Shown here: positions 1 through 60,922 of the stretch, in pieces
Position numbering within the stretch: position 1 is the stretch's first letter
Layout: each line of letters starts with the position of its first letter
Origin: a virus
Strand: one strand, 5' to 3'
Virus record (IMG/VR): IMGVR_UViG_3300025141_015004
Location: 1 to 60,922 of that record
DNA: 60,922 nt
The notes under the pieces: generated by a model
Told to the model about the DNA's origin: nothing
Database searches by the model: none
What the model saw: the letters and a program-made list of their open reading frames with translations, nothing else
Translations under genes and position numbers: made by a program

Positions 1-6413: not shown

Positions 6414-7190
6414 TTATTTACAATATTGCGTCCTATAATAGTCACATTTTTGGCAAGAAAGCCTATTTTTGATGAAAAATCCCTTCTCGATGTTAAAAAG
6501 TGCCTTATCTAAGAGGGTCAAAGCATTATTTGTCTTTTTTGGACCGCTTGTTACCCTAAAGATCTCAACGTGGTCTTTTTTTGCCGTCCTTTTTAAGAGC
6601 GCAAAGTGTGTTTCAATGCTTTTTGGATCAATATTGTGCTTCTTTCCTAGGAAATGTTTGTATAATGTAAGCTGATAAGTAACCATCGGGTCGGTTCTTT
6701 TTCTAGAATCCCAGCCCCAAGAGCAAGTTTTCCAGTCAATAACGTGATATTTGTCATCAGACGTCTTTATAAAAAGATCTACAAACCCTTTGAACTTTGT
6801 TTCTCCTTTTCCTTCTATATTTTCCATCAAATTTTCTTCTGAAGATAGGATTTCGAAATCTCCGAAGTGATCTTTCAGATATGGAATCGCTTCCGGAGCT
6901 AATTTTTTTCCTTGTTCGATCATTTGTTCGACAAATTTCTCATCTATTTTTTCTTTTTCTTCTCCCGGAAGACGTTCAATCTCGTCAAAGAAACAATTTG
7001 TAAAATTTTGTGGAGAATCTTCCTGTTTCCATTCTTCTAGGAGGTTTTTCTCACAAACCGTGTGCATTGCGCTTCCGAAAGCAGTATAAATGTTACCTTC
7101 AAACTTCGCAACCTTGTCAATATAGGCTAATTTGTACTTGTAGGGGCATTCATTCCATAGTTTCATTCCCGAAAATGATATGTGTGCCAT
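6414..7190 (-). CDS. PD-(D/E)XK nuclease, Cas4/AddB-like, probable Fe-S cluster
   Basis: 258 aa from the ATG at 7190 (GAAGGA upstream); an in-frame start at 7253 lies inside the promoter. Motifs: SFSGMKLWNECPYKY (N-terminal Cys15), GFVD (Asp138), IDWK (Asp152, Lys154) and YQLTLY, the RecB-family nuclease order. The C-terminus has CQKCDYYRTQYC, so Cys15 plus C-x2-C-x7-C fit the four-cysteine Fe-S fold of Cas4, AddB and phage exonucleases. It would act on DNA, perhaps degrading host DNA or in recombination. A perfect-spacing sigma70 promoter suggests early expression. Confidence 0.85.
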   Translation of the reverse strand: MAHISFSGMKLWNECPYKYKLAYIDKVAKFEGNIYTAFGSAMHTVCEKNLLEEWKQEDSPQNFTNCFFDEIERLPGEEKEKIDEKFVEQMIEQGKKLAPEAIPYLKDHFGDFEILSSEENLMENIEGKGETKFKGFVDLFIKTSDDKYHVIDWKTCSWGWDSRKRTDPMVTYQLTLYKHFLGKKHNIDPKSIETHFALLKRTAKKDHVEIFRVTSGPKKTNNALTLLDKALFNIEKGFFIKNRLSCQKCDYYRTQYCK

Positions 7191-7224
7191 GTTTTTTTTT
7201 CCTTCTTTGTTATTGTTCTCTATG

Positions 7225-7253
7225 AGTATAACACATCTATTCGCAAATGTCAA
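7225..7253 (-). promoter_or_regulatory. Sigma70 promoter for the Fe-S nuclease gene
   Basis: Minus strand: TTGACA (7253-7248), 17-nt spacer, TATACT (7230-7225). The -10 differs from consensus at one base. The start codon is 35 nt downstream. Confidence 0.75.
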
Positions 7254-7268
7254 GAAAAAAATGTAGAA

Positions 7269-7277
7269 ACTATTTAT
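7269..7277 (+). promoter_or_regulatory. CTATTTAT box upstream of gene 7322
   Basis: ACTATTTATC, 52 nt before the ATG at 7322, in the sense direction for the plus-strand genes that follow. Confidence 0.4.
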
Positions 7278-7321
7278 CCCTTCATGCGATAATGTTTATT
7301 ATCAAAAAAAGGAGTTTTAAG

Positions 7322-7405
7322 ATGAATCTTTTTCTAATTATGGTATTATGGGGCTCACTAATTGGTCTTTTAATATGGGCAAAACACAGTATTGACAGCA
7401 AATAA
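7322..7405 (+). CDS. 27-aa membrane peptide
   Basis: MNLFLIMVLWGSLIGLLIWA then a short polar end. The reading frame is short but has AAAGGAG at ideal spacing and a CTATTTAT box upstream, and it ends 19 nt before the next gene. It looks like a single-span membrane peptide. It could be a leader or a regulator of the membrane protease downstream; this is a guess from position. Confidence 0.45.
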   Translation: MNLFLIMVLWGSLIGLLIWAKHSIDSK

Positions 7406-7423
7406 CACATGGAGGTCTAAAAA

Positions 7424-8059
7424 ATGAACTTATTGAGTAAAATTAGAGAGGATCTAGAAAATTTTATTAAGGCAAGCATCCCCGGATCCGAGATTCGAAG
7501 CAAAAAACAGAGCAAAATGATGAAATTTCTTTCAAAATTGCTGTTTTTCAACAAAAGGTTTATGACCGGCTATATCACAACTTGGTATCCGTATATTTAT
7601 GTACCAAAGTTACCATGGAGAGTTCACAATGATGCATCTTCTATAGCAACATTGGCTCACGAGTGGGTTCATTTGCACGATAGGAAGCGCTTAGGGTGGG
7701 TTTTTAACTTTTTATATATGATGCCCCAGTGCTTTTTTGTCTTTGGGTTGTTGGCTTTTTGGAATCTTTGGCTCCTTTTGTTCTTCTTATTTTTGCTTCC
7801 CCTCCCTTCTCCCGGAAGGGCATGGGCTGAATTTAGAGGATATAGGATGTCAATTGCTGTTTATTATTGGCTTTCTGGTCAAAAAGTAGATTTAAAATGG
7901 ATTGTTGATCAGTTTGTATCCTCAAATTATTATTTTATGTGGCCTTTCCGGGGGTGGCTTATGAAAAGATTCAATAAGGAATTTGAAAAGATTAAAAATG
8001 ATGAGCTATCTTCTGAACTTCTCATTATTCGTGCCATCATCAAAAGAAAACAAAAATAA
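7424..8059 (+). CDS. Membrane HExxH metalloprotease-like protein
   Basis: 211 aa, GGAGG before the ATG. LAHEWVHLHD places the zinc motif at His79-Glu80-x-x-His83. Two strongly hydrophobic stretches follow (about residues 95-125), with a polar loop (PSPGRAWAEFRG) and a third aromatic segment near residue 160. The Glu of AEFRGYR is a candidate third zinc ligand. It resembles integral-membrane zinc peptidases, but I cannot assign a family. It is one of three HExxH proteins within 8.3 kb. Confidence 0.65.
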   Translation: MNLLSKIREDLENFIKASIPGSEIRSKKQSKMMKFLSKLLFFNKRFMTGYITTWYPYIYVPKLPWRVHNDASSIATLAHEWVHLHDRKRLGWVFNFLYMMPQCFFVFGLLAFWNLWLLLFFLFLLPLPSPGRAWAEFRGYRMSIAVYYWLSGQKVDLKWIVDQFVSSNYYFMWPFRGWLMKRFNKEFEKIKNDELSSELLIIRAIIKRKQK

Positions 8060-8132
8060 ATTTTTAAATATCATCCAGATTTTATTTTTATCTCATTTAA
8101 TGTTATAATGAATGTAAAGTTAGTTTATTAAA

Positions 8133-8144
8133 ACTATTTATAAT
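8133..8144 (+). promoter_or_regulatory. CTATTTAT box upstream of gene 8162
   Basis: ACTATTTATAAT, 28 nt before the ATG at 8162, followed by a GGGGG Shine-Dalgarno-like run. The minus-strand copy at 16726-16745 has the same CTATTTATAATA followed by GGGGG. Confidence 0.45.
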
Positions 8145-8161
8145 AAACGGGGGATGATTGT

Positions 8162-8482
8162 ATGTCTTTTTCTAAACCAAAATCAAAATATAGCAACACA
8201 ATCAAGCCCGAGAAGGAACGAGCTTGGATGAAAGCAATAGAGCTGATCAGTTCTCATAACCCATGGATTGATCCGGAAGACTTAAATAATTTAGGAGAAC
8301 CTATTAATATGTCAGAAGAAGAGTTATATTATATTGCTTCTATTATATCCGAATTAAAAACTTTAAAACAACAAAGAGCATTAATTGATGTTATTCATAT
8401 AAAATGCGATGAAGATACCGTAACAAGATTTATGTCTTATTTTTCTTCCAAAAATTTAAAGAAAATAATGCTAAATTGTTGA
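8162..8482 (+). CDS. Hypothetical helical protein
   Basis: 106 aa, mostly predicted helix, basic N-terminus, no membrane segment or metal motif. It starts 28 nt after a CTATTTAT box and is followed after 12 nt by the nucleotidyltransferase gene, so the two are probably co-transcribed. No family recognised. Confidence 0.6.
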   Translation: MSFSKPKSKYSNTIKPEKERAWMKAIELISSHNPWIDPEDLNNLGEPINMSEEELYYIASIISELKTLKQQRALIDVIHIKCDEDTVTRFMSYFSSKNLKKIMLNC

Positions 8483-8494
8483 GGAATTATAAAA

Positions 8495-9553
8495 ATGTCT
8501 GAATTTGAAAAAGATTGGAAATATTGGAAAGAAAATATTTCTACCCTACAAGAAGACGAAATTGAAGAAGAAAGAGACCCTCTTCCCAAATCTCCTTTTC
8601 AAAAGAACTTATTTAAAACACAACCAAAAGCCAAAAAAGAATTAATTGGACAAGGTGGTAGTAAATATAAAGGCGGCCCTTATAAACTCAAAGTTTCCTA
8701 TAAGCGCTCTAAATCTGCCCCTCCAATTGGAGAATCAAAAACTAGAAAGCTTCTTAAAGAGGTTCAGATGATGTATGATCTTTCTGATTTAAATGTCAAA
8801 GATCATTTGAATTTTAATATTTGGAATGAGACCGGAGAACATATTCACGCCGAGATCGGAAATAAATTGATCGAAGTTGCCAAAGATTTTTTTGCTTCCC
8901 TTAAATTCCCCAGAGATACAGAACTAATTGATATTAAATTTACCGGTTCTTTAGCAAATTATAATTGGACTGAATCTTCCGATATTGATCTACATCTTGT
9001 TGTTGATCTAAATAAGATTTCAAGAGATCGTGGAATGATTAGAGATTATGTAAATTCAAAAAAATCTCTGTGGAATGAAAGACACGATGTCAAGATGAAG
9101 GGATATGAGGTCGAGGTTTATGTCGAGAATATAAATGAACAGCACTACTCTACCGGTGTTTATTCTTTAACAAACAACGAATGGATTGTTAAACCAAATT
9201 CAAAGAAGCCCGTTGTTGATGATACTCAAATCTTAACAAAAATTAATTCTTTTCAAACTAAAATCGACAAGCTTAAAGATACTTTTAACCGGGGAGAATT
9301 TGAAACTGCTTATTTACAATCAGAAGATTTGTTGGATAAACTCAAAAGAATGAGAATTTCTGGTCTAGTAAAAGGTGGAGAATTTTCTGTTGAAAATCTC
9401 ACTTATAAAGCTTTGCGAAAAGTTGGCGTTATCGATGAGATATTTGATATGAAATATGATTCTTATGACGAGAAAATGTCTGTGGGTATCGGCAAAGAGA
9501 GGTATGGTACCAATCCGGTAAAGCAGGGACAGATTAGCGGAACCAATTTATGA
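8495..9553 (+). CDS. Nucleotidyltransferase-superfamily protein
   Basis: 352 aa with GAGGAA upstream. The core FTGSLANYNWTESSDIDLHL (residues about 149-168) is the GS...DxD signature of the pol-beta-like nucleotidyltransferase fold, and a later acidic strand (EVEVYVEN) can supply the third carboxylate. Residues 1-80 are a charged, low-complexity arm (WKYWKENISTLQEDE) followed by SKTRKLLKEV, which resembles the recurrent tag. The substrate is unknown; such enzymes modify tRNA, antibiotics or proteins. Similar proteins occur in other large marine phages (from memory). Confidence 0.7.
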   Translation: MSEFEKDWKYWKENISTLQEDEIEEERDPLPKSPFQKNLFKTQPKAKKELIGQGGSKYKGGPYKLKVSYKRSKSAPPIGESKTRKLLKEVQMMYDLSDLNVKDHLNFNIWNETGEHIHAEIGNKLIEVAKDFFASLKFPRDTELIDIKFTGSLANYNWTESSDIDLHLVVDLNKISRDRGMIRDYVNSKKSLWNERHDVKMKGYEVEVYVENINEQHYSTGVYSLTNNEWIVKPNSKKPVVDDTQILTKINSFQTKIDKLKDTFNRGEFETAYLQSEDLLDKLKRMRISGLVKGGEFSVENLTYKALRKVGVIDEIFDMKYDSYDEKMSVGIGKERYGTNPVKQGQISGTNL

Positions 9554-9562
9554 GAGAGGGTT

Positions 9563-9874
9563 ATGATTTTTAATGAGAAGGTATTTAGATTCTTTATTTT
9601 CTCGACAATGTTATTTAATGTCATCGATATTGTTGTAACAGTGAATGTTATAAAATACGGCAGATTCGATGAAAATAATCCATTTATGAAGATGTTTTTG
9701 AACATGGATGGTGTGATGCCTTTCATCCTTATGAAAACGCTATTGATTTGTGGTGGATTGTATTTGATTTATAAAAAAAGAGATAAAATTATCGCTCAAT
9801 TGGGCGCTTATCTCTGTTTTTGCTTCTATTGGGCATTAATTGTTCAATTTTACTATTTTTTGTGGTGTAAATAA
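9563..9874 (+). CDS. DUF5658-like membrane protein
   Basis: 103 aa with three to four hydrophobic segments. The pattern N-x-x-D (FNVIDIVVTVNVIKYG) followed by ENNPFM and a Lys in a membrane helix (ILMKTLLI) matches DUF5658-type proteins. GAGAGGG precedes the ATG. It follows the nucleotidyltransferase gene by 9 nt. The family's role is unknown. Confidence 0.65.
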   Translation: MIFNEKVFRFFIFSTMLFNVIDIVVTVNVIKYGRFDENNPFMKMFLNMDGVMPFILMKTLLICGGLYLIYKKRDKIIAQLGAYLCFCFYWALIVQFYYFLWCK

Positions 9875-9890
9875 CTATTTATAGTATTAT
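9874..9890 (+). promoter_or_regulatory. CTATTTAT box upstream of the 9906 operon
   Basis: ACTATTTATAGTATTAT, 31 nt before the ATG at 9906. It would start transcription of the five-gene run ending at 14707. The first base coincides with the last base of the upstream stop codon. Confidence 0.45.
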
Positions 9891-9905
9891 TTAAGAGGGT
9901 TTGCA

Positions 9906-10541
9906 ATGAGTTCATTTAGTTCATATGAAAAAGATAAAGAAAGATTTGATGGCTGGCGTCGGTATTTGCTGAAAGAGGAAACAGATTTGGATACGGCGGC
10001 GGCAAACGTTTCAAGCGGAAAATATTCCAAAGAAGACCTGAATATTGTTCTATCGCTCTTTAAGAAGCTTGAAGGATCAGATCAAAAGCCAACAGTGGGA
10101 GGTTTCAAAGCTCTAATAAGAATTATAGCAATTGATATGCAAACTGGGGGAGGATTTATGAAGAAACTGGCTGAAATTGGTGCAAGCGAAGCTGCCGGGG
10201 CTGCTGTCGGATCATGGTTTGGACCGGTACTAGCATTGGGAAAAATCGGTGCTGGAGTAGCAAAGAAATCAAAGCTTAAAAAACTTGATTTGGAAACTGT
10301 TTTATCCAAATTGATTATGATGCCAGATGAGGCTGAAACGCCGGCGATGATGCAGGTGCTAGATTTGAGTGATGGATTTTCAGACAATCTAAACCAAGAA
10401 GCGCTAAATTATTTCTTAAATGACTTGCATGATGCAATTGAAGGCTTTCCGGATGAGACGGTAATCCCAGCGGGATATTCTGATCAGGAAATGGCAAAAT
10501 CACTAGAGAAAAGAAAATTGATTGTGAAAAAGGTTGGATAA
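9906..10541 (+). CDS. Hypothetical protein with N-terminal WRxYLxxE element
   Basis: 211 aa, GAGGG upstream. Residues 15-26 read DGWRRYLLKEET, like the NWKSYLREEK of the NUDIX protein on the other strand and the T4-type capsid-targeting pattern. The middle has a Gly/Ala-rich hydrophobic stretch (AAGAAVGSWFGPVLALGKIGAG) that may be membrane-active or a buried helix. The C-terminal half is acidic and helical. First gene of a five-gene run. Function unknown. Confidence 0.6.
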   Translation: MSSFSSYEKDKERFDGWRRYLLKEETDLDTAAANVSSGKYSKEDLNIVLSLFKKLEGSDQKPTVGGFKALIRIIAIDMQTGGGFMKKLAEIGASEAAGAAVGSWFGPVLALGKIGAGVAKKSKLKKLDLETVLSKLIMMPDEAETPAMMQVLDLSDGFSDNLNQEALNYFLNDLHDAIEGFPDETVIPAGYSDQEMAKSLEKRKLIVKKVG

Positions 10542-10555
10542 CTAGGGACTAATCA

Positions 10556-11449
10556 ATGAAAATAACAAATAATACTAGTAGAGACATGTCAGTTCTCACA
10601 AAAACTTTGGAATCATTTATTCCATATGCTCAAAAACGATTGGAATATGACAAACCCTTTCAAATTGTTTTTGAATCAGATGAAGAGAATGCAAAAAATA
10701 TCTTTGGGAAAACTGCATATTATGATCCAGCAACTATGAATGTTCATATTTATTCGGATGGAAGACACGACAAAGATATGTTGCGTTCCATTTCTCACGA
10801 AATGGTTCATCACGCTCAAAATTGTCGAGGAGATTTTGAAGGAGCTTTTGAAATGGGGGAAGGTTATGCGCAAAAAAGCCCTCATTTAAGGAATATGGAA
10901 GCTGAAGCCTATTTATTAGGCAATGGTTTTTTGGTTAGAGATTTTGAAGATCACATAAAAATGGGAGATAATATCGTGAACGAATGGAAAAAAGAAAAGA
11001 AAAAGAAGAAAAAAGTTTTAAATGAAAAAGTAAGCATCAGTGTAATCCCGAAGCTTATTCAGAGACTAATGAAAAAAGATCCTGCGGCCGCTGAACTTTT
11101 GAAACAAGCAGCAGAGTTAGCGCCTGCACAGCTTGGAGTGGCCATGGCAGAGGTGAATGCAGAACTATTAGGAGTCACGCCGGAAAAATTTGTGAAGGCC
11201 GCCGGGGGGGCAAAATCGGCTTTACAGAAAAAAGAGAAATTAAAGGCTAAAAAGCAAGCGGAGGCGCCAGTTGCAGCACCGGCAGAACCTATTAAGGAAA
11301 AAAGTCAAGAACTTGATGTGGATGCAGAGGCCGCGGTGGTAGTTGAAATTGAAGGCGATGAAACTGTTAAAGATCACTATAGAACGAAAAATGAAAAACT
11401 TTATGAGGAACTCATGAAAAGATTTATTAAAAAACAGGGAGATAAATAA
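10556..11449 (+). CDS. HExxH zinc metalloprotease-like protein
   Basis: 297 aa. SHEMVHHAQ gives His81-Glu82-x-x-His85, and NMEAEAYLLG (Glu114, Glu116) about 30 residues later fits the third ligand of a gluzincin-type site. Residues 1-80 form an alpha/beta lead-in (FQIVFES, YYDPATMNVHIY). From about residue 145 the protein becomes Lys- and Ala-rich low complexity (KKEKKKKKK, APVAAPAEP). Comparable proteins occur in T4-like marine phages (from memory). The substrate is unknown; virion protein processing or host attack are both possible. Confidence 0.75.
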   Translation: MKITNNTSRDMSVLTKTLESFIPYAQKRLEYDKPFQIVFESDEENAKNIFGKTAYYDPATMNVHIYSDGRHDKDMLRSISHEMVHHAQNCRGDFEGAFEMGEGYAQKSPHLRNMEAEAYLLGNGFLVRDFEDHIKMGDNIVNEWKKEKKKKKKVLNEKVSISVIPKLIQRLMKKDPAAAELLKQAAELAPAQLGVAMAEVNAELLGVTPEKFVKAAGGAKSALQKKEKLKAKKQAEAPVAAPAEPIKEKSQELDVDAEAAVVVEIEGDETVKDHYRTKNEKLYEELMKRFIKKQGDK

Positions 11450-11450
11450 A

Positions 11451-11660
11451 ATGGGAAAATCATGGAAAAGGCTTGTTCGTAAAAAAAGAATAGAAGCAGC
11501 AAAGTTAATAACAGAGGAGACTGCAACGGCCGTGAAGACCGAAAAGCCTGTGCCGGCGCCGGTTGTTGAGGAAAAGAAAGTTGAAAATCTTAAAGAGATA
11601 AAAAGTTCTCTCAAAAACTATAGAAGAAAGAAAAAGTCAACCGTAAAAAAAGGTAAATAA
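11451..11660 (+). CDS. Small basic protein
   Basis: 69 aa, with Lys/Arg clusters at both ends (MGKSWKRLVRKKR; KNYRRKKKSTVKKGK) and a Pro/Val/Glu linker in the middle. Its composition suggests nucleic-acid binding or an internal head protein packaged with DNA, but there is no domain. GGGAG precedes the start. It sits one base after the previous stop codon. Confidence 0.6.
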   Translation: MGKSWKRLVRKKRIEAAKLITEETATAVKTEKPVPAPVVEEKKVENLKEIKSSLKNYRRKKKSTVKKGK

Positions 11661-11663
11661 ATA

Positions 11664-11915
11664 ATGCCCGATTTTAATGAAATAACTCGTAAATTTCTTT
11701 TGGGAGAAAGTAAAGAAGATTATAGTGTCCAATTTCATATTCGCGCTATTTCTGAAGCGCTTAAATCTGTTGAGCCCAAAAGCCAAAAACAACAAAGAAA
11801 ATTGTATGAGGCATTAGAGCATCTTCGACAGGTTAAAAGAAAAAATCGACTTTTGGAAGAGAAATTTAAAATATTGGAAGAAGAAAACAACGTTCTCAAA
11901 GAAGGTGAAAAATAA
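11664..11915 (+). CDS. Small coiled-coil protein with N-terminal tag-like element
   Basis: 83 aa. The start MPDFNEITRKFLLGESKED has the basic-hydrophobic-E pattern of the recurrent tag. Residues about 40-80 form a heptad-patterned coiled coil (LRQVKRKNRLLEEKFKILEE). The stop overlaps the start of the big ligase-like gene (TAATG). It may be a packaged protein or a partner of the next gene. Confidence 0.6.
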   Translation: MPDFNEITRKFLLGESKEDYSVQFHIRAISEALKSVEPKSQKQQRKLYEALEHLRQVKRKNRLLEEKFKILEEENNVLKEGEK

Positions 11916-14707
11916 TGTCTAAGCTTTTGAAAGAAGGTGGTTTAGGGGGTCATATGAACCATTTGTATGAAAATCCCTATCTAACCTTCGCTCAACTCAA
12001 GGACGTGCTTACAAAGGCTTCGGAGGGGCACTTGGAGGGTACGGAGAAGACTGATGGCCAGAACCTGTTCATTTCTTACTCGGTAAAGGACGGAAAAGCA
12101 AAAGCGGCTAGAGGTAAAGGTAATATTAAAGATGGCGGATTGAATGCTAAAGGGTTGGCAAAGAAATTTGGCGGGAGAGGTTCATTAGAAGTTGCTTTTA
12201 CCGAAGCATTTAAGGCTTTTGAAGAGGCTATTAGGGTTCTAACAGATGAGGAACAAATTGAGATCTTCGGAAAAGATGCTAATATATTTTATAGTGCTGA
12301 AGTTCAGGATCCTAGGAACCCCAATGTTATCAATTATGATTTTAAAACCCTGAATATTCATCGCGTTGATCACGCCATGTACAATAAAGAAACCGGAGAA
12401 GTTGAAGACGTTGATACGACAGAGAATGCTTTAAAGCTTGAAGATGCTTTGGAAAAACTGAAAGATCGATGGGAAAACGATGATTTTCGTGTTCAAATGA
12501 ATGCGATAAGAAGATTGGAAGCTCTTAGCACAGATGATGCATTATCTGTTGCATTATCTAATTTGAAAAGCGTTATTAGTTCTGCCGGGATTTCAGACGA
12601 TCAAACAATCGGCGATTATTTAACTGCTAAAATTGTTCCAATGATTAAAGAAGATTTTCCCTCTACTCCGGAAGATAGAATGGAATTGCTTATGAATAGG
12701 CTTTTCCTAGGAACTGATATAAAAGTAAAAGAAATCCAAGCTGGATTGGATAAAGAACAAAAAAAAGCAATATCAGCAGCGGTCAAAAAATTAGGTGTTT
12801 ATTTTAAAGAAGTAATTACTCCCATAGAAAATATTATTCACGATTTCGCTGTCGAGATACTGAAATCATTCCACAGTACATTCGTTCTTGATAACAATAA
12901 AGAAGTTAAAAGACTTCAAAAAGAAGTTGCGGCGGCGATCAAAGGAATTGAAGCATCTGGTAGAGAAGATGCGATGGAGATTCTAACCAAACAACTCTCA
13001 AAGCTAAAAAAAGCCGAAAATGTTTCCAGCGCTTCGGAAGGCTTTGTATTTGACTATGATGGAAAGACATACAAGTTTACAGGAAACTTTGCTCCTGCAA
13101 ATCAACTTCTGGGATTATTCAAGTATGGAAGAGGCAAGATTCCTGCTTTGTCTAAACTGAATGAGGAAGTTGATATTGGGAAACAACTTATTCTTCTACC
13201 CGGAGGATTCAAGCCCCCGACCAAAGCTCATTACCAAATGATCAAATATTATGATGATCATCCTGAAGTTGGAAAAGTTCTTGTTCTCATCGGACCTTCT
13301 CCCAGAGGGAATTATGATAGAGAAACCTCTATGAAGATTTTTGATCTCTATGGAGCAGGCAGTCTTGATAAAGTAGAGATTGTGCAAACTGAATATAACT
13401 CTCCTATTCGAGCCGCATATGAGTTTTTGATTAGCGACCCAAGAAGAGAAGATTATAGACAGTTTTCTTTTGGAATGGGGGCTTCTGATAAAGACGGAGA
13501 CGAAGCTAGGTCAAGGCAATTTGTAGAGTATTTTACAGAGAAAAGCCCTGATAAGCTTCCAGAAGGCTTTGATGTTGTTTTACCTCCTTGTTGCCCTGCG
13601 ATTGGGGGAGACGAGCCAATAAGTGCTACAAATCTTCGCAAAGCTCTGGATGAGGAAGATTTAGACACAGTTGAAAGACTTATTCCTGACCATGTTGATC
13701 CTGCGGAACTAGTTAGTATTGTAAAGGGGCTAGAAGAAGTATCTTCAATGGCGGGAGGAAATGTCGCCATTGGCTCCGGAAGCAGACTCTTTAAGAGAGA
13801 TGATGATGAAGAGCGAGAAGAGCAAAAAATTCGTGAACTTGTTAGAAGAGGTTTAAATATTATTATGGAAGAAAAAAACAGAGAACAAAAACTGAGAACT
13901 ATAGTTCGAAAACTCATAAGTGAAAAGATGGGCAATAAGATTCTTCAAGAGCAAGAAGAAGATATGGCTGCCGGTAATCACTCTACAGCTATCAATTATC
14001 TTGAGAAAGTTCTCAAATCAATTATTCCCGGAAAGAGTGGCGGTTCTCAACTAGAGCCTGAATATGTTTCTCTTTCTAGGCCCGAGCAGAGAAAATCTTT
14101 TATAAAACATGTTATTCAGGGATTATATGATGAGTTGGCTCCCGGGATGTCATTAACTGGCCTTTTATCTCGTTTTGAGAAAAGGCGAGAACAATTTAAG
14201 GCCAAAGAAGCAGAGGCTTTAATGGAAGCTGAAGAGATTACAATAAAACTTGATGATGATGGGCTCCCGGGAGTTGAAGCTCCCGAAGAGGAGAAAGAGG
14301 AACCAACAGATGATTTCCCAGAAGAAAAGAAAATATCGGGAGAGAATTCCATTGGGAGAAAAGCTGCTTATAGATTTATAAAAGGTCAAATTGATAATAT
14401 TCAAGGAGCTTTAAATGATCTGGAAGAAACTCCGGAAGAAAAGGCATCTCGAGAGTCGTCCGATCCAGAATCTGATGATCCCCAAGAAGAATATTTAGAC
14501 TTTCTTTTCACAAATCTCATGCTTCATGCCTATAGGCTAGAGAATAAACACTTCGATTCAACTGATCAAGGTTCTGAAGATTTCTTTAAAAATATCGTCG
14601 ATAAGGCGGATCAAGAAAGAGAAGGCGAAGGAGAAGGAGAAGAGCTTGAAGCCGATCTTGAAATAGAAACCGAGCCGGAACCAGAGGAAACTGAATTAAC
14701 TCTTTGA
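11915..14707 (+). CDS. Ligase-fold nucleotidyltransferase fused to cytidylyltransferase-like domain
   Basis: 930 aa. The N-terminal domain (about 13-420) has the covalent nucleotidyltransferase motifs of DNA/RNA ligases: EKTDGQN (Lys45), IFYSAEV, then SEGFVFDY (motif IV) and TYKFTG (motif V). It resembles the ligase-like phage family DUF6267. The second domain (about 427-620) has GGFKPPTKAHYQM and PISATNLRKAL, the (H/T)xGH and ISxTxxR motifs of the NMNAT/cytidylyltransferase superfamily; TKAH departs from HxGH at two positions. The C-terminal 300 residues are charged and acidic. The start MSKLLKEGG is tag-like. Possible roles are nucleic-acid repair, NAD metabolism or protein modification; the substrate is unknown. 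Confidence 0.8.
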   Translation: MSKLLKEGGLGGHMNHLYENPYLTFAQLKDVLTKASEGHLEGTEKTDGQNLFISYSVKDGKAKAARGKGNIKDGGLNAKGLAKKFGGRGSLEVAFTEAFKAFEEAIRVLTDEEQIEIFGKDANIFYSAEVQDPRNPNVINYDFKTLNIHRVDHAMYNKETGEVEDVDTTENALKLEDALEKLKDRWENDDFRVQMNAIRRLEALSTDDALSVALSNLKSVISSAGISDDQTIGDYLTAKIVPMIKEDFPSTPEDRMELLMNRLFLGTDIKVKEIQAGLDKEQKKAISAAVKKLGVYFKEVITPIENIIHDFAVEILKSFHSTFVLDNNKEVKRLQKEVAAAIKGIEASGREDAMEILTKQLSKLKKAENVSSASEGFVFDYDGKTYKFTGNFAPANQLLGLFKYGRGKIPALSKLNEEVDIGKQLILLPGGFKPPTKAHYQMIKYYDDHPEVGKVLVLIGPSPRGNYDRETSMKIFDLYGAGSLDKVEIVQTEYNSPIRAAYEFLISDPRREDYRQFSFGMGASDKDGDEARSRQFVEYFTEKSPDKLPEGFDVVLPPCCPAIGGDEPISATNLRKALDEEDLDTVERLIPDHVDPAELVSIVKGLEEVSSMAGGNVAIGSGSRLFKRDDDEEREEQKIRELVRRGLNIIMEEKNREQKLRTIVRKLISEKMGNKILQEQEEDMAAGNHSTAINYLEKVLKSIIPGKSGGSQLEPEYVSLSRPEQRKSFIKHVIQGLYDELAPGMSLTGLLSRFEKRREQFKAKEAEALMEAEEITIKLDDDGLPGVEAPEEEKEEPTDDFPEEKKISGENSIGRKAAYRFIKGQIDNIQGALNDLEETPEEKASRESSDPESDDPQEEYLDFLFTNLMLHAYRLENKHFDSTDQGSEDFFKNIVDKADQEREGEGEGEELEADLEIETEPEPEETELTL

Positions 14708-15004
14708 GTTTTTAGCTTCTTTTTTGACTTTAGCTTTCTTTTCTTCTTTTTTCTTGCGAAGCTTGATCAAAACTACCTGTTCTTTTTTGTGGCTGGCCAG
14801 CTTATTCATTAGCTTCGTAACATCTGTTAAAAACTCACAAGACAAAATATTTTTATCTTTTTTTGCAAGGCTTTCCTCTATTGCGCTTTTGATTTCATCT
14901 GAATTATAATAAAGCATGGGTTCTGCATTTACATGTCTTTTTGGAATCCATGCCCTTACTTCAGCTTTATTGTCTTCTAGTTTTAAAATTTCAATATTTA
15001 ACAT
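14696..15004 (-). CDS. Small hypothetical protein with Lys-rich tail
   Basis: 102 aa from the ATG at 15004 (AGAGGA 8 nt upstream, one base after the stop of the previous minus gene). An in-frame ATG at 15028 is less likely because it lies inside that gene. A short alpha/beta body is followed by a Lys-rich tail (KKKEEKKAKVKKEAK). Its end overlaps the end of the plus-strand 930-aa gene by 12 nt, tail to tail. No family recognised. Confidence 0.6.
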   Translation of the reverse strand: MLNIEILKLEDNKAEVRAWIPKRHVNAEPMLYYNSDEIKSAIEESLAKKDKNILSCEFLTDVTKLMNKLASHKKEQVVLIKLRKKKEEKKAKVKKEAKNSKS

Positions 15005-15005
15005 T

Positions 15006-15707
15006 TCATTTTTCCTCTTCTGATTCAATCAGTTTTTTAATTTTTGAGTAAACTGCTGGACATAACCTTTTTATTAAATCTCTGTCATAGAGAAAATAAT
15101 CGGTAAATGCGGACGCATAATATTCTCTTATTGATGTTGCGGCATACGGACTCGAAAAACACCCATGTATATATCCAGATAAAGTATTATACCCTATTTC
15201 GTCGTATAAATAAAAATCAAAATCTTCATCGTAGTTAATTTTTAAAAAATCTTGGATCTCAACTGGGTGGCCTTTTTGTTTTATAATATGATAAAGTTTT
15301 TTTCTTCTTGCTAGAAATTCGTCTTCTACTTTATTATCTCCATATATTTCATCCGTAAATTGAGCTTCCGTAGAGTGTGCAAGTTCATGAATAATATCGT
15401 CTAACATATCTAAATTATTATCTTGCTGGTTTGTTATATAAATTGCCCCATCTTTAAAAACAGCATTAATTTCTCTTTCATCAAATTCCGGAAGATGCGC
15501 AACATAGATTCCATCAACTCCGTAAAACAGTCCTTTTGGCACTGTTTTGTTTATCATGTTTATGATTTTTCCAACATTAGTTTTTTCCGGATCTAAATCA
15601 TCAACGATAAAAAATGGGATATTTCCATGTACATAATATTCCCTCATTTGATGTCCTAGGAAATTATTGTGTCTTTCTTTCAAAACATTCCTGAGTGTCA
15701 TTTTCAC
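15006..15707 (-). CDS. HExxH zinc metalloprotease-like protein
   Basis: 233 aa. The start is GTG at 15707, or ATG two codons later (15701); AAGGA serves either. IIHELAHSTE gives His107-Glu108-x-x-His111. A following segment DEIGYNTLSGY and REYYASAFTDYF supplies possible third ligands. The N-terminus (MTLRNVLKERHNNF) is a tag-like element. It overlaps the upstream gene by 44 nt. Family not assigned; probably a soluble peptidase. Confidence 0.7.
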   Translation of the reverse strand: MKMTLRNVLKERHNNFLGHQMREYYVHGNIPFFIVDDLDPEKTNVGKIINMINKTVPKGLFYGVDGIYVAHLPEFDEREINAVFKDGAIYITNQQDNNLDMLDDIIHELAHSTEAQFTDEIYGDNKVEDEFLARRKKLYHIIKQKGHPVEIQDFLKINYDEDFDFYLYDEIGYNTLSGYIHGCFSSPYAATSIREYYASAFTDYFLYDRDLIKRLCPAVYSKIKKLIESEEEK

Positions 15708-15960
15708 CTAAATCCTTAAAAAATTCAATATCTGTAATTGCTTGATCATATCCTCTTAAAAAGTTTTCTTCTGCAACAGAAAGAACAAATTCAGGAAATT
15801 CTTCAGCCATTACTTCCACTATCATTTCAACTGTTACTTCTTCGTCATCTTTTAATTTTTTATGTTCCCCGACAAAGTTAACTAAATATTGTTTGAGTTC
15901 CGTGTCTGTGTCAAATCGCCTTCTTTCTTCGAGAACATCTTTATATCTAATTGATTTCAT
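15664..15960 (-). CDS. Hypothetical acidic protein with tag-like N-terminus
   Basis: 98 aa. It begins MKSIRYKDVLEERRRF, a variant of the recurrent N-terminal element, followed by an acidic helical body (VTVEMIVEVMAEEF). A TATAAT sits about 25 nt before the start, but its -35 is poor. It overlaps the protease gene downstream by 44 nt, which suggests coupled translation. No known family. Confidence 0.6.
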   Translation of the reverse strand: MKSIRYKDVLEERRRFDTDTELKQYLVNFVGEHKKLKDDEEVTVEMIVEVMAEEFPEFVLSVAEENFLRGYDQAITDIEFFKDLGENDTQECFERKTQ

Positions 15961-15987
15961 TTTTTTACCTTTTGAATATATTATACA

Positions 15988-16515
15988 TTAAATGTTAAAC
16001 TTTTTTAATGCATCAATTGTATTATTGTGAATTTTTGCTTTAACTTCTATTTTTTCTCCGGTATGATCAGAAAATTTGTTCGAAATTAATACCCCGTCTT
16101 TTTTGTTGATTGCGCGGTAAACCTCGTCTATATCGATCCAGCCACATGCGTCATGCTCTGGATTTAAAGTACAAGGGAATTCGCTGGCGGATCCCATTAA
16201 AAATGTTGTGAATATTTCATCACCATGGTGTTCTTCATGCATATTTTCGTAATCTTTTCCGGAAAAATCATGACTGGCGCCAATTTCTTCCTTTGTTTCT
16301 CGGACTGCTGTTTGAAAAGCATCCTCTCCCTCTTCCGCTCCTCCGAATGGGCCAGTAAGCTCTCCTACATAATCTTCCTGTGCCGGGGCGCGTCTGATTA
16401 AAAGTATACTATCTTTATTTGGACAATAAATAATAAATCCGGCAGCAGCATTTTTTGATTCTTTTTTTTCTTCTCGTAGGTAACTTTTCCAATTATCTAA
16501 AACTTTATCAGTCAT
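15988..16515 (-). CDS. NUDIX hydrolase
   Basis: 175 aa. The complete Nudix box lies at residues 58-80: Gly58, Glu64, then RETKEEIGA with the REUxEExGU core. The family cleaves nucleoside diphosphates linked to another group, using Mg on the box glutamates; the exact substrate cannot be read from sequence. The N-terminal 20 residues (NWKSYLREEKKES) are an extra arm resembling the recurrent tag and the T4 capsid-targeting sequence. It starts 2 nt after the upstream gene. A role in removing NAD, ADP-ribose or RNA caps is conceivable. Confidence 0.85.
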   Translation of the reverse strand: MTDKVLDNWKSYLREEKKESKNAAAGFIIYCPNKDSILLIRRAPAQEDYVGELTGPFGGAEEGEDAFQTAVRETKEEIGASHDFSGKDYENMHEEHHGDEIFTTFLMGSASEFPCTLNPEHDACGWIDIDEVYRAINKKDGVLISNKFSDHTGEKIEVKAKIHNNTIDALKKFNI

Positions 16516-16516
16516 T

Positions 16517-16711
16517 TTATTTCCCTTTGGTTTTTTCGATGTTTGGCGGAGACAATTTATCTTTTCTAAAAACTGACAAAGATTTGACTAGCATTGTATA
16601 GACTTCTCTCGCATGCTCGGGATCCATTCCATCAGCCATTTCAGAATAATTACCCCAAGCTTCCATGATCGTCAATTTATTTTCCTTAAAAGATGTACAA
16701 ATTAAACACAT
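16517..16711 (-). CDS. Small CxxC protein
   Basis: 64 aa. It starts MCLICTSFKENKLTIMEAW, with a CxxC pair at residues 2 and 5 and then helices. Similar short proteins with an N-terminal CxxC and the EAW/F pattern are common in marine phages (from memory); their role is unknown. GGGGG precedes the ATG, and a CTATTTAT box lies 33 nt upstream. First gene of the minus-strand run down to 14696. Confidence 0.65.
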   Translation of the reverse strand: MCLICTSFKENKLTIMEAWGNYSEMADGMDPEHAREVYTMLVKSLSVFRKDKLSPPNIEKTKGK

Positions 16712-16725
16712 GTTTTTTCCCCCTT

Positions 16726-16745
16726 ATTATAGTATTATAAATAGA
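16726..16745 (-). promoter_or_regulatory. CTATTTAT box upstream of the 16711 operon
   Basis: Minus strand TCTATTTATAATACTATAAT, with the octamer 33 nt before the start codon at 16711. It lies in the 69-nt gap between phoH and the small CxxC gene. Confidence 0.45.
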
Positions 16746-16780
16746 ATTCTCTTTTTAATTAAGACCTATTCTGTTTTTCG

Positions 16781-18091
16781 TTATAAAATCCTTGCAGCCA
16801 ATGTTGCCGTTTTTGATCTCTCGCCTTTAATTAGCGTCACATGACCTGCAATCTCGTGTTCTTTAAATTTCTCAACGGCGTAAGTTAGCCCATTTGAGGT
16901 TTCATCAATATACACATTATCAATCTGTTCAATGTCGCCGGTCAATACAATCTTGGTGTTTTCACCCACGCGCGTTATAATGGTCTTTAATTCGTGTCTG
17001 GAGAGGTTTTGCGCTTCATCTACAATAATGTAAGCATTTGAGATTGAACGGCCTCTAATATACGTTAACGCTTCAATTTCGATGGTTCCATTGGTCATAT
17101 ATTCCTCCATCATCATTTTGTCATTGCCCATGAGGTATTGAAGGTTATCACGGATTGGAGCCAACCAAGGTCGCATCTTTTCTTCCATTGACCCCGGAAG
17201 ATATCCAATGTCTCTTCCCATCGGTTGAACCGGCCGGGAGACAATTAATCTGCTATACATCTTGCCTTCCAAAACTTGTTGAATTCCTGCCGAAATAGCC
17301 GCAAGTGTTTTTCCAGAGCCGGCTTTTCCAATCAAAGTCACAATCGGAACGAACTCATCTAATAGGAGGTCCATAGCGAAGCTCTGCTCTTTGTTACGGG
17401 GCGTTATGACCCATTCCCAACCTTGGCCATCGAATACTCTATAAAGTGCCTTAGAATAGCCTTTAAAGCGCGATAAAGCAGTCTTCTTTTCGTTGGCGTT
17501 GGACACCATCATAACATATTGGTTCGGGAAGAGTTTTATGTCTTCTTTTTCGACAAAAACGTCCTTCCCGTCGTAAAACTGATCAATCACTTGGTCATCT
17601 ACGAGATATTTTGTGAATCCTGTGTATAGGTCATTTGTGCTTCCAACAACTTGGCCGGCCAAATAACCTTCTGCGGGAATCCCCAGAGCATCACATTTTA
17701 CTCTCATATTGATGTCCCGAGAGACAACAATAACTTTTCTCTTTGGATTTATCTTCTTTTCGGTTATAGCAACCCCAATAATCTGATTATCTGGGTTCTT
17801 TTTATCAAAACTCTCTGGAAGATCAGCAGGGTCATAAGGTTTGCATGAAATAATCCCTTTTCCCTTTCCAATTCGGACTCCTTTATAGAGGCTTCCTTTT
17901 TCTCTTAATTCGTCAAAGATCCTAATGATTGATCTTGCTTGCGCTCCAACTCCATCTTGTCGTGTTTTATGTTTGTCGATTTCTTCTAACACCTTAAGAG
18001 GAACAACTATATCATTATTTTCAAAGGAACGAATTGCATTAGCATCTGTTAGATATACGCTCGTGTCTAGAACATAAGTTTTTTTGGCCAT
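16781..18091 (-). CDS. phoH: PIN-PhoH fusion ATPase
   Basis: 436 aa. The N-terminal PIN nuclease-like domain (1-130) starts YVLDTSVYL (Asp8) and contains VLEEIDKHK and a later conserved Asp (VVSRDINMR). The C-terminal PhoH P-loop ATPase has GKAGSGKT near residue 253, YIIVDEAQN as Walker B and VLTGDIEQID as sensor. This is the full-length PhoH2 type, an RNA-directed ATPase/nuclease in bacteria; many phage PhoH proteins lack the PIN part. It is a frequent marine-phage auxiliary gene. A CTATTTAT box lies 43 nt upstream. Confidence 0.9.
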   Translation of the reverse strand: MAKKTYVLDTSVYLTDANAIRSFENNDIVVPLKVLEEIDKHKTRQDGVGAQARSIIRIFDELREKGSLYKGVRIGKGKGIISCKPYDPADLPESFDKKNPDNQIIGVAITEKKINPKRKVIVVSRDINMRVKCDALGIPAEGYLAGQVVGSTNDLYTGFTKYLVDDQVIDQFYDGKDVFVEKEDIKLFPNQYVMMVSNANEKKTALSRFKGYSKALYRVFDGQGWEWVITPRNKEQSFAMDLLLDEFVPIVTLIGKAGSGKTLAAISAGIQQVLEGKMYSRLIVSRPVQPMGRDIGYLPGSMEEKMRPWLAPIRDNLQYLMGNDKMMMEEYMTNGTIEIEALTYIRGRSISNAYIIVDEAQNLSRHELKTIITRVGENTKIVLTGDIEQIDNVYIDETSNGLTYAVEKFKEHEIAGHVTLIKGERSKTATLAARIL

Positions 18092-18126
18092 GATAATTTC
18101 CTGTAATAAAAACCACTTTTATATAA

Positions 18127-18135
18127 ATAAATAGT
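18127..18135 (-). promoter_or_regulatory. phoH: CTATTTAT box upstream of phoH
   Basis: Minus strand ACTATTTAT, 43 nt before the phoH start. It lies in the 143-nt gap between phoH and the divergent lipoprotein-protease gene. Confidence 0.4.
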
Positions 18136-18234
18136 TCATCAGCATGAAACACGCAATTCCATCACTAGTTATTAATAAGGCGGGGCTTTTTATCTAAAGG
18201 AGGTAAACTGGTTAAAAATTAGGAGATTTTTAAA

Positions 18235-19077
18235 ATGAGAAAGATCACACTCTTCACACTGTTCCTTCTGTCATCGGGTTTTATTTTGACAACCATTGGC
18301 GGATGTATTTCTACGGCACGTAGTGTCGTTAATGTCAAAAAAGTATTTCCACGCAAATCTTTTGTGTTCATGAAGAAAAAAACAACATTTTTTCAATGTG
18401 CCAAAAATCAGTGCAAAATAGTTTATCGAGGTAAAATGACTGGTAGTGCCTCTGTCATCCATCATGAGAAGAATAGAACATATCTTATGACCGCTGCTCA
18501 TATGATTTGGATGCTTCCTATTCACCCTGTTCGAAAGTTACTTTTGGAGGTAAAAGGTAAACTGAAGCATGTTTCAACCTATACTTTCACTGACTTCTAT
18601 GGAAAAAAATACGGATTAAAAGAAGTCATTAAGTCAGATAAGAAAACTGATTTGGCTATTGTTTCTATTAAGAGAACCGCAATACCTGCAATACCATTAT
18701 CCCATCAAGCTCCCAAGGTAAAGGAAAGATTATTCAATGTCGCAGCCCCTGCTGGTATATTTGAGAAAGGTCTTGTTTTATTTTTTGAAGGTCGATTTAT
18801 GGGCTATTCAAATGACAAAAGTTGGACCGGGCAAGCTCCTAGGATTGCTTTGACAAACATTCCAGTTGTTGGAGGATCTTCTGGATCTCCTATTTTAAAT
18901 ATGAATGGAGAAATAGTTGGAATGGTTTCTGCTGCTCATAGAAGATTTCATCATATTTCACTTTCTCCAACTCATAAACAGGTATATGATTTCTTTCATA
19001 AATACCTTAAAAAACATGGGTTTGGATTCTGTGCCTTGCCTATTGATAAAAATCATACTAGAGTAAGACAAGACTGA
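18235..19077 (+). CDS. Trypsin-like serine protease lipoprotein
   Basis: 280 aa. A hydrophobic signal ends TTIGGC, a lipobox with Cys24, so the protein should be lipid-anchored in the host envelope. The trypsin-fold triad is visible: LMTAAH (His89), KTDLAIV (Asp139) and GGSSGSP (Ser216), the last a variant of GNSGGP. AGGAG lies 12 nt before the ATG, and an orphan AAAGGAGG lies further upstream. It is a single plus-strand gene between minus genes. Secreted phage proteases may process envelope proteins, act against competing phages or help lysis; none is proven. Confidence 0.85.
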   Translation: MRKITLFTLFLLSSGFILTTIGGCISTARSVVNVKKVFPRKSFVFMKKKTTFFQCAKNQCKIVYRGKMTGSASVIHHEKNRTYLMTAAHMIWMLPIHPVRKLLLEVKGKLKHVSTYTFTDFYGKKYGLKEVIKSDKKTDLAIVSIKRTAIPAIPLSHQAPKVKERLFNVAAPAGIFEKGLVLFFEGRFMGYSNDKSWTGQAPRIALTNIPVVGGSSGSPILNMNGEIVGMVSAAHRRFHHISLSPTHKQVYDFFHKYLKKHGFGFCALPIDKNHTRVRQD

Positions 19078-19290
19078 TTATTTCTTTTTCTTCTTGTTTA
19101 ATTCTTTTTCTTGAACTTCGGGCCTAGTTCTTACCTTCACAACAAAACCTTTGGCTTGTTTAGAGATTTTAACATCTAAGCGAGCCATAACATCTTCATT
19201 TAAGTATTCCTTTCTCTTATCCCAAGCTTCTTGGAAAGTCTTATATACAGCTACGTTATTCCAAAAATATATTTTCTTTTCTTTACTCAT
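19078..19290 (-). CDS. Small basic hypothetical protein
   Basis: 70 aa. An aromatic N-terminal half (IYFWNNVAVYKTFQEAW) is followed by a short beta-like body and a KKKKK tail. AAGGA precedes the ATG, and a perfect sigma70 promoter lies at 19344-19372. The stop abuts the stop of the protease gene with no gap. Probably an early protein; no family recognised. Confidence 0.6.
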   Translation of the reverse strand: MSKEKKIYFWNNVAVYKTFQEAWDKRKEYLNEDVMARLDVKISKQAKGFVVKVRTRPEVQEKELNKKKKK

Positions 19291-19343
19291 GACTTAATCC
19301 TTAATAAAAATTAATAAATATAATATCTTTTATAATAAGAAAT

Positions 19344-19372
19344 ATTATATCATATATCCTTTTCTTTGTCAA
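19344..19372 (-). promoter_or_regulatory. Consensus sigma70 promoter for gene 19078-19290
   Basis: Minus strand: TTGACA (19372-19367), 17-nt spacer, TATAAT (19349-19344). It overlaps the end of the upstream HTH gene. The start codon at 19290 lies about 54 nt downstream, leaving room for a leader. Confidence 0.8.
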
Positions 19373-19730
19373 GTATTTCTTTTCTTATTTTTTCTTTAAT
19401 TTTAAACTTGTTTAATCTCTTATCAAATGTTTTTATATCCAGCCCCAATAATCTTGAAGCTTCGACCTTTGATCTGGTGCTGGATAAGGCAAAATTATAT
19501 ATTGCTTCTTTAACTAAGTTATCTACAGATCTTAAAATCTGAAGTCCATACAAATATCCTCCCGCAGCTTTAACTGCTAACTCCAATTTAATCGTTATCA
19601 AATCTTCCAGAGAAACATTATCCATTTTTGATAAAAAGTTTTTATCAATTTTTCCTTTACTTTTTAAGCTTTTTATGATAGAATATTCTTTGTTCAAACC
19701 AAAGTTCTTATTCTTGTTGTTCCAACTCAT
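19350..19730 (-). CDS. Fis-like helix-turn-helix protein
   Basis: 126 aa from the ATG at 19730 (AAGG upstream; a GTG two codons earlier is possible). The C-terminal 45 residues (VKEAIYNFALSSTRSKVEAS, then RLLGLDIKTFDKRLNKF) match the Fis-type HTH_8 pattern of factors such as Fis and NtrC: an acidic helix, a turn, then A..LG(I/L)...T...(R/K)L. The N-terminal part is helical without a receiver or ATPase domain. It may bind DNA and control host or phage promoters. It lies next to the divergent start of the glycan operon. Confidence 0.65.
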   Translation of the reverse strand: MSWNNKNKNFGLNKEYSIIKSLKSKGKIDKNFLSKMDNVSLEDLITIKLELAVKAAGGYLYGLQILRSVDNLVKEAIYNFALSSTRSKVEASRLLGLDIKTFDKRLNKFKIKEKIRKEILDKEKDI

Positions 19731-19752
19731 TAACACCTTCTTTCTATTTTTT

Positions 19753-19781
19753 ATTATACTACATCTTAATATTATTTTTAA
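19753..19781 (-). promoter_or_regulatory. Candidate sigma70-like promoter for the HTH gene
   Basis: Minus strand: TTAAAA (19781-19776), 17-nt spacer, TATAAT (19758-19753), 23 nt before the ATG at 19730. The -35 matches consensus at four of six bases. The region is very AT-rich, so chance matches are possible. Confidence 0.4.
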
Positions 19782-19794
19782 TTTATATTATAAT
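19766..19794 (+). promoter_or_regulatory. Candidate promoter of the glycan operon
   Basis: TTAATA (19766-19771), 17-nt spacer, TATAAT (19789-19794), then GGAGGAG and the ATG at 19822. It overlaps the divergent promoter of the HTH gene, so that protein could control both. The region is AT-rich, so confidence is limited. Confidence 0.45.
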
Positions 19795-19821
19795 ACTCCA
19801 TAGGATATAGGAGGAGAAAAT

Positions 19822-21123
19822 ATGAAAGAAGAAAATGAAGATAAAAAAATTAAAGTATTGACGATTTCGGATCACCCGTTTAGTCCATCCGGTGTTGGGA
19901 CTCAAACAAGATACGTAATCGAATCCCTGCTGAGGACCGGAAAATTTGAAGTTGTCTCTTTTGCCGGCGCAATGAGGCATGACAATTATCAGCCACAAAA
20001 AACAGAAGAATGGGGCGATGATTTAGTAATCTTCCCAGTTGATGGATATGGCGACCAAGAATCACTCAGATCAATCATAAGAAATCAAAAACCTGATATT
20101 CTTTGGTTTATGACAGATCCAAGATTTTATTCATGGTTATGGGAGATTGAGAACGAGATTAGGCCTCTTATGCCTATGGTTTATTATCATGTTTGGGACA
20201 ACTATCCATATCCTACATTTAATGGAAAATATTATAATTCAAATGATTTTATTGGTACGATTTCAAAAGTTACGGATGATATCATAAAAACTGTTTCACC
20301 TGATGTTGAATCAGCGTATATACCACATTCTGTGGATCCGACTTGGTTTAAAAAATTGGATGACGAAAGAATTAACAAATCAAAGAAAAAGATCTTCCAA
20401 GATAACATGCTGGATGATGACGGAAATGAAAAAATGGTATTCTTTTGGAATAATAGAAATGCAAGAAGAAAACAGTCCGGATGTTTGGTGTGGTGGTTTA
20501 AAGAGTTTTTAGATAAAATTGGTCACGACAAAGCAGTTTTGATGATGCACACAGAGCCGAAAGATGATCATGGACAAGATTTGGAAGCGATTGTGGAAGA
20601 ATTGGACCTTAATAATGGAGAAATAGTTTTTTCAACAACAAAATTGCAACCTGAACATTTAGCAGAAATTTATAATGTAGCAGACTGTACGGTCAATATC
20701 GCTGATGCTGAAGGCTTTGGGCTTGCGACCATGGAATCTCTTGCTTGTGGAACTCCAATCCTAGTCAACATGACAGGAGGCCTCAAAGAACAGGTCACAA
20801 ACGGAGAAGAGTGGTTTGGGATTGGAGTTCAGCCTTGCTCTAGGTCGATTATCGGATCACAAGTAGTGCCATATATTTATGAGGATCGTGTTCATAAAGA
20901 AGATTTTTTAGAAGCAATCGAGAAAATGTATGATGCTTGGAAAAATAATACAGAAGAGTATAAACAATGGTCGGAAAGAGGTCTTGAACATGTTGAGAAA
21001 AATTACAATTTCGAAAAATATTGTGAGAAATGGGTTGAGGTTATGAAAAATATTCATGAAAAACATGGCTCTTGGGACACTCGTAAGGGCTATAAATCAT
21101 GGGAATTGCGAGAGGTCATTTAA
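19822..21123 (+). CDS. Glycosyltransferase, GT4-like
   Basis: 433 aa, GGAGGAG upstream. The N-terminal Rossmann half starts KVLTISDHPFSPSGVGTQTR. The C-terminal half has the GT-B donor site DAEGFGLATMESLACGTPIL with the E-x7-E pattern, followed by TGGLKEQV. GT4 enzymes are retaining and transfer sugar from a nucleotide sugar. First gene of the glycan operon; the next gene starts directly after its stop and is of similar fold. The acceptor is unknown. Confidence 0.8.
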   Translation: MKEENEDKKIKVLTISDHPFSPSGVGTQTRYVIESLLRTGKFEVVSFAGAMRHDNYQPQKTEEWGDDLVIFPVDGYGDQESLRSIIRNQKPDILWFMTDPRFYSWLWEIENEIRPLMPMVYYHVWDNYPYPTFNGKYYNSNDFIGTISKVTDDIIKTVSPDVESAYIPHSVDPTWFKKLDDERINKSKKKIFQDNMLDDDGNEKMVFFWNNRNARRKQSGCLVWWFKEFLDKIGHDKAVLMMHTEPKDDHGQDLEAIVEELDLNNGEIVFSTTKLQPEHLAEIYNVADCTVNIADAEGFGLATMESLACGTPILVNMTGGLKEQVTNGEEWFGIGVQPCSRSIIGSQVVPYIYEDRVHKEDFLEAIEKMYDAWKNNTEEYKQWSERGLEHVEKNYNFEKYCEKWVEVMKNIHEKHGSWDTRKGYKSWELREVI

Positions 21124-22407
21124 ATGAAAAAGAAAATTATTATTAAAGGCCCTTTTCTCTCTCGATCCGGATATGGAGAACAAGCTAGATTTGCTCTTCG
21201 TTCTCTCCGCACAAAAGAGGATCTATTTGACATTTTTTTGATTAATATTCGATGGGGCACCACCGGCTGGCTTTGGGAAGACAACGAAGAAAGAAAATGG
21301 ATTGATGAACAAATTAAAAAAACAGTTCATTATATCGAGGAACATAAAAAACACAATGTCCAACCTCAATTTGATATGTCCCTACAGGTTACGATCCCAC
21401 AGGAGTGGGAACAAATGGCACCAATTAATATTGGATATACAGCGGGAACCGAATCAACAAAGATGTCGCCACAATGGATCGAAAAGTCTAAAATGATGGA
21501 CAAAATTCTTGTTACATCAGTTCATACAAAATATGCTTTTGAGAATACATCTTATAAGGCACAGAACCCTCAAACTGGAGAAATTCTTGATTTTGAAAAT
21601 GATACACCTTTGGAAGTTGTTTCATACCCAGTTCGCCAATTCGAGCCTTGCGGGAATTTTAAATTGGACTTAAGGCATGATTTTAATTTTCTTTGTAATG
21701 CTCAATGGTCGCCAAGAAAAAACGTTGAAAATACGATTAAGTGGTGGATAGAAGAATTTTGGGATCAAGAAGTTGGTTTAGTTGTAAAAGGTAATGTATC
21801 TAACAATTCTTATATGGATAGGCTTGCCACAGAAAAACGTTTACAGTCGATTCTAAAAGATTATAAAGATAGAAAATGTTCTGTATATTTGCTCCATGGA
21901 GATTTATCCGAGAGCGAGCTTGCGTCACTTTACCAGCACGACAAAATTAAGTGCTTTATTAACCTAGCACATGGTGAAGGTTTTGGTCTTCCGGTTTTCG
22001 AAGCAGCTTATTATGGCATGCCCGTGATTGCTCCTAATTGGGGCGGAGTCGTTGATTTTCTTTATGCTCCCAAAAAGGACAAAAAAGGAAAAATAAAAAA
22101 CAAACGCTATTTTACAAAAGTTGATTATGATATAAAACAAATTCAACAAGAAGCAATTTGGGAACCTATCTTAATTAAAGATTCAATGTGGTGCTTTCCG
22201 AAGCAGGGTAGCTACAAGATGGGATTAAGAAAGGTTTTTAAACAATATGATCTAGTGTCGAAAGAAGCAAAAAAGCTTCAAAAGTGGCTTTGTAAAGAAT
22301 TCTCAGAAGAGAAAAAATATATGGAGTTTGTTGAAAATATTATTTCTAAAGAAGAGTTAGAATTAGCAAATGAGATCGAAGAAATGTTTAAAGATTTAAA
22401 TGAATGA
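21124..22407 (+). CDS. Glycosyltransferase, GT4-like
   Basis: 427 aa, starting one base after the previous stop. The N-terminus GPFLSRSGYGEQARFAL parallels the SGxGxQxR of its neighbour. The donor-binding site reads HGEGFGLPVFEAAYYGMPV then APNWGGVVDF. The two adjacent genes probably arose by an old duplication or work in sequence. The end overlaps the next gene by 4 nt. Confidence 0.8.
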   Translation: MKKKIIIKGPFLSRSGYGEQARFALRSLRTKEDLFDIFLINIRWGTTGWLWEDNEERKWIDEQIKKTVHYIEEHKKHNVQPQFDMSLQVTIPQEWEQMAPINIGYTAGTESTKMSPQWIEKSKMMDKILVTSVHTKYAFENTSYKAQNPQTGEILDFENDTPLEVVSYPVRQFEPCGNFKLDLRHDFNFLCNAQWSPRKNVENTIKWWIEEFWDQEVGLVVKGNVSNNSYMDRLATEKRLQSILKDYKDRKCSVYLLHGDLSESELASLYQHDKIKCFINLAHGEGFGLPVFEAAYYGMPVIAPNWGGVVDFLYAPKKDKKGKIKNKRYFTKVDYDIKQIQQEAIWEPILIKDSMWCFPKQGSYKMGLRKVFKQYDLVSKEAKKLQKWLCKEFSEEKKYMEFVENIISKEELELANEIEEMFKDLNE

Positions 22408-23267
22408 TGGAAGAATATATCTTAATATCGGATATGTTTTTGGGAGACTATACCGGAGGCGCTGAATTAACTACAGACGCTATTATTGAAACCAGAAGGG
22501 ACCAAATATCTAAAATAAGATCTCGTGAGATAACATCTGACTTCATTAATGAAAATTGTGAAAAAACATGGATTATTGCTAATTGTATGGATATATCTTT
22601 TTTGTTAAAAATGAAGATCATAAAAAAAGTAGCTAAATATTATTTCATAGAATATGATTACAAATATTGTAAATTCAGGAATCCTATTTTTCACAAATTT
22701 GTAAACGAAGATTGTGCTTGTGAAAAAGAGAGTGTCGGGAAGATAAATTTATTATTAATTGCAAAATCATGTGGTGTTTTTTTTATGTCCGAGGGTCAAA
22801 GGAAATTATATTTAGAGAAATTTCCAATTTTAGAAAAGACAAAAACATATGTATTAAGTTCTGTTTTCTCTAAAGAAATTCTCGAATTTTTTAAAGATTA
22901 CAGTATTCCGAAAAAAAATAATAAGTGGGCGATTCTTGGATCCAATATGCCCGTTAAAGCAACTAGGAAAACTGTTAGTTATGCTAAATTAAAGAAATAT
23001 CAATATGAAGTTCTTGGCAACCTGCCTTATAAAAAGTTTATTAAAAAAATATCTCTTTTTAAAGGATTGATCTTTCGTCCCGGTGCGCTTGATACTTGTC
23101 CTAGAATTGTCATAGAAGCTAAATTATTAGGTTGCAAATTAATTTTAAATGAAAATGTACAACATAAAGACGAAGATTGGTTTAAGCAAGAAAAAGGAGA
23201 TATAATTAAGTACCTTGAAGGTCGTTCAGCTTTTTTTTGGGATATAATTGAAGAAAAGAAAATTTAA
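22404..23267 (+). CDS. Glycosyltransferase-like protein (GT-B C-terminal half recognisable)
   Basis: 287 aa, shorter than usual GT4 enzymes. The N-terminal motif GDYTGGAELTTDAI has the GGAE signature of GT4-type acceptor domains. The C-terminal part has FRPGALDTCPRIVIEAKLLG, equivalent to the donor-site E-x-x-L-G region. The first E of the usual E-x7-E is replaced (Asp-Thr-Cys-Pro), so donor binding may differ. ATGA overlaps on both sides. Confidence 0.65.
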   Translation: MMEEYILISDMFLGDYTGGAELTTDAIIETRRDQISKIRSREITSDFINENCEKTWIIANCMDISFLLKMKIIKKVAKYYFIEYDYKYCKFRNPIFHKFVNEDCACEKESVGKINLLLIAKSCGVFFMSEGQRKLYLEKFPILEKTKTYVLSSVFSKEILEFFKDYSIPKKNNKWAILGSNMPVKATRKTVSYAKLKKYQYEVLGNLPYKKFIKKISLFKGLIFRPGALDTCPRIVIEAKLLGCKLILNENVQHKDEDWFKQEKGDIIKYLEGRSAFFWDIIEEKKI

Positions 23268-24190
23268 TGAGACGAAGCGTATTAATAACCGGAGGAGAGG
23301 GATTCCTAGGATCTAATTTAATAGAGTACCTAATATTGAACACGAATTATAGAATTTTTTCTATTTCTAAAAATAAAATATGTAATGATTATCCTAGTGA
23401 AAGGTTTATCTCCATACAACACAACTTGCTGGATCCTTTTAAAGAAAATTTAAAAACAAAGTTAAAAAAAATAGATTATATTATTCACCTTGCCGGAAGC
23501 TCTGATGTGAAAAAGAGCATGCTGTTTCCTTTAGAGTCCTTTGAAAATAATGTAATTACAACAATCAATTTGCTAGAATTTGCAAGATTAAACATAATTG
23601 ATTTAAAACAATTTTTATTCTTTAGTACGGCAGAAGTTTTCGGCCCTTCCGAGAACAATAAAAAATTTAAAGAAGAAGATAAGTATAATCCCCACAGTCC
23701 ATATGCAGCATCAAAGGCTGCAGCCCAAGAAATGTGTCTTATTTATTTTAAAACTTTTGGATTACCTGCTATAATAACAAATGTTATGAACATTTACGGT
23801 AAACACCAGATAAAAAATAAATTTATTCCTAAAATGATAGAGATGATTTCAAGTGGAAAAAAAGTTTTTTTACACGCTAGCGATGGCCCGGATAGAAGGA
23901 ATTACCTCCACGTAAAGGATATTTGCAATTCTATTACATTTTTAATGAAAAAAGGCTCTCCCGGGGAAAAATATAATATCGTATCTGATATTGATACAAA
24001 CAATCTTGAGATTGTGAGAATTATTTCCGAGATCCTTAATAAAGAGTTAAATTATGAATTAATATCTCCCACAAAAAAACACGGACATCATACGCTTTCA
24101 TTACTGGACGGAAACAAACTCCGGAACTTGGGATGGAGTCCTAAAATATCTTTAAAGTTTGGATTGAGGAGCTTTATAAACAATGAATAA
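23267..24190 (+). CDS. NAD-dependent sugar epimerase/dehydratase (SDR)
   Basis: 307 aa. The Rossmann motif TGGEGFLGSN is at residues 8-17, then HLAGSSDVKKSM, a TAEVFG strand with the catalytic Thr, and SPYAASK with the Tyr-x3-Lys pair. DRRNYLHVKD and the LGWSPKISLKFG end are typical of nucleotide-sugar epimerase/dehydratases. The exact sugar cannot be told. Overlaps both neighbours by 4-8 nt. Confidence 0.8.
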   Translation: MRRSVLITGGEGFLGSNLIEYLILNTNYRIFSISKNKICNDYPSERFISIQHNLLDPFKENLKTKLKKIDYIIHLAGSSDVKKSMLFPLESFENNVITTINLLEFARLNIIDLKQFLFFSTAEVFGPSENNKKFKEEDKYNPHSPYAASKAAAQEMCLIYFKTFGLPAIITNVMNIYGKHQIKNKFIPKMIEMISSGKKVFLHASDGPDRRNYLHVKDICNSITFLMKKGSPGEKYNIVSDIDTNNLEIVRIISEILNKELNYELISPTKKHGHHTLSLLDGNKLRNLGWSPKISLKFGLRSFINNE

Positions 24191-24926
24191 TCACTTTAAA
24201 ATAATAACGCCATCATATAATAATGAAAAATGGATCCGGGCTTGTATAAACAGCGCCAAAAGGCAAAAATATACAAATTATCAATGTATTATTATTGATG
24301 ATTGTTCAGAGGATAATGGCTCAGAAATAATAAAAAAGGAAATAGCGGGAGATTCCAGATTTGTTTTTATTCAAAATACCGAGAAAAAGCTAGCTTTAAG
24401 GAATATTTATGAAGCAATTGAGTTTTCAAACCCAAGTGAAGAAGATGTTATCATCACATTAGATGGGGATGATTTTCTCTATAAAAACGATGCTTTGGAA
24501 AAAGTGAACCAAGTGTATAATGAGACCGGATGCTGGATAACATATGGCAGTTATGCTGAATTTCCATCCAATAAGAGGGGAAAATTTTCTAGACAAATCC
24601 CGGATGAAATTATAGAAAACAATTCTTTTCGAGAGTCAGAGTGGATGAGTTCTCACATGAGAACCTTTAAACATAAATTATGGAAAAAGATTAAGAAAGA
24701 AGATCTTCTCGAAGAAGATGGTCGCTTTTGCGACGGCGCATGGGATATGGTTTTTATGTTTCCGATGCTAGAAATGTCGGGATTCAAGAGTTCCTATATA
24801 GAAGATATCTTGTACATTTATAATAGGACAAACCCACTAAATGAAGATAAAGTTAATTATAAAAAATTAATGGCCTCCGAAATGAAAATAAGAGGCATGA
24901 AAAAGTATGAAAGGATCGAATTATGA
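24183..24926 (+). CDS. Glycosyltransferase family 2
   Basis: 247 aa. GT-A fold: IITPSYNNEKWIRACINSAK, IIDDCSEDN (nucleotide-binding Asp) and ITLDGDDFL, the DxD metal site. The C-terminal half (GAWDMVFMFPMLEMSG) has the conserved W-D-x-x-F element. GT2 enzymes are inverting. It overlaps the next gene by 4 nt. Confidence 0.85.
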   Translation: MNNHFKIITPSYNNEKWIRACINSAKRQKYTNYQCIIIDDCSEDNGSEIIKKEIAGDSRFVFIQNTEKKLALRNIYEAIEFSNPSEEDVIITLDGDDFLYKNDALEKVNQVYNETGCWITYGSYAEFPSNKRGKFSRQIPDEIIENNSFRESEWMSSHMRTFKHKLWKKIKKEDLLEEDGRFCDGAWDMVFMFPMLEMSGFKSSYIEDILYIYNRTNPLNEDKVNYKKLMASEMKIRGMKKYERIEL

Positions 24927-25696
24927 TTTTTACATATTTTCAAGGTGGCCTAGGAAATCAAATGTTTCAAATCTCCGCAGCAAAATCGATAGCAATTGAT
25001 AATAACACGGAGGCTATTTTTAATTTAGATCATCATGATTTACCCAAGCAGGGAAGGAAATGTGAAAATTATTTGGATTCTATTTTTCGCAATATAGAGT
25101 TTTCAAAAGATTATAAGATAATTCGCGTATATCGCGAGCCCTCCTATTCCTATCAAAAGATACCATATATTCCCGGCGCTTGTTTGGTGGGTTATTTTCA
25201 ATCTGAGAAATATTTTATTCACAACAAACAATCAATTAAGGATTTGTTTTCAATAGATGAAAAAAGTGAAAAAATAATAAACGATAAATATTCTGAAATT
25301 TTAAGCAAAAATCCCGTCTCTGTACATGTGAGAAGAGGTGATTATCTCGAGGATAAAGATTATCACCCAGTATGTTCGAGGGAATATTATGACAAGGCGT
25401 TTAGCATGTTTTCAGAGAACACATCTTATCTATTGTTTAGTGATGACATTGGGTGGTGCAAGGAAAATTTCATCGGAGAAAACTTCTATTTTGCTGAAGA
25501 TAACGAGGATTATATAGATTTATTTTTAATGTCTATGTGTTCCCATAATATAATCGCTAATAGTAGCTTTAGTTGGTGGGCGGCATGGTTAAATAATAAC
25601 GAAGATAAGAAAATTATTGCACCAAAGAAATGGTTTGGAAAGTCGTCTAGTAATAATACAAAAGATTTGGTACCGGAAGAATGGGAAAGAATTTGA
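24923..25696 (+). CDS. GT11 alpha-1,2-fucosyltransferase-like
   Basis: 257 aa. GGLGNQMFQ at the N-terminus, VSVHVRRGDYL as the donor-site motif and ANSSFSWWAAWLN near the end are the GT11 hallmarks. GT11 enzymes transfer L-fucose from GDP-fucose. GDP-fucose can be made by Fcl and Gmd encoded at 36364-38264 in the same operon. It is followed by a short degenerate frame (25681-25800). Confidence 0.85.
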   Translation: MIFTYFQGGLGNQMFQISAAKSIAIDNNTEAIFNLDHHDLPKQGRKCENYLDSIFRNIEFSKDYKIIRVYREPSYSYQKIPYIPGACLVGYFQSEKYFIHNKQSIKDLFSIDEKSEKIINDKYSEILSKNPVSVHVRRGDYLEDKDYHPVCSREYYDKAFSMFSENTSYLLFSDDIGWCKENFIGENFYFAEDNEDYIDLFLMSMCSHNIIANSSFSWWAAWLNNNEDKKIIAPKKWFGKSSSNNTKDLVPEEWERI

Positions 25697-25800
25697 TATC
25701 TCGAGAAGAAAAGTTACAACAAATTTTAACTTTAGTTGAAGAATTTATAGACTCGAAAGAATTGGTCTGGCGCCCGGGCCAAGACTGGATTTATTTATGA
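25681..25800 (+). pseudogene. Possible remnant of a DegT/DnrJ/EryC1 sugar aminotransferase N-terminus
   Basis: A 39-codon frame overlapping the end of the fucosyltransferase. Its product (EEFIDSKELVWRPGQDWIYL) resembles the N-terminal stretch of PLP sugar aminotransferases, where a helix leads to a PGxxxIxY-type loop before the catalytic domain. Here it stops, and the next gene starts within 11 nt. No good Shine-Dalgarno. The resemblance is from memory and the piece is short; it may instead be a real small gene. Confidence 0.3.
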
Positions 25801-25810
25801 AGAATATTTG

Positions 25811-26545
25811 ATGATATCAATAGCAATACCGGCATATGAATCAAAAGGCAGAGCAGAAGAGTTTGCTAGATTTCAATTTGAGTCTTTTGTGAAGCAAACT
25901 TATCAAGATTTTGAAGTAGTTATTTCTGATCATAGCCAAGATAATATTATTAAAAATGTTTGCGAAGAATATAGGGATAGACTTAATATTAGGCATATTT
26001 TTAATGATGAAAGAAGAGGTATAAGTTCGTTTAACATTAATAATGCCATCAAATATTGTAGAGGGGAAATTATCAAATTTTTGTGGTTTGATGATTTTTT
26101 GTGGAACGAATATAGTTTGCAGTATACTTACGAAGCTTTTGATTTTGACACAAATTGGCTTGTTAGCGCTTGTGAACACACTAAAGATGATGGAAAAACA
26201 TTTTATCGGACTTTTTATCCGAGATACAATGAAGAAATTTATTTAGGAAATAATACCATTAGTAGCCCTAGTGTCCTTTCTATTAGAAATGGAAAGGACA
26301 GAATATATTTTGATAACCGTTTGATATGGTTGATGGATGTTGATTATTATAAAAAATTATATGACAAATACGGATTACCTAAAATTTTAAATAAAATTAC
26401 TGTCGTCAATAGAGACCACAAGAACCAACTAACCCACACCATGAATACATCGGTAAAAGAACGAGAACTCTACTTGATGAAGGAGAAATATAAAAGTGCT
26501 AAAAAAACAAAAAAACAAAGGAGAAAACAACATGAGCGAAAATAA
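25811..26545 (+). CDS. Glycosyltransferase family 2
   Basis: 244 aa from the ATG at 25811 (a TTG one codon earlier is possible). SIAIPAYESKGRAEE and VVISDHSQDN give the GT-A nucleotide site; FLWFDDFLW is the DxD region (FDD). The last 20 residues are Lys/Arg/Gln-rich (KKTKKQRRKQHERK) and overlap the ribosome-binding site of the next gene. No membrane helix. Confidence 0.75.
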   Translation: MISIAIPAYESKGRAEEFARFQFESFVKQTYQDFEVVISDHSQDNIIKNVCEEYRDRLNIRHIFNDERRGISSFNINNAIKYCRGEIIKFLWFDDFLWNEYSLQYTYEAFDFDTNWLVSACEHTKDDGKTFYRTFYPRYNEEIYLGNNTISSPSVLSIRNGKDRIYFDNRLIWLMDVDYYKKLYDKYGLPKILNKITVVNRDHKNQLTHTMNTSVKERELYLMKEKYKSAKKTKKQRRKQHERK

Positions 26546-27272
26546 AGAGAACAAAAGCACCGATATGGAGAAAATAATTAAATATATATGCTTCAATAAA
26601 TTGAGTTGTTTATGCGGCGCCGATGAGCACCTAGGTTCATCAATAAATTTACAAAGATTAGTAAAGTGTTTGGAATTAACTAAAGACATTCCGGGAGATT
26701 TTGTTGAAACTGGCGTTTGGAGGGGCGGAGCGAGCATGCTTGCGCAAGCTTTTTTCATGAAAAATAAAATTAATAAGAAAGTCTATGCAGCAGATTCCTT
26801 TGAGGGCCTCCCTCGACCGCAGGTGGAAAAATACCCTGTTGATGCAGGCGATATACATTTTAAATTTCCGTCATTATCGGTTTCCCGGGAAGAAGTTGAA
26901 GAAAATTTTCGACAAATTAACCTACTTAATGAAAATGTAATTTTTGTTGAAGGGTGGTTTGAAGATACTCTCCCTATTTTACGAGAGAGTCTTGATAAGA
27001 TTTCATTGCTTAGGTTAGATGGAGATATGTATGATGCTACATGGAATAGCTTAGTTAATCTTTATGACAAGCTTTCAATTGGTGGCATAATTATAATCGA
27101 CGATTATAGTACGCATTTTCGGTGCAAAAAGGCAGTTCTAGATTTTAGAGAAAAATATGAGATTACAGAAGAAATAAAAGATCCAGAAGAGCCTGATGAT
27201 TATTTTGGTCTTGGCTCGACATCAACTGGGCGCTCTAGTGGAGGTGTTGCTTGGTGGATAAAAGAAAAATAA
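26532..27272 (+). CDS. TylF/MycF-type O-methyltransferase
   Basis: 246 aa from the ATG at 26532, which has AAAGGAG at good spacing; an in-frame start at 26496 lies deep in the previous gene. GDFVETGVWRGGASML is the SAM-binding motif, then VYAADSFEGLP, LLRLDGDMYDATWNSL (metal-binding Asp residues) and IIIDDYSTH. These match macrocin-O-methyltransferase-like enzymes that methylate sugar hydroxyls with Mg. It would cap or modify the glycan. Confidence 0.85.
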   Translation: MSENKENKSTDMEKIIKYICFNKLSCLCGADEHLGSSINLQRLVKCLELTKDIPGDFVETGVWRGGASMLAQAFFMKNKINKKVYAADSFEGLPRPQVEKYPVDAGDIHFKFPSLSVSREEVEENFRQINLLNENVIFVEGWFEDTLPILRESLDKISLLRLDGDMYDATWNSLVNLYDKLSIGGIIIIDDYSTHFRCKKAVLDFREKYEITEEIKDPEEPDDYFGLGSTSTGRSSGGVAWWIKEK

Positions 27273-27273
27273 C

Positions 27274-28023
27274 ATGAGCAGCATGAATAAGTCTAAAATA
27301 GAAAAACTTAAACTAGACAACATAACATTACTAGCATTAGGCTCTACTCAAATTAATGAAAATTTGATGGCATTAAAATATAGCACTAAAAATATAGATT
27401 TCGGAGCTGTTAAATTTATCTCCCATGAACGTCCTAAAAAGATACCAGACAATATTAAATTTGAAAAGTTTAATGATTTTGAAAATATAAATTTTAAAGA
27501 GTTTAGCTATTATTGTATTTATAAACTTGTAGAACATGTAAATACTGATTTTATGTTGATGGTCCAACCTGACGGATTTGTTATCAATCCGGAATCTTGG
27601 ACTGATGAATTTTTAGAATGGGATTATTTGGGCGCCCCATGGCCAAATCAAAAAGATTCTTTTATTGATCCGTTTGGTAACCAGCAAAGAGTTGGCAATG
27701 GCGGGTTTACCTTGAGAAGCAGAAAAGTTTTAGAAGTTCCTTTAATTGAAGATATACCTTTCGAAGTTAATCAAGGAACATTCTATAAACATATGAATGC
27801 CGGATGCTATAATGAAGACGGCAATATCTGTGTACATAATCGTCATCTTTTTGAGAAACATGGAGTAAAGTTCGCTCCGGTGGAATTAGCAGCGAAATTT
27901 TCTCATGAAATTCCAGTTCCTGAAACTAAGGGAATAATAAAGCCCTTTGGTTTTCATAGATACTTCCCGGGAACCTATCCACGAAGATTTGATTTTAAGA
28001 CATATGTAAAGGAGCCAGAGTGA
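27274..28023 (+). CDS. DUF5672-type glycosyltransferase-like protein
   Basis: 249 aa. DFMLMVQPDGFVINPESW and WDYLGAPWP, followed by RVGNGGFTLRSRK, are the hallmark strings of DUF5672, a GT-A-like family found beside glycan genes. VQPDG probably stands for the DxD site. It starts 1 nt after the methyltransferase stop and overlaps the next start. Confidence 0.75.
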   Translation: MSSMNKSKIEKLKLDNITLLALGSTQINENLMALKYSTKNIDFGAVKFISHERPKKIPDNIKFEKFNDFENINFKEFSYYCIYKLVEHVNTDFMLMVQPDGFVINPESWTDEFLEWDYLGAPWPNQKDSFIDPFGNQQRVGNGGFTLRSRKVLEVPLIEDIPFEVNQGTFYKHMNAGCYNEDGNICVHNRHLFEKHGVKFAPVELAAKFSHEIPVPETKGIIKPFGFHRYFPGTYPRRFDFKTYVKEPE

Positions 28024-28733
28024 ATACCTTGAAAAAAATAAAGAAAAATTTTTTAGTTGTGAGCGATTATAATTGGCTGCCACAAAATTTAGAAGAATCG
28101 TGGGTCTGTAAATACACCGATAATTACTTAATTTACGATCGAGCCCACAGGTTTGAAGAGTCTGATAAAGTAAAACATCAAAAAAATGTTGGCCAAAATG
28201 TATATGATATATTTGATTTTATTGTTACTCATTATAATGATCTACCAGATGCAACAATTTTTTGTAGAGCATGTGTACACTACCCAAAGAAAACCCCGGA
28301 TGGGGAGTCATACGGCAATTGCAGCGAAGAAAAGTTTGTTAGTTTAATGAATAACGATACATTTACGGAGCTTCACGATTTTGGTCCGGAAGTACATAAT
28401 GGAACTAGTAGTAAAATGGCGGAGGATGGCGGGTTTTTAGAAATTAATAACAGTTGGTATTTGCACCATGTTCCATGGAAACATTTCAGTAATTTAAATA
28501 CTTTTTTAAGAGACGTATATATAAATCCTGAAATTCCTAGATATATAAGATTCTCCCCCGGGGCAAATTATGTAATCCCCAAAGATGACATTTTAAAGTA
28601 TAGTAAGAATTTTTATGAAAAGATAAGAGAATATCTCAGTTGGGATTGTGTAATAGGAGAAGCCCATATATTAGAACGATGCTTGTATACGATTTTCACA
28701 TGTGATTACAAAGTAAAAGAAAAGTATAGGTGA
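28020..28733 (+). CDS. DUF3431-like protein
   Basis: 237 aa, GTG start with AAGGAG upstream. NVGQNVYDIFDFIVTHYNDL then PDATIFCRA, and later FSPGANYVIPKDDI and GEAHILERC, match DUF3431 (xLPDxxxFxxG...GAxFxV...ER). The family sits in glycan loci and is probably glycosyltransferase-like; activity is unproven. Confidence 0.65.
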   Translation: MNTLKKIKKNFLVVSDYNWLPQNLEESWVCKYTDNYLIYDRAHRFEESDKVKHQKNVGQNVYDIFDFIVTHYNDLPDATIFCRACVHYPKKTPDGESYGNCSEEKFVSLMNNDTFTELHDFGPEVHNGTSSKMAEDGGFLEINNSWYLHHVPWKHFSNLNTFLRDVYINPEIPRYIRFSPGANYVIPKDDILKYSKNFYEKIREYLSWDCVIGEAHILERCLYTIFTCDYKVKEKYR

Positions 28734-28739
28734 TTTTTA

Positions 28740-29654
28740 ATGGCAACTATAAGGGCTTTTATGTTTCATGATATTCGGGACTTTGAAGATACAAATTTTC
28801 CTGATAGATATAAATTACGTTCGTTCTTAACAAAGAGGCAATTTATACATCAAATTGACTTAATCAAGAGTAGATATCACATAATAAAGAGTACTGACGT
28901 TCATAATATAAATTTAAATGAGGATAGGAATGACTATGCTGTTTTAACTTTCGATGACGGCTTATCCGATCATTTTTATGTATACAATTATTTGAAATCT
29001 ATAAAAGCCAAGGCCACTTTTCTAGTTCCAACGGCTCCAGTCATGGAACAGAAGATGATACATTCTCATAAAATACAATTTATAATCGCATCTGCAAATG
29101 AAGAAACTTTGGTACGAGAAATATTAGGGAATTTTGTTAATAAGGGAGAAATTTGGGACAAGTATTCAAAAACAAAGTGGAGAGATAACTGGTGGTCAAA
29201 AGAAATGATTTTTTTAACTAATTTTCTTAGAAATTATAATACATCTTCTTTTGATAATCATACATATGCTGATTATTTGTTTAAAAAATATGTCTCCAAA
29301 GACCCTGAAAAATTTATTAAAGATTTTTATTTTAATCAGGATCAATTGAGGGAAATTAGCAATAATGGGGATATGACCATAGGAGGCCATGGATATACTT
29401 CTGATAATTTGTTGTTGATAGACAATGTTGAACATGATATAGAAGGGTCTTATAAATTCGTAAAGAAATATTCTGATGATTTTGTGTTTTCTTATCCCAA
29501 CGGAGGATTTGACGAAAATATTAAAAGCGTTTTGAAAGAATGTGGATGCTCTCTTTCGTTCACTATCAACCCTAAAACAATAACTAATTTAGATTTTGTT
29601 GATTATTTGGAATTTCCTAGGTATGATGCACCTCAAAAAATAGAGGTCATATGA
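28740..29654 (+). CDS. Polysaccharide deacetylase-like (NodB/CE4) protein
   Basis: 304 aa. YAVLTFDDGLSDHF contains the TFDDG metal/catalytic motif of CE4 enzymes, followed by KATFLVPT. TIGGHGYTSDNL provides the H-x-x-x-x-N-type second motif (normally HSxxH, here HGYTS), so one zinc ligand may be missing. The later FSYPNGGFDENI matches the conserved YPxG strand. It may deacetylate an N-acetyl sugar before formylation by the next gene. Confidence 0.8.
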   Translation: MATIRAFMFHDIRDFEDTNFPDRYKLRSFLTKRQFIHQIDLIKSRYHIIKSTDVHNINLNEDRNDYAVLTFDDGLSDHFYVYNYLKSIKAKATFLVPTAPVMEQKMIHSHKIQFIIASANEETLVREILGNFVNKGEIWDKYSKTKWRDNWWSKEMIFLTNFLRNYNTSSFDNHTYADYLFKKYVSKDPEKFIKDFYFNQDQLREISNNGDMTIGGHGYTSDNLLLIDNVEHDIEGSYKFVKKYSDDFVFSYPNGGFDENIKSVLKECGCSLSFTINPKTITNLDFVDYLEFPRYDAPQKIEVI

Positions 29655-30295
29655 AAATAGTATATTACGGATATAGAGACTGGTCATTTGATATTTTTAG
29701 AAATGTCAAATTAAAGGATAAATATTTAATTACAACACAAGATTATGATATAATCGAAAGTGTCGATCCGGATTTGGTTTTCTTCGTGGGATGGAGTTAT
29801 ATAATACCTGATCATATAGTAAATAATTATACCTGTGTATGCTTACATCCCTCACCTTTGCCAAAATATAGAGGAGGGAGCCCGATACAAAATCAGATAT
29901 TGAATAATGAAAAAGAAAGCGCTGTAAGTTTTTTTATTATGGATGAAGGACTGGATACGGGTGATATTTTATATCAATCAAGCTTCAGTTTAAATGGCTC
30001 CTTGGGCGATATATTTGATAGGATATCGATCTTGGGAGATGAGGGAATTAATTATATTATAGACAATTTTAATGATTTGGTGAAGATAAGAACAAAACAA
30101 AACAATAATAACGTCAGTTTTTTTAAGAGAAGAAGGAAAGCTGATAGTGAAATAAAATTATCTGATTTTGAAAAATATGATCCTGAATATCTCTATAATA
30201 AAATACGATGTTTAAATGATCCGTACCCTAACGCATTTATAAAATGTAAAAATGGAAGAAAATTGTTTATTATATCTGCAAGAATCGAGCCTTAA
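29651..30295 (+). CDS. Sugar N-formyltransferase-like protein
   Basis: 214 aa. CLHPSPLPKYRGGSPIQN and MDEGLDTGDIL align with the formyltransferase fold of Fmt and sugar formyltransferases (HxSxLPxxRG, DxGxI). Where Fmt has the catalytic Asn-x-His, this protein has Cys-x-His. The usual reaction moves a formyl group from 10-formyl-THF to an amino group. It pairs with the deacetylase upstream (ATGA overlap). The amino-sugar substrate is unknown. Confidence 0.75.
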   Translation: MKIVYYGYRDWSFDIFRNVKLKDKYLITTQDYDIIESVDPDLVFFVGWSYIIPDHIVNNYTCVCLHPSPLPKYRGGSPIQNQILNNEKESAVSFFIMDEGLDTGDILYQSSFSLNGSLGDIFDRISILGDEGINYIIDNFNDLVKIRTKQNNNNVSFFKRRRKADSEIKLSDFEKYDPEYLYNKIRCLNDPYPNAFIKCKNGRKLFIISARIEP

Positions 30296-31225
30296 ATGAA
30301 AAACGAAAAAATATTTATAACCGGCGGCGCCGGGTTTCTGGGCAGGAATTTAGTAGATAGGTTACACAAAGATAACGAAATAACAATTTATTCTAGAGAC
30401 GAAGCCAAACATTATTATATGAAAAAAGACTATCCAAACGTCAATTTTTCCATTGGCGACATTAGAAATAAAGATCTTCTAATCAGAAAATCAAAAAATC
30501 ATACTGTTGGAATCTTTGCTGCTTCATTAAAACAGATCGAGGCTTGCAATAGCGATTATGAAGAAGCTTCTAGAATAATAATTGATGGCGCATTTAATTC
30601 TAGGCTAGCCGCAGAACAAAACAATTTCAAATCTGCCTGCTTTATATCATCAGATAAAAGTAGAGCTGCAACAACATTATATGGCGCTATGAAATATGTT
30701 GCGGGTGAGGGGTTTATATCTGGTAGATCTAGTTGCAAATTAACAACAGCTATATATGGAAATGTGATGAATTCTAGCGGCTCTATAATTCCATTAATAT
30801 GGAATTTTATAAAAAAAGGAGCTACCTTGGAATTATATGGCGATGAAATGACTAGGTTTTTATTAGATGTTAAAGATGCTATTGACTTGATAATGAAATC
30901 TGTAAACTATGAAAATTGCAATATTGTTCCGATAGCTAATTCTTTCAAAATTAAAGATTTGTTCGATATATACGAAGAAGAATTTGGATTGTCATATAGA
31001 GTTACCGAACCTAGAGTTGGTGAAAAGATTCATGAAATAATGGCGTCTAGTGAAGAAATTAGAAGAATGGAATTGATAGAAAAAGAAGGCATTTATTTAT
31101 TATATCCAAAGAAAAATATAAATAAGATAAATTTTATTAATAATGAATATTCGTCTAGGGATTATTGCTTATCCAAGGATGATTTATGCAAATTTTTGAA
31201 AACTAAGAATTTTTATCAAAAATGA
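30296..31225 (+). CDS. Polysaccharide biosynthesis SDR (PF02719-like, CapE/PseB type)
   Basis: 309 aa. TGGAGFLGRN binds NAD(P); FAASLKQIEACNSDYEEA matches the AAxKQ...E pattern of PF02719, and SSDKSRAATTLYGAMK holds the Tyr-x3-Lys pair. YGNVMNSSGSIIP and TRFLLDVKDA complete it. Members act as UDP-GlcNAc 4,6-dehydratases or related enzymes. The next gene is an RmlD-type reductase, as in UDP-L-FucNAc pathways (CapE/CapF). Confidence 0.75.
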   Translation: MKNEKIFITGGAGFLGRNLVDRLHKDNEITIYSRDEAKHYYMKKDYPNVNFSIGDIRNKDLLIRKSKNHTVGIFAASLKQIEACNSDYEEASRIIIDGAFNSRLAAEQNNFKSACFISSDKSRAATTLYGAMKYVAGEGFISGRSSCKLTTAIYGNVMNSSGSIIPLIWNFIKKGATLELYGDEMTRFLLDVKDAIDLIMKSVNYENCNIVPIANSFKIKDLFDIYEEEFGLSYRVTEPRVGEKIHEIMASSEEIRRMELIEKEGIYLLYPKKNINKINFINNEYSSRDYCLSKDDLCKFLKTKNFYQK

Positions 31226-32043
31226 AAATAATAATATTTGGCTCAAATGGAATGTTAGGAAGTTATTTAAAACTTCATCTGGAAAAAGAATATAGCGTTA
31301 TGGCATTAACTAGGAAGGATATTGACTTATCATTCATCGATGAAGCAAGGTTATTAGCTTTTATGTTTGACAATATAGCTGCGAACGATGTTGTGGTGAA
31401 CGCATGCGGAGTTATAAAGCAGAGAGATTATAACGTGATTGAAATGTTGATGGTCAATAGTATTTTCCCTCATATTTTGGCAAAATTTAAAAAATATGTT
31501 GGATGTGATATTATACATATAACAACCGATTGCGTGTTTAGCGGTTCTAGGGGAGGTTATGTGGAATCAGATAATCACGACTGTATCGACGACTATGGCA
31601 AAAGCAAATCTTTGGGTGAAAATTTAACAATAACGAATATCAGAACGTCAATAATTGGAGAAGAGAAATTAAACAAAAGATCTTTACTTGAGTGGGTTAT
31701 TTCCAATAAGGGGAGAGCTATTGACGGCTATCAAAATCACTTCTGGAATGGCATAACTTGTTTGGAATTATCAAAATTGATTAAAAATATTATAAAAAAT
31801 AATTCATTTTGGTCCGGTGTGAAGCATGTATTTTCGCCTGATATTGTTTCTAAATATGAACTGGTTACTATGATAAATGACGTTTATGATTTAAATATGA
31901 CTATAAGTAAAAAGCAAACTGATAAATGTTATAGGGATTTGTCAACATCCATGGAAAGAGTGATCGAAAAACCTCTATATGAGCAAATACTGGAATTAAA
32001 AGATTTTAATTTAAAAGAGAAAATAAAGGATAGGAAATTATGA
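31222..32043 (+). CDS. RmlD-type sugar reductase
   Basis: 273 aa. IIFGSNGMLGSYL is the cofactor motif, VVNACGVI and TTDCVFSG the middle motifs, and DDYGKSKSLGE carries Tyr-x3-Lys. This is the dTDP-4-dehydrorhamnose reductase fold. It overlaps its PF02719 neighbour by 4 nt, so the two may form one dehydratase-reductase pair (CapE-CapF-like, without the CapF cupin). A second RmlD-like gene lies at 35244. Confidence 0.75.
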   Translation: MKIIIFGSNGMLGSYLKLHLEKEYSVMALTRKDIDLSFIDEARLLAFMFDNIAANDVVVNACGVIKQRDYNVIEMLMVNSIFPHILAKFKKYVGCDIIHITTDCVFSGSRGGYVESDNHDCIDDYGKSKSLGENLTITNIRTSIIGEEKLNKRSLLEWVISNKGRAIDGYQNHFWNGITCLELSKLIKNIIKNNSFWSGVKHVFSPDIVSKYELVTMINDVYDLNMTISKKQTDKCYRDLSTSMERVIEKPLYEQILELKDFNLKEKIKDRKL

Positions 32044-32951
32044 TAGTAAATGAGCTATATAATGGATCGGGCCTTGGCAACCAACTATGGAGATATACCG
32101 TCACAAGAGTAATTGCCTTAAATAATGGTTATGAATATGGTATAATGAATCCACAAAAATTCAAGGCGCCAAGAATAATGAATTTAGATTTTGGTAAAGA
32201 AGTCATAGGGGGCTCAGGCCCGGAAGGAGGGCCACCAACTTCATTACCAGAGGGGATTGAAAGATACTACGAAGAAAAGGCGCTTATTCATCCAGATTTT
32301 AATTGTGATTGTAGGTTATACGATCCAGATTTGGCAAACATTTCGGATAATACAAAGATTGATGGTAACATGGAATCAGAAAAATATTTAGAAGGAAGAA
32401 AGGATGAAGTTAGGCAGTGGCTTAAAATAAGAGATGATAAGCAAATTCGCAGTCTTTCCAGAGATAATATTTGCATCTTGTCCTTCCGCGGCGGCGAATA
32501 TATTGGGGTAAAAGATTTATTTTTGCCACAATCTTATTGGCATAATGCCATGAAAATAATGAAACAGCGCAATCCAAATATGCAATTTAAAGTAATAACT
32601 GATGATCCATACACGGCAAAAGGAATGTTTCCTGATCTTTCTGTGTTTCACTATAATACAGAAGTTGATTGGGTACTCGTTAGAAATGCTAAGAACATTA
32701 TAATGTCGAATTCTAGCTTTGCTTGGATTCCAACTTGGATTAACGATGAAATTTTAAATGTTATTGCCCCAAAGTATTGGGGAAGGCACAATGTTTCAGA
32801 TGGATTTTGGGCCCAAGGAGATTCTTTGACAAAAGGTTGGGAATATCTTGATAGAGAAGGCAGCCTTTTTTCTTATGAAGAATGTAAAAGAGAGAAAGAT
32901 AGGTATGAAGAAGATAATATTGAGCTTTATAAAATTTATGGGAGAGGGTGA
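32040..32951 (+). CDS. GT11-like fucosyltransferase
   Basis: 303 aa. NGSGLGNQLWRY matches the GT11 start, ILSFRGGEYIG replaces the usual HxRRGDY, and MSNSSFAWIPTWIN then VIAPKYWGRHN matches the C-terminal motif. The second Arg/His pattern of the donor site is changed, so specificity may differ from the gene at 24923. It overlaps both neighbours. Confidence 0.75.
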   Translation: MIVNELYNGSGLGNQLWRYTVTRVIALNNGYEYGIMNPQKFKAPRIMNLDFGKEVIGGSGPEGGPPTSLPEGIERYYEEKALIHPDFNCDCRLYDPDLANISDNTKIDGNMESEKYLEGRKDEVRQWLKIRDDKQIRSLSRDNICILSFRGGEYIGVKDLFLPQSYWHNAMKIMKQRNPNMQFKVITDDPYTAKGMFPDLSVFHYNTEVDWVLVRNAKNIIMSNSSFAWIPTWINDEILNVIAPKYWGRHNVSDGFWAQGDSLTKGWEYLDREGSLFSYEECKREKDRYEEDNIELYKIYGRG

Positions 32952-33811
32952 TGAAGCCAAAAATATATGATTGTTTTCCGTTTTTTAATGAATTAGATCT
33001 TCTAGAGATAAGATTAAATTATTTAGACTCGGTAGTTGATTATTTTGTTCTGTGTGAATCCAAAGTGACCTTTTCTGGAATTTCAAAAAAGTTATTTTAT
33101 GAAGAAAATAAAGAACTTTTTAAAGAGTTCGAACATAAAATAATACATGTAATAGTAGATGATACGCCACAGGAATTAATTGGTGTCGACCCATTTAGAA
33201 CGGACCAGCACCAGAGAAATTCTATTATCAAGGGGTTACAAAATTGTTCTGACGATGATATAATTATAACGAGTGATCTAGATGAGTTTCCGAATTTTAA
33301 TAGAATCAAGAATCTTAAAGAGTTTTATAAGCCAAACATTTTATTTCATCTGGCGCAGGGCATGTATTACTATTATTTTAATCTTAGAGAAACATCTGGA
33401 AATTTATTGTCCCACAGCGGAGAATTTGAAGGAATTAAAAATAAAAAGTGGTTGGGAACAAAAATTTGTAATTATGGATTTTTAAAAGAACATGGAGTTG
33501 ACAAGTTAAGGCATCCTTCTTTGAGGGAAGGTGGCACGAGAATTGATCAAGGCGGTTGGCACTTTACATATGTTGGAGGACACAAAGAAACAACGGCGAA
33601 ACAGAGGGTGTTATTGAAAATAGAATGTGCCGCACATCAGGAGTTTAATAATTCATTTTATAAGACAAATGTGCATAAAAACATAGAAGAGAATAAGGAT
33701 GTATTTTTTAGAGATTCTAAATTTGAAATTGTAGAGTTGGATGGCAATTTTCCTGATTATATTGTCAAGAATAGAAATAAATTTAAGCATTTAATTAAAG
33801 AGTTAGAATGA
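32951..33811 (+). CDS. GT17-like N-acetylglucosaminyltransferase
   Basis: 286 aa from the ATG at 32951, which overlaps the upstream stop (TGATG) and has GGGAGAGGG before it. IYDCFPFFNELDLLEIRLN and DYFVLCESKVTFSG open the domain; DQHQRNSIIKGL and IITSDLDEFPN follow; GGWHFTYVGG ends it. This order is that of GT17 (beta-1,4-N-acetylglucosaminyltransferase-like), widespread in large viruses. The last Asp-x-Asp is the metal site. Confidence 0.85.
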   Translation: MKPKIYDCFPFFNELDLLEIRLNYLDSVVDYFVLCESKVTFSGISKKLFYEENKELFKEFEHKIIHVIVDDTPQELIGVDPFRTDQHQRNSIIKGLQNCSDDDIIITSDLDEFPNFNRIKNLKEFYKPNILFHLAQGMYYYYFNLRETSGNLLSHSGEFEGIKNKKWLGTKICNYGFLKEHGVDKLRHPSLREGGTRIDQGGWHFTYVGGHKETTAKQRVLLKIECAAHQEFNNSFYKTNVHKNIEENKDVFFRDSKFEIVELDGNFPDYIVKNRNKFKHLIKELE

Positions 33812-33812
33812 A

Positions 33813-34349
33813 ATGAAAAATATTTTTAAGGATATTAAAGTTTTTAATCCTAAAGTATTTGTTGACAAAAGAGGGATATTTTTTGAGTCTTATAGCTTCG
33901 AGATGGAGGGAATTTTAAAGCAAGAATTTGCACAAGACAATCATTCTTACTCTTATAAAAATGTTATAAGAGGTCTTCATTACCAGTGGGACAAGCCTAT
34001 GGGGAAATTTGTTCGTGTTGCGAGTGGAGCAATTATAGATTATTTTGTAGACATCAGAAAAGACTCTCCAACATATGGACAATACGATTCTATCCATTTA
34101 AGTGGGGAAAACAAAATTGCTATTTGGATTCCGCCGGGATTTGCACATGGCTTTGAGACATTGGAAGACAGCGCAATTGTGTTATATAAATGCACGGCAT
34201 TCTATAACAAAGGTGGTGAATCAGGAATTAATCCGCTTGATAAACAAATTAATATTCCATGGAAAATGGATAAATCAGATATGATAATATCGGATAAAGA
34301 CGCGAGTTCGCAAACATTTGCTGAATATTCTTTGGAGCCTAAATTTTAA
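33813..34349 (+). CDS. rmlC: dTDP-4-dehydrorhamnose 3,5-epimerase
   Basis: 178 aa, the normal RmlC length. Cupin fold with KRGIFFESY, IRGLHYQW (catalytic His), YFVDIRKDSPTYGQ, WIPPGFAHGF and YKCTAFYNK. It epimerises C3 and C5 of dTDP-4-keto-6-deoxyglucose. The next gene (RmlB) makes its substrate. RmlA is not in the window, so dTDP-glucose must come from the host or from elsewhere in the phage. Confidence 0.9.
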   Translation: MKNIFKDIKVFNPKVFVDKRGIFFESYSFEMEGILKQEFAQDNHSYSYKNVIRGLHYQWDKPMGKFVRVASGAIIDYFVDIRKDSPTYGQYDSIHLSGENKIAIWIPPGFAHGFETLEDSAIVLYKCTAFYNKGGESGINPLDKQINIPWKMDKSDMIISDKDASSQTFAEYSLEPKF

Positions 34350-34362
34350 GAAGGAGAAAAAA

Positions 34363-35253
34363 ATGAAAATTGTTGTAACTGGTGGTAGAGGATTTATAGG
34401 AAGCCACTTTGTTGAACGAGCTTTGATAGAAGGCCATAGTATTGTCGATATTGATAAGCTTGGATATGCTTCAAACGCAGAACTTCCATGGGATAATCAC
34501 CCAGATTATAAATTTATTGAAGAAGATATTAGCGAAATTAATCATATTCCCTTTTGTGATGTGTTAGTTAATTTTGCAGCAGAAAGCCATGTTGATAATT
34601 CTATTAATGATACTGATCCATTTGTTAAGAGTAATGTGATTGGTGTGCATAATTTGCTTGAATTGGTGAGAGGGAAACCTTCTTATGAACGGCCTTTGTT
34701 TTTTCATATAAGCACAGATGAAGTATACGGAGATATATTGGAGGGAGAATTTTCAGAAGAAGATAAACTAACGCCCAGCAATCCATATTCTGCAACGAAA
34801 GCGGCCGCTGAAATGCTTGTTTTAGCATATAATCGCACATATGGCATAGACTATATTATATCGAGAAGCAGCAACAATTATGGCGATCGACAATATGAGG
34901 AAAAATTAATTCCAAAATGCATTTCCAGCATCAAGGGGAATAAAAAAATACCAATTCACGGAGATGGAACATATATTAGGGATTGGCTTTATGTAAAAGA
35001 TAATGTGGATGGGATATTCGCCATTATTGAAAGTGGTGTGAAGAACGAAATTTATAACATTTCTGCTGAAAATTATATGACCAATCTTGAAGTTGCAGAT
35101 ACGATTTTGTCTTGGCATGATCGCACTAGAGAAATGATACGATTTGTTGAAAATCGATGGGGCCAAGATTTGCGATATGCAGTCACTTCTTTGAAATTAA
35201 GGAATTTGGGCTGGAAACCAAAACATGAAAAAGGCTTGTTTAAATGGTTTTAA
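34363..35253 (+). CDS. rmlB: dTDP-glucose 4,6-dehydratase
   Basis: 296 aa from the ATG at 34363 with AAGGAG at ideal spacing; an upstream in-frame start at 34318 overlaps rmlC. TGGRGFIGSHFVERAL binds NAD; NFAAESHVDNSI, HISTDEVYGD and NPYSATK (Tyr-x3-Lys) are the RmlB hallmarks; SRSSNNYGDRQYEEKLIP follows. It is shorter at the C-terminus than typical RmlB (about 350 aa). The end overlaps the next start by 10 nt. Confidence 0.9.
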   Translation: MKIVVTGGRGFIGSHFVERALIEGHSIVDIDKLGYASNAELPWDNHPDYKFIEEDISEINHIPFCDVLVNFAAESHVDNSINDTDPFVKSNVIGVHNLLELVRGKPSYERPLFFHISTDEVYGDILEGEFSEEDKLTPSNPYSATKAAAEMLVLAYNRTYGIDYIISRSSNNYGDRQYEEKLIPKCISSIKGNKKIPIHGDGTYIRDWLYVKDNVDGIFAIIESGVKNEIYNISAENYMTNLEVADTILSWHDRTREMIRFVENRWGQDLRYAVTSLKLRNLGWKPKHEKGLFKWF

Positions 35254-35942
35254 AGCCCTTAAAAAAAGTATTTTTAACCGGCGGAAGCGGAACTCTCGGT
35301 ATTGAAATGAGAAAAAAATCTCCTCAATTGATTGCGCCTTCGAAGGATGAATGTAATATACTTTTGCTTGGGCAAATTGAGAAAAACTTAGACATTTATA
35401 AGCCAGAGATTTTCATACATGCCGCCGGATTTACCAACGTCAAGAGCGCTGAAGAAGACTCTGATAACTGTATTGATATTAATGTGATGGGAACTATTAA
35501 TGTCATTAAAGCATGTCGAAAGAGGGGGATAAAGTTGGTATTTATTTCTACTGATTATGTCTTTGATGGGAAAAGGGGGTATTATAAACTAGATGATCCC
35601 ATTAATCCGTTATCATATTATGCTAAGACAAAAGGAGCAGCAGAATTAATTGTTCGAACTTACCCAAATCATTTAATTATACGAACTTCGTTTTTTGGGT
35701 ATGATTTTCCTTATGATAAAGCTTTAATTGATCAATGGACAACAAAAGACTATGTTGATATAATTGCGCCAAAAATATTAAAAGAGGCCATGAGTAATAA
35801 GATTGGCGTTGTTCATGTCGGATCCGAACGAAGAAGCATATATGAAATAGCAAAAACACGAAACCCTTCTGTTAAAGAGTTCAAAATGGAAAATATTAAT
35901 TTTCCAATCCCTAGAGATGTTAGCTTAGAGGTGTGTAAATGA
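35244..35942 (+). CDS. RmlD-like dTDP-4-dehydrorhamnose reductase (short)
   Basis: 232 aa against about 290 usual. FLTGGSGTLGIEM, HAAGFTNVKSAEED, FISTDYVFDGKRG and SYYAKTKGAAE (Tyr-x3-Lys) fit RmlD. The C-terminal substrate part is reduced. With RmlB and RmlC next to it, this is the likely last step to dTDP-L-rhamnose or a related sugar. Overlaps the cytidylyltransferase gene by 4 nt. Confidence 0.8.
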   Translation: MVLKPLKKVFLTGGSGTLGIEMRKKSPQLIAPSKDECNILLLGQIEKNLDIYKPEIFIHAAGFTNVKSAEEDSDNCIDINVMGTINVIKACRKRGIKLVFISTDYVFDGKRGYYKLDDPINPLSYYAKTKGAAELIVRTYPNHLIIRTSFFGYDFPYDKALIDQWTTKDYVDIIAPKILKEAMSNKIGVVHVGSERRSIYEIAKTRNPSVKEFKMENINFPIPRDVSLEVCK

Positions 35943-36367
35943 AAAATAATGTGAGTGATTTAAAAACGGGCTTCATAGCAGGTTCGTTTGATTTAGTCCA
36001 TCCCGGGTATATAAAGATGTTCGAGGATGCAAAGAGAGTATGTGATTTTTTAATTGTAGCCCTACACGACGATCCGTCATCCGAAAGACCTCATAAAAAT
36101 AAGCCCGTACAGACGGTAAAAGAGAGAGGAATAATTTTAGGTGCTATTAAACATATTGATGACATCGTTTGTTATAAAACAGAAGATGATTTATATAATC
36201 TATTGCAAGAGCTTAGGCCAGATGTTAGAATATTAGGATCTGACTATAAAAGTAATCCGAATTATACTGGCTATGATCTCAACATTCCTATTTATTTTCA
36301 TAGTCGAGATCACCGCTGGTCGTGCAGTGAACTAAAGAGCCGGATCATACTAGAGGCTTCCAAATGA
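35939..36367 (+). CDS. Cytidylyltransferase-like nucleotidylyltransferase
   Basis: 142 aa, the size of TagD/RfaE-C type enzymes. GSFDLVHPGYIKMFEDAK is the HxGH region, here HPGY, so the last His is Tyr. ALHDDPSSERPHK and later RSRDHRWSCSELKSRI (the ISSTxxR-like region is SCSELKSR) complete the fold. It would activate a sugar or polyol phosphate with CTP, ATP or GTP; which one is not clear. Confidence 0.75.
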   Translation: MKNNVSDLKTGFIAGSFDLVHPGYIKMFEDAKRVCDFLIVALHDDPSSERPHKNKPVQTVKERGIILGAIKHIDDIVCYKTEDDLYNLLQELRPDVRILGSDYKSNPNYTGYDLNIPIYFHSRDHRWSCSELKSRIILEASK

Positions 36368-37284
36368 GTGTAATATTAATAACTGGTGGATCCGGCATGG
36401 TAGGTACAGCCGTAAAGCACGTATTGCCTAATGCTTTATACCCGACTAGAAAGGAACTCCCTTTAAGCGAAAACGTTGTCTTTAAAGATGTTGATTATAT
36501 TATTCATCTGGCAGCCAAGGTCGGAGGGGTTAAAGCAAACATCGATTTTATGGGGGAGTTTTATTACGAAAATGAAAGAATCAACCAAAATGTTCTGCAA
36601 GCGGCAAAAGAAGCTGGTGTTAAAAAGGTTATATCCCTTCTATCAACTTGTGTATATCCGAATTCCTCACATATACCTCGTTATCCTCTTATAGAAGAAT
36701 ATTTGCATCTGGGGCCCCCACATATTTCGAATTACGGATATGCATATGCAAAGCGCATGGTTGACGTAATGTCCCGCGCTTATCGAGAACAATATGGATG
36801 CAATTTTATAACTGCTATTCCAAACAATCTTTATGGAGAAAATGATAATTTTGATTTAGAAGACAGCCATGTCATTCCAGCATTAATGAGAAAAATATGG
36901 GAAGCAAAAATAAATAATAAGCCTTCCGTGGAATGTTGGGGCGATGGCTCTCCATTAAGAGAATTTACATACTCAGAAGATATTGCAAGGATATTAATGT
37001 TTTTAATGGACAACTATAATGAAAAAGATCCGATAAATATAGGAAACACAGAAGAATATTCCATTAGAGATGTAGTATTCCTTCTATGTCAATATTTTAA
37101 ATATGACGGAAAAATCATTTGGAATACTAATATGCCTTCCGGCCAGTTGAGAAAGCCCACTAATAATCAGAAGCTTCTTGATTTGGGGTGGAAAGAGGAG
37201 TGGTATACGCCGTTCAAAAGTGGTTTAAAAAAAACTTGTGAATGGTTTATAATGAACTATCCAAGTGTTCGAGGTATTAAGTGA
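36364..37284 (+). CDS. fcl: GDP-L-fucose synthase
   Basis: 306 aa. [48 protein letters not shown] (Tyr-x3-Lys) and [10 protein letters not shown] with [10 protein letters not shown] are diagnostic of Fcl/WcaG. It turns GDP-4-keto-6-deoxymannose into GDP-L-fucose by epimerisation and NADPH reduction. Gmd, the preceding step, is the next gene (4-nt overlap). Its product would feed the two GT11 enzymes. Confidence 0.9.
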
Positions 37285-38264
37285 AGACAGCAATTATAAC
37301 AGGTATTACCGGACAAGACGGTTCTTATTTAGTAGAGCTTTTGCTAGAAAAGGGGTATTGTGTAGTCGGATGTAAAAGAAGAACCTCTCTTATATGCACA
37401 GAAAGAATAAATGATGTTTATGAACATCCTAATTTTAAATTAGAATATTTTGATCTAAACGACGTGGGAAATATTTATAGGCTTTTATCTAAATATAAGC
37501 CTGATGAATTTTATAATCTTGCAGCACAATCTCATGTTAGAGTATCTTTTGATATTCCAGAACACACAGTTGATGGTGTAGCCATGGGAACTCTGAGGAT
37601 ATTGGAGGCTATTAGGAACATTTTACCCACTTGCAAGTTTTATCAAGCTTCATCTTCTGAGATGTTCGGAGATAATCCGGAATTTCCGCAAAACGAAACG
37701 ACCCGACTTATGCCAGCTTCACCTTATGCGTGTGCAAAAGTTTTTGCACATAATTTAGTGAGAAATTATAGACAATCTTATGGGCTGCATGCTTCAAGCG
37801 GTATTTTGTTTAATCACGAATCTCCCAGAAGAGGAGAAACTTTTGTAACTCGAAAGATTACAATTGCAGCCGCTAGAATTAAGTTAGGATTGCAGGATAA
37901 ATTATATCTTGGTAATCTCGAGGCCAAAAGAGACTGGGGATTCGCCGGCGACTATGTTGAAGCGATGTGGCTAATGTTACAAAAAAAGTCACCAGATGAT
38001 TATGTAATAGCGACCGGCGAAACATGTACCGTTAAAGCGTTTCTAGAGGAGGTTTTTGCTCATGCAGGGCTCGAGGTGGAAAAACATATAAAAATCGATG
38101 AGCGGCTTTATAGACCCCATGAGGTACCTCTCCTGTGGGGAGACTGTTCGAAAGCCAAAAAAGAACTTAAATGGGAACCCAAGGTGAAATTTAAAGATTT
38201 GGCAAAAATGATGTATGACAGCGATTATATGCTTGAATGTCAAAAATTGAGATTAATGCCTTGA
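37281..38264 (+). CDS. gmd: GDP-mannose 4,6-dehydratase
   Basis: 327 aa, GTG start. [41 protein letters not shown] and [12 protein letters not shown], then [17 protein letters not shown] and [16 protein letters not shown], are the Gmd signature. It makes GDP-4-keto-6-deoxymannose from GDP-mannose. No ManB/ManC homolog is seen, so GDP-mannose must come from the host. It is the last gene of the glycan operon; the next gene starts 25 nt later. Confidence 0.92.
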
Positions 38265-38289
38265 CATATTTTAACAAAGGAGAATTAAA

Positions 38290-38490
38290 ATGAAACTTTC
38301 ACATCAAGCAATGGGAGCTGTAATGCTGGCCCTTCAGAATTCAATTCTAGAACAAACGGATATTGTCCCGGTTTTAGAGGGCTTTGACTTTGATCTTACT
38401 GATAATAACGATTTGGTGGTCATAAACCCCCCGCAAGCCAAAATTTCGGATGAAATAGCAAAACAATTGAAGGCCGAGGCGGATGCCTAA
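38290..38490 (+). CDS. Conserved small phage protein
   Basis: 66 aa. MKLSHQAMGAVMLALQNSIL then LEGFDFDLTDNNDLVVINPP. Short proteins with this layout are common just before the late-gene block of T4-like marine phages (from memory); no function is known. AAAGGAG precedes the ATG. First gene after the sugar cassette; overlaps the zinc-ribbon gene by 8 nt. Confidence 0.7.
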   Translation: MKLSHQAMGAVMLALQNSILEQTDIVPVLEGFDFDLTDNNDLVVINPPQAKISDEIAKQLKAEADA

Positions 38491-38746
38491 ATATGATTAT
38501 CAATGCAAAAAATGCGGTTTTGTATTTGAATTTCGCCATGAAATTAGAGAAAAACTTGAAAAACACCCCAAATGCGAACAAAAAGAGTGCGATATACACA
38601 AAGTTCCGAGTTTTTTTAGATTATTTATCCCGCTTCAGAAAAAATCTAACCGCAAGCCCGGTGAATTGGTCAAGAAACACATCGAAGAGGCGAAAGAGGA
38701 GATTAAAGACCAAAAAAAAGAACTAGGAAAGGAATTAGATAAATGA
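38483..38746 (+). CDS. FmdB-type zinc-ribbon protein
   Basis: 87 aa. MPKYDYQCKKCGFVFEF is the FmdB-like start with CxxC at residues 8 and 11; the second pair is CEQKEC (C-x4-C rather than C-x2-C). The C-terminal half is a Lys/Glu-rich helix. Such proteins lie near late regulators in T4-like phages. It is probably a nucleic-acid or protein-binding zinc protein. Overlaps the next gene by 4 nt. Confidence 0.75.
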   Translation: MPKYDYQCKKCGFVFEFRHEIREKLEKHPKCEQKECDIHKVPSFFRLFIPLQKKSNRKPGELVKKHIEEAKEEIKDQKKELGKELDK

Positions 38747-39069
38747 TAATAATTTTATATAGCGTTATAATAACGTTGTTGGTTCTTTTTTGTTTTTTTT
38801 ATATTCGATATTTGCTACAGAAGCTTGTTTTCTTCGCCGAAAACATCGATAATTTGAGAGAGGAGGTTCAAGAATATGTCGTCCATCTTAAATCTTTATA
38901 CGAAATGGAAATGTTCTACGGCGATGAGACAATCGAGGCCTTGATTAGCCACACAGTTCATGTTTTAAATAAAATAGAAGATTTTGAAGATTTTTATTCT
39001 CTCCTCGCGGATCCAATCATAGAATCAGAGGAGGAAAATTATGAGTCAGAAGAAAATTCGTCGTCGTAG
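38743..39069 (+). CDS. Membrane-anchored acidic protein
   Basis: 108 aa. A single N-terminal membrane segment (ILYSVIITLLVLFCFFYIRY) precedes an amphipathic helix (LREEVQEYVVHLKSLYEMEM) and an acidic Ser-rich tail (EEENYESEENSSS). Proteins of this plan occur next to gp55 in other marine phages (from memory). Its last 29 nt overlap the gp55-like gene. Confidence 0.65.
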   Translation: MIIILYSVIITLLVLFCFFYIRYLLQKLVFFAENIDNLREEVQEYVVHLKSLYEMEMFYGDETIEALISHTVHVLNKIEDFEDFYSLLADPIIESEEENYESEENSSS

Positions 39070-39742
39070 GAGGAAGGGAAAATCAAAAAAATATTTTACA
39101 CAAGTTCATGAAGATGCCATTGTTAAATATGCTATGTCAGAAGATATCAGAATAAGAACAAAGCTTTATAAAGAGTTAATACGACCAGTTTTCCACGAAA
39201 TGGTTGATAAAATTGTATATACCTACAAATTTAATAATTTACCAAACGTCGATTGCCTCAAGGAAGAGTGCAAGATTTGGCTTGTCACCATCCTAGAAAA
39301 ATTTGATCCCTCTAAGGGACATAAGGCTTTCTCTTATTTTTCCGTTATAACTAAAAATTGGTTTATCCAAAAAACCAAAAAGAATAAAACCAAACTCATT
39401 CGAGAAATTGAATTCGAAAATATCCATACAGTTCAAGAAAAATTAGTTGTCATTAATGAATATCATAATTTAAGGGAAAAGGAAGAATTTTTTATGCTTT
39501 TAAAGGTTGAAATTGTTAAATGGAAGGCCATGAATTTAAGATCAAATGAATTAAGAGTCATAGAAGCAATCCAAATTCTTTTTGAAGAGAGAGATAACAT
39601 CGAAATTTTTAATAAAAAAGCTATTTACTTGTATCTGAGAGAAATTACTGGAATGAATACAAAACAAATAGTAAATAATTTAAACAAAATCAGACAGAGA
39701 TACAAGACTTTTAAATCTAAGTGGGATGACGGAGAACTTTAA
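39041..39742 (+). CDS. 55: Late-transcription sigma factor, T4 gp55-like
   Basis: 233 aa. The N-terminus is basic (KKIRRRRRKGKSKK). FDPSKGHKAFSYFSVITKNW (about residues 87-106) is the sigma region-2 core, matching the Y/F-x-S-Y-x-x-W-type motif of gp55 and sigma70 relatives. The C-terminal half is helical; gp55 uses it to contact the clamp. It would direct host RNA polymerase to phage late promoters. AGAGGAGG precedes the ATG. It lies next to the baseplate genes, as expected. Confidence 0.82.
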   Translation: MSQKKIRRRRRKGKSKKYFTQVHEDAIVKYAMSEDIRIRTKLYKELIRPVFHEMVDKIVYTYKFNNLPNVDCLKEECKIWLVTILEKFDPSKGHKAFSYFSVITKNWFIQKTKKNKTKLIREIEFENIHTVQEKLVVINEYHNLREKEEFFMLLKVEIVKWKAMNLRSNELRVIEAIQILFEERDNIEIFNKKAIYLYLREITGMNTKQIVNNLNKIRQRYKTFKSKWDDGEL

Positions 39743-40023
39743 TGAGTTTCGAAGAGAAAATGAAAGATGCAGTAAATAACATCGAAAATGATCGCGCTGC
39801 GATCAATGCTGTGCTGACAGATGCTATGATTTACCTCAAGCAAAACGTTGAAAACCACAGAAGCACCGGACAAGTGGTCGCAAAGTATTTCGAAGCTTTG
39901 CAAAGATCAAATGATCAGTTGATTAAGATTCTTGCTCTCAAAGAAAGGAGAGAAAGAACCGAAACGGATGACATATCAGCAGATGAATTATATGATCTAA
40001 TTGACAAAAAAGAGAAGGAATAA
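39742..40023 (+). CDS. Small acidic helical protein after gp55
   Basis: 93 aa. MSFEEKMKDAVNNIENDRAA, then a long helix and an acidic end ADELYDLIDKKEKE. Equivalent short proteins follow gp55 in marine T4-like phages (from memory). The acidic-hydrophobic C-terminus could bind the sliding clamp, as gp33 and gp55 do; that is an inference. TAATG overlap with gp55. Confidence 0.6.
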   Translation: MSFEEKMKDAVNNIENDRAAINAVLTDAMIYLKQNVENHRSTGQVVAKYFEALQRSNDQLIKILALKERRERTETDDISADELYDLIDKKEKE

Positions 40024-40028
40024 GTTTA

Positions 40029-42281
40029 ATGGCGGACAAGGAACCACTTTCTGTTGATATTGATCACACAAAGGGAAAAAGTGAATTTGGTATAGAAAAA
40101 GATCCAAGATCAGATGCCGCCAGCACTCTTGGTCAGGCAATTGCGAAAACTTTAAAGCCCAAGGGAGTGTTAGCTGATAAAAAAGAGCATACTGCTATTG
40201 TCTTATCAAAGAACCTTAGTGGCGGCAAAGAGGGATACCATCTTTATGTGCCCATGGTTCACCAAACGAAAGACATGCCCCTCGCCCTAAAGTCAGCGGC
40301 ATCTCCACTTAAGGGCAAAGATAAAACAAACGCTTATAACGTAGAAGTTTTATCGAACTTCAATGATGGAACAAGCTATATGGATTCTGATGTTGGTGAG
40401 CTAAAAGAAGGGGATGCCGTAATCATAACATATTCCGATGTTGTTGGGGGTATACCCTCAAAGGGCCGCGTTAAAAAGAAAAAAAATCAAGCTCTTACTG
40501 CGGATCAAGCTACAAAGCTTTTTCAAGAAGGAGCTATTAACCCCGGAGGCGGACCCTTTGGTTCCTCAGTCGGTTCCTCCGCGGCCTCAAACTTAAAAAG
40601 AACGAGCGGAACTACTCCTTCTCCGGTAAAAATCACGAAGCAAAAATTGCTTGCCAGAAATAAAAAAATTCAGAAATCAAAAGAATCTCCTTGTAGGTCA
40701 ATATATCAAAATAGGCGGGATCTTGCAAAATATAATAACTATGAAGGAGACATGAGGGTTTTTAAATCAAAATGTGACGATTTCCAAAGTATGATGAAAC
40801 AGATGCAGCAGACAATAAACAGCGGTGTTGCAAAAAGTCTTCTAGATAAGAATGGCCTAGGCGATAATTTTAAAAGAATAATGTTAGAGGTGTTTGTTGG
40901 AGGGCCTTATCTTTATCAAGGAAAGGCGGAGTTTACCGGTGAATATGTATACGGAAGCGGATTTGCAAGAAATTCACAAGGCCAGAAAAATGCTCGAGCC
41001 TTAGCCGGCGGATATACAATGAAAGGGTATGGAGCATATTCGGAATACTGGAAGCAACAAGGAAATCTAAAAGAACATCCTCCACTTGGATGGAGGATGA
41101 CTGGCGCCTTCGATTGCTTGGCGCTTACTGTATATCTGGCACTTAAATCCGGATTCTTGGCTAATGTCTTAGAGAGGGATCTGCAAAAAACAAACTCTAA
41201 TTGCTGTGGCCCGGGCGATACTTATAGGCATACTCAAGCTTTTCAACTAGGAATAGAGCAATGGGCAGCAACCCCCGGGGCTAACGGAAATTATCTTAAC
41301 CCCTACGGGCATCAATTTACTTCTGCTGGAGACGGAGCAAAACTCTTGACATCTGGTAAGGGAAAGGGGTGGTATGCGGTTAATTATTTTAATGCCGGAG
41401 GCCATTCACAAAAAAATGCATATAAAAGAGGCCCGAGACAGGCTATGTGGCTTAAATACGAAGGCGGAACAGGACCCGGAAATATAATAAGATACGGATC
41501 TAAGGGCAATCGGAAAGTTAGATTACAGCTTATGTGGTCTCATGCATACGCAGACTATACTGGAGATTTTGATAAAATGCCGTCAACACCCCCGGCCGCG
41601 CCCCCTCAAAAACGATATCCACCCGGGGACTGCCGTGATCACAGAGGCCGGCCATACGACAAAGGCGGGTGCTACCGCCCGGGCACGGATCCAGCACCTT
41701 CAGATCTCTATCCTCTTGCGCAGTGGATCCCGGCCGCAGATGATACAAAAAGAGGTAGTCTGAATCCGTCCAGTGTTCGAAACATAGTGTTTCATACTAC
41801 CGGTGGCTCCGGGACTGATTACGGAGCAATTAAGTGGTTTCAATATGCAGAGCGCAGTTCGAAGACGTCAACACATTTTGTGATTAATTATAACGGACAG
41901 GTTACACAGATGCATGATTTAAATACTTTGACGATTCACGCTGCAAGGAATAATTCTACATCAATCGGTATTGAACATGTGGGGCCAGGCCGCGCCGCCC
42001 GCGCAGGGGGTCCACATCCCGGGCCGCCAAAAGACACTCCAAACGCAGCGTGGTGGGCTGGGACAGATGGAACTAGAATGTTGGAGGCATCAGCGAAGTT
42101 AGTAGCTTGGTTGTGTGACAAGTATAATATTCCGAGACAGAGAGCCATGGGCATTAGGAGCATGCGCCCTGCAACGAAGGGAATAGTTTTACACCGTGAA
42201 ATTTCTGGTCGGGGTGGTCATCATGATCCCGGTCCTTATTTCCCTTGGGATAGATATATACAAATGGTGAAAAATGCATAG
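40029..42281 (+). CDS. Baseplate hub/tail lysin with amidase_2 domain
   Basis: 750 aa. Residues 50-150 are beta-rich with EGDAVIITYSDVV and may be an OB-like hub domain. The middle (about 230-520) is Gly/Tyr-rich with YRHTQAFQLG. The C-terminal 170 residues form a T7-lysozyme/PGRP amidase: NIVFHTTGG (zinc His), STHFVINYNGQVTQMHD, STSIGIEHVG and GIVLHREISGRGGHHDPGPY. It would cut the N-acetylmuramoyl-L-Ala bond when the tail penetrates. This resembles T4 gp5 in place but with a different enzyme fold. Confidence 0.8.
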   Translation: MADKEPLSVDIDHTKGKSEFGIEKDPRSDAASTLGQAIAKTLKPKGVLADKKEHTAIVLSKNLSGGKEGYHLYVPMVHQTKDMPLALKSAASPLKGKDKTNAYNVEVLSNFNDGTSYMDSDVGELKEGDAVIITYSDVVGGIPSKGRVKKKKNQALTADQATKLFQEGAINPGGGPFGSSVGSSAASNLKRTSGTTPSPVKITKQKLLARNKKIQKSKESPCRSIYQNRRDLAKYNNYEGDMRVFKSKCDDFQSMMKQMQQTINSGVAKSLLDKNGLGDNFKRIMLEVFVGGPYLYQGKAEFTGEYVYGSGFARNSQGQKNARALAGGYTMKGYGAYSEYWKQQGNLKEHPPLGWRMTGAFDCLALTVYLALKSGFLANVLERDLQKTNSNCCGPGDTYRHTQAFQLGIEQWAATPGANGNYLNPYGHQFTSAGDGAKLLTSGKGKGWYAVNYFNAGGHSQKNAYKRGPRQAMWLKYEGGTGPGNIIRYGSKGNRKVRLQLMWSHAYADYTGDFDKMPSTPPAAPPQKRYPPGDCRDHRGRPYDKGGCYRPGTDPAPSDLYPLAQWIPAADDTKRGSLNPSSVRNIVFHTTGGSGTDYGAIKWFQYAERSSKTSTHFVINYNGQVTQMHDLNTLTIHAARNNSTSIGIEHVGPGRAARAGGPHPGPPKDTPNAAWWAGTDGTRMLEASAKLVAWLCDKYNIPRQRAMGIRSMRPATKGIVLHREISGRGGHHDPGPYFPWDRYIQMVKNA

Positions 42282-42328
42282 TAATAAAAAAGGATAAACA
42301 GCAGTAATTTAAGGAGATTTTGATAATA

Positions 42329-43315
42329 ATGCCTGATATTGATAAAAATATTAATGAAAATCGATTTAGCCTAGAGCAAAAATCTTCTATTGATTGGTTA
42401 TCCGAAGCAGATAAGAGATCAAAAATAGTTGGATTTGCAAACTCTTCTATGATAATCCCGCAGCCTTCCTTGATCGCATCCGGAATTGAAGCAATCTTTC
42501 CAGCATCCGGATTTGATCAAAGTAACGCACAAATTGTAATTGCCCGTGATCGACCCTCTTCTATATTTTCAGGATATGGGGGAAAGGGCCATCAAAAGTG
42601 TTCCACAATTGATATTGTAGCCGGCCGCGTTTCCGCAGTTTCTGCAACAACATTTGTTGAACCTAATGGTGAGGAGGTTGAATTTAGCGTTGATCCTAAT
42701 TTTGAAATGGACGCGGCAAGGATATATATTTCTGAGAAAACGGATATTGATAAGAATTTTAGGTTAAGAGAGCAGGAGCATCAGTTTGCTCCTAATTTAG
42801 AGGGGCGATCTGCTATTGGGATGAAAGCTGATGCAATTAGGATTATAGGGAATGAAGGTGTCAAAATTGTTACCGGGGTTTATAAGAAGAATTCAAGAGG
42901 CGGAAGCTTAACTAAAGCGGGAATTGAATTGGTCTGTTTAAATGGTAATGATGGAGTGTTTGCCGTACAGCCATTCGTTAAAGGGGATTCTTTAGTTAGT
43001 AGTTTGAATAAGCTTCAAAATCATATTTATAAATTAAATGCTTTGGTTATAGACTTTATAAAGAATCAGCAACAGCTAAATGTTTTAAACTCCAACCATA
43101 ACCACAATTCTCCTGCTCTTTTAACTCCAACTGGCCCACCGGCATTGGGTATTCCGGATCCATATCAAGCAATATTTAAATTTTCTAAAAAGAGTATCGA
43201 CAAAGTTCAAAAGAAATTGCAAAATAACTCAACCAATCTTGATAATTGGGAAAAAATATATTTGTCTCAAGATAGCAAAGATTGGCTTTTATCTAGATAT
43301 AACGGCACAAATTAA
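42329..43315 (+). CDS. Baseplate/tail-tip structural protein
   Basis: 328 aa from the ATG at 42329; a TTG at 42320 nearer the AAGGAG is possible. MKADAIRIIGNEGVKIVTG and GIELVCLNGNDGVFAVQPF, then VKGDSLVSSLNKL, match baseplate proteins of large marine phages (from memory). NSNHNHNSP is a His-rich strand that may bind metal in a spike tip. It lies between the amidase hub and the giant structural gene. Confidence 0.65.
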   Translation: MPDIDKNINENRFSLEQKSSIDWLSEADKRSKIVGFANSSMIIPQPSLIASGIEAIFPASGFDQSNAQIVIARDRPSSIFSGYGGKGHQKCSTIDIVAGRVSAVSATTFVEPNGEEVEFSVDPNFEMDAARIYISEKTDIDKNFRLREQEHQFAPNLEGRSAIGMKADAIRIIGNEGVKIVTGVYKKNSRGGSLTKAGIELVCLNGNDGVFAVQPFVKGDSLVSSLNKLQNHIYKLNALVIDFIKNQQQLNVLNSNHNHNSPALLTPTGPPALGIPDPYQAIFKFSKKSIDKVQKKLQNNSTNLDNWEKIYLSQDSKDWLLSRYNGTN

Positions 43316-43326
43316 GGAATTTAGTG

Positions 43327-46300
43327 ATGGCAGAGCTTACTAAAAAAGAGAAAGAAGACGTCTATAATGCCCGGGCCGCTGTAGAAAATATAAAATTAAT
43401 TCAAGGCGCCCAAATAGCCGCCGGCCCTCATAATAAGGCTGCGCCGGCTCTTAAAGCCGCAGCCGAGGGCGCCTTATCTGATATGATGAGCGTTTCTGCG
43501 TTTAGCCATTTAGTTAATCTTTTGTCTAGTGATATAAGCGTCCAAGAAGTATACAAATCGACCGTTAAAGCTCACCTTGTATTTTTACAATCCAGAGAGC
43601 AAAAAGATCCACAAAAAACTCTCGTCCAAAGACATGTCCACAAAAAAGATCCCGTCAAAAATCCAAAAGAAAGAAAGATTTTAAAAAAGGTTGAAAAACA
43701 AAAAATAAAATCTGATAATAAATTATACAAAACTCCTTCTGAAATATTTTCTGATTTTTCTATTCGTAATGATGAGCAAATCACAAATGCGATATTTGAT
43801 TTCGAAACTAGGTGGAAGAATAATAATCAAAAAGTTGGTAACGTATTTGTATCAAACTACGGGGATCTTAAAAAGGATTTTGAAAAAACTTTAAACGAAA
43901 TTAAATCTCCGTATATGAAGATAGCAAAATATTACAATAATTATGCTACAAAATTTGGATTTGCCGAACTTGTTCAAAACAGTTTAAATTGTTTAATTCA
44001 AAATACACCGTTATCAGTTGTTAAAGCTGCGTATGACGAGGCGCAAAAAGAAATTGACGATTTCTTGAAAGATGCTGATACAGTTGTTACAGAATCTTTA
44101 AATATAATTGATAAGTCAATCGGAATTGCTGAGGAAGTCTACGATACCACTCGAGAGATAAAAAAAGAATTTAAAGATTACAAAGTCAGCCTTAAGGATA
44201 TCGACATACCAACGACTCAGGATATAATTCGGAATAAACTGAGGAAACTATTTCTAGATGTTCTTCTTCCGATGATTACATCACAAATTGCAAATATTTT
44301 AAATATTATTCTTGATAATGCATGCGGAGATACAACGTCCGGGGATGTATCATCTGATTCTCCTCCGGGCTCTGTGGATATATCAGATATTATTGACGAG
44401 TCATCTTTTGTAAATCAGCTTAAGAATATTTATGGCGTTGGGCCTGAAACGCTGCCTGAATACTCATCGGCTTTGACTGATATATCTGGCTTTCTAACTC
44501 CTCGAGAGATTTGTGAGTTGTTTAATGGCGAAGCATCTGAAACGACTTTGGAATTGGTAAGTAACTTCATATCAATTTTTTATAAAAAAATAGCTTTGAG
44601 AATGAACACAAAACAGAGAATTGTCTCCTTTTTTATTTTGATGGGGCAATTATCTGCTAAAGATTTTTGCAAACAAATAGATTTAAATACTATAAATAAT
44701 GAATTCTGCACCGGTACTGATGAATATTCAACTAGTTTGAGAGCATGTCTTTTAAAAAGAAATCCCGATTTAGCCACAGAAACCAGACAAAAATATTTAG
44801 ATAAAAAGAAACAACAAATAAAGGCCGCATTAAAGATCTCTTATTATCCTCTTGATATGAGAACAGATGTGATCGAGCTTAATAAAGTTTTTGAAAATAT
44901 AGAAAAAGAGCAAACTTTGGCCCCTCTTTTGGAAATCGCAGACGAATTTAAAAGCAAATATAAAGAATCTTTAAAAAATATGTCATCTAATTTTGTTGCA
45001 AATTATGAGGTTTTAATAGAAAAAGAATCTTTTATCTCGAATGTCTTGGGGAGGATAAAGTCTGCCGGCACCACATTACCTGAAGGGATAGAGGACTCTC
45101 TTAAAACCATTCCACTTTTGGTTTCCAAGCATGAAAAGCAAATTTTTCCGGAAATTGTGCCTGCTTTGTTTTTGACAAGAAGAAATGTAAATGGAACTTA
45201 TCCAACGAACAAATATGAAATCAAAAAGACGTTTAGCACTTATCATCCTGCTTTGGATGGTTACAAAAATTTTATAAAAAGTTTATTAAGTTTAGATGCT
45301 GCAGATATTAGCATCAATAAAGATAAATTACCTTATAGTTCTCAAATTATAGCACCGTATTATACAAAAGTGCTATCTCATGAATATTGGAACCTTAACC
45401 GGACTGCCAATAATCTTTTAAAAACGGAACAAGATATGTTGTCTAAGGGAGATTTTATCTGGACTTCAGGGTTCACGGGTGACACTCCGGATACCAAGGT
45501 AACAAAAAATGCTAAGATACATAATTTTAATATTTCTGTGAATTCATCTGCTGCAGCAGGCATCCTTCAACAGCCTTACGAAGACTATATAAAAAATATT
45601 ACGGGCAATAATGATAAAATTTTCTTGAAAAATAAGGATCTGACTTTTGAGAGTTATGTCGCATCCACTTATAATGAATTAGCAAATATTTGTACAAATA
45701 GTATTTTCGCTAAAAAAATATCTGTGGGACCGGCATCAAACAATGATAGCGGAAAAATGTCCGGCATAGAATTGATGCAGTTGTCTCCGGAGCAACGCGC
45801 TGCATGTATTGAAGGATTAGACCTTAATTTTGATCTTATCAACTTTGATAATATTGCTAGGCAAATAGCCAATATTAATATTTTAGGATTTAATCCAAAC
45901 TTAAATGATGAAGATGAAGGACGAGAAAAATTCTTTAATAATCTAATGATATTTAAAAGCCAAATTTTAGATTTTGTGATAAAATCGATTTTTGTTTTTT
46001 CTGAGTTTAATTTTGAAGAAAATGAAATTGACGACACCATGGTTGATTTTGTTTATTTAGAATTTTTTAGAGGCTTGTTAGAAAAAGATAGTGAACTTAA
46101 AGAAGAGAGCGATGAATTTTTAAATTTAGACACGCAAGCACAAACGACGTTTATCGAAGATATAAGATGGTCAGAGTTTAAGGGCATAAAATCAGTTAAT
46201 ATAAGCGCTACTCTTCCGCAAGGAGGAGATCAATCAAAATTTGATGATATGATCGTGGATATTACTGGTGCAAAAAATATGGCCCCAATCCCGGGAAACC

Positions 46301-49098
46301 CGTCCGACGTCGCAAAACAAATTAGTTTGACATATAATGTTGCAAACACATTGCGTTATTTTGGTTCTGGTAAAAATGAAGGTAGCTTTTGCGAGGCAAT
46401 AAGAACATTAATTCGAAAAGAAATATCGAATATGTCGAAGGCTTTGAAAGATATAATCTACACAGATTTGCAAAAACAATCAAAAATATTTAACCTAGAA
46501 GACAGGTTCATCGAGAAGAAATTAAATATACTTTCAATTGCTGAACAAAAAACTCGTGGTTTTACTAACATGCAAGGGGATTGGATTGACTCCACAATAA
46601 GAAAAATGATTGGGGAAGTGATGTCATATGATCATCCTTATTTCGAAACAACAAAACGTGGAGATACGTATGCTGAAGAAAGATTAGCCTTTGCTATTCA
46701 GTCTCAAATGGGCGGAGAATCTTTCTTTTTTACGAGATTTTCCAACTCCACCGGCTTTTTCCCAGAGAGGGGACAAAAAACAGTAGATATTGAAGTTATA
46801 TCATGTTTCTTTGATAAGTCTTGGGAAAAGTCCGAAGCCGTACCAGATTCTAAATCTTTGTCCCTATCAGGATTTAACTCTTATAAGATCGACGAAGAAG
46901 CCATCGCCAATAAGATTTTTAAATTGGATCCCACGAAGAAACATTATTTAGCAGTACACACCGACGCCGACTTTAGAAAATTTACACAACAAGACGTTAT
47001 CGGTTATTCAAAAAGAAGCGCGGCCGGGGGGTTAATAGGCCCGGGAGCCCTTGGTCTTTACGATGCGCTTCAATTTTCCGGACCAAATACAACTACAGCC
47101 AATCTTACGTCAGAAAACGTAATCCATATATTATTTAATAATGCTTATTGGGTAAAACAAGGCAGTAAAGAAGGAGATCCCTCCAGAATTGCCTCGGGCA
47201 CTCGGGCACTTCAAAATCGTTCCCCCTACCTAGTTGTGGAAATAGAAAATTATTTTAATATGACAATCGCATATCAGTGGGCCGGGTATAATACTCCCTT
47301 AACTGGCTGGTTAAAGCAAAACCCAGCGCTCCAAACTAAAAATGGCCTTGGACGTCCCCATTATGAGCTGATGTTAGAAATACTCGATGCAGCAAGAAAA
47401 TATGTTAATAAGAATAAGGGAAAAGGAGGCGGCAGCCCATTTGTAGAATTCCTTCCCGGCGGACAATCTCAACTAGTTGGAATGAAAATGGTGGATCCTC
47501 CCGCTTTAACAAAAACAAGAACTGAATTAGGATATACACAGCAGGAATATGATGCAGTCAAGAAAGGTGGATACAGTTATTTATATGAACCTCCTTCAGC
47601 CGGCCCCTATAATAAAGATCATACTGGATTTAGAAGATTTTCTACTAGAAATTATCCTTTTTCGGCTTTATCTCAGCTTTTTCAGAGAACAAAATGGCTT
47701 ATTGATGACTCCAAACATGGGACGATACAGCAGAAATCACCACTTGTAGACAGTCAAATGACTAATCGCTCTTTAATACAGGAAAAATATGTTAAAAATA
47801 GTTATATCTTGGATATTATAAAAAATGCCAAACAAAGAATCACACCAGATTCTGTATCTTTAATAGATGATTGGAGATATAGATGGGTAAATTATAAAAC
47901 ATCTCCAATTGCGAAGTTTAAAGTTAATATTGATAACTACAGTGCTTTTAAAACAAATTTTAAAAAAGAACATGGTAGGGACGCAACTGATGACGATTAT
48001 TTGAATATTTGCCTTAAGCCAAAAATAATAGAGGAATTCAAAAAACAGCCTGTTATTCCAAAAGAATTATATAAATCAACTTTCCCTCTTAAGGGCATGA
48101 TTTCTCATGTTGCTTGCAATTTAAACAATTATATTGAATATATTAACAACGTTGAGCCTAAATTAGGGCTCGAGTCTATGCCCAAAAGAATTGTAACTGT
48201 TCGTTCTTTGGATGATTTTTCTCTTTTTAATAATAATCTATTAACTGATCCTCGAAAAGTAGGTATACCCATCATCCCGGGCCTGAGTGGAGCAGGAATA
48301 GTAAGTGGGGCAGGTTTAAGCGCATCTCAGATTCAGGGTATTGCTAGTGCAAACGCCAATTTATCAGCATTAGATATAATTATGATGTCAAAGACATTTA
48401 GTTTTGCAATCTATTTTATTAAAACTGCAATAAAGCAATATTTGTCTATTATGGAACAGCAAGATATGAATCTCAAGATTTCAAAATCCATGGCAGATGC
48501 AATTGGAACTGTGGTGAGGAATATATATACAGCATCGCAGAGCATATCTGCTTCTGCGAACAAGTTAGGAAGTATTTTCGGCGCAGATACACAGGGAAAG
48601 GGAATCCCTTCGCAATCTGAATTAATGTCTCAATTTAGGGGAATGAAGCTTCTTTTTAATCCTCCGGTATTTCCTTTTGCTATTGGTAATGCTTTCTGGC
48701 TCTGGCCGAGTTCCTTTCCGCAGTGGATTGCTTATTTAATACTTGAGCCTGTTTTAATAGCGATAGAAATGAGCGAAGATGCTGGATTATTGGAACAGCT
48801 AAGAGCGGCCTTGTTTGCAGACGATAAAGACAATTCATTATCCGCGCCAAAAGAAAATCTCGAGAAGGCGCAAAAATTAGCAGAAGATAATGCAGCGAAA
48901 AGCAATCCGATTCAAAAAACAAAAGACGGAGAAACTTTCCAAGAAACTCTAGGTGGTGAATATTTATTACCAGATGGAAGAGAATATGTTGGAAAATATC
49001 ATACTCATGCAGATGGTACGGTAATGACTGACGAGGCACACAAGTGTGGTAGCTCAATTATATTAACACCGGTTTACAAAAGGGATGATTTAGAATAA
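43327..49098 (+). CDS. Giant baseplate/tail structural protein
   Basis: 1923 aa; the ATG at 43327 is preferred over a GTG one codon earlier. There are no enzyme motifs. Residues 150-320 are coiled coil (EIDDFLKDADTVVTESLNII). The C-terminal end LPDGREYVGKYHTHADGTVM followed by TDEAHK resembles a short motif shared by the C-termini of several marine-phage tail proteins (from memory). Its place between the amidase hub and gp25 suggests a large hub or wedge component. No close T4 counterpart is recognisable. Confidence 0.7.
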   Translation: MAELTKKEKEDVYNARAAVENIKLIQGAQIAAGPHNKAAPALKAAAEGALSDMMSVSAFSHLVNLLSSDISVQEVYKSTVKAHLVFLQSREQKDPQKTLVQRHVHKKDPVKNPKERKILKKVEKQKIKSDNKLYKTPSEIFSDFSIRNDEQITNAIFDFETRWKNNNQKVGNVFVSNYGDLKKDFEKTLNEIKSPYMKIAKYYNNYATKFGFAELVQNSLNCLIQNTPLSVVKAAYDEAQKEIDDFLKDADTVVTESLNIIDKSIGIAEEVYDTTREIKKEFKDYKVSLKDIDIPTTQDIIRNKLRKLFLDVLLPMITSQIANILNIILDNACGDTTSGDVSSDSPPGSVDISDIIDESSFVNQLKNIYGVGPETLPEYSSALTDISGFLTPREICELFNGEASETTLELVSNFISIFYKKIALRMNTKQRIVSFFILMGQLSAKDFCKQIDLNTINNEFCTGTDEYSTSLRACLLKRNPDLATETRQKYLDKKKQQIKAALKISYYPLDMRTDVIELNKVFENIEKEQTLAPLLEIADEFKSKYKESLKNMSSNFVANYEVLIEKESFISNVLGRIKSAGTTLPEGIEDSLKTIPLLVSKHEKQIFPEIVPALFLTRRNVNGTYPTNKYEIKKTFSTYHPALDGYKNFIKSLLSLDAADISINKDKLPYSSQIIAPYYTKVLSHEYWNLNRTANNLLKTEQDMLSKGDFIWTSGFTGDTPDTKVTKNAKIHNFNISVNSSAAAGILQQPYEDYIKNITGNNDKIFLKNKDLTFESYVASTYNELANICTNSIFAKKISVGPASNNDSGKMSGIELMQLSPEQRAACIEGLDLNFDLINFDNIARQIANINILGFNPNLNDEDEGREKFFNNLMIFKSQILDFVIKSIFVFSEFNFEENEIDDTMVDFVYLEFFRGLLEKDSELKEESDEFLNLDTQAQTTFIEDIRWSEFKGIKSVNISATLPQGGDQSKFDDMIVDITGAKNMAPIPGNPSDVAKQISLTYNVANTLRYFGSGKNEGSFCEAIRTLIRKEISNMSKALKDIIYTDLQKQSKIFNLEDRFIEKKLNILSIAEQKTRGFTNMQGDWIDSTIRKMIGEVMSYDHPYFETTKRGDTYAEERLAFAIQSQMGGESFFFTRFSNSTGFFPERGQKTVDIEVISCFFDKSWEKSEAVPDSKSLSLSGFNSYKIDEEAIANKIFKLDPTKKHYLAVHTDADFRKFTQQDVIGYSKRSAAGGLIGPGALGLYDALQFSGPNTTTANLTSENVIHILFNNAYWVKQGSKEGDPSRIASGTRALQNRSPYLVVEIENYFNMTIAYQWAGYNTPLTGWLKQNPALQTKNGLGRPHYELMLEILDAARKYVNKNKGKGGGSPFVEFLPGGQSQLVGMKMVDPPALTKTRTELGYTQQEYDAVKKGGYSYLYEPPSAGPYNKDHTGFRRFSTRNYPFSALSQLFQRTKWLIDDSKHGTIQQKSPLVDSQMTNRSLIQEKYVKNSYILDIIKNAKQRITPDSVSLIDDWRYRWVNYKTSPIAKFKVNIDNYSAFKTNFKKEHGRDATDDDYLNICLKPKIIEEFKKQPVIPKELYKSTFPLKGMISHVACNLNNYIEYINNVEPKLGLESMPKRIVTVRSLDDFSLFNNNLLTDPRKVGIPIIPGLSGAGIVSGAGLSASQIQGIASANANLSALDIIMMSKTFSFAIYFIKTAIKQYLSIMEQQDMNLKISKSMADAIGTVVRNIYTASQSISASANKLGSIFGADTQGKGIPSQSELMSQFRGMKLLFNPPVFPFAIGNAFWLWPSSFPQWIAYLILEPVLIAIEMSEDAGLLEQLRAALFADDKDNSLSAPKENLEKAQKLAEDNAAKSNPIQKTKDGETFQETLGGEYLLPDGREYVGKYHTHADGTVMTDEAHKCGSSIILTPVYKRDDLE

Positions 49099-49466
49099 TG
49101 GCAAAGTTAACTCCCAAATTACCATTATCTCCAGATAAAACTCAACCCGGATTTGAACACATTACCGTTCTTCGCGAGCTTATAAAGCAAAATATGAAAA
49201 TGGTTATTCTCACAAATCCGGGAGAAAGAGTGATGATGCCGGAGTTTGGAGTTGGCATAACAGGGCTGTTATTCGAAAATATATCTGATCTAGATAGAAT
49301 GTCTTTTTATGAAGGGAAGATAATGGAACAAGTTAGCGAACATTTGCCTTACGTAGAAATAATAGAGATAGATTTTGACGAAAGTGAAATTGATTCTAAT
49401 AAGTTATCAGTTAAAATTGTGTATTCTATACCGACTTTGGATGAGGAAGATGTGTTGTATATATAA
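49098..49466 (+). CDS. 25: Baseplate wedge protein, T4 gp25-like (GPW/gp25 family)
   Basis: 122 aa, a normal gp25 length. ELIKQNMKMVILTNPGERVM then PEFGVGITGLLFEN is the core of the GPW/gp25 fold (the PG-R-x-x-x-P-x-x-G-x-x-x-x-x-L-F pattern). gp25 joins the baseplate wedge and the sheath initiator. TAATG overlap with the giant gene, and the gp6-like gene follows after 14 nt. Confidence 0.9.
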   Translation: MAKLTPKLPLSPDKTQPGFEHITVLRELIKQNMKMVILTNPGERVMMPEFGVGITGLLFENISDLDRMSFYEGKIMEQVSEHLPYVEIIEIDFDESEIDSNKLSVKIVYSIPTLDEEDVLYI

Positions 49467-49480
49467 GAAGGATTCATTAA

Positions 49481-51295
49481 ATGGGGTTTAAAAACAAAAA
49501 AATACCAATCGATTATACGGCTCGAGATTATGAAAGTATTAGAGCCGCTCTTGTTGACCATGCAAAAAGATATTATGCGGACACATATCAAGACTTCAAT
49601 GAAGCTGGATTTGGCTCTCTAATGATTGATTCGGTTGCTTACGTTGGCGATGTTCTTTCTTTATATCTGGATTATCAGGCAAACGAAAGTTTCCTCGAAA
49701 CAGCATTAGAAGATGAAAATATTCTTAAAATTGGAAAACAAATGGGGTTCAAGGGGTTTGCTCCGGGAATAGCCACGGGAATAGTACAGATTTATGTTGA
49801 AATACCAGCGAATTCAGACGGATCTCCGAATTCAGCCTATAATCCAATTGTAAAGAAGGGAACTTCTTTCTCCTCCGCTGATGGCGGAACATTTACTTTA
49901 ACTGAGGATGTTAATTATAATGACGCCAATGTCGATATATTGGTCTCAAAGATAAATAATACAACTTCGGTACCGACTTATTGGGTATTGAGAAAATCCG
50001 GCGAAGTTGTTTCTGGCTTGATCGAGTTTGATGCAGTTTCTGTTGGAGATTTTGAAAGATTTTTAAAAATTAACGTTGGCGAAGACGTCTCTGGCGCCAT
50101 AATTGAAATTATTAAAGTTGAAGATACTGAGGGTAATGAATATTTTGAAGTAGAAAATCTTGCCCAAGATTTAGTTTTTCGCGCAGTTTCTAATAAAGAT
50201 ACTACAACAAATAAATATGTTCCAAGTTTATTGAAACCTTATATAGTTCCTAGAAGATTTACGGTAGAGAGGGATTCGACCGGCCGCGTATTCTTACAAT
50301 TTGGGGGAGGATCGGATTCCGATAACATAACTGACACAATCTCAGATCCTTCAAAGGTTGCCTTGCAGGTTCATGGAAGAGACTATATTTCTTCAACATA
50401 TTTTGATCCAAACATATTAGCGTATAATAATAAACTAGGGATATCCCCTTCGAACACAACGTTAAATATCACTTTCAGAGTTAATGATGCGGCTTTATCT
50501 AATGCCGCCAGCAACTCAATCAACCAAGTTGTAAGCTCTACAATAAGCTTCAACGATGAATCTACACTGAACGATGACTTTATGAGCGATTTAATCGATT
50601 CGATTGAAGTAGATAACGAAGAAGCAATTGTTGGAGATATTGATTATCCCACAACTGACGAAATTAGGCAAAGAATTTTAAGCACCTTTTCAACCCAGAA
50701 TAGAGCCGTTACTCGAGAAGACTACATATACATGTGTTACGCCATGCCAAACAAATTCGGATCGATTAAAAGGGCAAATGCTTTAAGAGATCCAAACTCG
50801 CAAAAGAGAAATTTGAATTTATATGTTTTATCTGAAGATTCTAATGGCGACTTTATACAATCTACAACTGCTTTAAAAAATAACTTAAAAATTTGGCTTA
50901 ATAAGAGTAGAATGATTAATGATACGATTGATATTTTAGATGCTAAAATTGTAAATATTGGAATCGATTTTAAAATAATGTCTGATAGTGCATTTAACAA
51001 ATATGATACAATATCAAAGGCAATAGAGAAATTAACGGATGATTTAACACAGAGAAAATATAATATTGGAGAAGATTTTTCAATTATAGAAATTTATAAA
51101 AGCTTGAAAGAGATAGACGAAGTGGTCGACGTGCTTAGTGTGGAGCTTGTTAATAAAGCTGGAAATCCTTACTCTGATTTGAACTTTGGCATCAAAGAGA
51201 ATTTATCTAGCGATGGAAGAGTCTTAATATGCCCACAAAATGTTGTTTTCGAGATCAAGCTTCCAGAATCAGATATTAAAGGGACTGTGATATAA
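49481..51295 (+). CDS. 6: Baseplate wedge protein, T4 gp6/phage P2 J-like
   Basis: 604 aa. IPIDYTARDYESIRAALVDH, SLMIDSVAYVGDVLSLYLDY and NESFLETALEDENIL are the typical start of gp6/J wedge proteins, and RAVTREDYIYMCYAMP is the conserved motif in the second half. It forms the dimeric core of each wedge. It directly follows the gp25-like gene, the T4-like order. Confidence 0.88.
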   Translation: MGFKNKKIPIDYTARDYESIRAALVDHAKRYYADTYQDFNEAGFGSLMIDSVAYVGDVLSLYLDYQANESFLETALEDENILKIGKQMGFKGFAPGIATGIVQIYVEIPANSDGSPNSAYNPIVKKGTSFSSADGGTFTLTEDVNYNDANVDILVSKINNTTSVPTYWVLRKSGEVVSGLIEFDAVSVGDFERFLKINVGEDVSGAIIEIIKVEDTEGNEYFEVENLAQDLVFRAVSNKDTTTNKYVPSLLKPYIVPRRFTVERDSTGRVFLQFGGGSDSDNITDTISDPSKVALQVHGRDYISSTYFDPNILAYNNKLGISPSNTTLNITFRVNDAALSNAASNSINQVVSSTISFNDESTLNDDFMSDLIDSIEVDNEEAIVGDIDYPTTDEIRQRILSTFSTQNRAVTREDYIYMCYAMPNKFGSIKRANALRDPNSQKRNLNLYVLSEDSNGDFIQSTTALKNNLKIWLNKSRMINDTIDILDAKIVNIGIDFKIMSDSAFNKYDTISKAIEKLTDDLTQRKYNIGEDFSIIEIYKSLKEIDEVVDVLSVELVNKAGNPYSDLNFGIKENLSSDGRVLICPQNVVFEIKLPESDIKGTVI

Positions 51296-52899
51296 TGGCC
51301 ATAAAAAGATATGTTGCAACTGCTGACAATACGATAACCAATGCTTATGATAGTAGTTTAGTATCTGCAAGCAGAGGTACCGGATCTAACATGGGACGAT
51401 CTGATATTTTAGAAATTTTTTCTATATATGGACAAGTAAGCGGCGCTACAAATGGCGAAAGTCAAGAATTGTCGCGCATTCTTTTAAAATTTCCAATCTC
51501 CGGCGCCATTTCTGATCGAACAGCAAATAAAATTCCAGCATCCGGCAGTGTTTCATGGTATCTTCGCATGTTTAACGCAGAACATGGAGAAACCCTCCCC
51601 AGAAATTATACCATGGCTATTCAAGCAATTTCTCGTACATGGGAAGAGGGCGATGGTCTGGATATGGATGATTATTCAGATAAAACTTATGATATTACTG
51701 GCTCCAACTGGCAAAGATCGGCCGCGTCCACTTCTTGGACAAAGCCCGGAGGGGATTATCATACTTCTCCAACCTATACAGCCACCTTTGGCAACAAAGG
51801 GACGGAAAATATTGAAGTAGACATATCAGATGTAGTTGAACAATGGATCGCCGGATCAAAAACAAATTATGGAATCGGAATAAGATTAAGCTCAAGTTTG
51901 GCACCTCTTGAATCGCAGCCGGCTAATTATGAAGCATATTTTTCTGCTTCTTCTGGTGATTATTCTCAGGGGCAGAATAGCGGTTCAGTACTCCACAATC
52001 CTAGTGGCTCAAAGAGATCTTATTATACAAAGAAATTTTTTGCTAGAGAGTCAGAATTTTTCTTTAAAAGACCCTTGTTGGAAGCTCGATGGGATGACGC
52101 AAAAAAAGATAATAGAACAGATTTTTATTATTCTAGTTCTCTTGCTCCTGCTGTTGATAATTTAAATACGCTTTATCTTTATAACTATATTCGAGGAAAA
52201 TTAACAAACATTCCAACGGTTGGCACAGGAAAGTTAAACCTCAGCCTATATTCAGGCTCTGCTAATGATACTGTTCCAGCGGGCGAAAAATTATTACTAC
52301 CAAAGGGCGGAGGAGTGGTCACAGCGCTTGATAATAACGTAACTGGGGGCTATGTATCAACTGGGATTTATAGTGCCTCATTCGCAGTTACAGCAGCTTC
52401 TACGCCAATTAAAACCCTGTATGATGTATGGCACACCGGTACTGTCGAATTAAGTACTGGTTCTATAACTCCAAAGACATTTAACTCCTTATTGTATAAT
52501 GATGGTTCAACATATGTTGTTAATATCAAAAATATGAAAAAATCCTATTCCACTGGCGAGACAGGAAGATTCAGGCTCTTTGTCCGGGAGAAGAATTGGA
52601 GCCCAAACATATATACCGTAGCTAACGCAACCGCCCAGACTTCAATAATTCCTAGCGCTTCTTATAAGGTTATTCGAATAGCTGATAATTACGGGGTCAT
52701 AGAGCATGGCACGGGATCCTCGACAAATCACACTCAATTGTCTTATGATGTTTCAGGAAATTACTTTAATTTAGACATGTCAATGCTCCAACCGGGTTAT
52801 ATGTATGGAATTAAATTAGCATTTTATAATGATGCGGTAAGTGATTGGCAAGAACAAAAACATATTTTCAAATTTAGAGTAGAAGAAGATAATGAGTAA
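51295..52899 (+). CDS. Baseplate/tail protein with DNRLRE-like beta domain
   Basis: 534 aa. The first 210 residues (LRMFNAEHGETLPRNYTMAI then SRTWEEGDGLDMDDY) follow the DNRLRE pattern of adhesive beta domains, and the WxEGxG element is clear. The rest is beta-rich Ser/Thr/Gly with no enzyme site. It starts at the stop of gp6-like and overlaps the next gene by 8 nt. Probably a baseplate-bound structural or fibre-attachment protein. Confidence 0.7.
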   Translation: MAIKRYVATADNTITNAYDSSLVSASRGTGSNMGRSDILEIFSIYGQVSGATNGESQELSRILLKFPISGAISDRTANKIPASGSVSWYLRMFNAEHGETLPRNYTMAIQAISRTWEEGDGLDMDDYSDKTYDITGSNWQRSAASTSWTKPGGDYHTSPTYTATFGNKGTENIEVDISDVVEQWIAGSKTNYGIGIRLSSSLAPLESQPANYEAYFSASSGDYSQGQNSGSVLHNPSGSKRSYYTKKFFARESEFFFKRPLLEARWDDAKKDNRTDFYYSSSLAPAVDNLNTLYLYNYIRGKLTNIPTVGTGKLNLSLYSGSANDTVPAGEKLLLPKGGGVVTALDNNVTGGYVSTGIYSASFAVTAASTPIKTLYDVWHTGTVELSTGSITPKTFNSLLYNDGSTYVVNIKNMKKSYSTGETGRFRLFVREKNWSPNIYTVANATAQTSIIPSASYKVIRIADNYGVIEHGTGSSTNHTQLSYDVSGNYFNLDMSMLQPGYMYGIKLAFYNDAVSDWQEQKHIFKFRVEEDNE

Positions 52900-55800
52900 A
52901 AAAGATTTATTCAAAAGTCAAAATCCAGATAAATTTATTTCATCTGCTAATATTGATAAACTTAAAGAACAAGTAGAATCTAAAAACTTTATCAAAGAGA
53001 AAGTAAAGCAGCAAAAGATGTTTACACCTCGTGTAGATTTTTCTGATCCTGTTAATTTTGCTCGTTATGGCTTGGCTGAAGAGTATTATCGAACTTCTGT
53101 TGAAAATGTTTATAAAACTTATCCTTATGATGGTTCCATCGCAGAAAAAGAGTCATGGTATAATAGCGGAAGCTATTTGGATCAGTATATTTTCGATAAA
53201 GAATACCCCAGAACAAATGGGTATATCATTATTGGTTCTGACGGGAGTTGGGGATCAAAATCAGATACAAAAAAACTTCAAGAGGGTGGTCTTGATATTG
53301 CATCTTACGGTCTGCCTAGTAATTTAGAGTATATTACTTTCAATGGCGGTCCTCACAAGTCCTTTCAGCCGGCAGGAGAAAGAACTAAGTCTTTAGCAAA
53401 CTATTATAAATCGTCAAAGAACAGAGTAAACAACCTGCGATATGATTTGTCTCCCACCGGATCTGGCGTAACTGTTGAATTTTGGCTTAAAAAAGATGGA
53501 TGGGATCCTAGTTTAACTGCTAATGAAGTAATTTTTGATCTTTGGAACAGCGAAACAACAGGTTCAGAGAATACAGATTATGGCCGTCTGAGAATAGAAC
53601 TATCTGCTAGTGGGCACGAAACAGCCGGCGCCGATCCTCTTCGTGTAACTTTCTATTCAGGGAGTACCAATTCTGGGCGTTATCTTGCTCCGGATAATGG
53701 CACACTGACGACGGGATCTTTAGCTGACGGCAATTGGCATCACTATGCTCTTGTTTTTCAATCTGGATCCAATTCAGGAGTTGGTCAAACTAGAATAGAT
53801 TATTATCGCGATGGCCAATTTGTAGCTAAAACTTATGGCGGATTCAACCACTCAAGCTCAATTGCGGGAACCATGTCGGCGTCTATTGGAGCGTTGGTGT
53901 CTGCCCCATCGGGTAGTGTCTATCACAGCACTGGCATGTCCGGATATGGAAAGTTATATTCTGCTTCTTTAGATGAATTTAGATATTGGAAAACAGCAAG
54001 AAGTGCTAAACAAATTTATCAAAATTATAATAATCAAGTCGGAGGCGGAACAAACACAGATGATTCTAACACGACTTTAGGAATTTATTATAAGTTTAAC
54101 GAAGGTGTTACAACAAATGATACTGTTGATGCTACGGTTTTAGATTATTCCGGGCGTGTTTCGAACGGAAGTTGGATAGGATACAATTCCACCTCTAGGA
54201 GCACAGGGTCGGCTATTGTTTCTTCGAGCACATCCGCTCATGAATTTCAAGATCCTATTATATATAATTTTCACCCCTCAGTTTCCTCTGTAAAAGATCG
54301 CTTGGTCAATAGTGGCTCTTTTCATGATAATGAAAATGCCTCTGCTCTGTTTTACACGCTGCCATCATGGATTTTGGAAGGCGATGAAAGTTTTGGCGGA
54401 AGTAACTTAAAATATTTGACACAAATTATGTCAAGTTACCTAGATACTCTTTATCTTCAGATTGAAGAGCTTTCAAAACTTAAAGAAGTGGAGCATACAT
54501 CCGGATCTTTAAAGCCTAGCGTGTTTGGAAATCGCCTTCTTTCTGACAAGGGACTTCTCGCCCCGGAATTATTTGTTGATGCTGATATTGTTGAACAACT
54601 TTATGCGCGAAATGAAAAAACAACTTTTACAAAAGATCTTTCCGAGATTAAGAACAAAATATATGAGAATGTTTATAATAACCTAGTTCAGATTTATAAA
54701 TCCAAGGGGACATACGAATCTTTTCGAAATGTTTTAAACACTTTGGGAATTTCGCAAAAAATTGTTGATATTAATCTTTATTCCAATAACGCTGAATATG
54801 AAATATTGGATAATAGAAGATTAGTTTTCGAAAGAAAGAAAAAATTAAACTTATTCAAGACTGATTATAATTCTGCAACAGTTTATCAAGCAACGGGTTC
54901 AACCGGAGAGGGTATTTCATATATACCAGCTACTTCCGACAATACAGGCTCTTTTACCCCATGGACAATAGAATCGAGGTTCACCCTTCCCAGAGATAAT
55001 ATCAATTCGAATTATTATTTTATTGAAAATGATAACTTGAGCTGTTCTCTTTTTGGATTTCATAGGCCGGAAGAGAGCAACACTAATTATGATTGGGCTT
55101 CTCAAGATACAACAGTTCAAGTTTTTGCTGTACGCGATAAAGCCAGCTATAAAGATGGATATTTTTATCTTACGTCTTCTATATTGGCCGCCCAGCCGGG
55201 ATATGTCCTTTCCAGTAGCATAATACCAAATTTATTTGATGACACTGAGTGGAATCTCGCAGTTCGCTTTAGACCAGTCAAAAATCCGTTAGAAACTAGG
55301 GTTTCCGGAGGCTTAAATGCAGCAAATTTTCAGAAAACCAATTATACTATTGAGTTTAAAGGAGCTAGCTTAAGGGGGGATTTGGTAGAAAATGAGTTTC
55401 TCCTTTCGAGCAGTCAATTCGATCACAGCTACGAGGGCGCCGGCATATTTCTATCTCTGACCACTCCTAAAAGGTTCTATATCGGATCCCATAGGCTGAA
55501 TTATACTGGATCTATTTATAAAAATGGGTATAGTTTTGCTAAATTTCATAATATGAACTTTTGGTACAACTACATTTCAGATGATGACGTTAGATCGCAC
55601 CTAAAAGATTCAAGAAACTACGGCGTTTCAAAGACTTATCAACCTTCTGCTGATTCTTTTTATGAAAGCGGGTATATTAATAGCGTTTATCAATCGGGCG
55701 CAGACTACAGGCAACCGGCGGCCGCTGGTGTGCCAAATATTGATACACTAGTTTTTAGATGGGACTTTGAAACGGTTTCGGAGTCAAACACTTCCGGACA

Positions 55801-58800
55801 ATTTGATGTTCTGGATATAACTTCGGGATCAACTGACTGGTATAGCGGAAGATATGGCAAGTTTGGCGAAATTACGAATCAATATCAATTTTATGGAAGA
55901 GGTTTCGGATTTACTGCAAATGCAACGGATGTTGTAAAAACAGAAAGAATCAATTCGTATAAACTGGCAAACTTTGATACAATAACCTCCGAACAAATGA
56001 TTGAGATTCGTTCTGAAGACGACGAGATCTTTTTACCAGATAAAAGGCCGATTGAATATTCTTTCGCCGCAGAGAAAAACTTTTATGGCGCTATAAACGA
56101 AAGTATTATTGAAACTTTTGCTACTCTAAAAGATTTCAACAATCTTATAGGCGAATCAGCGAACAGATATCGTCCGGAATACAAAGAACTTAAAAAATAC
56201 AGGCAACTTTTCTTTGAAAGGGTTCAAAACGAATTAGATTTCGAAAGATTTGTTGATTATTACAAGTGGGTCGATTCATCGATATCTTATATTCTAACTC
56301 AATTAATTCCTGCTTCTGCTGATTTCTCACCGGGCCTTTCCAACGTTGTAGAAAGTCACATTTTGGAGAGGAATAAATATCAACACAGGTTACCTGTAAT
56401 TAAGCCCATGACGGCTTACGAAACTAGCTTAAGTGTGGCTCCGGACTCTTACTTTTTATCAAACAAGACGGTTATAAGCGGAAATTTACAAAATGCAAAT
56501 CCAATAACATCTAGCGCATTCTTGACTGCTTCGATAAATAAAAGTTCAGTTAATGCGTCGACACTAAGCGGCTCGATTGAAAATATTGTTGATTTAACTT
56601 ATCGTAATCTTATCTCATCATCCTATATTTCCGGTAATGATGACTTAAATACTATAAATGTCGTCAGAACAAAATCGAAAAATAGAAAAGTAGGAAATTA
56701 TCGCGAAAATCATTCTATTGTAATGATTCCCAATAAAGATGGAAACAACGACTTTTTACAGGACATGTTTGGATCGGTAGCGTCAGTTTCAGATTCATTT
56801 TTCGTCTCCGGTGTTGTCGATTATACGATATTAACAAGACCTTCACAGCCTAGCGTTATAACACCTAGGTTTTCAGCCCCGGGTGGACCAGAAGTGGCAT
56901 CTCTTGGTTATTTAGACTATGAAAGCACTCAATATTCAGTCTATAATGACATGAATTATAGAAATCTTGTTGTCCGAAAAGCATTGAATGAAATGAGAGT
57001 ATCTTCTTCCGGAGATCCAACGTTGTTTATTAGCGCATCAGATGCTGCTTCGTATAATCATAATTATCGCAACCCAAGAAAAGAATACATGAGCGGCGGA
57101 ATAAACTATGGAAATACAGCATCCGTATTTTATGATAATGCTTTTATAACACACGCAATTCCTGCTTCTGATTTACAATACTCTTGGATCACAGCATCTT
57201 ATGAATCGGCAACATTCTTGACTAGACAAACCGGTTCGGAAGATATTACATTTTATAAGTGGATGCCGGATATGCCGCCCTCGTATGGGGATGAAATAAT
57301 GCCTATAGGCCTTCCATTTCCATCGGTATTCCAAGATTTGCGTCCTTTTGCATCGATCTTAGATGATGATGACGGGATATCCCCGACAAAAGCATTCGAC
57401 GGCTATGGGGGTATACCAAATTTCCCAATCCAAGAGAATTTATGGTCTCCACTTAGTATGCAATTGTCGATAGGATCTGCTGGTGGGTATTTTCCGGAAG
57501 AGAACCCATTGAATACTGATTATACACCTCTTGCTGGAGGAACAGCCGGAGCCGGCGGCACAGCAGTAAATAATCAGCAAGCAGTTAGGTTTATTATTAA
57601 TTATTATTCCCCCCGGGGATTTAATACTTGGACGTCTATAAGGGCCAGCCAGTTGAATCCGATTATAAGAATCTTCAACAAAAATAGTATTTTGTCCGTT
57701 GCAGATCCCATTAGGGATAAAGAGATTGTAGATGTCCGGAATGGAGTTAGAAAAAGAAGAGTTCAAAAAGCTATAGTTCCTATTTCCCTTACCAATTATA
57801 TTGAGCCGGGAATTACTAGAAAGTTTAGGCCTCTTAGATATACTTTTGTGGAAAACAATGTAAATAATGATGTTATTGAAGAACAGACTTCTTACGCCAT
57901 TCATCTAGCCGGATTTGCAAATAAAAGTTTAAACTCTGTTTTAAAAGGTAATACAAAGAAAGAAGTTGCATCTTATAATAGAGTGAAAAATTTATATCTA
58001 AATTCAGAAGATCCGGAAAATTCCCCTATAAAGGGCTGGATTTCTGTTGAATATGAAGAGATGGTTTGGCCAAAAGAAAAGTTTCAAGGTGTTAATTCTC
58101 ACAGGGATAAGCCACATTATGATTCTACCCCCTTCCCTGTTATAGTCAAATCTAGATTGGGAAATCAGAATAATAGAACTTTTTGGAGAGATACCGCATC
58201 CAACAGAAAAAGATCAACTATGTGGGATGATGGTGTATTGGGAAATACGCAAAATTCTCTAGGGAAAATGTATACGAGCAGTCTGCCTTTGAATACTGCT
58301 GACGGCACATATATAAATGGAGATAATTTCAGTAAAAATGTTTTTCCATTATCTGATTATAGTCTGGCTTCAAATTCCGGATCTTTGGGGCAAGTGTGCC
58401 AACTTAAGTTAACAATCGCAACTACTGTAACATCCAGTGCGGAAGCAATTTTCTTTGATATTCTGACTCCTGACGGCTCAGTTTCAGGGCCGGCCATTTT
58501 TGCGTCCTCTTTCGCCGGCAGCCCAGCAGTTGCAGCTATAGCGCTGATGAAAGCAATTAACACAGATCCTGTTTCGAATAGTGTTCTTACTGCTAGTTTA
58601 GTTTTACCAGATTCTATTATAGTTCAAACTAGATATCCAGTTGGCGTTTCTGGATCAGATTTTAAGGGGTTAAATAATCAAAACTTTGGCGCAAAGCTAA
58701 ACCCGGTTTCTAATAATGTTAATACTTTGGGTCTTGGCGGGGTTATAACCCCATATGGCGAAATTATTCCGCTTACTGGTGGCACAGCCCCAATTTTTAA

Positions 58801-60922
58801 CAGAGATGGAGAATTAAATTCTTCTTTCTTGGCCAATCCGGGGATGACAACTGGAAGTGGAATTTTAGAAAAATACCAAGCATACAGAGAGGAAGGGTAT
58901 TTTGGAACTCATGGAACCTCTTCAGCGCATTATTCACATGGAGTTGGAGTAGGCGATCCTTATTTGTATCGCCCAATGTATCCATATTATTACCCACAAG
59001 CATCACAAACATATATCCATCGTCCAAGACCGGCTTTAGTAGCTAGCACTTTAAAAGAAGTCGCTCCTTATAGCGGACATCCTTGGCTTGTTGCACTGTC
59101 AAGCAGCAGGAATCCGTTCTTTAACTCATATCAGGATTATATTAAATCTCCTAAGTTTTTAACAGAAAATTATTCTATTATACCAGAATTTAATTTTTCT
59201 GAACATGTTGAATATTATGAACGGTCCGGAAGTAACTTCAGAGCAGAAAACAAAAAACTTTTCAATATCGCCGGCTCCAAAGGCAAATTAGATAGGTCTT
59301 TGGAAGATCCTTCTTCTTATCTATATTATGGAAAATATCTCAACACCGCTAGCGCTGAAAGTGAAACAGGAAATTATAATTCTGAATTTTTTAAGAATTA
59401 TGCACATACAGAATTTTTGCAAAATTTTGATGCTGTTCAGCAAGATCATAGTAAAGTAGGCCAAATTGGGGAGGTTACGCTAATTTGTAAAGGCCTTACC
59501 AAATTTAGACCGCAACAAGGCTTTTATCCTGTGCAGAGATGTTTACAATTAGGTTCTCTATTTTCTCAATCTGTAGAGGGAAGATTAAGTGGGTACGTTA
59601 GTTCCTCCACTAAGTACGGTTATCCATTAGAACAGTTTAGAATTCAATCGGCAATTCAGCCTCTTTTTTCTCCGGGAATTATGTATAATACGATCAAATC
59701 AGGACTTGCAGTTGATTGGCCAATTATTTTTTCCGGGTCTTTGACAGCGGTTGGTACCACAGGGTCTAGCCAAATACCTTCATCTTCTTTGTTGATTAAT
59801 TCAAATGCTTCGAAAAGAGTTCCATTTGAAGCTTTATCTGATTTAAATTCCTTTCCCACGAATGTCGATGTCTTATATCTGTATCCGTCTTATCATTCTG
59901 GGACTACAAACAACGTTGATGGAGCTAGAAGGCCATCCTTTAATTGGGATGGGAATAGAAATAGTACTTTGTATGAAAACGCTATGGATAACTTTTTAGC
60001 AGAAGTTCCCAACTTTTATTTAAAGAATAAAAATTTCATGTCTTTCACTTCGGATATCGAAGATCAATTTAAGCCGTTTGAATCCTCAAAGACGTATTAT
60101 ATGGACGTTTCAGTTAGACAAACTGATAACCACTTTATGTGGAAAGATTATTTTGATGGAACAATTGCCAATGCTAAATCTTTTGTGGGATCATATAATG
60201 GTCGAGCATTCGGGCCCGGATGGAATACTTCAAGTGCCGATCCTGAAGCTAAAAGAGTTGGCGCTGATCCGGCATATGCTCCATATGTTCCTCCTTATTT
60301 TTATGGAGAGAGTATCGCACGATTTTCTTTTTCTCCGTCTTCTAATCGAAAGTATACTTTGGATGAGATTATTGCTGGGTCTACTATTGAATATTTAACC
60401 CCCAATTTGTTGACTGGTGTTTCTTCATCAACGGCGGTTTTTAGTGCTTTACCAGACGGCGCCGGAACACCTTATTACAAAAACAGGATGACCTTATCAT
60501 CGTCTTTCAATCTTTTCGGACAAGTTAAAACCAAACCAGACTCTCCGGACACTTCTTTTAATGCTTGGAAAATAAGCCCCAAGTTTGAATGTCCGGTTTT
60601 GAATTTCAACAGTCAGCCGTCAGAAGAATATATGTCGCGCGGCATGTGGGGCGGTTTAGGATCGGTTACATCAGGATCAGAAGGAATATTCGCATCGATC
60701 AAAAACAGTTTTACGGGAACTGTTGCCTCCAATACAGGCTCTTTAGCGGAACAACTTGGTTTTCCAAGGACGCAGAAAAAAATAGGGACGATTGCGGATG
60801 CATTTGTTTTAGAAGAAGCAATTGTAGCTATTCCCTTCTTGGAGAGAAAAAGTAAAAATAAAGGATTGGCTCCTTCGAAGGAAACTGAAGCAATTGAAAA
60901 GGTTGGAGACTCTATGACACCA
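52892..60922 (+). CDS. Giant tail/baseplate protein with LamG domain (partial, runs off the window)
   Basis: At least 2677 codons with no stop up to the right edge; the ATG at 52892 overlaps the previous stop by 8 nt. After a 165-aa lead (EEYYRTSVENVYKTYPYDG), residues about 170-387 form a LamG/concanavalin A-like domain (VTVEFWLK, GNWHHYALVF, LDEFRYWKTAR). Residues about 505-640 (YLDTLYLQIEELSK; YKSKGTYESFRNVLNTLGI) resemble the phage tail protein I/baseplate wedge helical region. The remaining 2000 residues are Ser/Tyr/Asn-rich with PGIMYNTIKSGLAVD, a string seen in giant marine-phage structural proteins (from memory). It probably spans the baseplate to the fibres. Confidence 0.75.
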   Translation, partial: MSKKDLFKSQNPDKFISSANIDKLKEQVESKNFIKEKVKQQKMFTPRVDFSDPVNFARYGLAEEYYRTSVENVYKTYPYDGSIAEKESWYNSGSYLDQYIFDKEYPRTNGYIIIGSDGSWGSKSDTKKLQEGGLDIASYGLPSNLEYITFNGGPHKSFQPAGERTKSLANYYKSSKNRVNNLRYDLSPTGSGVTVEFWLKKDGWDPSLTANEVIFDLWNSETTGSENTDYGRLRIELSASGHETAGADPLRVTFYSGSTNSGRYLAPDNGTLTTGSLADGNWHHYALVFQSGSNSGVGQTRIDYYRDGQFVAKTYGGFNHSSSIAGTMSASIGALVSAPSGSVYHSTGMSGYGKLYSASLDEFRYWKTARSAKQIYQNYNNQVGGGTNTDDSNTTLGIYYKFNEGVTTNDTVDATVLDYSGRVSNGSWIGYNSTSRSTGSAIVSSSTSAHEFQDPIIYNFHPSVSSVKDRLVNSGSFHDNENASALFYTLPSWILEGDESFGGSNLKYLTQIMSSYLDTLYLQIEELSKLKEVEHTSGSLKPSVFGNRLLSDKGLLAPELFVDADIVEQLYARNEKTTFTKDLSEIKNKIYENVYNNLVQIYKSKGTYESFRNVLNTLGISQKIVDINLYSNNAEYEILDNRRLVFERKKKLNLFKTDYNSATVYQATGSTGEGISYIPATSDNTGSFTPWTIESRFTLPRDNINSNYYFIENDNLSCSLFGFHRPEESNTNYDWASQDTTVQVFAVRDKASYKDGYFYLTSSILAAQPGYVLSSSIIPNLFDDTEWNLAVRFRPVKNPLETRVSGGLNAANFQKTNYTIEFKGASLRGDLVENEFLLSSSQFDHSYEGAGIFLSLTTPKRFYIGSHRLNYTGSIYKNGYSFAKFHNMNFWYNYISDDDVRSHLKDSRNYGVSKTYQPSADSFYESGYINSVYQSGADYRQPAAAGVPNIDTLVFRWDFETVSESNTSGQFDVLDITSGSTDWYSGRYGKFGEITNQYQFYGRGFGFTANATDVVKTERINSYKLANFDTITSEQMIEIRSEDDEIFLPDKRPIEYSFAAEKNFYGAINESIIETFATLKDFNNLIGESANRYRPEYKELKKYRQLFFERVQNELDFERFVDYYKWVDSSISYILTQLIPASADFSPGLSNVVESHILERNKYQHRLPVIKPMTAYETSLSVAPDSYFLSNKTVISGNLQNANPITSSAFLTASINKSSVNASTLSGSIENIVDLTYRNLISSSYISGNDDLNTINVVRTKSKNRKVGNYRENHSIVMIPNKDGNNDFLQDMFGSVASVSDSFFVSGVVDYTILTRPSQPSVITPRFSAPGGPEVASLGYLDYESTQYSVYNDMNYRNLVVRKALNEMRVSSSGDPTLFISASDAASYNHNYRNPRKEYMSGGINYGNTASVFYDNAFITHAIPASDLQYSWITASYESATFLTRQTGSEDITFYKWMPDMPPSYGDEIMPIGLPFPSVFQDLRPFASILDDDDGISPTKAFDGYGGIPNFPIQENLWSPLSMQLSIGSAGGYFPEENPLNTDYTPLAGGTAGAGGTAVNNQQAVRFIINYYSPRGFNTWTSIRASQLNPIIRIFNKNSILSVADPIRDKEIVDVRNGVRKRRVQKAIVPISLTNYIEPGITRKFRPLRYTFVENNVNNDVIEEQTSYAIHLAGFANKSLNSVLKGNTKKEVASYNRVKNLYLNSEDPENSPIKGWISVEYEEMVWPKEKFQGVNSHRDKPHYDSTPFPVIVKSRLGNQNNRTFWRDTASNRKRSTMWDDGVLGNTQNSLGKMYTSSLPLNTADGTYINGDNFSKNVFPLSDYSLASNSGSLGQVCQLKLTIATTVTSSAEAIFFDILTPDGSVSGPAIFASSFAGSPAVAAIALMKAINTDPVSNSVLTASLVLPDSIIVQTRYPVGVSGSDFKGLNNQNFGAKLNPVSNNVNTLGLGGVITPYGEIIPLTGGTAPIFNRDGELNSSFLANPGMTTGSGILEKYQAYREEGYFGTHGTSSAHYSHGVGVGDPYLYRPMYPYYYPQASQTYIHRPRPALVASTLKEVAPYSGHPWLVALSSSRNPFFNSYQDYIKSPKFLTENYSIIPEFNFSEHVEYYERSGSNFRAENKKLFNIAGSKGKLDRSLEDPSSYLYYGKYLNTASAESETGNYNSEFFKNYAHTEFLQNFDAVQQDHSKVGQIGEVTLICKGLTKFRPQQGFYPVQRCLQLGSLFSQSVEGRLSGYVSSSTKYGYPLEQFRIQSAIQPLFSPGIMYNTIKSGLAVDWPIIFSGSLTAVGTTGSSQIPSSSLLINSNASKRVPFEALSDLNSFPTNVDVLYLYPSYHSGTTNNVDGARRPSFNWDGNRNSTLYENAMDNFLAEVPNFYLKNKNFMSFTSDIEDQFKPFESSKTYYMDVSVRQTDNHFMWKDYFDGTIANAKSFVGSYNGRAFGPGWNTSSADPEAKRVGADPAYAPYVPPYFYGESIARFSFSPSSNRKYTLDEIIAGSTIEYLTPNLLTGVSSSTAVFSALPDGAGTPYYKNRMTLSSSFNLFGQVKTKPDSPDTSFNAWKISPKFECPVLNFNSQPSEEYMSRGMWGGLGSVTSGSEGIFASIKNSFTGTVASNTGSLAEQLGFPRTQKKIGTIADAFVLEEAIVAIPFLERKSKNKGLAPSKETEAIEKVGDSMTP

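Follow-up and report, generated by a model that had tools for sequence, protein, structure and literature searches.

The window (the whole stretch of viral DNA analysed, 60,922 nucleotides) encodes a 930-residue protein that is probably an enzyme cargo, packaged in a T4-type phage head and injected; we put the probability of this reading at about 0.6. Two predicted enzymes, an RNA-ligase-fold covalent nucleotidyltransferase and a HIGH-superfamily nucleotidylyltransferase, follow one another in the chain behind a short leader. Their folds, conserved active sites and co-occurrence were established by computation, as were a conserved protease-type site and a protease gene in relatives. The gene lies exactly where the original prediction had placed it, and its parts and neighbours are as follows.

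11915..14707, +, whole gene, 930 aa from an ATG: leader, RNA-ligase-like domain, HIGH-superfamily nucleotidyltransferase and acidic tail (homologs)
11915..11935, +, leader MSKLLKE, aa 1-7, predicted removable by a cut E7|G8 at the [LI]xE|GG site
11936..13135, +, predicted RNA-ligase-superfamily covalent nucleotidyltransferase domain, aa 8-407 (AF2 model, fold matches)
12047..12064, +, motif I KTDGQN; the Lys45 codon, 12047-12049, encodes the predicted nucleotidylated lysine (homolog alignment)
12104..12121, +, motif Ia AARGKG (Arg66; R66 in 84/84 homologs)
12299..12301, +, motif III glutamate E129 (83/84 homologs)
12392..13024, +, helical insert separating motif III from motif IV, roughly aa 160-370 (modelled secondary structure)
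13037..13051, +, motif IV EGFVF, aa 375-379 (E375, G376 and F379 in 84/84)
13070..13084, +, motif V YKFTG, aa 386-390 (K387, T389 and G390 in 84/84)
13175..13747, +, predicted HIGH-superfamily nucleotidylyltransferase domain, about aa 421-611 (fold and profile matches)
13202..13231, +, GGFKPPTKAH, HxGH-type signature, aa 430-439 (sequence)
13619..13639, +, ISATNLR, ISxTxxR-type signature, aa 569-575 (sequence)
13772..14704, +, acidic tail module, aa 620-930 (encoded downstream by a gene of its own in relatives)
13892..13924, +, LRTIVRKLISE within the tail, suggested by sequence only as a possible further leader-like element (site ISE|K)
11664..11915, +, conserved partner gene of 83 aa immediately upstream (MPDFNEITRKFLLGE|SK..; matches in 15 loci)
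10556..11449, +, metallopeptidase-like gene (homologs in 23 loci)
8495..9553, +, Pol-beta-type nucleotidyltransferase gene (NTP_transf_2 and phrog_36119 matches; in 5 loci)

Two predicted nucleotidyltransferase domains

The first domain had been assigned to the ligase superfamily, and this was borne out by motifs aligned across 84 homologs and by a confident fold match. K45, E44, D47, G48, R66, E375, G376 and F379 were invariant in the alignment, as were K387, T389, G390, N396, Q397, H13, H16 and G38. The superfamily order of motifs I (KxDG), Ia (R), III (E), IV (EG) and V (K) was found, and since the motifs are shared by all these homologs they go beyond chance. KTDG (aa 45-48), EGFVF, YKFTG and ISATNLR were all present as originally described. 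We modelled the ligase domain separately, matches to the HIGH domain having filled the first fold search; folded alone, it gave an AF2 pLDDT of 93.1 and a pTM of 0.90. The best 43 VIA-align matches of this model in the PDB were ligases or capping enzymes throughout, and its fold matches included Naegleria RNA ligase (Z 8.7), T4 Rnl1 (Z 8.1) and T4 Rnl2 (Z 7.7). We predict that the domain is an RNA-ligase-fold covalent nucleotidyltransferase with Lys45 as nucleotide acceptor; the nucleotide taken would most likely be AMP rather than GMP, which is our guess.

Profile searches placed the ligase domain in no family of Pfam or PHROGs, nor did sequence searches of Pfam, PHROGs and the PDB reveal its identity; such matches as they gave for the ligase part lie within the helical insert and appear to be chance. 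The window protein had no match to PF09414 (RNA_ligase, Rnl2-like) in the Pfam search, and 10 of 68 homologs matched this family weakly (best E 4.6e-5; L034 scored 21.1 bits, the curated cut-off being 27).

The NMNAT type proposed for the second domain held at the superfamily level. Its predicted fold, of high confidence, is the Rossmann-type PPAT/NMNAT fold, with matches to PPAT/CoaD (Z 13.9 over 160 residues, rmsd 3.3) and NadM-type NMNAT (Z 12.2); the two folds score alike, PPAT being the best match. The phrog_395 cytidyltransferase matched the domain at E 0.0022, a profile comparison matched it to cyanophage cytidylyltransferases (hhalign 98%), and the GxFxPxxxxH and ISxTxxR signatures occur in the window protein and its relatives. 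We predict a HIGH-superfamily nucleotidylyltransferase of the PPAT/NMNAT type, and any role given to this second enzyme is a guess. The reported change of HxGH to TKAH is present and is less odd than claimed: among the relatives compared, TKAH is common to the window protein and its nearest relative only (L007), most others having a regular HxGH or GxHH. In PPATs the standard form has threonine at the first HxGH position. The original prediction's proposal that one chain combines two nucleotide-transfer chemistries is supported, both predicted active sites being conserved.

The NAD-like donor of the original prediction found no support: the ligase fold matches are RNA ligases of the ATP type, and only 1 of 18 records also has a NadV-type salvage enzyme. 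We also considered that the protein serves the NAD economy, the second domain converting NMN to NAD against NAD-depleting defences and the ligase domain using NAD/NMN-related chemistry. The NadM match speaks for this, NAD-salvage enzymes are known in phages (PMC9503650), and NAD synthesis was proposed by the authors of a cyanophage study (PMC9602691). However, PPAT and not NMNAT is the best fold match, and the protein showed no resemblance to the NMN-binding domain of NAD-dependent DNA ligases. NadV is reported to accompany NadM in every phage that has the latter (PMC9503650), which counts against the idea when a NadV-type NAPRTase occurs in so few of our records, and we regard it as quite unlikely.

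Pairing of the two domains in relatives

A scan of viral contigs with the single sequence found no relatives; with a 4-row profile, seeded on the ligase domain only, it found at least 571. A search of plasmids gave no hits, and one of a cellular collection gave 7, all in MAGs. Of 73 homologs free of truncation at a contig end, 68 had both domains in one frame, in either order (L003, with the nucleotidyltransferase first, also contains ParB). Because these 68 are fused and 4 more carry the domains as separate genes on the same contig, the pairing, kept in 72 of 73 testable homologs, is not accidental. Separate genes that do not co-occur had been named as evidence against a meaningful fusion; we found co-occurrence, and the fusion reading stands. 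The pairing persists as fusions in two orders, as adjacent separate genes and as an analogous cyanophage pair. A merger unique to this phage is ruled out by the fused homologs and the cyanophage pair.

This persistence bears on a further alternative, in which the second domain supplies CDP- or ADP-sugars to the large glycosyltransferase cluster (19.8-38.3 kb) and is paired with the ligase domain only incidentally. One glycosyltransferase was identified in the cluster, and the same role has been proposed for other phage HIGH nucleotidyltransferases (PMC7824862). The 72 homologs that keep the pairing argue against it, as does the pairing in T4-like cyanophages, and we consider it very improbable.

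The proposal of a coupled reaction in one chain may be wrong in detail, as the enzymes need not stay joined. Given the protease-type site and the separate genes, they are possibly co-delivered rather than permanently linked. A second Rnl2-type ligase was found in the same genomes in 4 of 18 records (at E 0.01, with 3 above the cut-off), so the ligase domain is not generally a spare copy. The acidic composition described for the tail is real (25% D/E from aa 620, 33% over the last 160 aa), but the tail is a separate module, with its own downstream gene in at least 8 relatives (L008, L013, L015, L032, L033, L052, L122 and L123).

Among the neighbouring genes, the 83-aa upstream gene has its 15 matching loci mostly directly upstream, and matches also in L122 and L123. 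In Flavobacterium phage immuto, the metallopeptidase-like gene has a homolog joined in one protein with a HIGH nucleotidyltransferase (E 4e-24, 37% identity over 153 aa). The gene at 8495..9553 matched phrog_36119 at E 3e-46 and NTP_transf_2 at E 0.0013, under the cut-off.

Protease-type site, leaders and predicted packaging

A T4 prohead-protease-type site, [LI]xE|GG, stands just ahead of the ligase domain (LKE|GG in the window), and the original prediction was silent on packaging signals. Of the 62 homologs that have any sequence ahead of GG, 56 showed [LIVM]xE|GG at the aligned position, against a background of 2.1%; the homologs are related, and the figure does not count independent events. 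C, S or M replaces the E in 6 homologs, and 14 others begin Met-Gly-Gly. In many relatives the site lies between the two enzyme domains, and in L044, L060 and L079 one and the same leader, 'LGxWLAxQIxxE', stands both at the N-terminus and ahead of the ligase domain. A gp21-type protease (Peptidase_S77) was found in 19 of 23 gene-bearing records, plus S-PM2, and in 0 of 14 controls; the window itself, a 61-kb fragment, contains no prohead protease.

Stand-alone relatives carry T4-like capsid-targeting leaders of the MKxYxxFLxE type. In L069, 7 of 19 ORFs carry the leader (0.03 expected), among them stand-alone ligase and nucleotidyltransferase genes. T4 control leaders, taken from sequence, are MKTYQEFIAE in IPII/IPIII, MNEPQLLIE in gp21 and MELITE in Alt, whose published cuts are at ITE-6 and LTE-619 (PMC5694885). 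Cyanophage nucleotidyltransferases start with MKKFSAFLTEA (Syn33), MKKFSAFLNEA (S-P4) or MKLFNQFFKEA (S-CRM01). The window leader is short and without the YxxF part of the T4 targeting sequence. NMNAT-like or cytidylyltransferase proteins were detected in S-CREM2 and S-SCSM1 virions (PMC10665884, PMC9602691); these proteomics cover cyanophage relatives of the second domain only, and the authors note possible carry-over.

The protein could instead be an ordinary cytoplasmic enzyme of RNA repair or processing, made during infection and left unpackaged, with LLxEGG as a conserved N-terminal structural motif. The RNA ligases nearest to it in fold act in the cytoplasm, and the 14 MGG starters are without any leader. 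Yet aa 1-8, the only residues of the AF2 model with pLDDT under 50, are predicted disordered, and LLxE is gone exactly where the protein begins at GG. Leaders also recur on unrelated L069 neighbours, nearly all larger contigs have a gp21-type protease, and related nucleotidyltransferases were detected in cyanophage virions, all of which makes this alternative unlikely in our view.

If the protein is packaged, it would be drawn into the prohead during head assembly, where a gp21-type prohead protease would cut [LI]xE|GG and release the ligase domain bearing Gly-Gly at its N-terminus. Once mature, the enzymes would enter the cell together with the DNA and act ahead of phage gene expression, their likeliest job being to seal or process RNA ends damaged by the host, such as cleaved tRNAs. 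With RNA ligases as the closest solved structures in fold, RNA end repair is plausible; as the substrate step it is a guess to which we give somewhat less than even odds. How the 14 MGG-starting homologs, lacking an N-terminal leader, would enter the head is not accounted for by packaging. We hold as doubtful the more specific idea that the head-maturation protease is the switch of the injected enzyme, the polyprotein being cut in the capsid so that the RNA-ligase-fold enzyme gains a required N-terminal Gly-Gly, and the nucleotidyltransferase pair arriving in a state to repair or re-code RNAs of the host ahead of any reading of phage genes. If true, no ligase-superfamily enzyme would, to our knowledge, have been known as head cargo before it.

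No function has been assigned to this enzyme pair, which has at least 571 viral-contig matches and an analogous counterpart in many T4-like cyanophages. If it is virion cargo, it acts during the opening minutes of infection, the stage at which tRNA-cutting nucleases and other host defences settle how the infection ends. Together, the site pattern, protease and leader peptides make packaging testable on isolated phages (Microcystis phage Mel-JY01, S-CRM01, Syn33 and S-PM2), and [LI]xE|GG with a leader offers a sequence rule for spotting further injected proteins in phages of uncultured hosts.

Comparison with known systems

T4 RNA ligases 1 and 2 and Naegleria RNA ligase share the nucleotidyltransferase fold and motifs I, Ia, III, IV and V in order with the ligase domain described here, at a modest fold similarity (Z 7.7-8.7). 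In contrast to them, it has a helical insert of about 210 residues between motifs III and IV, an invariant N-terminal GG and HxxH, and a single motif V lysine where known RNA ligases have KxK. It ends right after motif V, without an OB or C-terminal RNA-binding domain, and the curated Pfam cut-off is not reached. The phrog_395/phrog_3041 cytidyltransferases share the HIGH nucleotidyltransferase domain; their annotation covers that domain only, the ligase-like part having no PHROG.

An analogous pairing is that of DUF6267 (PF19782) with a cytidylyltransferase in T4-like cyanophages (S-PM2d138; PHM1_161-162), in which ligase-type motifs KxDG...EGxV...K adjoin a HIGH nucleotidyltransferase, fused in S-PM2 and in adjacent genes in many other cyanophages. 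The second domains are homologous, by the hhalign match given above, and the first domains gave a weak structural match (BFVD), but DUF6267 has neither the GG/HxxH start nor the [LI]xE|GG site. Membership of the ligase domain in DUF6267 was rejected (hhalign probability 3.9, only motif IV-V aligned, no Pfam match).

Polyvalent proteins (Iyer et al. 2017, PMC5512222) are likewise multi-domain enzymes thought to be injected, and relatives of our protein fuse or adjoin ParB, Pol-beta nucleotidyltransferase and metallopeptidase domains. The window protein has two enzyme domains and a tail, with ParB in L003 and the peptidase in immuto; a term search of PMC5512222 gave no combination of a ligase-superfamily domain with a HIGH nucleotidyltransferase. 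The T4 internal head proteins and Alt, which are capsid-targeted, gp21-processed and injected, are of other types than these enzymes, and the window leader is minimal beside theirs. They share the [LI]xE cut site and the MKxYxxFLxE-type leader of stand-alone relatives, whereas the site lies between two enzyme domains in many relatives here.

Active sites of the two-domain protein

The open reading frame at 11915-14707 (+) is present in the 60,922-base virus record as originally predicted, and all motifs named in that prediction were found in its protein.

Motifs of the window protein
KTDGQN, residues 45-50
AARGKG, residues 64-69
EGFVF, residues 375-379
YKFTG, residues 386-390
GGFKPPTKAH, residues 430-439
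ISATNLR, residues 569-575

Searching with the window protein returned no Pfam family above chance and no match in a PDB sequence search; the sole PHROGs match was phrog_395 cytidyltransferase, to the second domain (E 0.0022). We aligned the ligase domain of 84 homologs (83 loci plus the window). Residues H13, H16, G38, E44, K45, D47, G48, R66, E375, G376, F379, K387, T389, G390, N396 and Q397 did not vary, and E129 had one exception. The domain begins with an invariant GG...GHxxH, has its motifs III and IV separated by a long helical insert, and stops directly past motif V, which has one lysine. The AF2 model of the domain (68 rows) had a pLDDT of 93.1 and a pTM of 0.90, and the first 43 rows of VIA-align with this model were exclusively ligases and capping enzymes.

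VIA-align matches to the ligase-domain model
Naegleria RNA ligase, Z 8.7
T4 Rnl1, Z 8.1
T4 Rnl2, Z 7.7
Trl1, Z 7.6
African swine fever DNA ligase, Z 7.3
mRNA capping enzyme, Z 5.6

With these modest Z values the superfamily is secure, unlike the family. Sequence searches gave independent support: PF09414 RNA_ligase matched more homologs than any other Pfam family (10/68, best E 4.6e-5).

A model of residues 1-640 had a pLDDT of 90.1, and residues 421-609 scored Z 13.9 against PPAT/CoaD and Z 12.2 against the NadM NMNAT. As modelled, the second domain belongs to the HIGH superfamily, PPAT- and NMNAT-type substrates not being distinguishable from the fold. Relatives have GGFKPPHxGH or GRFQPMGxHH as first signature and (I/M)S(A/G)TxxR as second. 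Because they carry HxGH or GxHH forms, the TKAH of the window, which had been taken for an altered HxGH, is a local variant, common to the related locus L007.

Pairing of the domains and gene neighborhood

Among annotated phages, tblastn found three first-domain relatives, one in Microcystis phage Mel-JY01 and the others in two huge phages from uncultured material. The nucleotidyltransferase precedes the ligase domain in the Mel-JY01 protein, the LR756508 protein has the order ParB-like, nucleotidyltransferase, ligase, and in LR756500 the two domains are two adjacent genes. A profile built from just the ligase domain matched at least 571 stretches of viral contigs, and 80 of these relatives were retrieved. 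The pairing count comprised 80 homologs once copies were removed, 7 of which end at a contig edge, leaving 73 usable. The ligase domain comes first in 30/73 and the nucleotidyltransferase in 37/73; in one more (L057) the nucleotidyltransferase lies upstream in the same open frame, four contigs have separate genes (L004, L036 and L069, plus L037 on a weak match), and one (L073) has no nucleotidyltransferase within its short contig. The co-occurrence is not built in, because the scan was seeded on the ligase domain only. Either domain may come first, and the tree splits deeply into two sides, one for each order (support 100). The proposal of two nucleotide-transfer domains in one chain is borne out by both folds, the conserved active sites and the kept association. 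One relative of 1564 residues (L027, 137-4831) has at least eight DUF4116 repeats between its ligase domain (259-672) and its HIGH nucleotidyltransferase (1323-1495).

The acidic tail predicted for the fused chain exists in the window, where the ligase/nucleotidyltransferase and tail genes are fused, but is a gene of its own in relatives. Residues 620-930 correspond to a separate gene directly downstream in six loci (L008, L013, L015, L032, L033 and L052), and L122 and L123 likewise have a separate tail gene. The kept unit consists of a small gene (FLLGE), the ligase/nucleotidyltransferase gene and the tail gene. In L123 (4738-8212; CP070664.1, a 2.8-Mb WOR-3 MAG chromosome) this three-gene unit lies between a shortened CoaBC gene and an S41 peptidase fragment, and the CP070664.1 genome has no Peptidase_S77; the unit is either an inserted phage fragment or an assembly chimera. 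In Flavobacterium phage immuto (L005, 7275-9998), one protein combines an N-terminal region that is Pol-beta-like with a HIGH nucleotidyltransferase and with a metallopeptidase part homologous to window ORF 10556-11449.

Other genes near the window gene
15006-15707 (-), small protein that weakly matches an ATLF/M90-type metallopeptidase; its homolog adjoins the gene in L007
15988-16515 (-), Nudix hydrolase, on the opposite strand beside the window gene
16781-18091 (-), PIN-PhoH protein, on the opposite strand; PhoH occurs in 11 related loci
19822-38264 (+), long same-strand run of genes resembling a glycosyltransferase/sugar cluster, with an identification for the first gene

A prohead-protease-type site

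The proteins carry a prohead-protease-type site, and most of the larger genomes encode the protease. Nearly all homologs have (L/I)LxE↓GG (↓, predicted cut) directly ahead of the ligase domain, at the protein start and in internal linkers alike. [LIVM]xE precedes GG in 17/17 short leaders and 39/45 internal or long ones, against a background of 2.1% at other positions in these proteins, and 14 further homologs start at MGG. Three loci (L061, L082, L046) have C instead of E in [LI]xE↓GG (DARQLLTC↓GG). Among several nucleotidyltransferase-first proteins with a repeated leader, those of L044, L060 and L079 have LGxWLAxQIxxE both at the N-terminus and ahead of the ligase domain. The [LI]xE cut rule of T4 gp21 is seen in T4 IPII/IPIII (MKTYQEFIAE), gp21 (MNEPQLLIE) and Alt (MELITE), and published Alt cuts are ITE-6 and LTE-619 (PMC5694885). 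Peptidase_S77, the gp21 family, was present in 19/23 gene-bearing records and in S-PM2, and in 0/14 control genomes; the remaining 4/23 records are fragments of 44-100 kb.

In locus L069, the T4-like leader MKxxxTFxxFLxE occurs in 7/19 ORFs (0.03 expected), including the stand-alone ligase and nucleotidyltransferase genes. Across 3791-13220 of this locus, at least 7 of the 19 ORFs have a common T4-like capsid-targeting leader (MKHIKTFEGFLNEA and similar), which suggests that neighboring genes here encode a whole set of injected proteins. Cyanophage nucleotidyltransferases begin with MKKFSAFLTEA (Syn33), MKKFSAFLNEA (S-P4) and MKLFNQFFKEA (S-CRM01), and the S-CRM01 kinase g130, encoded near the nucleotidyltransferase, with MISFDQFLSE; PMC10665884 cites the presence of a putative protein kinase in virions of S-CRM01. 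Mass spectrometry detected NMNAT-like proteins or cytidylyltransferases in virions of S-CREM2 (ORF154) and S-SCSM1 (ORF91), as did earlier work for S-CBWM1 (PMC10665884, PMC9602691). From the site, the leader, the protease and the cyanophage virions, we infer that the ligase domain is packaged in the head. As happens in T4 with its internal proteins and with Alt (PMC7411985, PMC9958956), a precursor would be packaged, cut and then injected.

Possible role and comparison with a cyanophage pair

We favor as a guess RNA end repair early in infection, because the folds nearest to the ligase domain belong to RNA ligases and because, in the window and in five relatives, a Pol-beta nucleotidyltransferase is encoded upstream, which is reminiscent of RlaP/RNA-ligase pairs (PMC7824862). 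Alternatively, the second domain could serve NAD salvage, but NAPRTase was encoded in only 1/18 records. Overall, the window gene is real and widespread and represents a new family inside an established superfamily, and its setting is probably that of a head cargo; its chemistry, as far as shown, is not new.

A similar pair exists in cyanophages. S-PM2d138 consists of DUF6267 (E 1.6e-111) and, after it, a CTP_transf_like domain. Full or partial matches to it occurred in 521 phage records, and in 201 of these the match covered 80% or more of its length. Where annotated matches were inspected, the halves are usually adjacent genes, a 'hypothetical protein' and a 'cytidyltransferase', and the literature searched had no mention of DUF6267. 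Like the window ligase domain, DUF6267 has K-x-D-G, EGFV and then a lysine, and the S-PM2 protein gave a weak structural match to the ligase-domain model. However, the DUF6267 and ligase-domain profiles could not be aligned as a single family (hhalign probability 3.9), whereas the second-domain profiles did align (98%). The two pairs could reflect either distant homology or repeated recruitment, and whichever applies, the functional link between the two domains becomes stronger.
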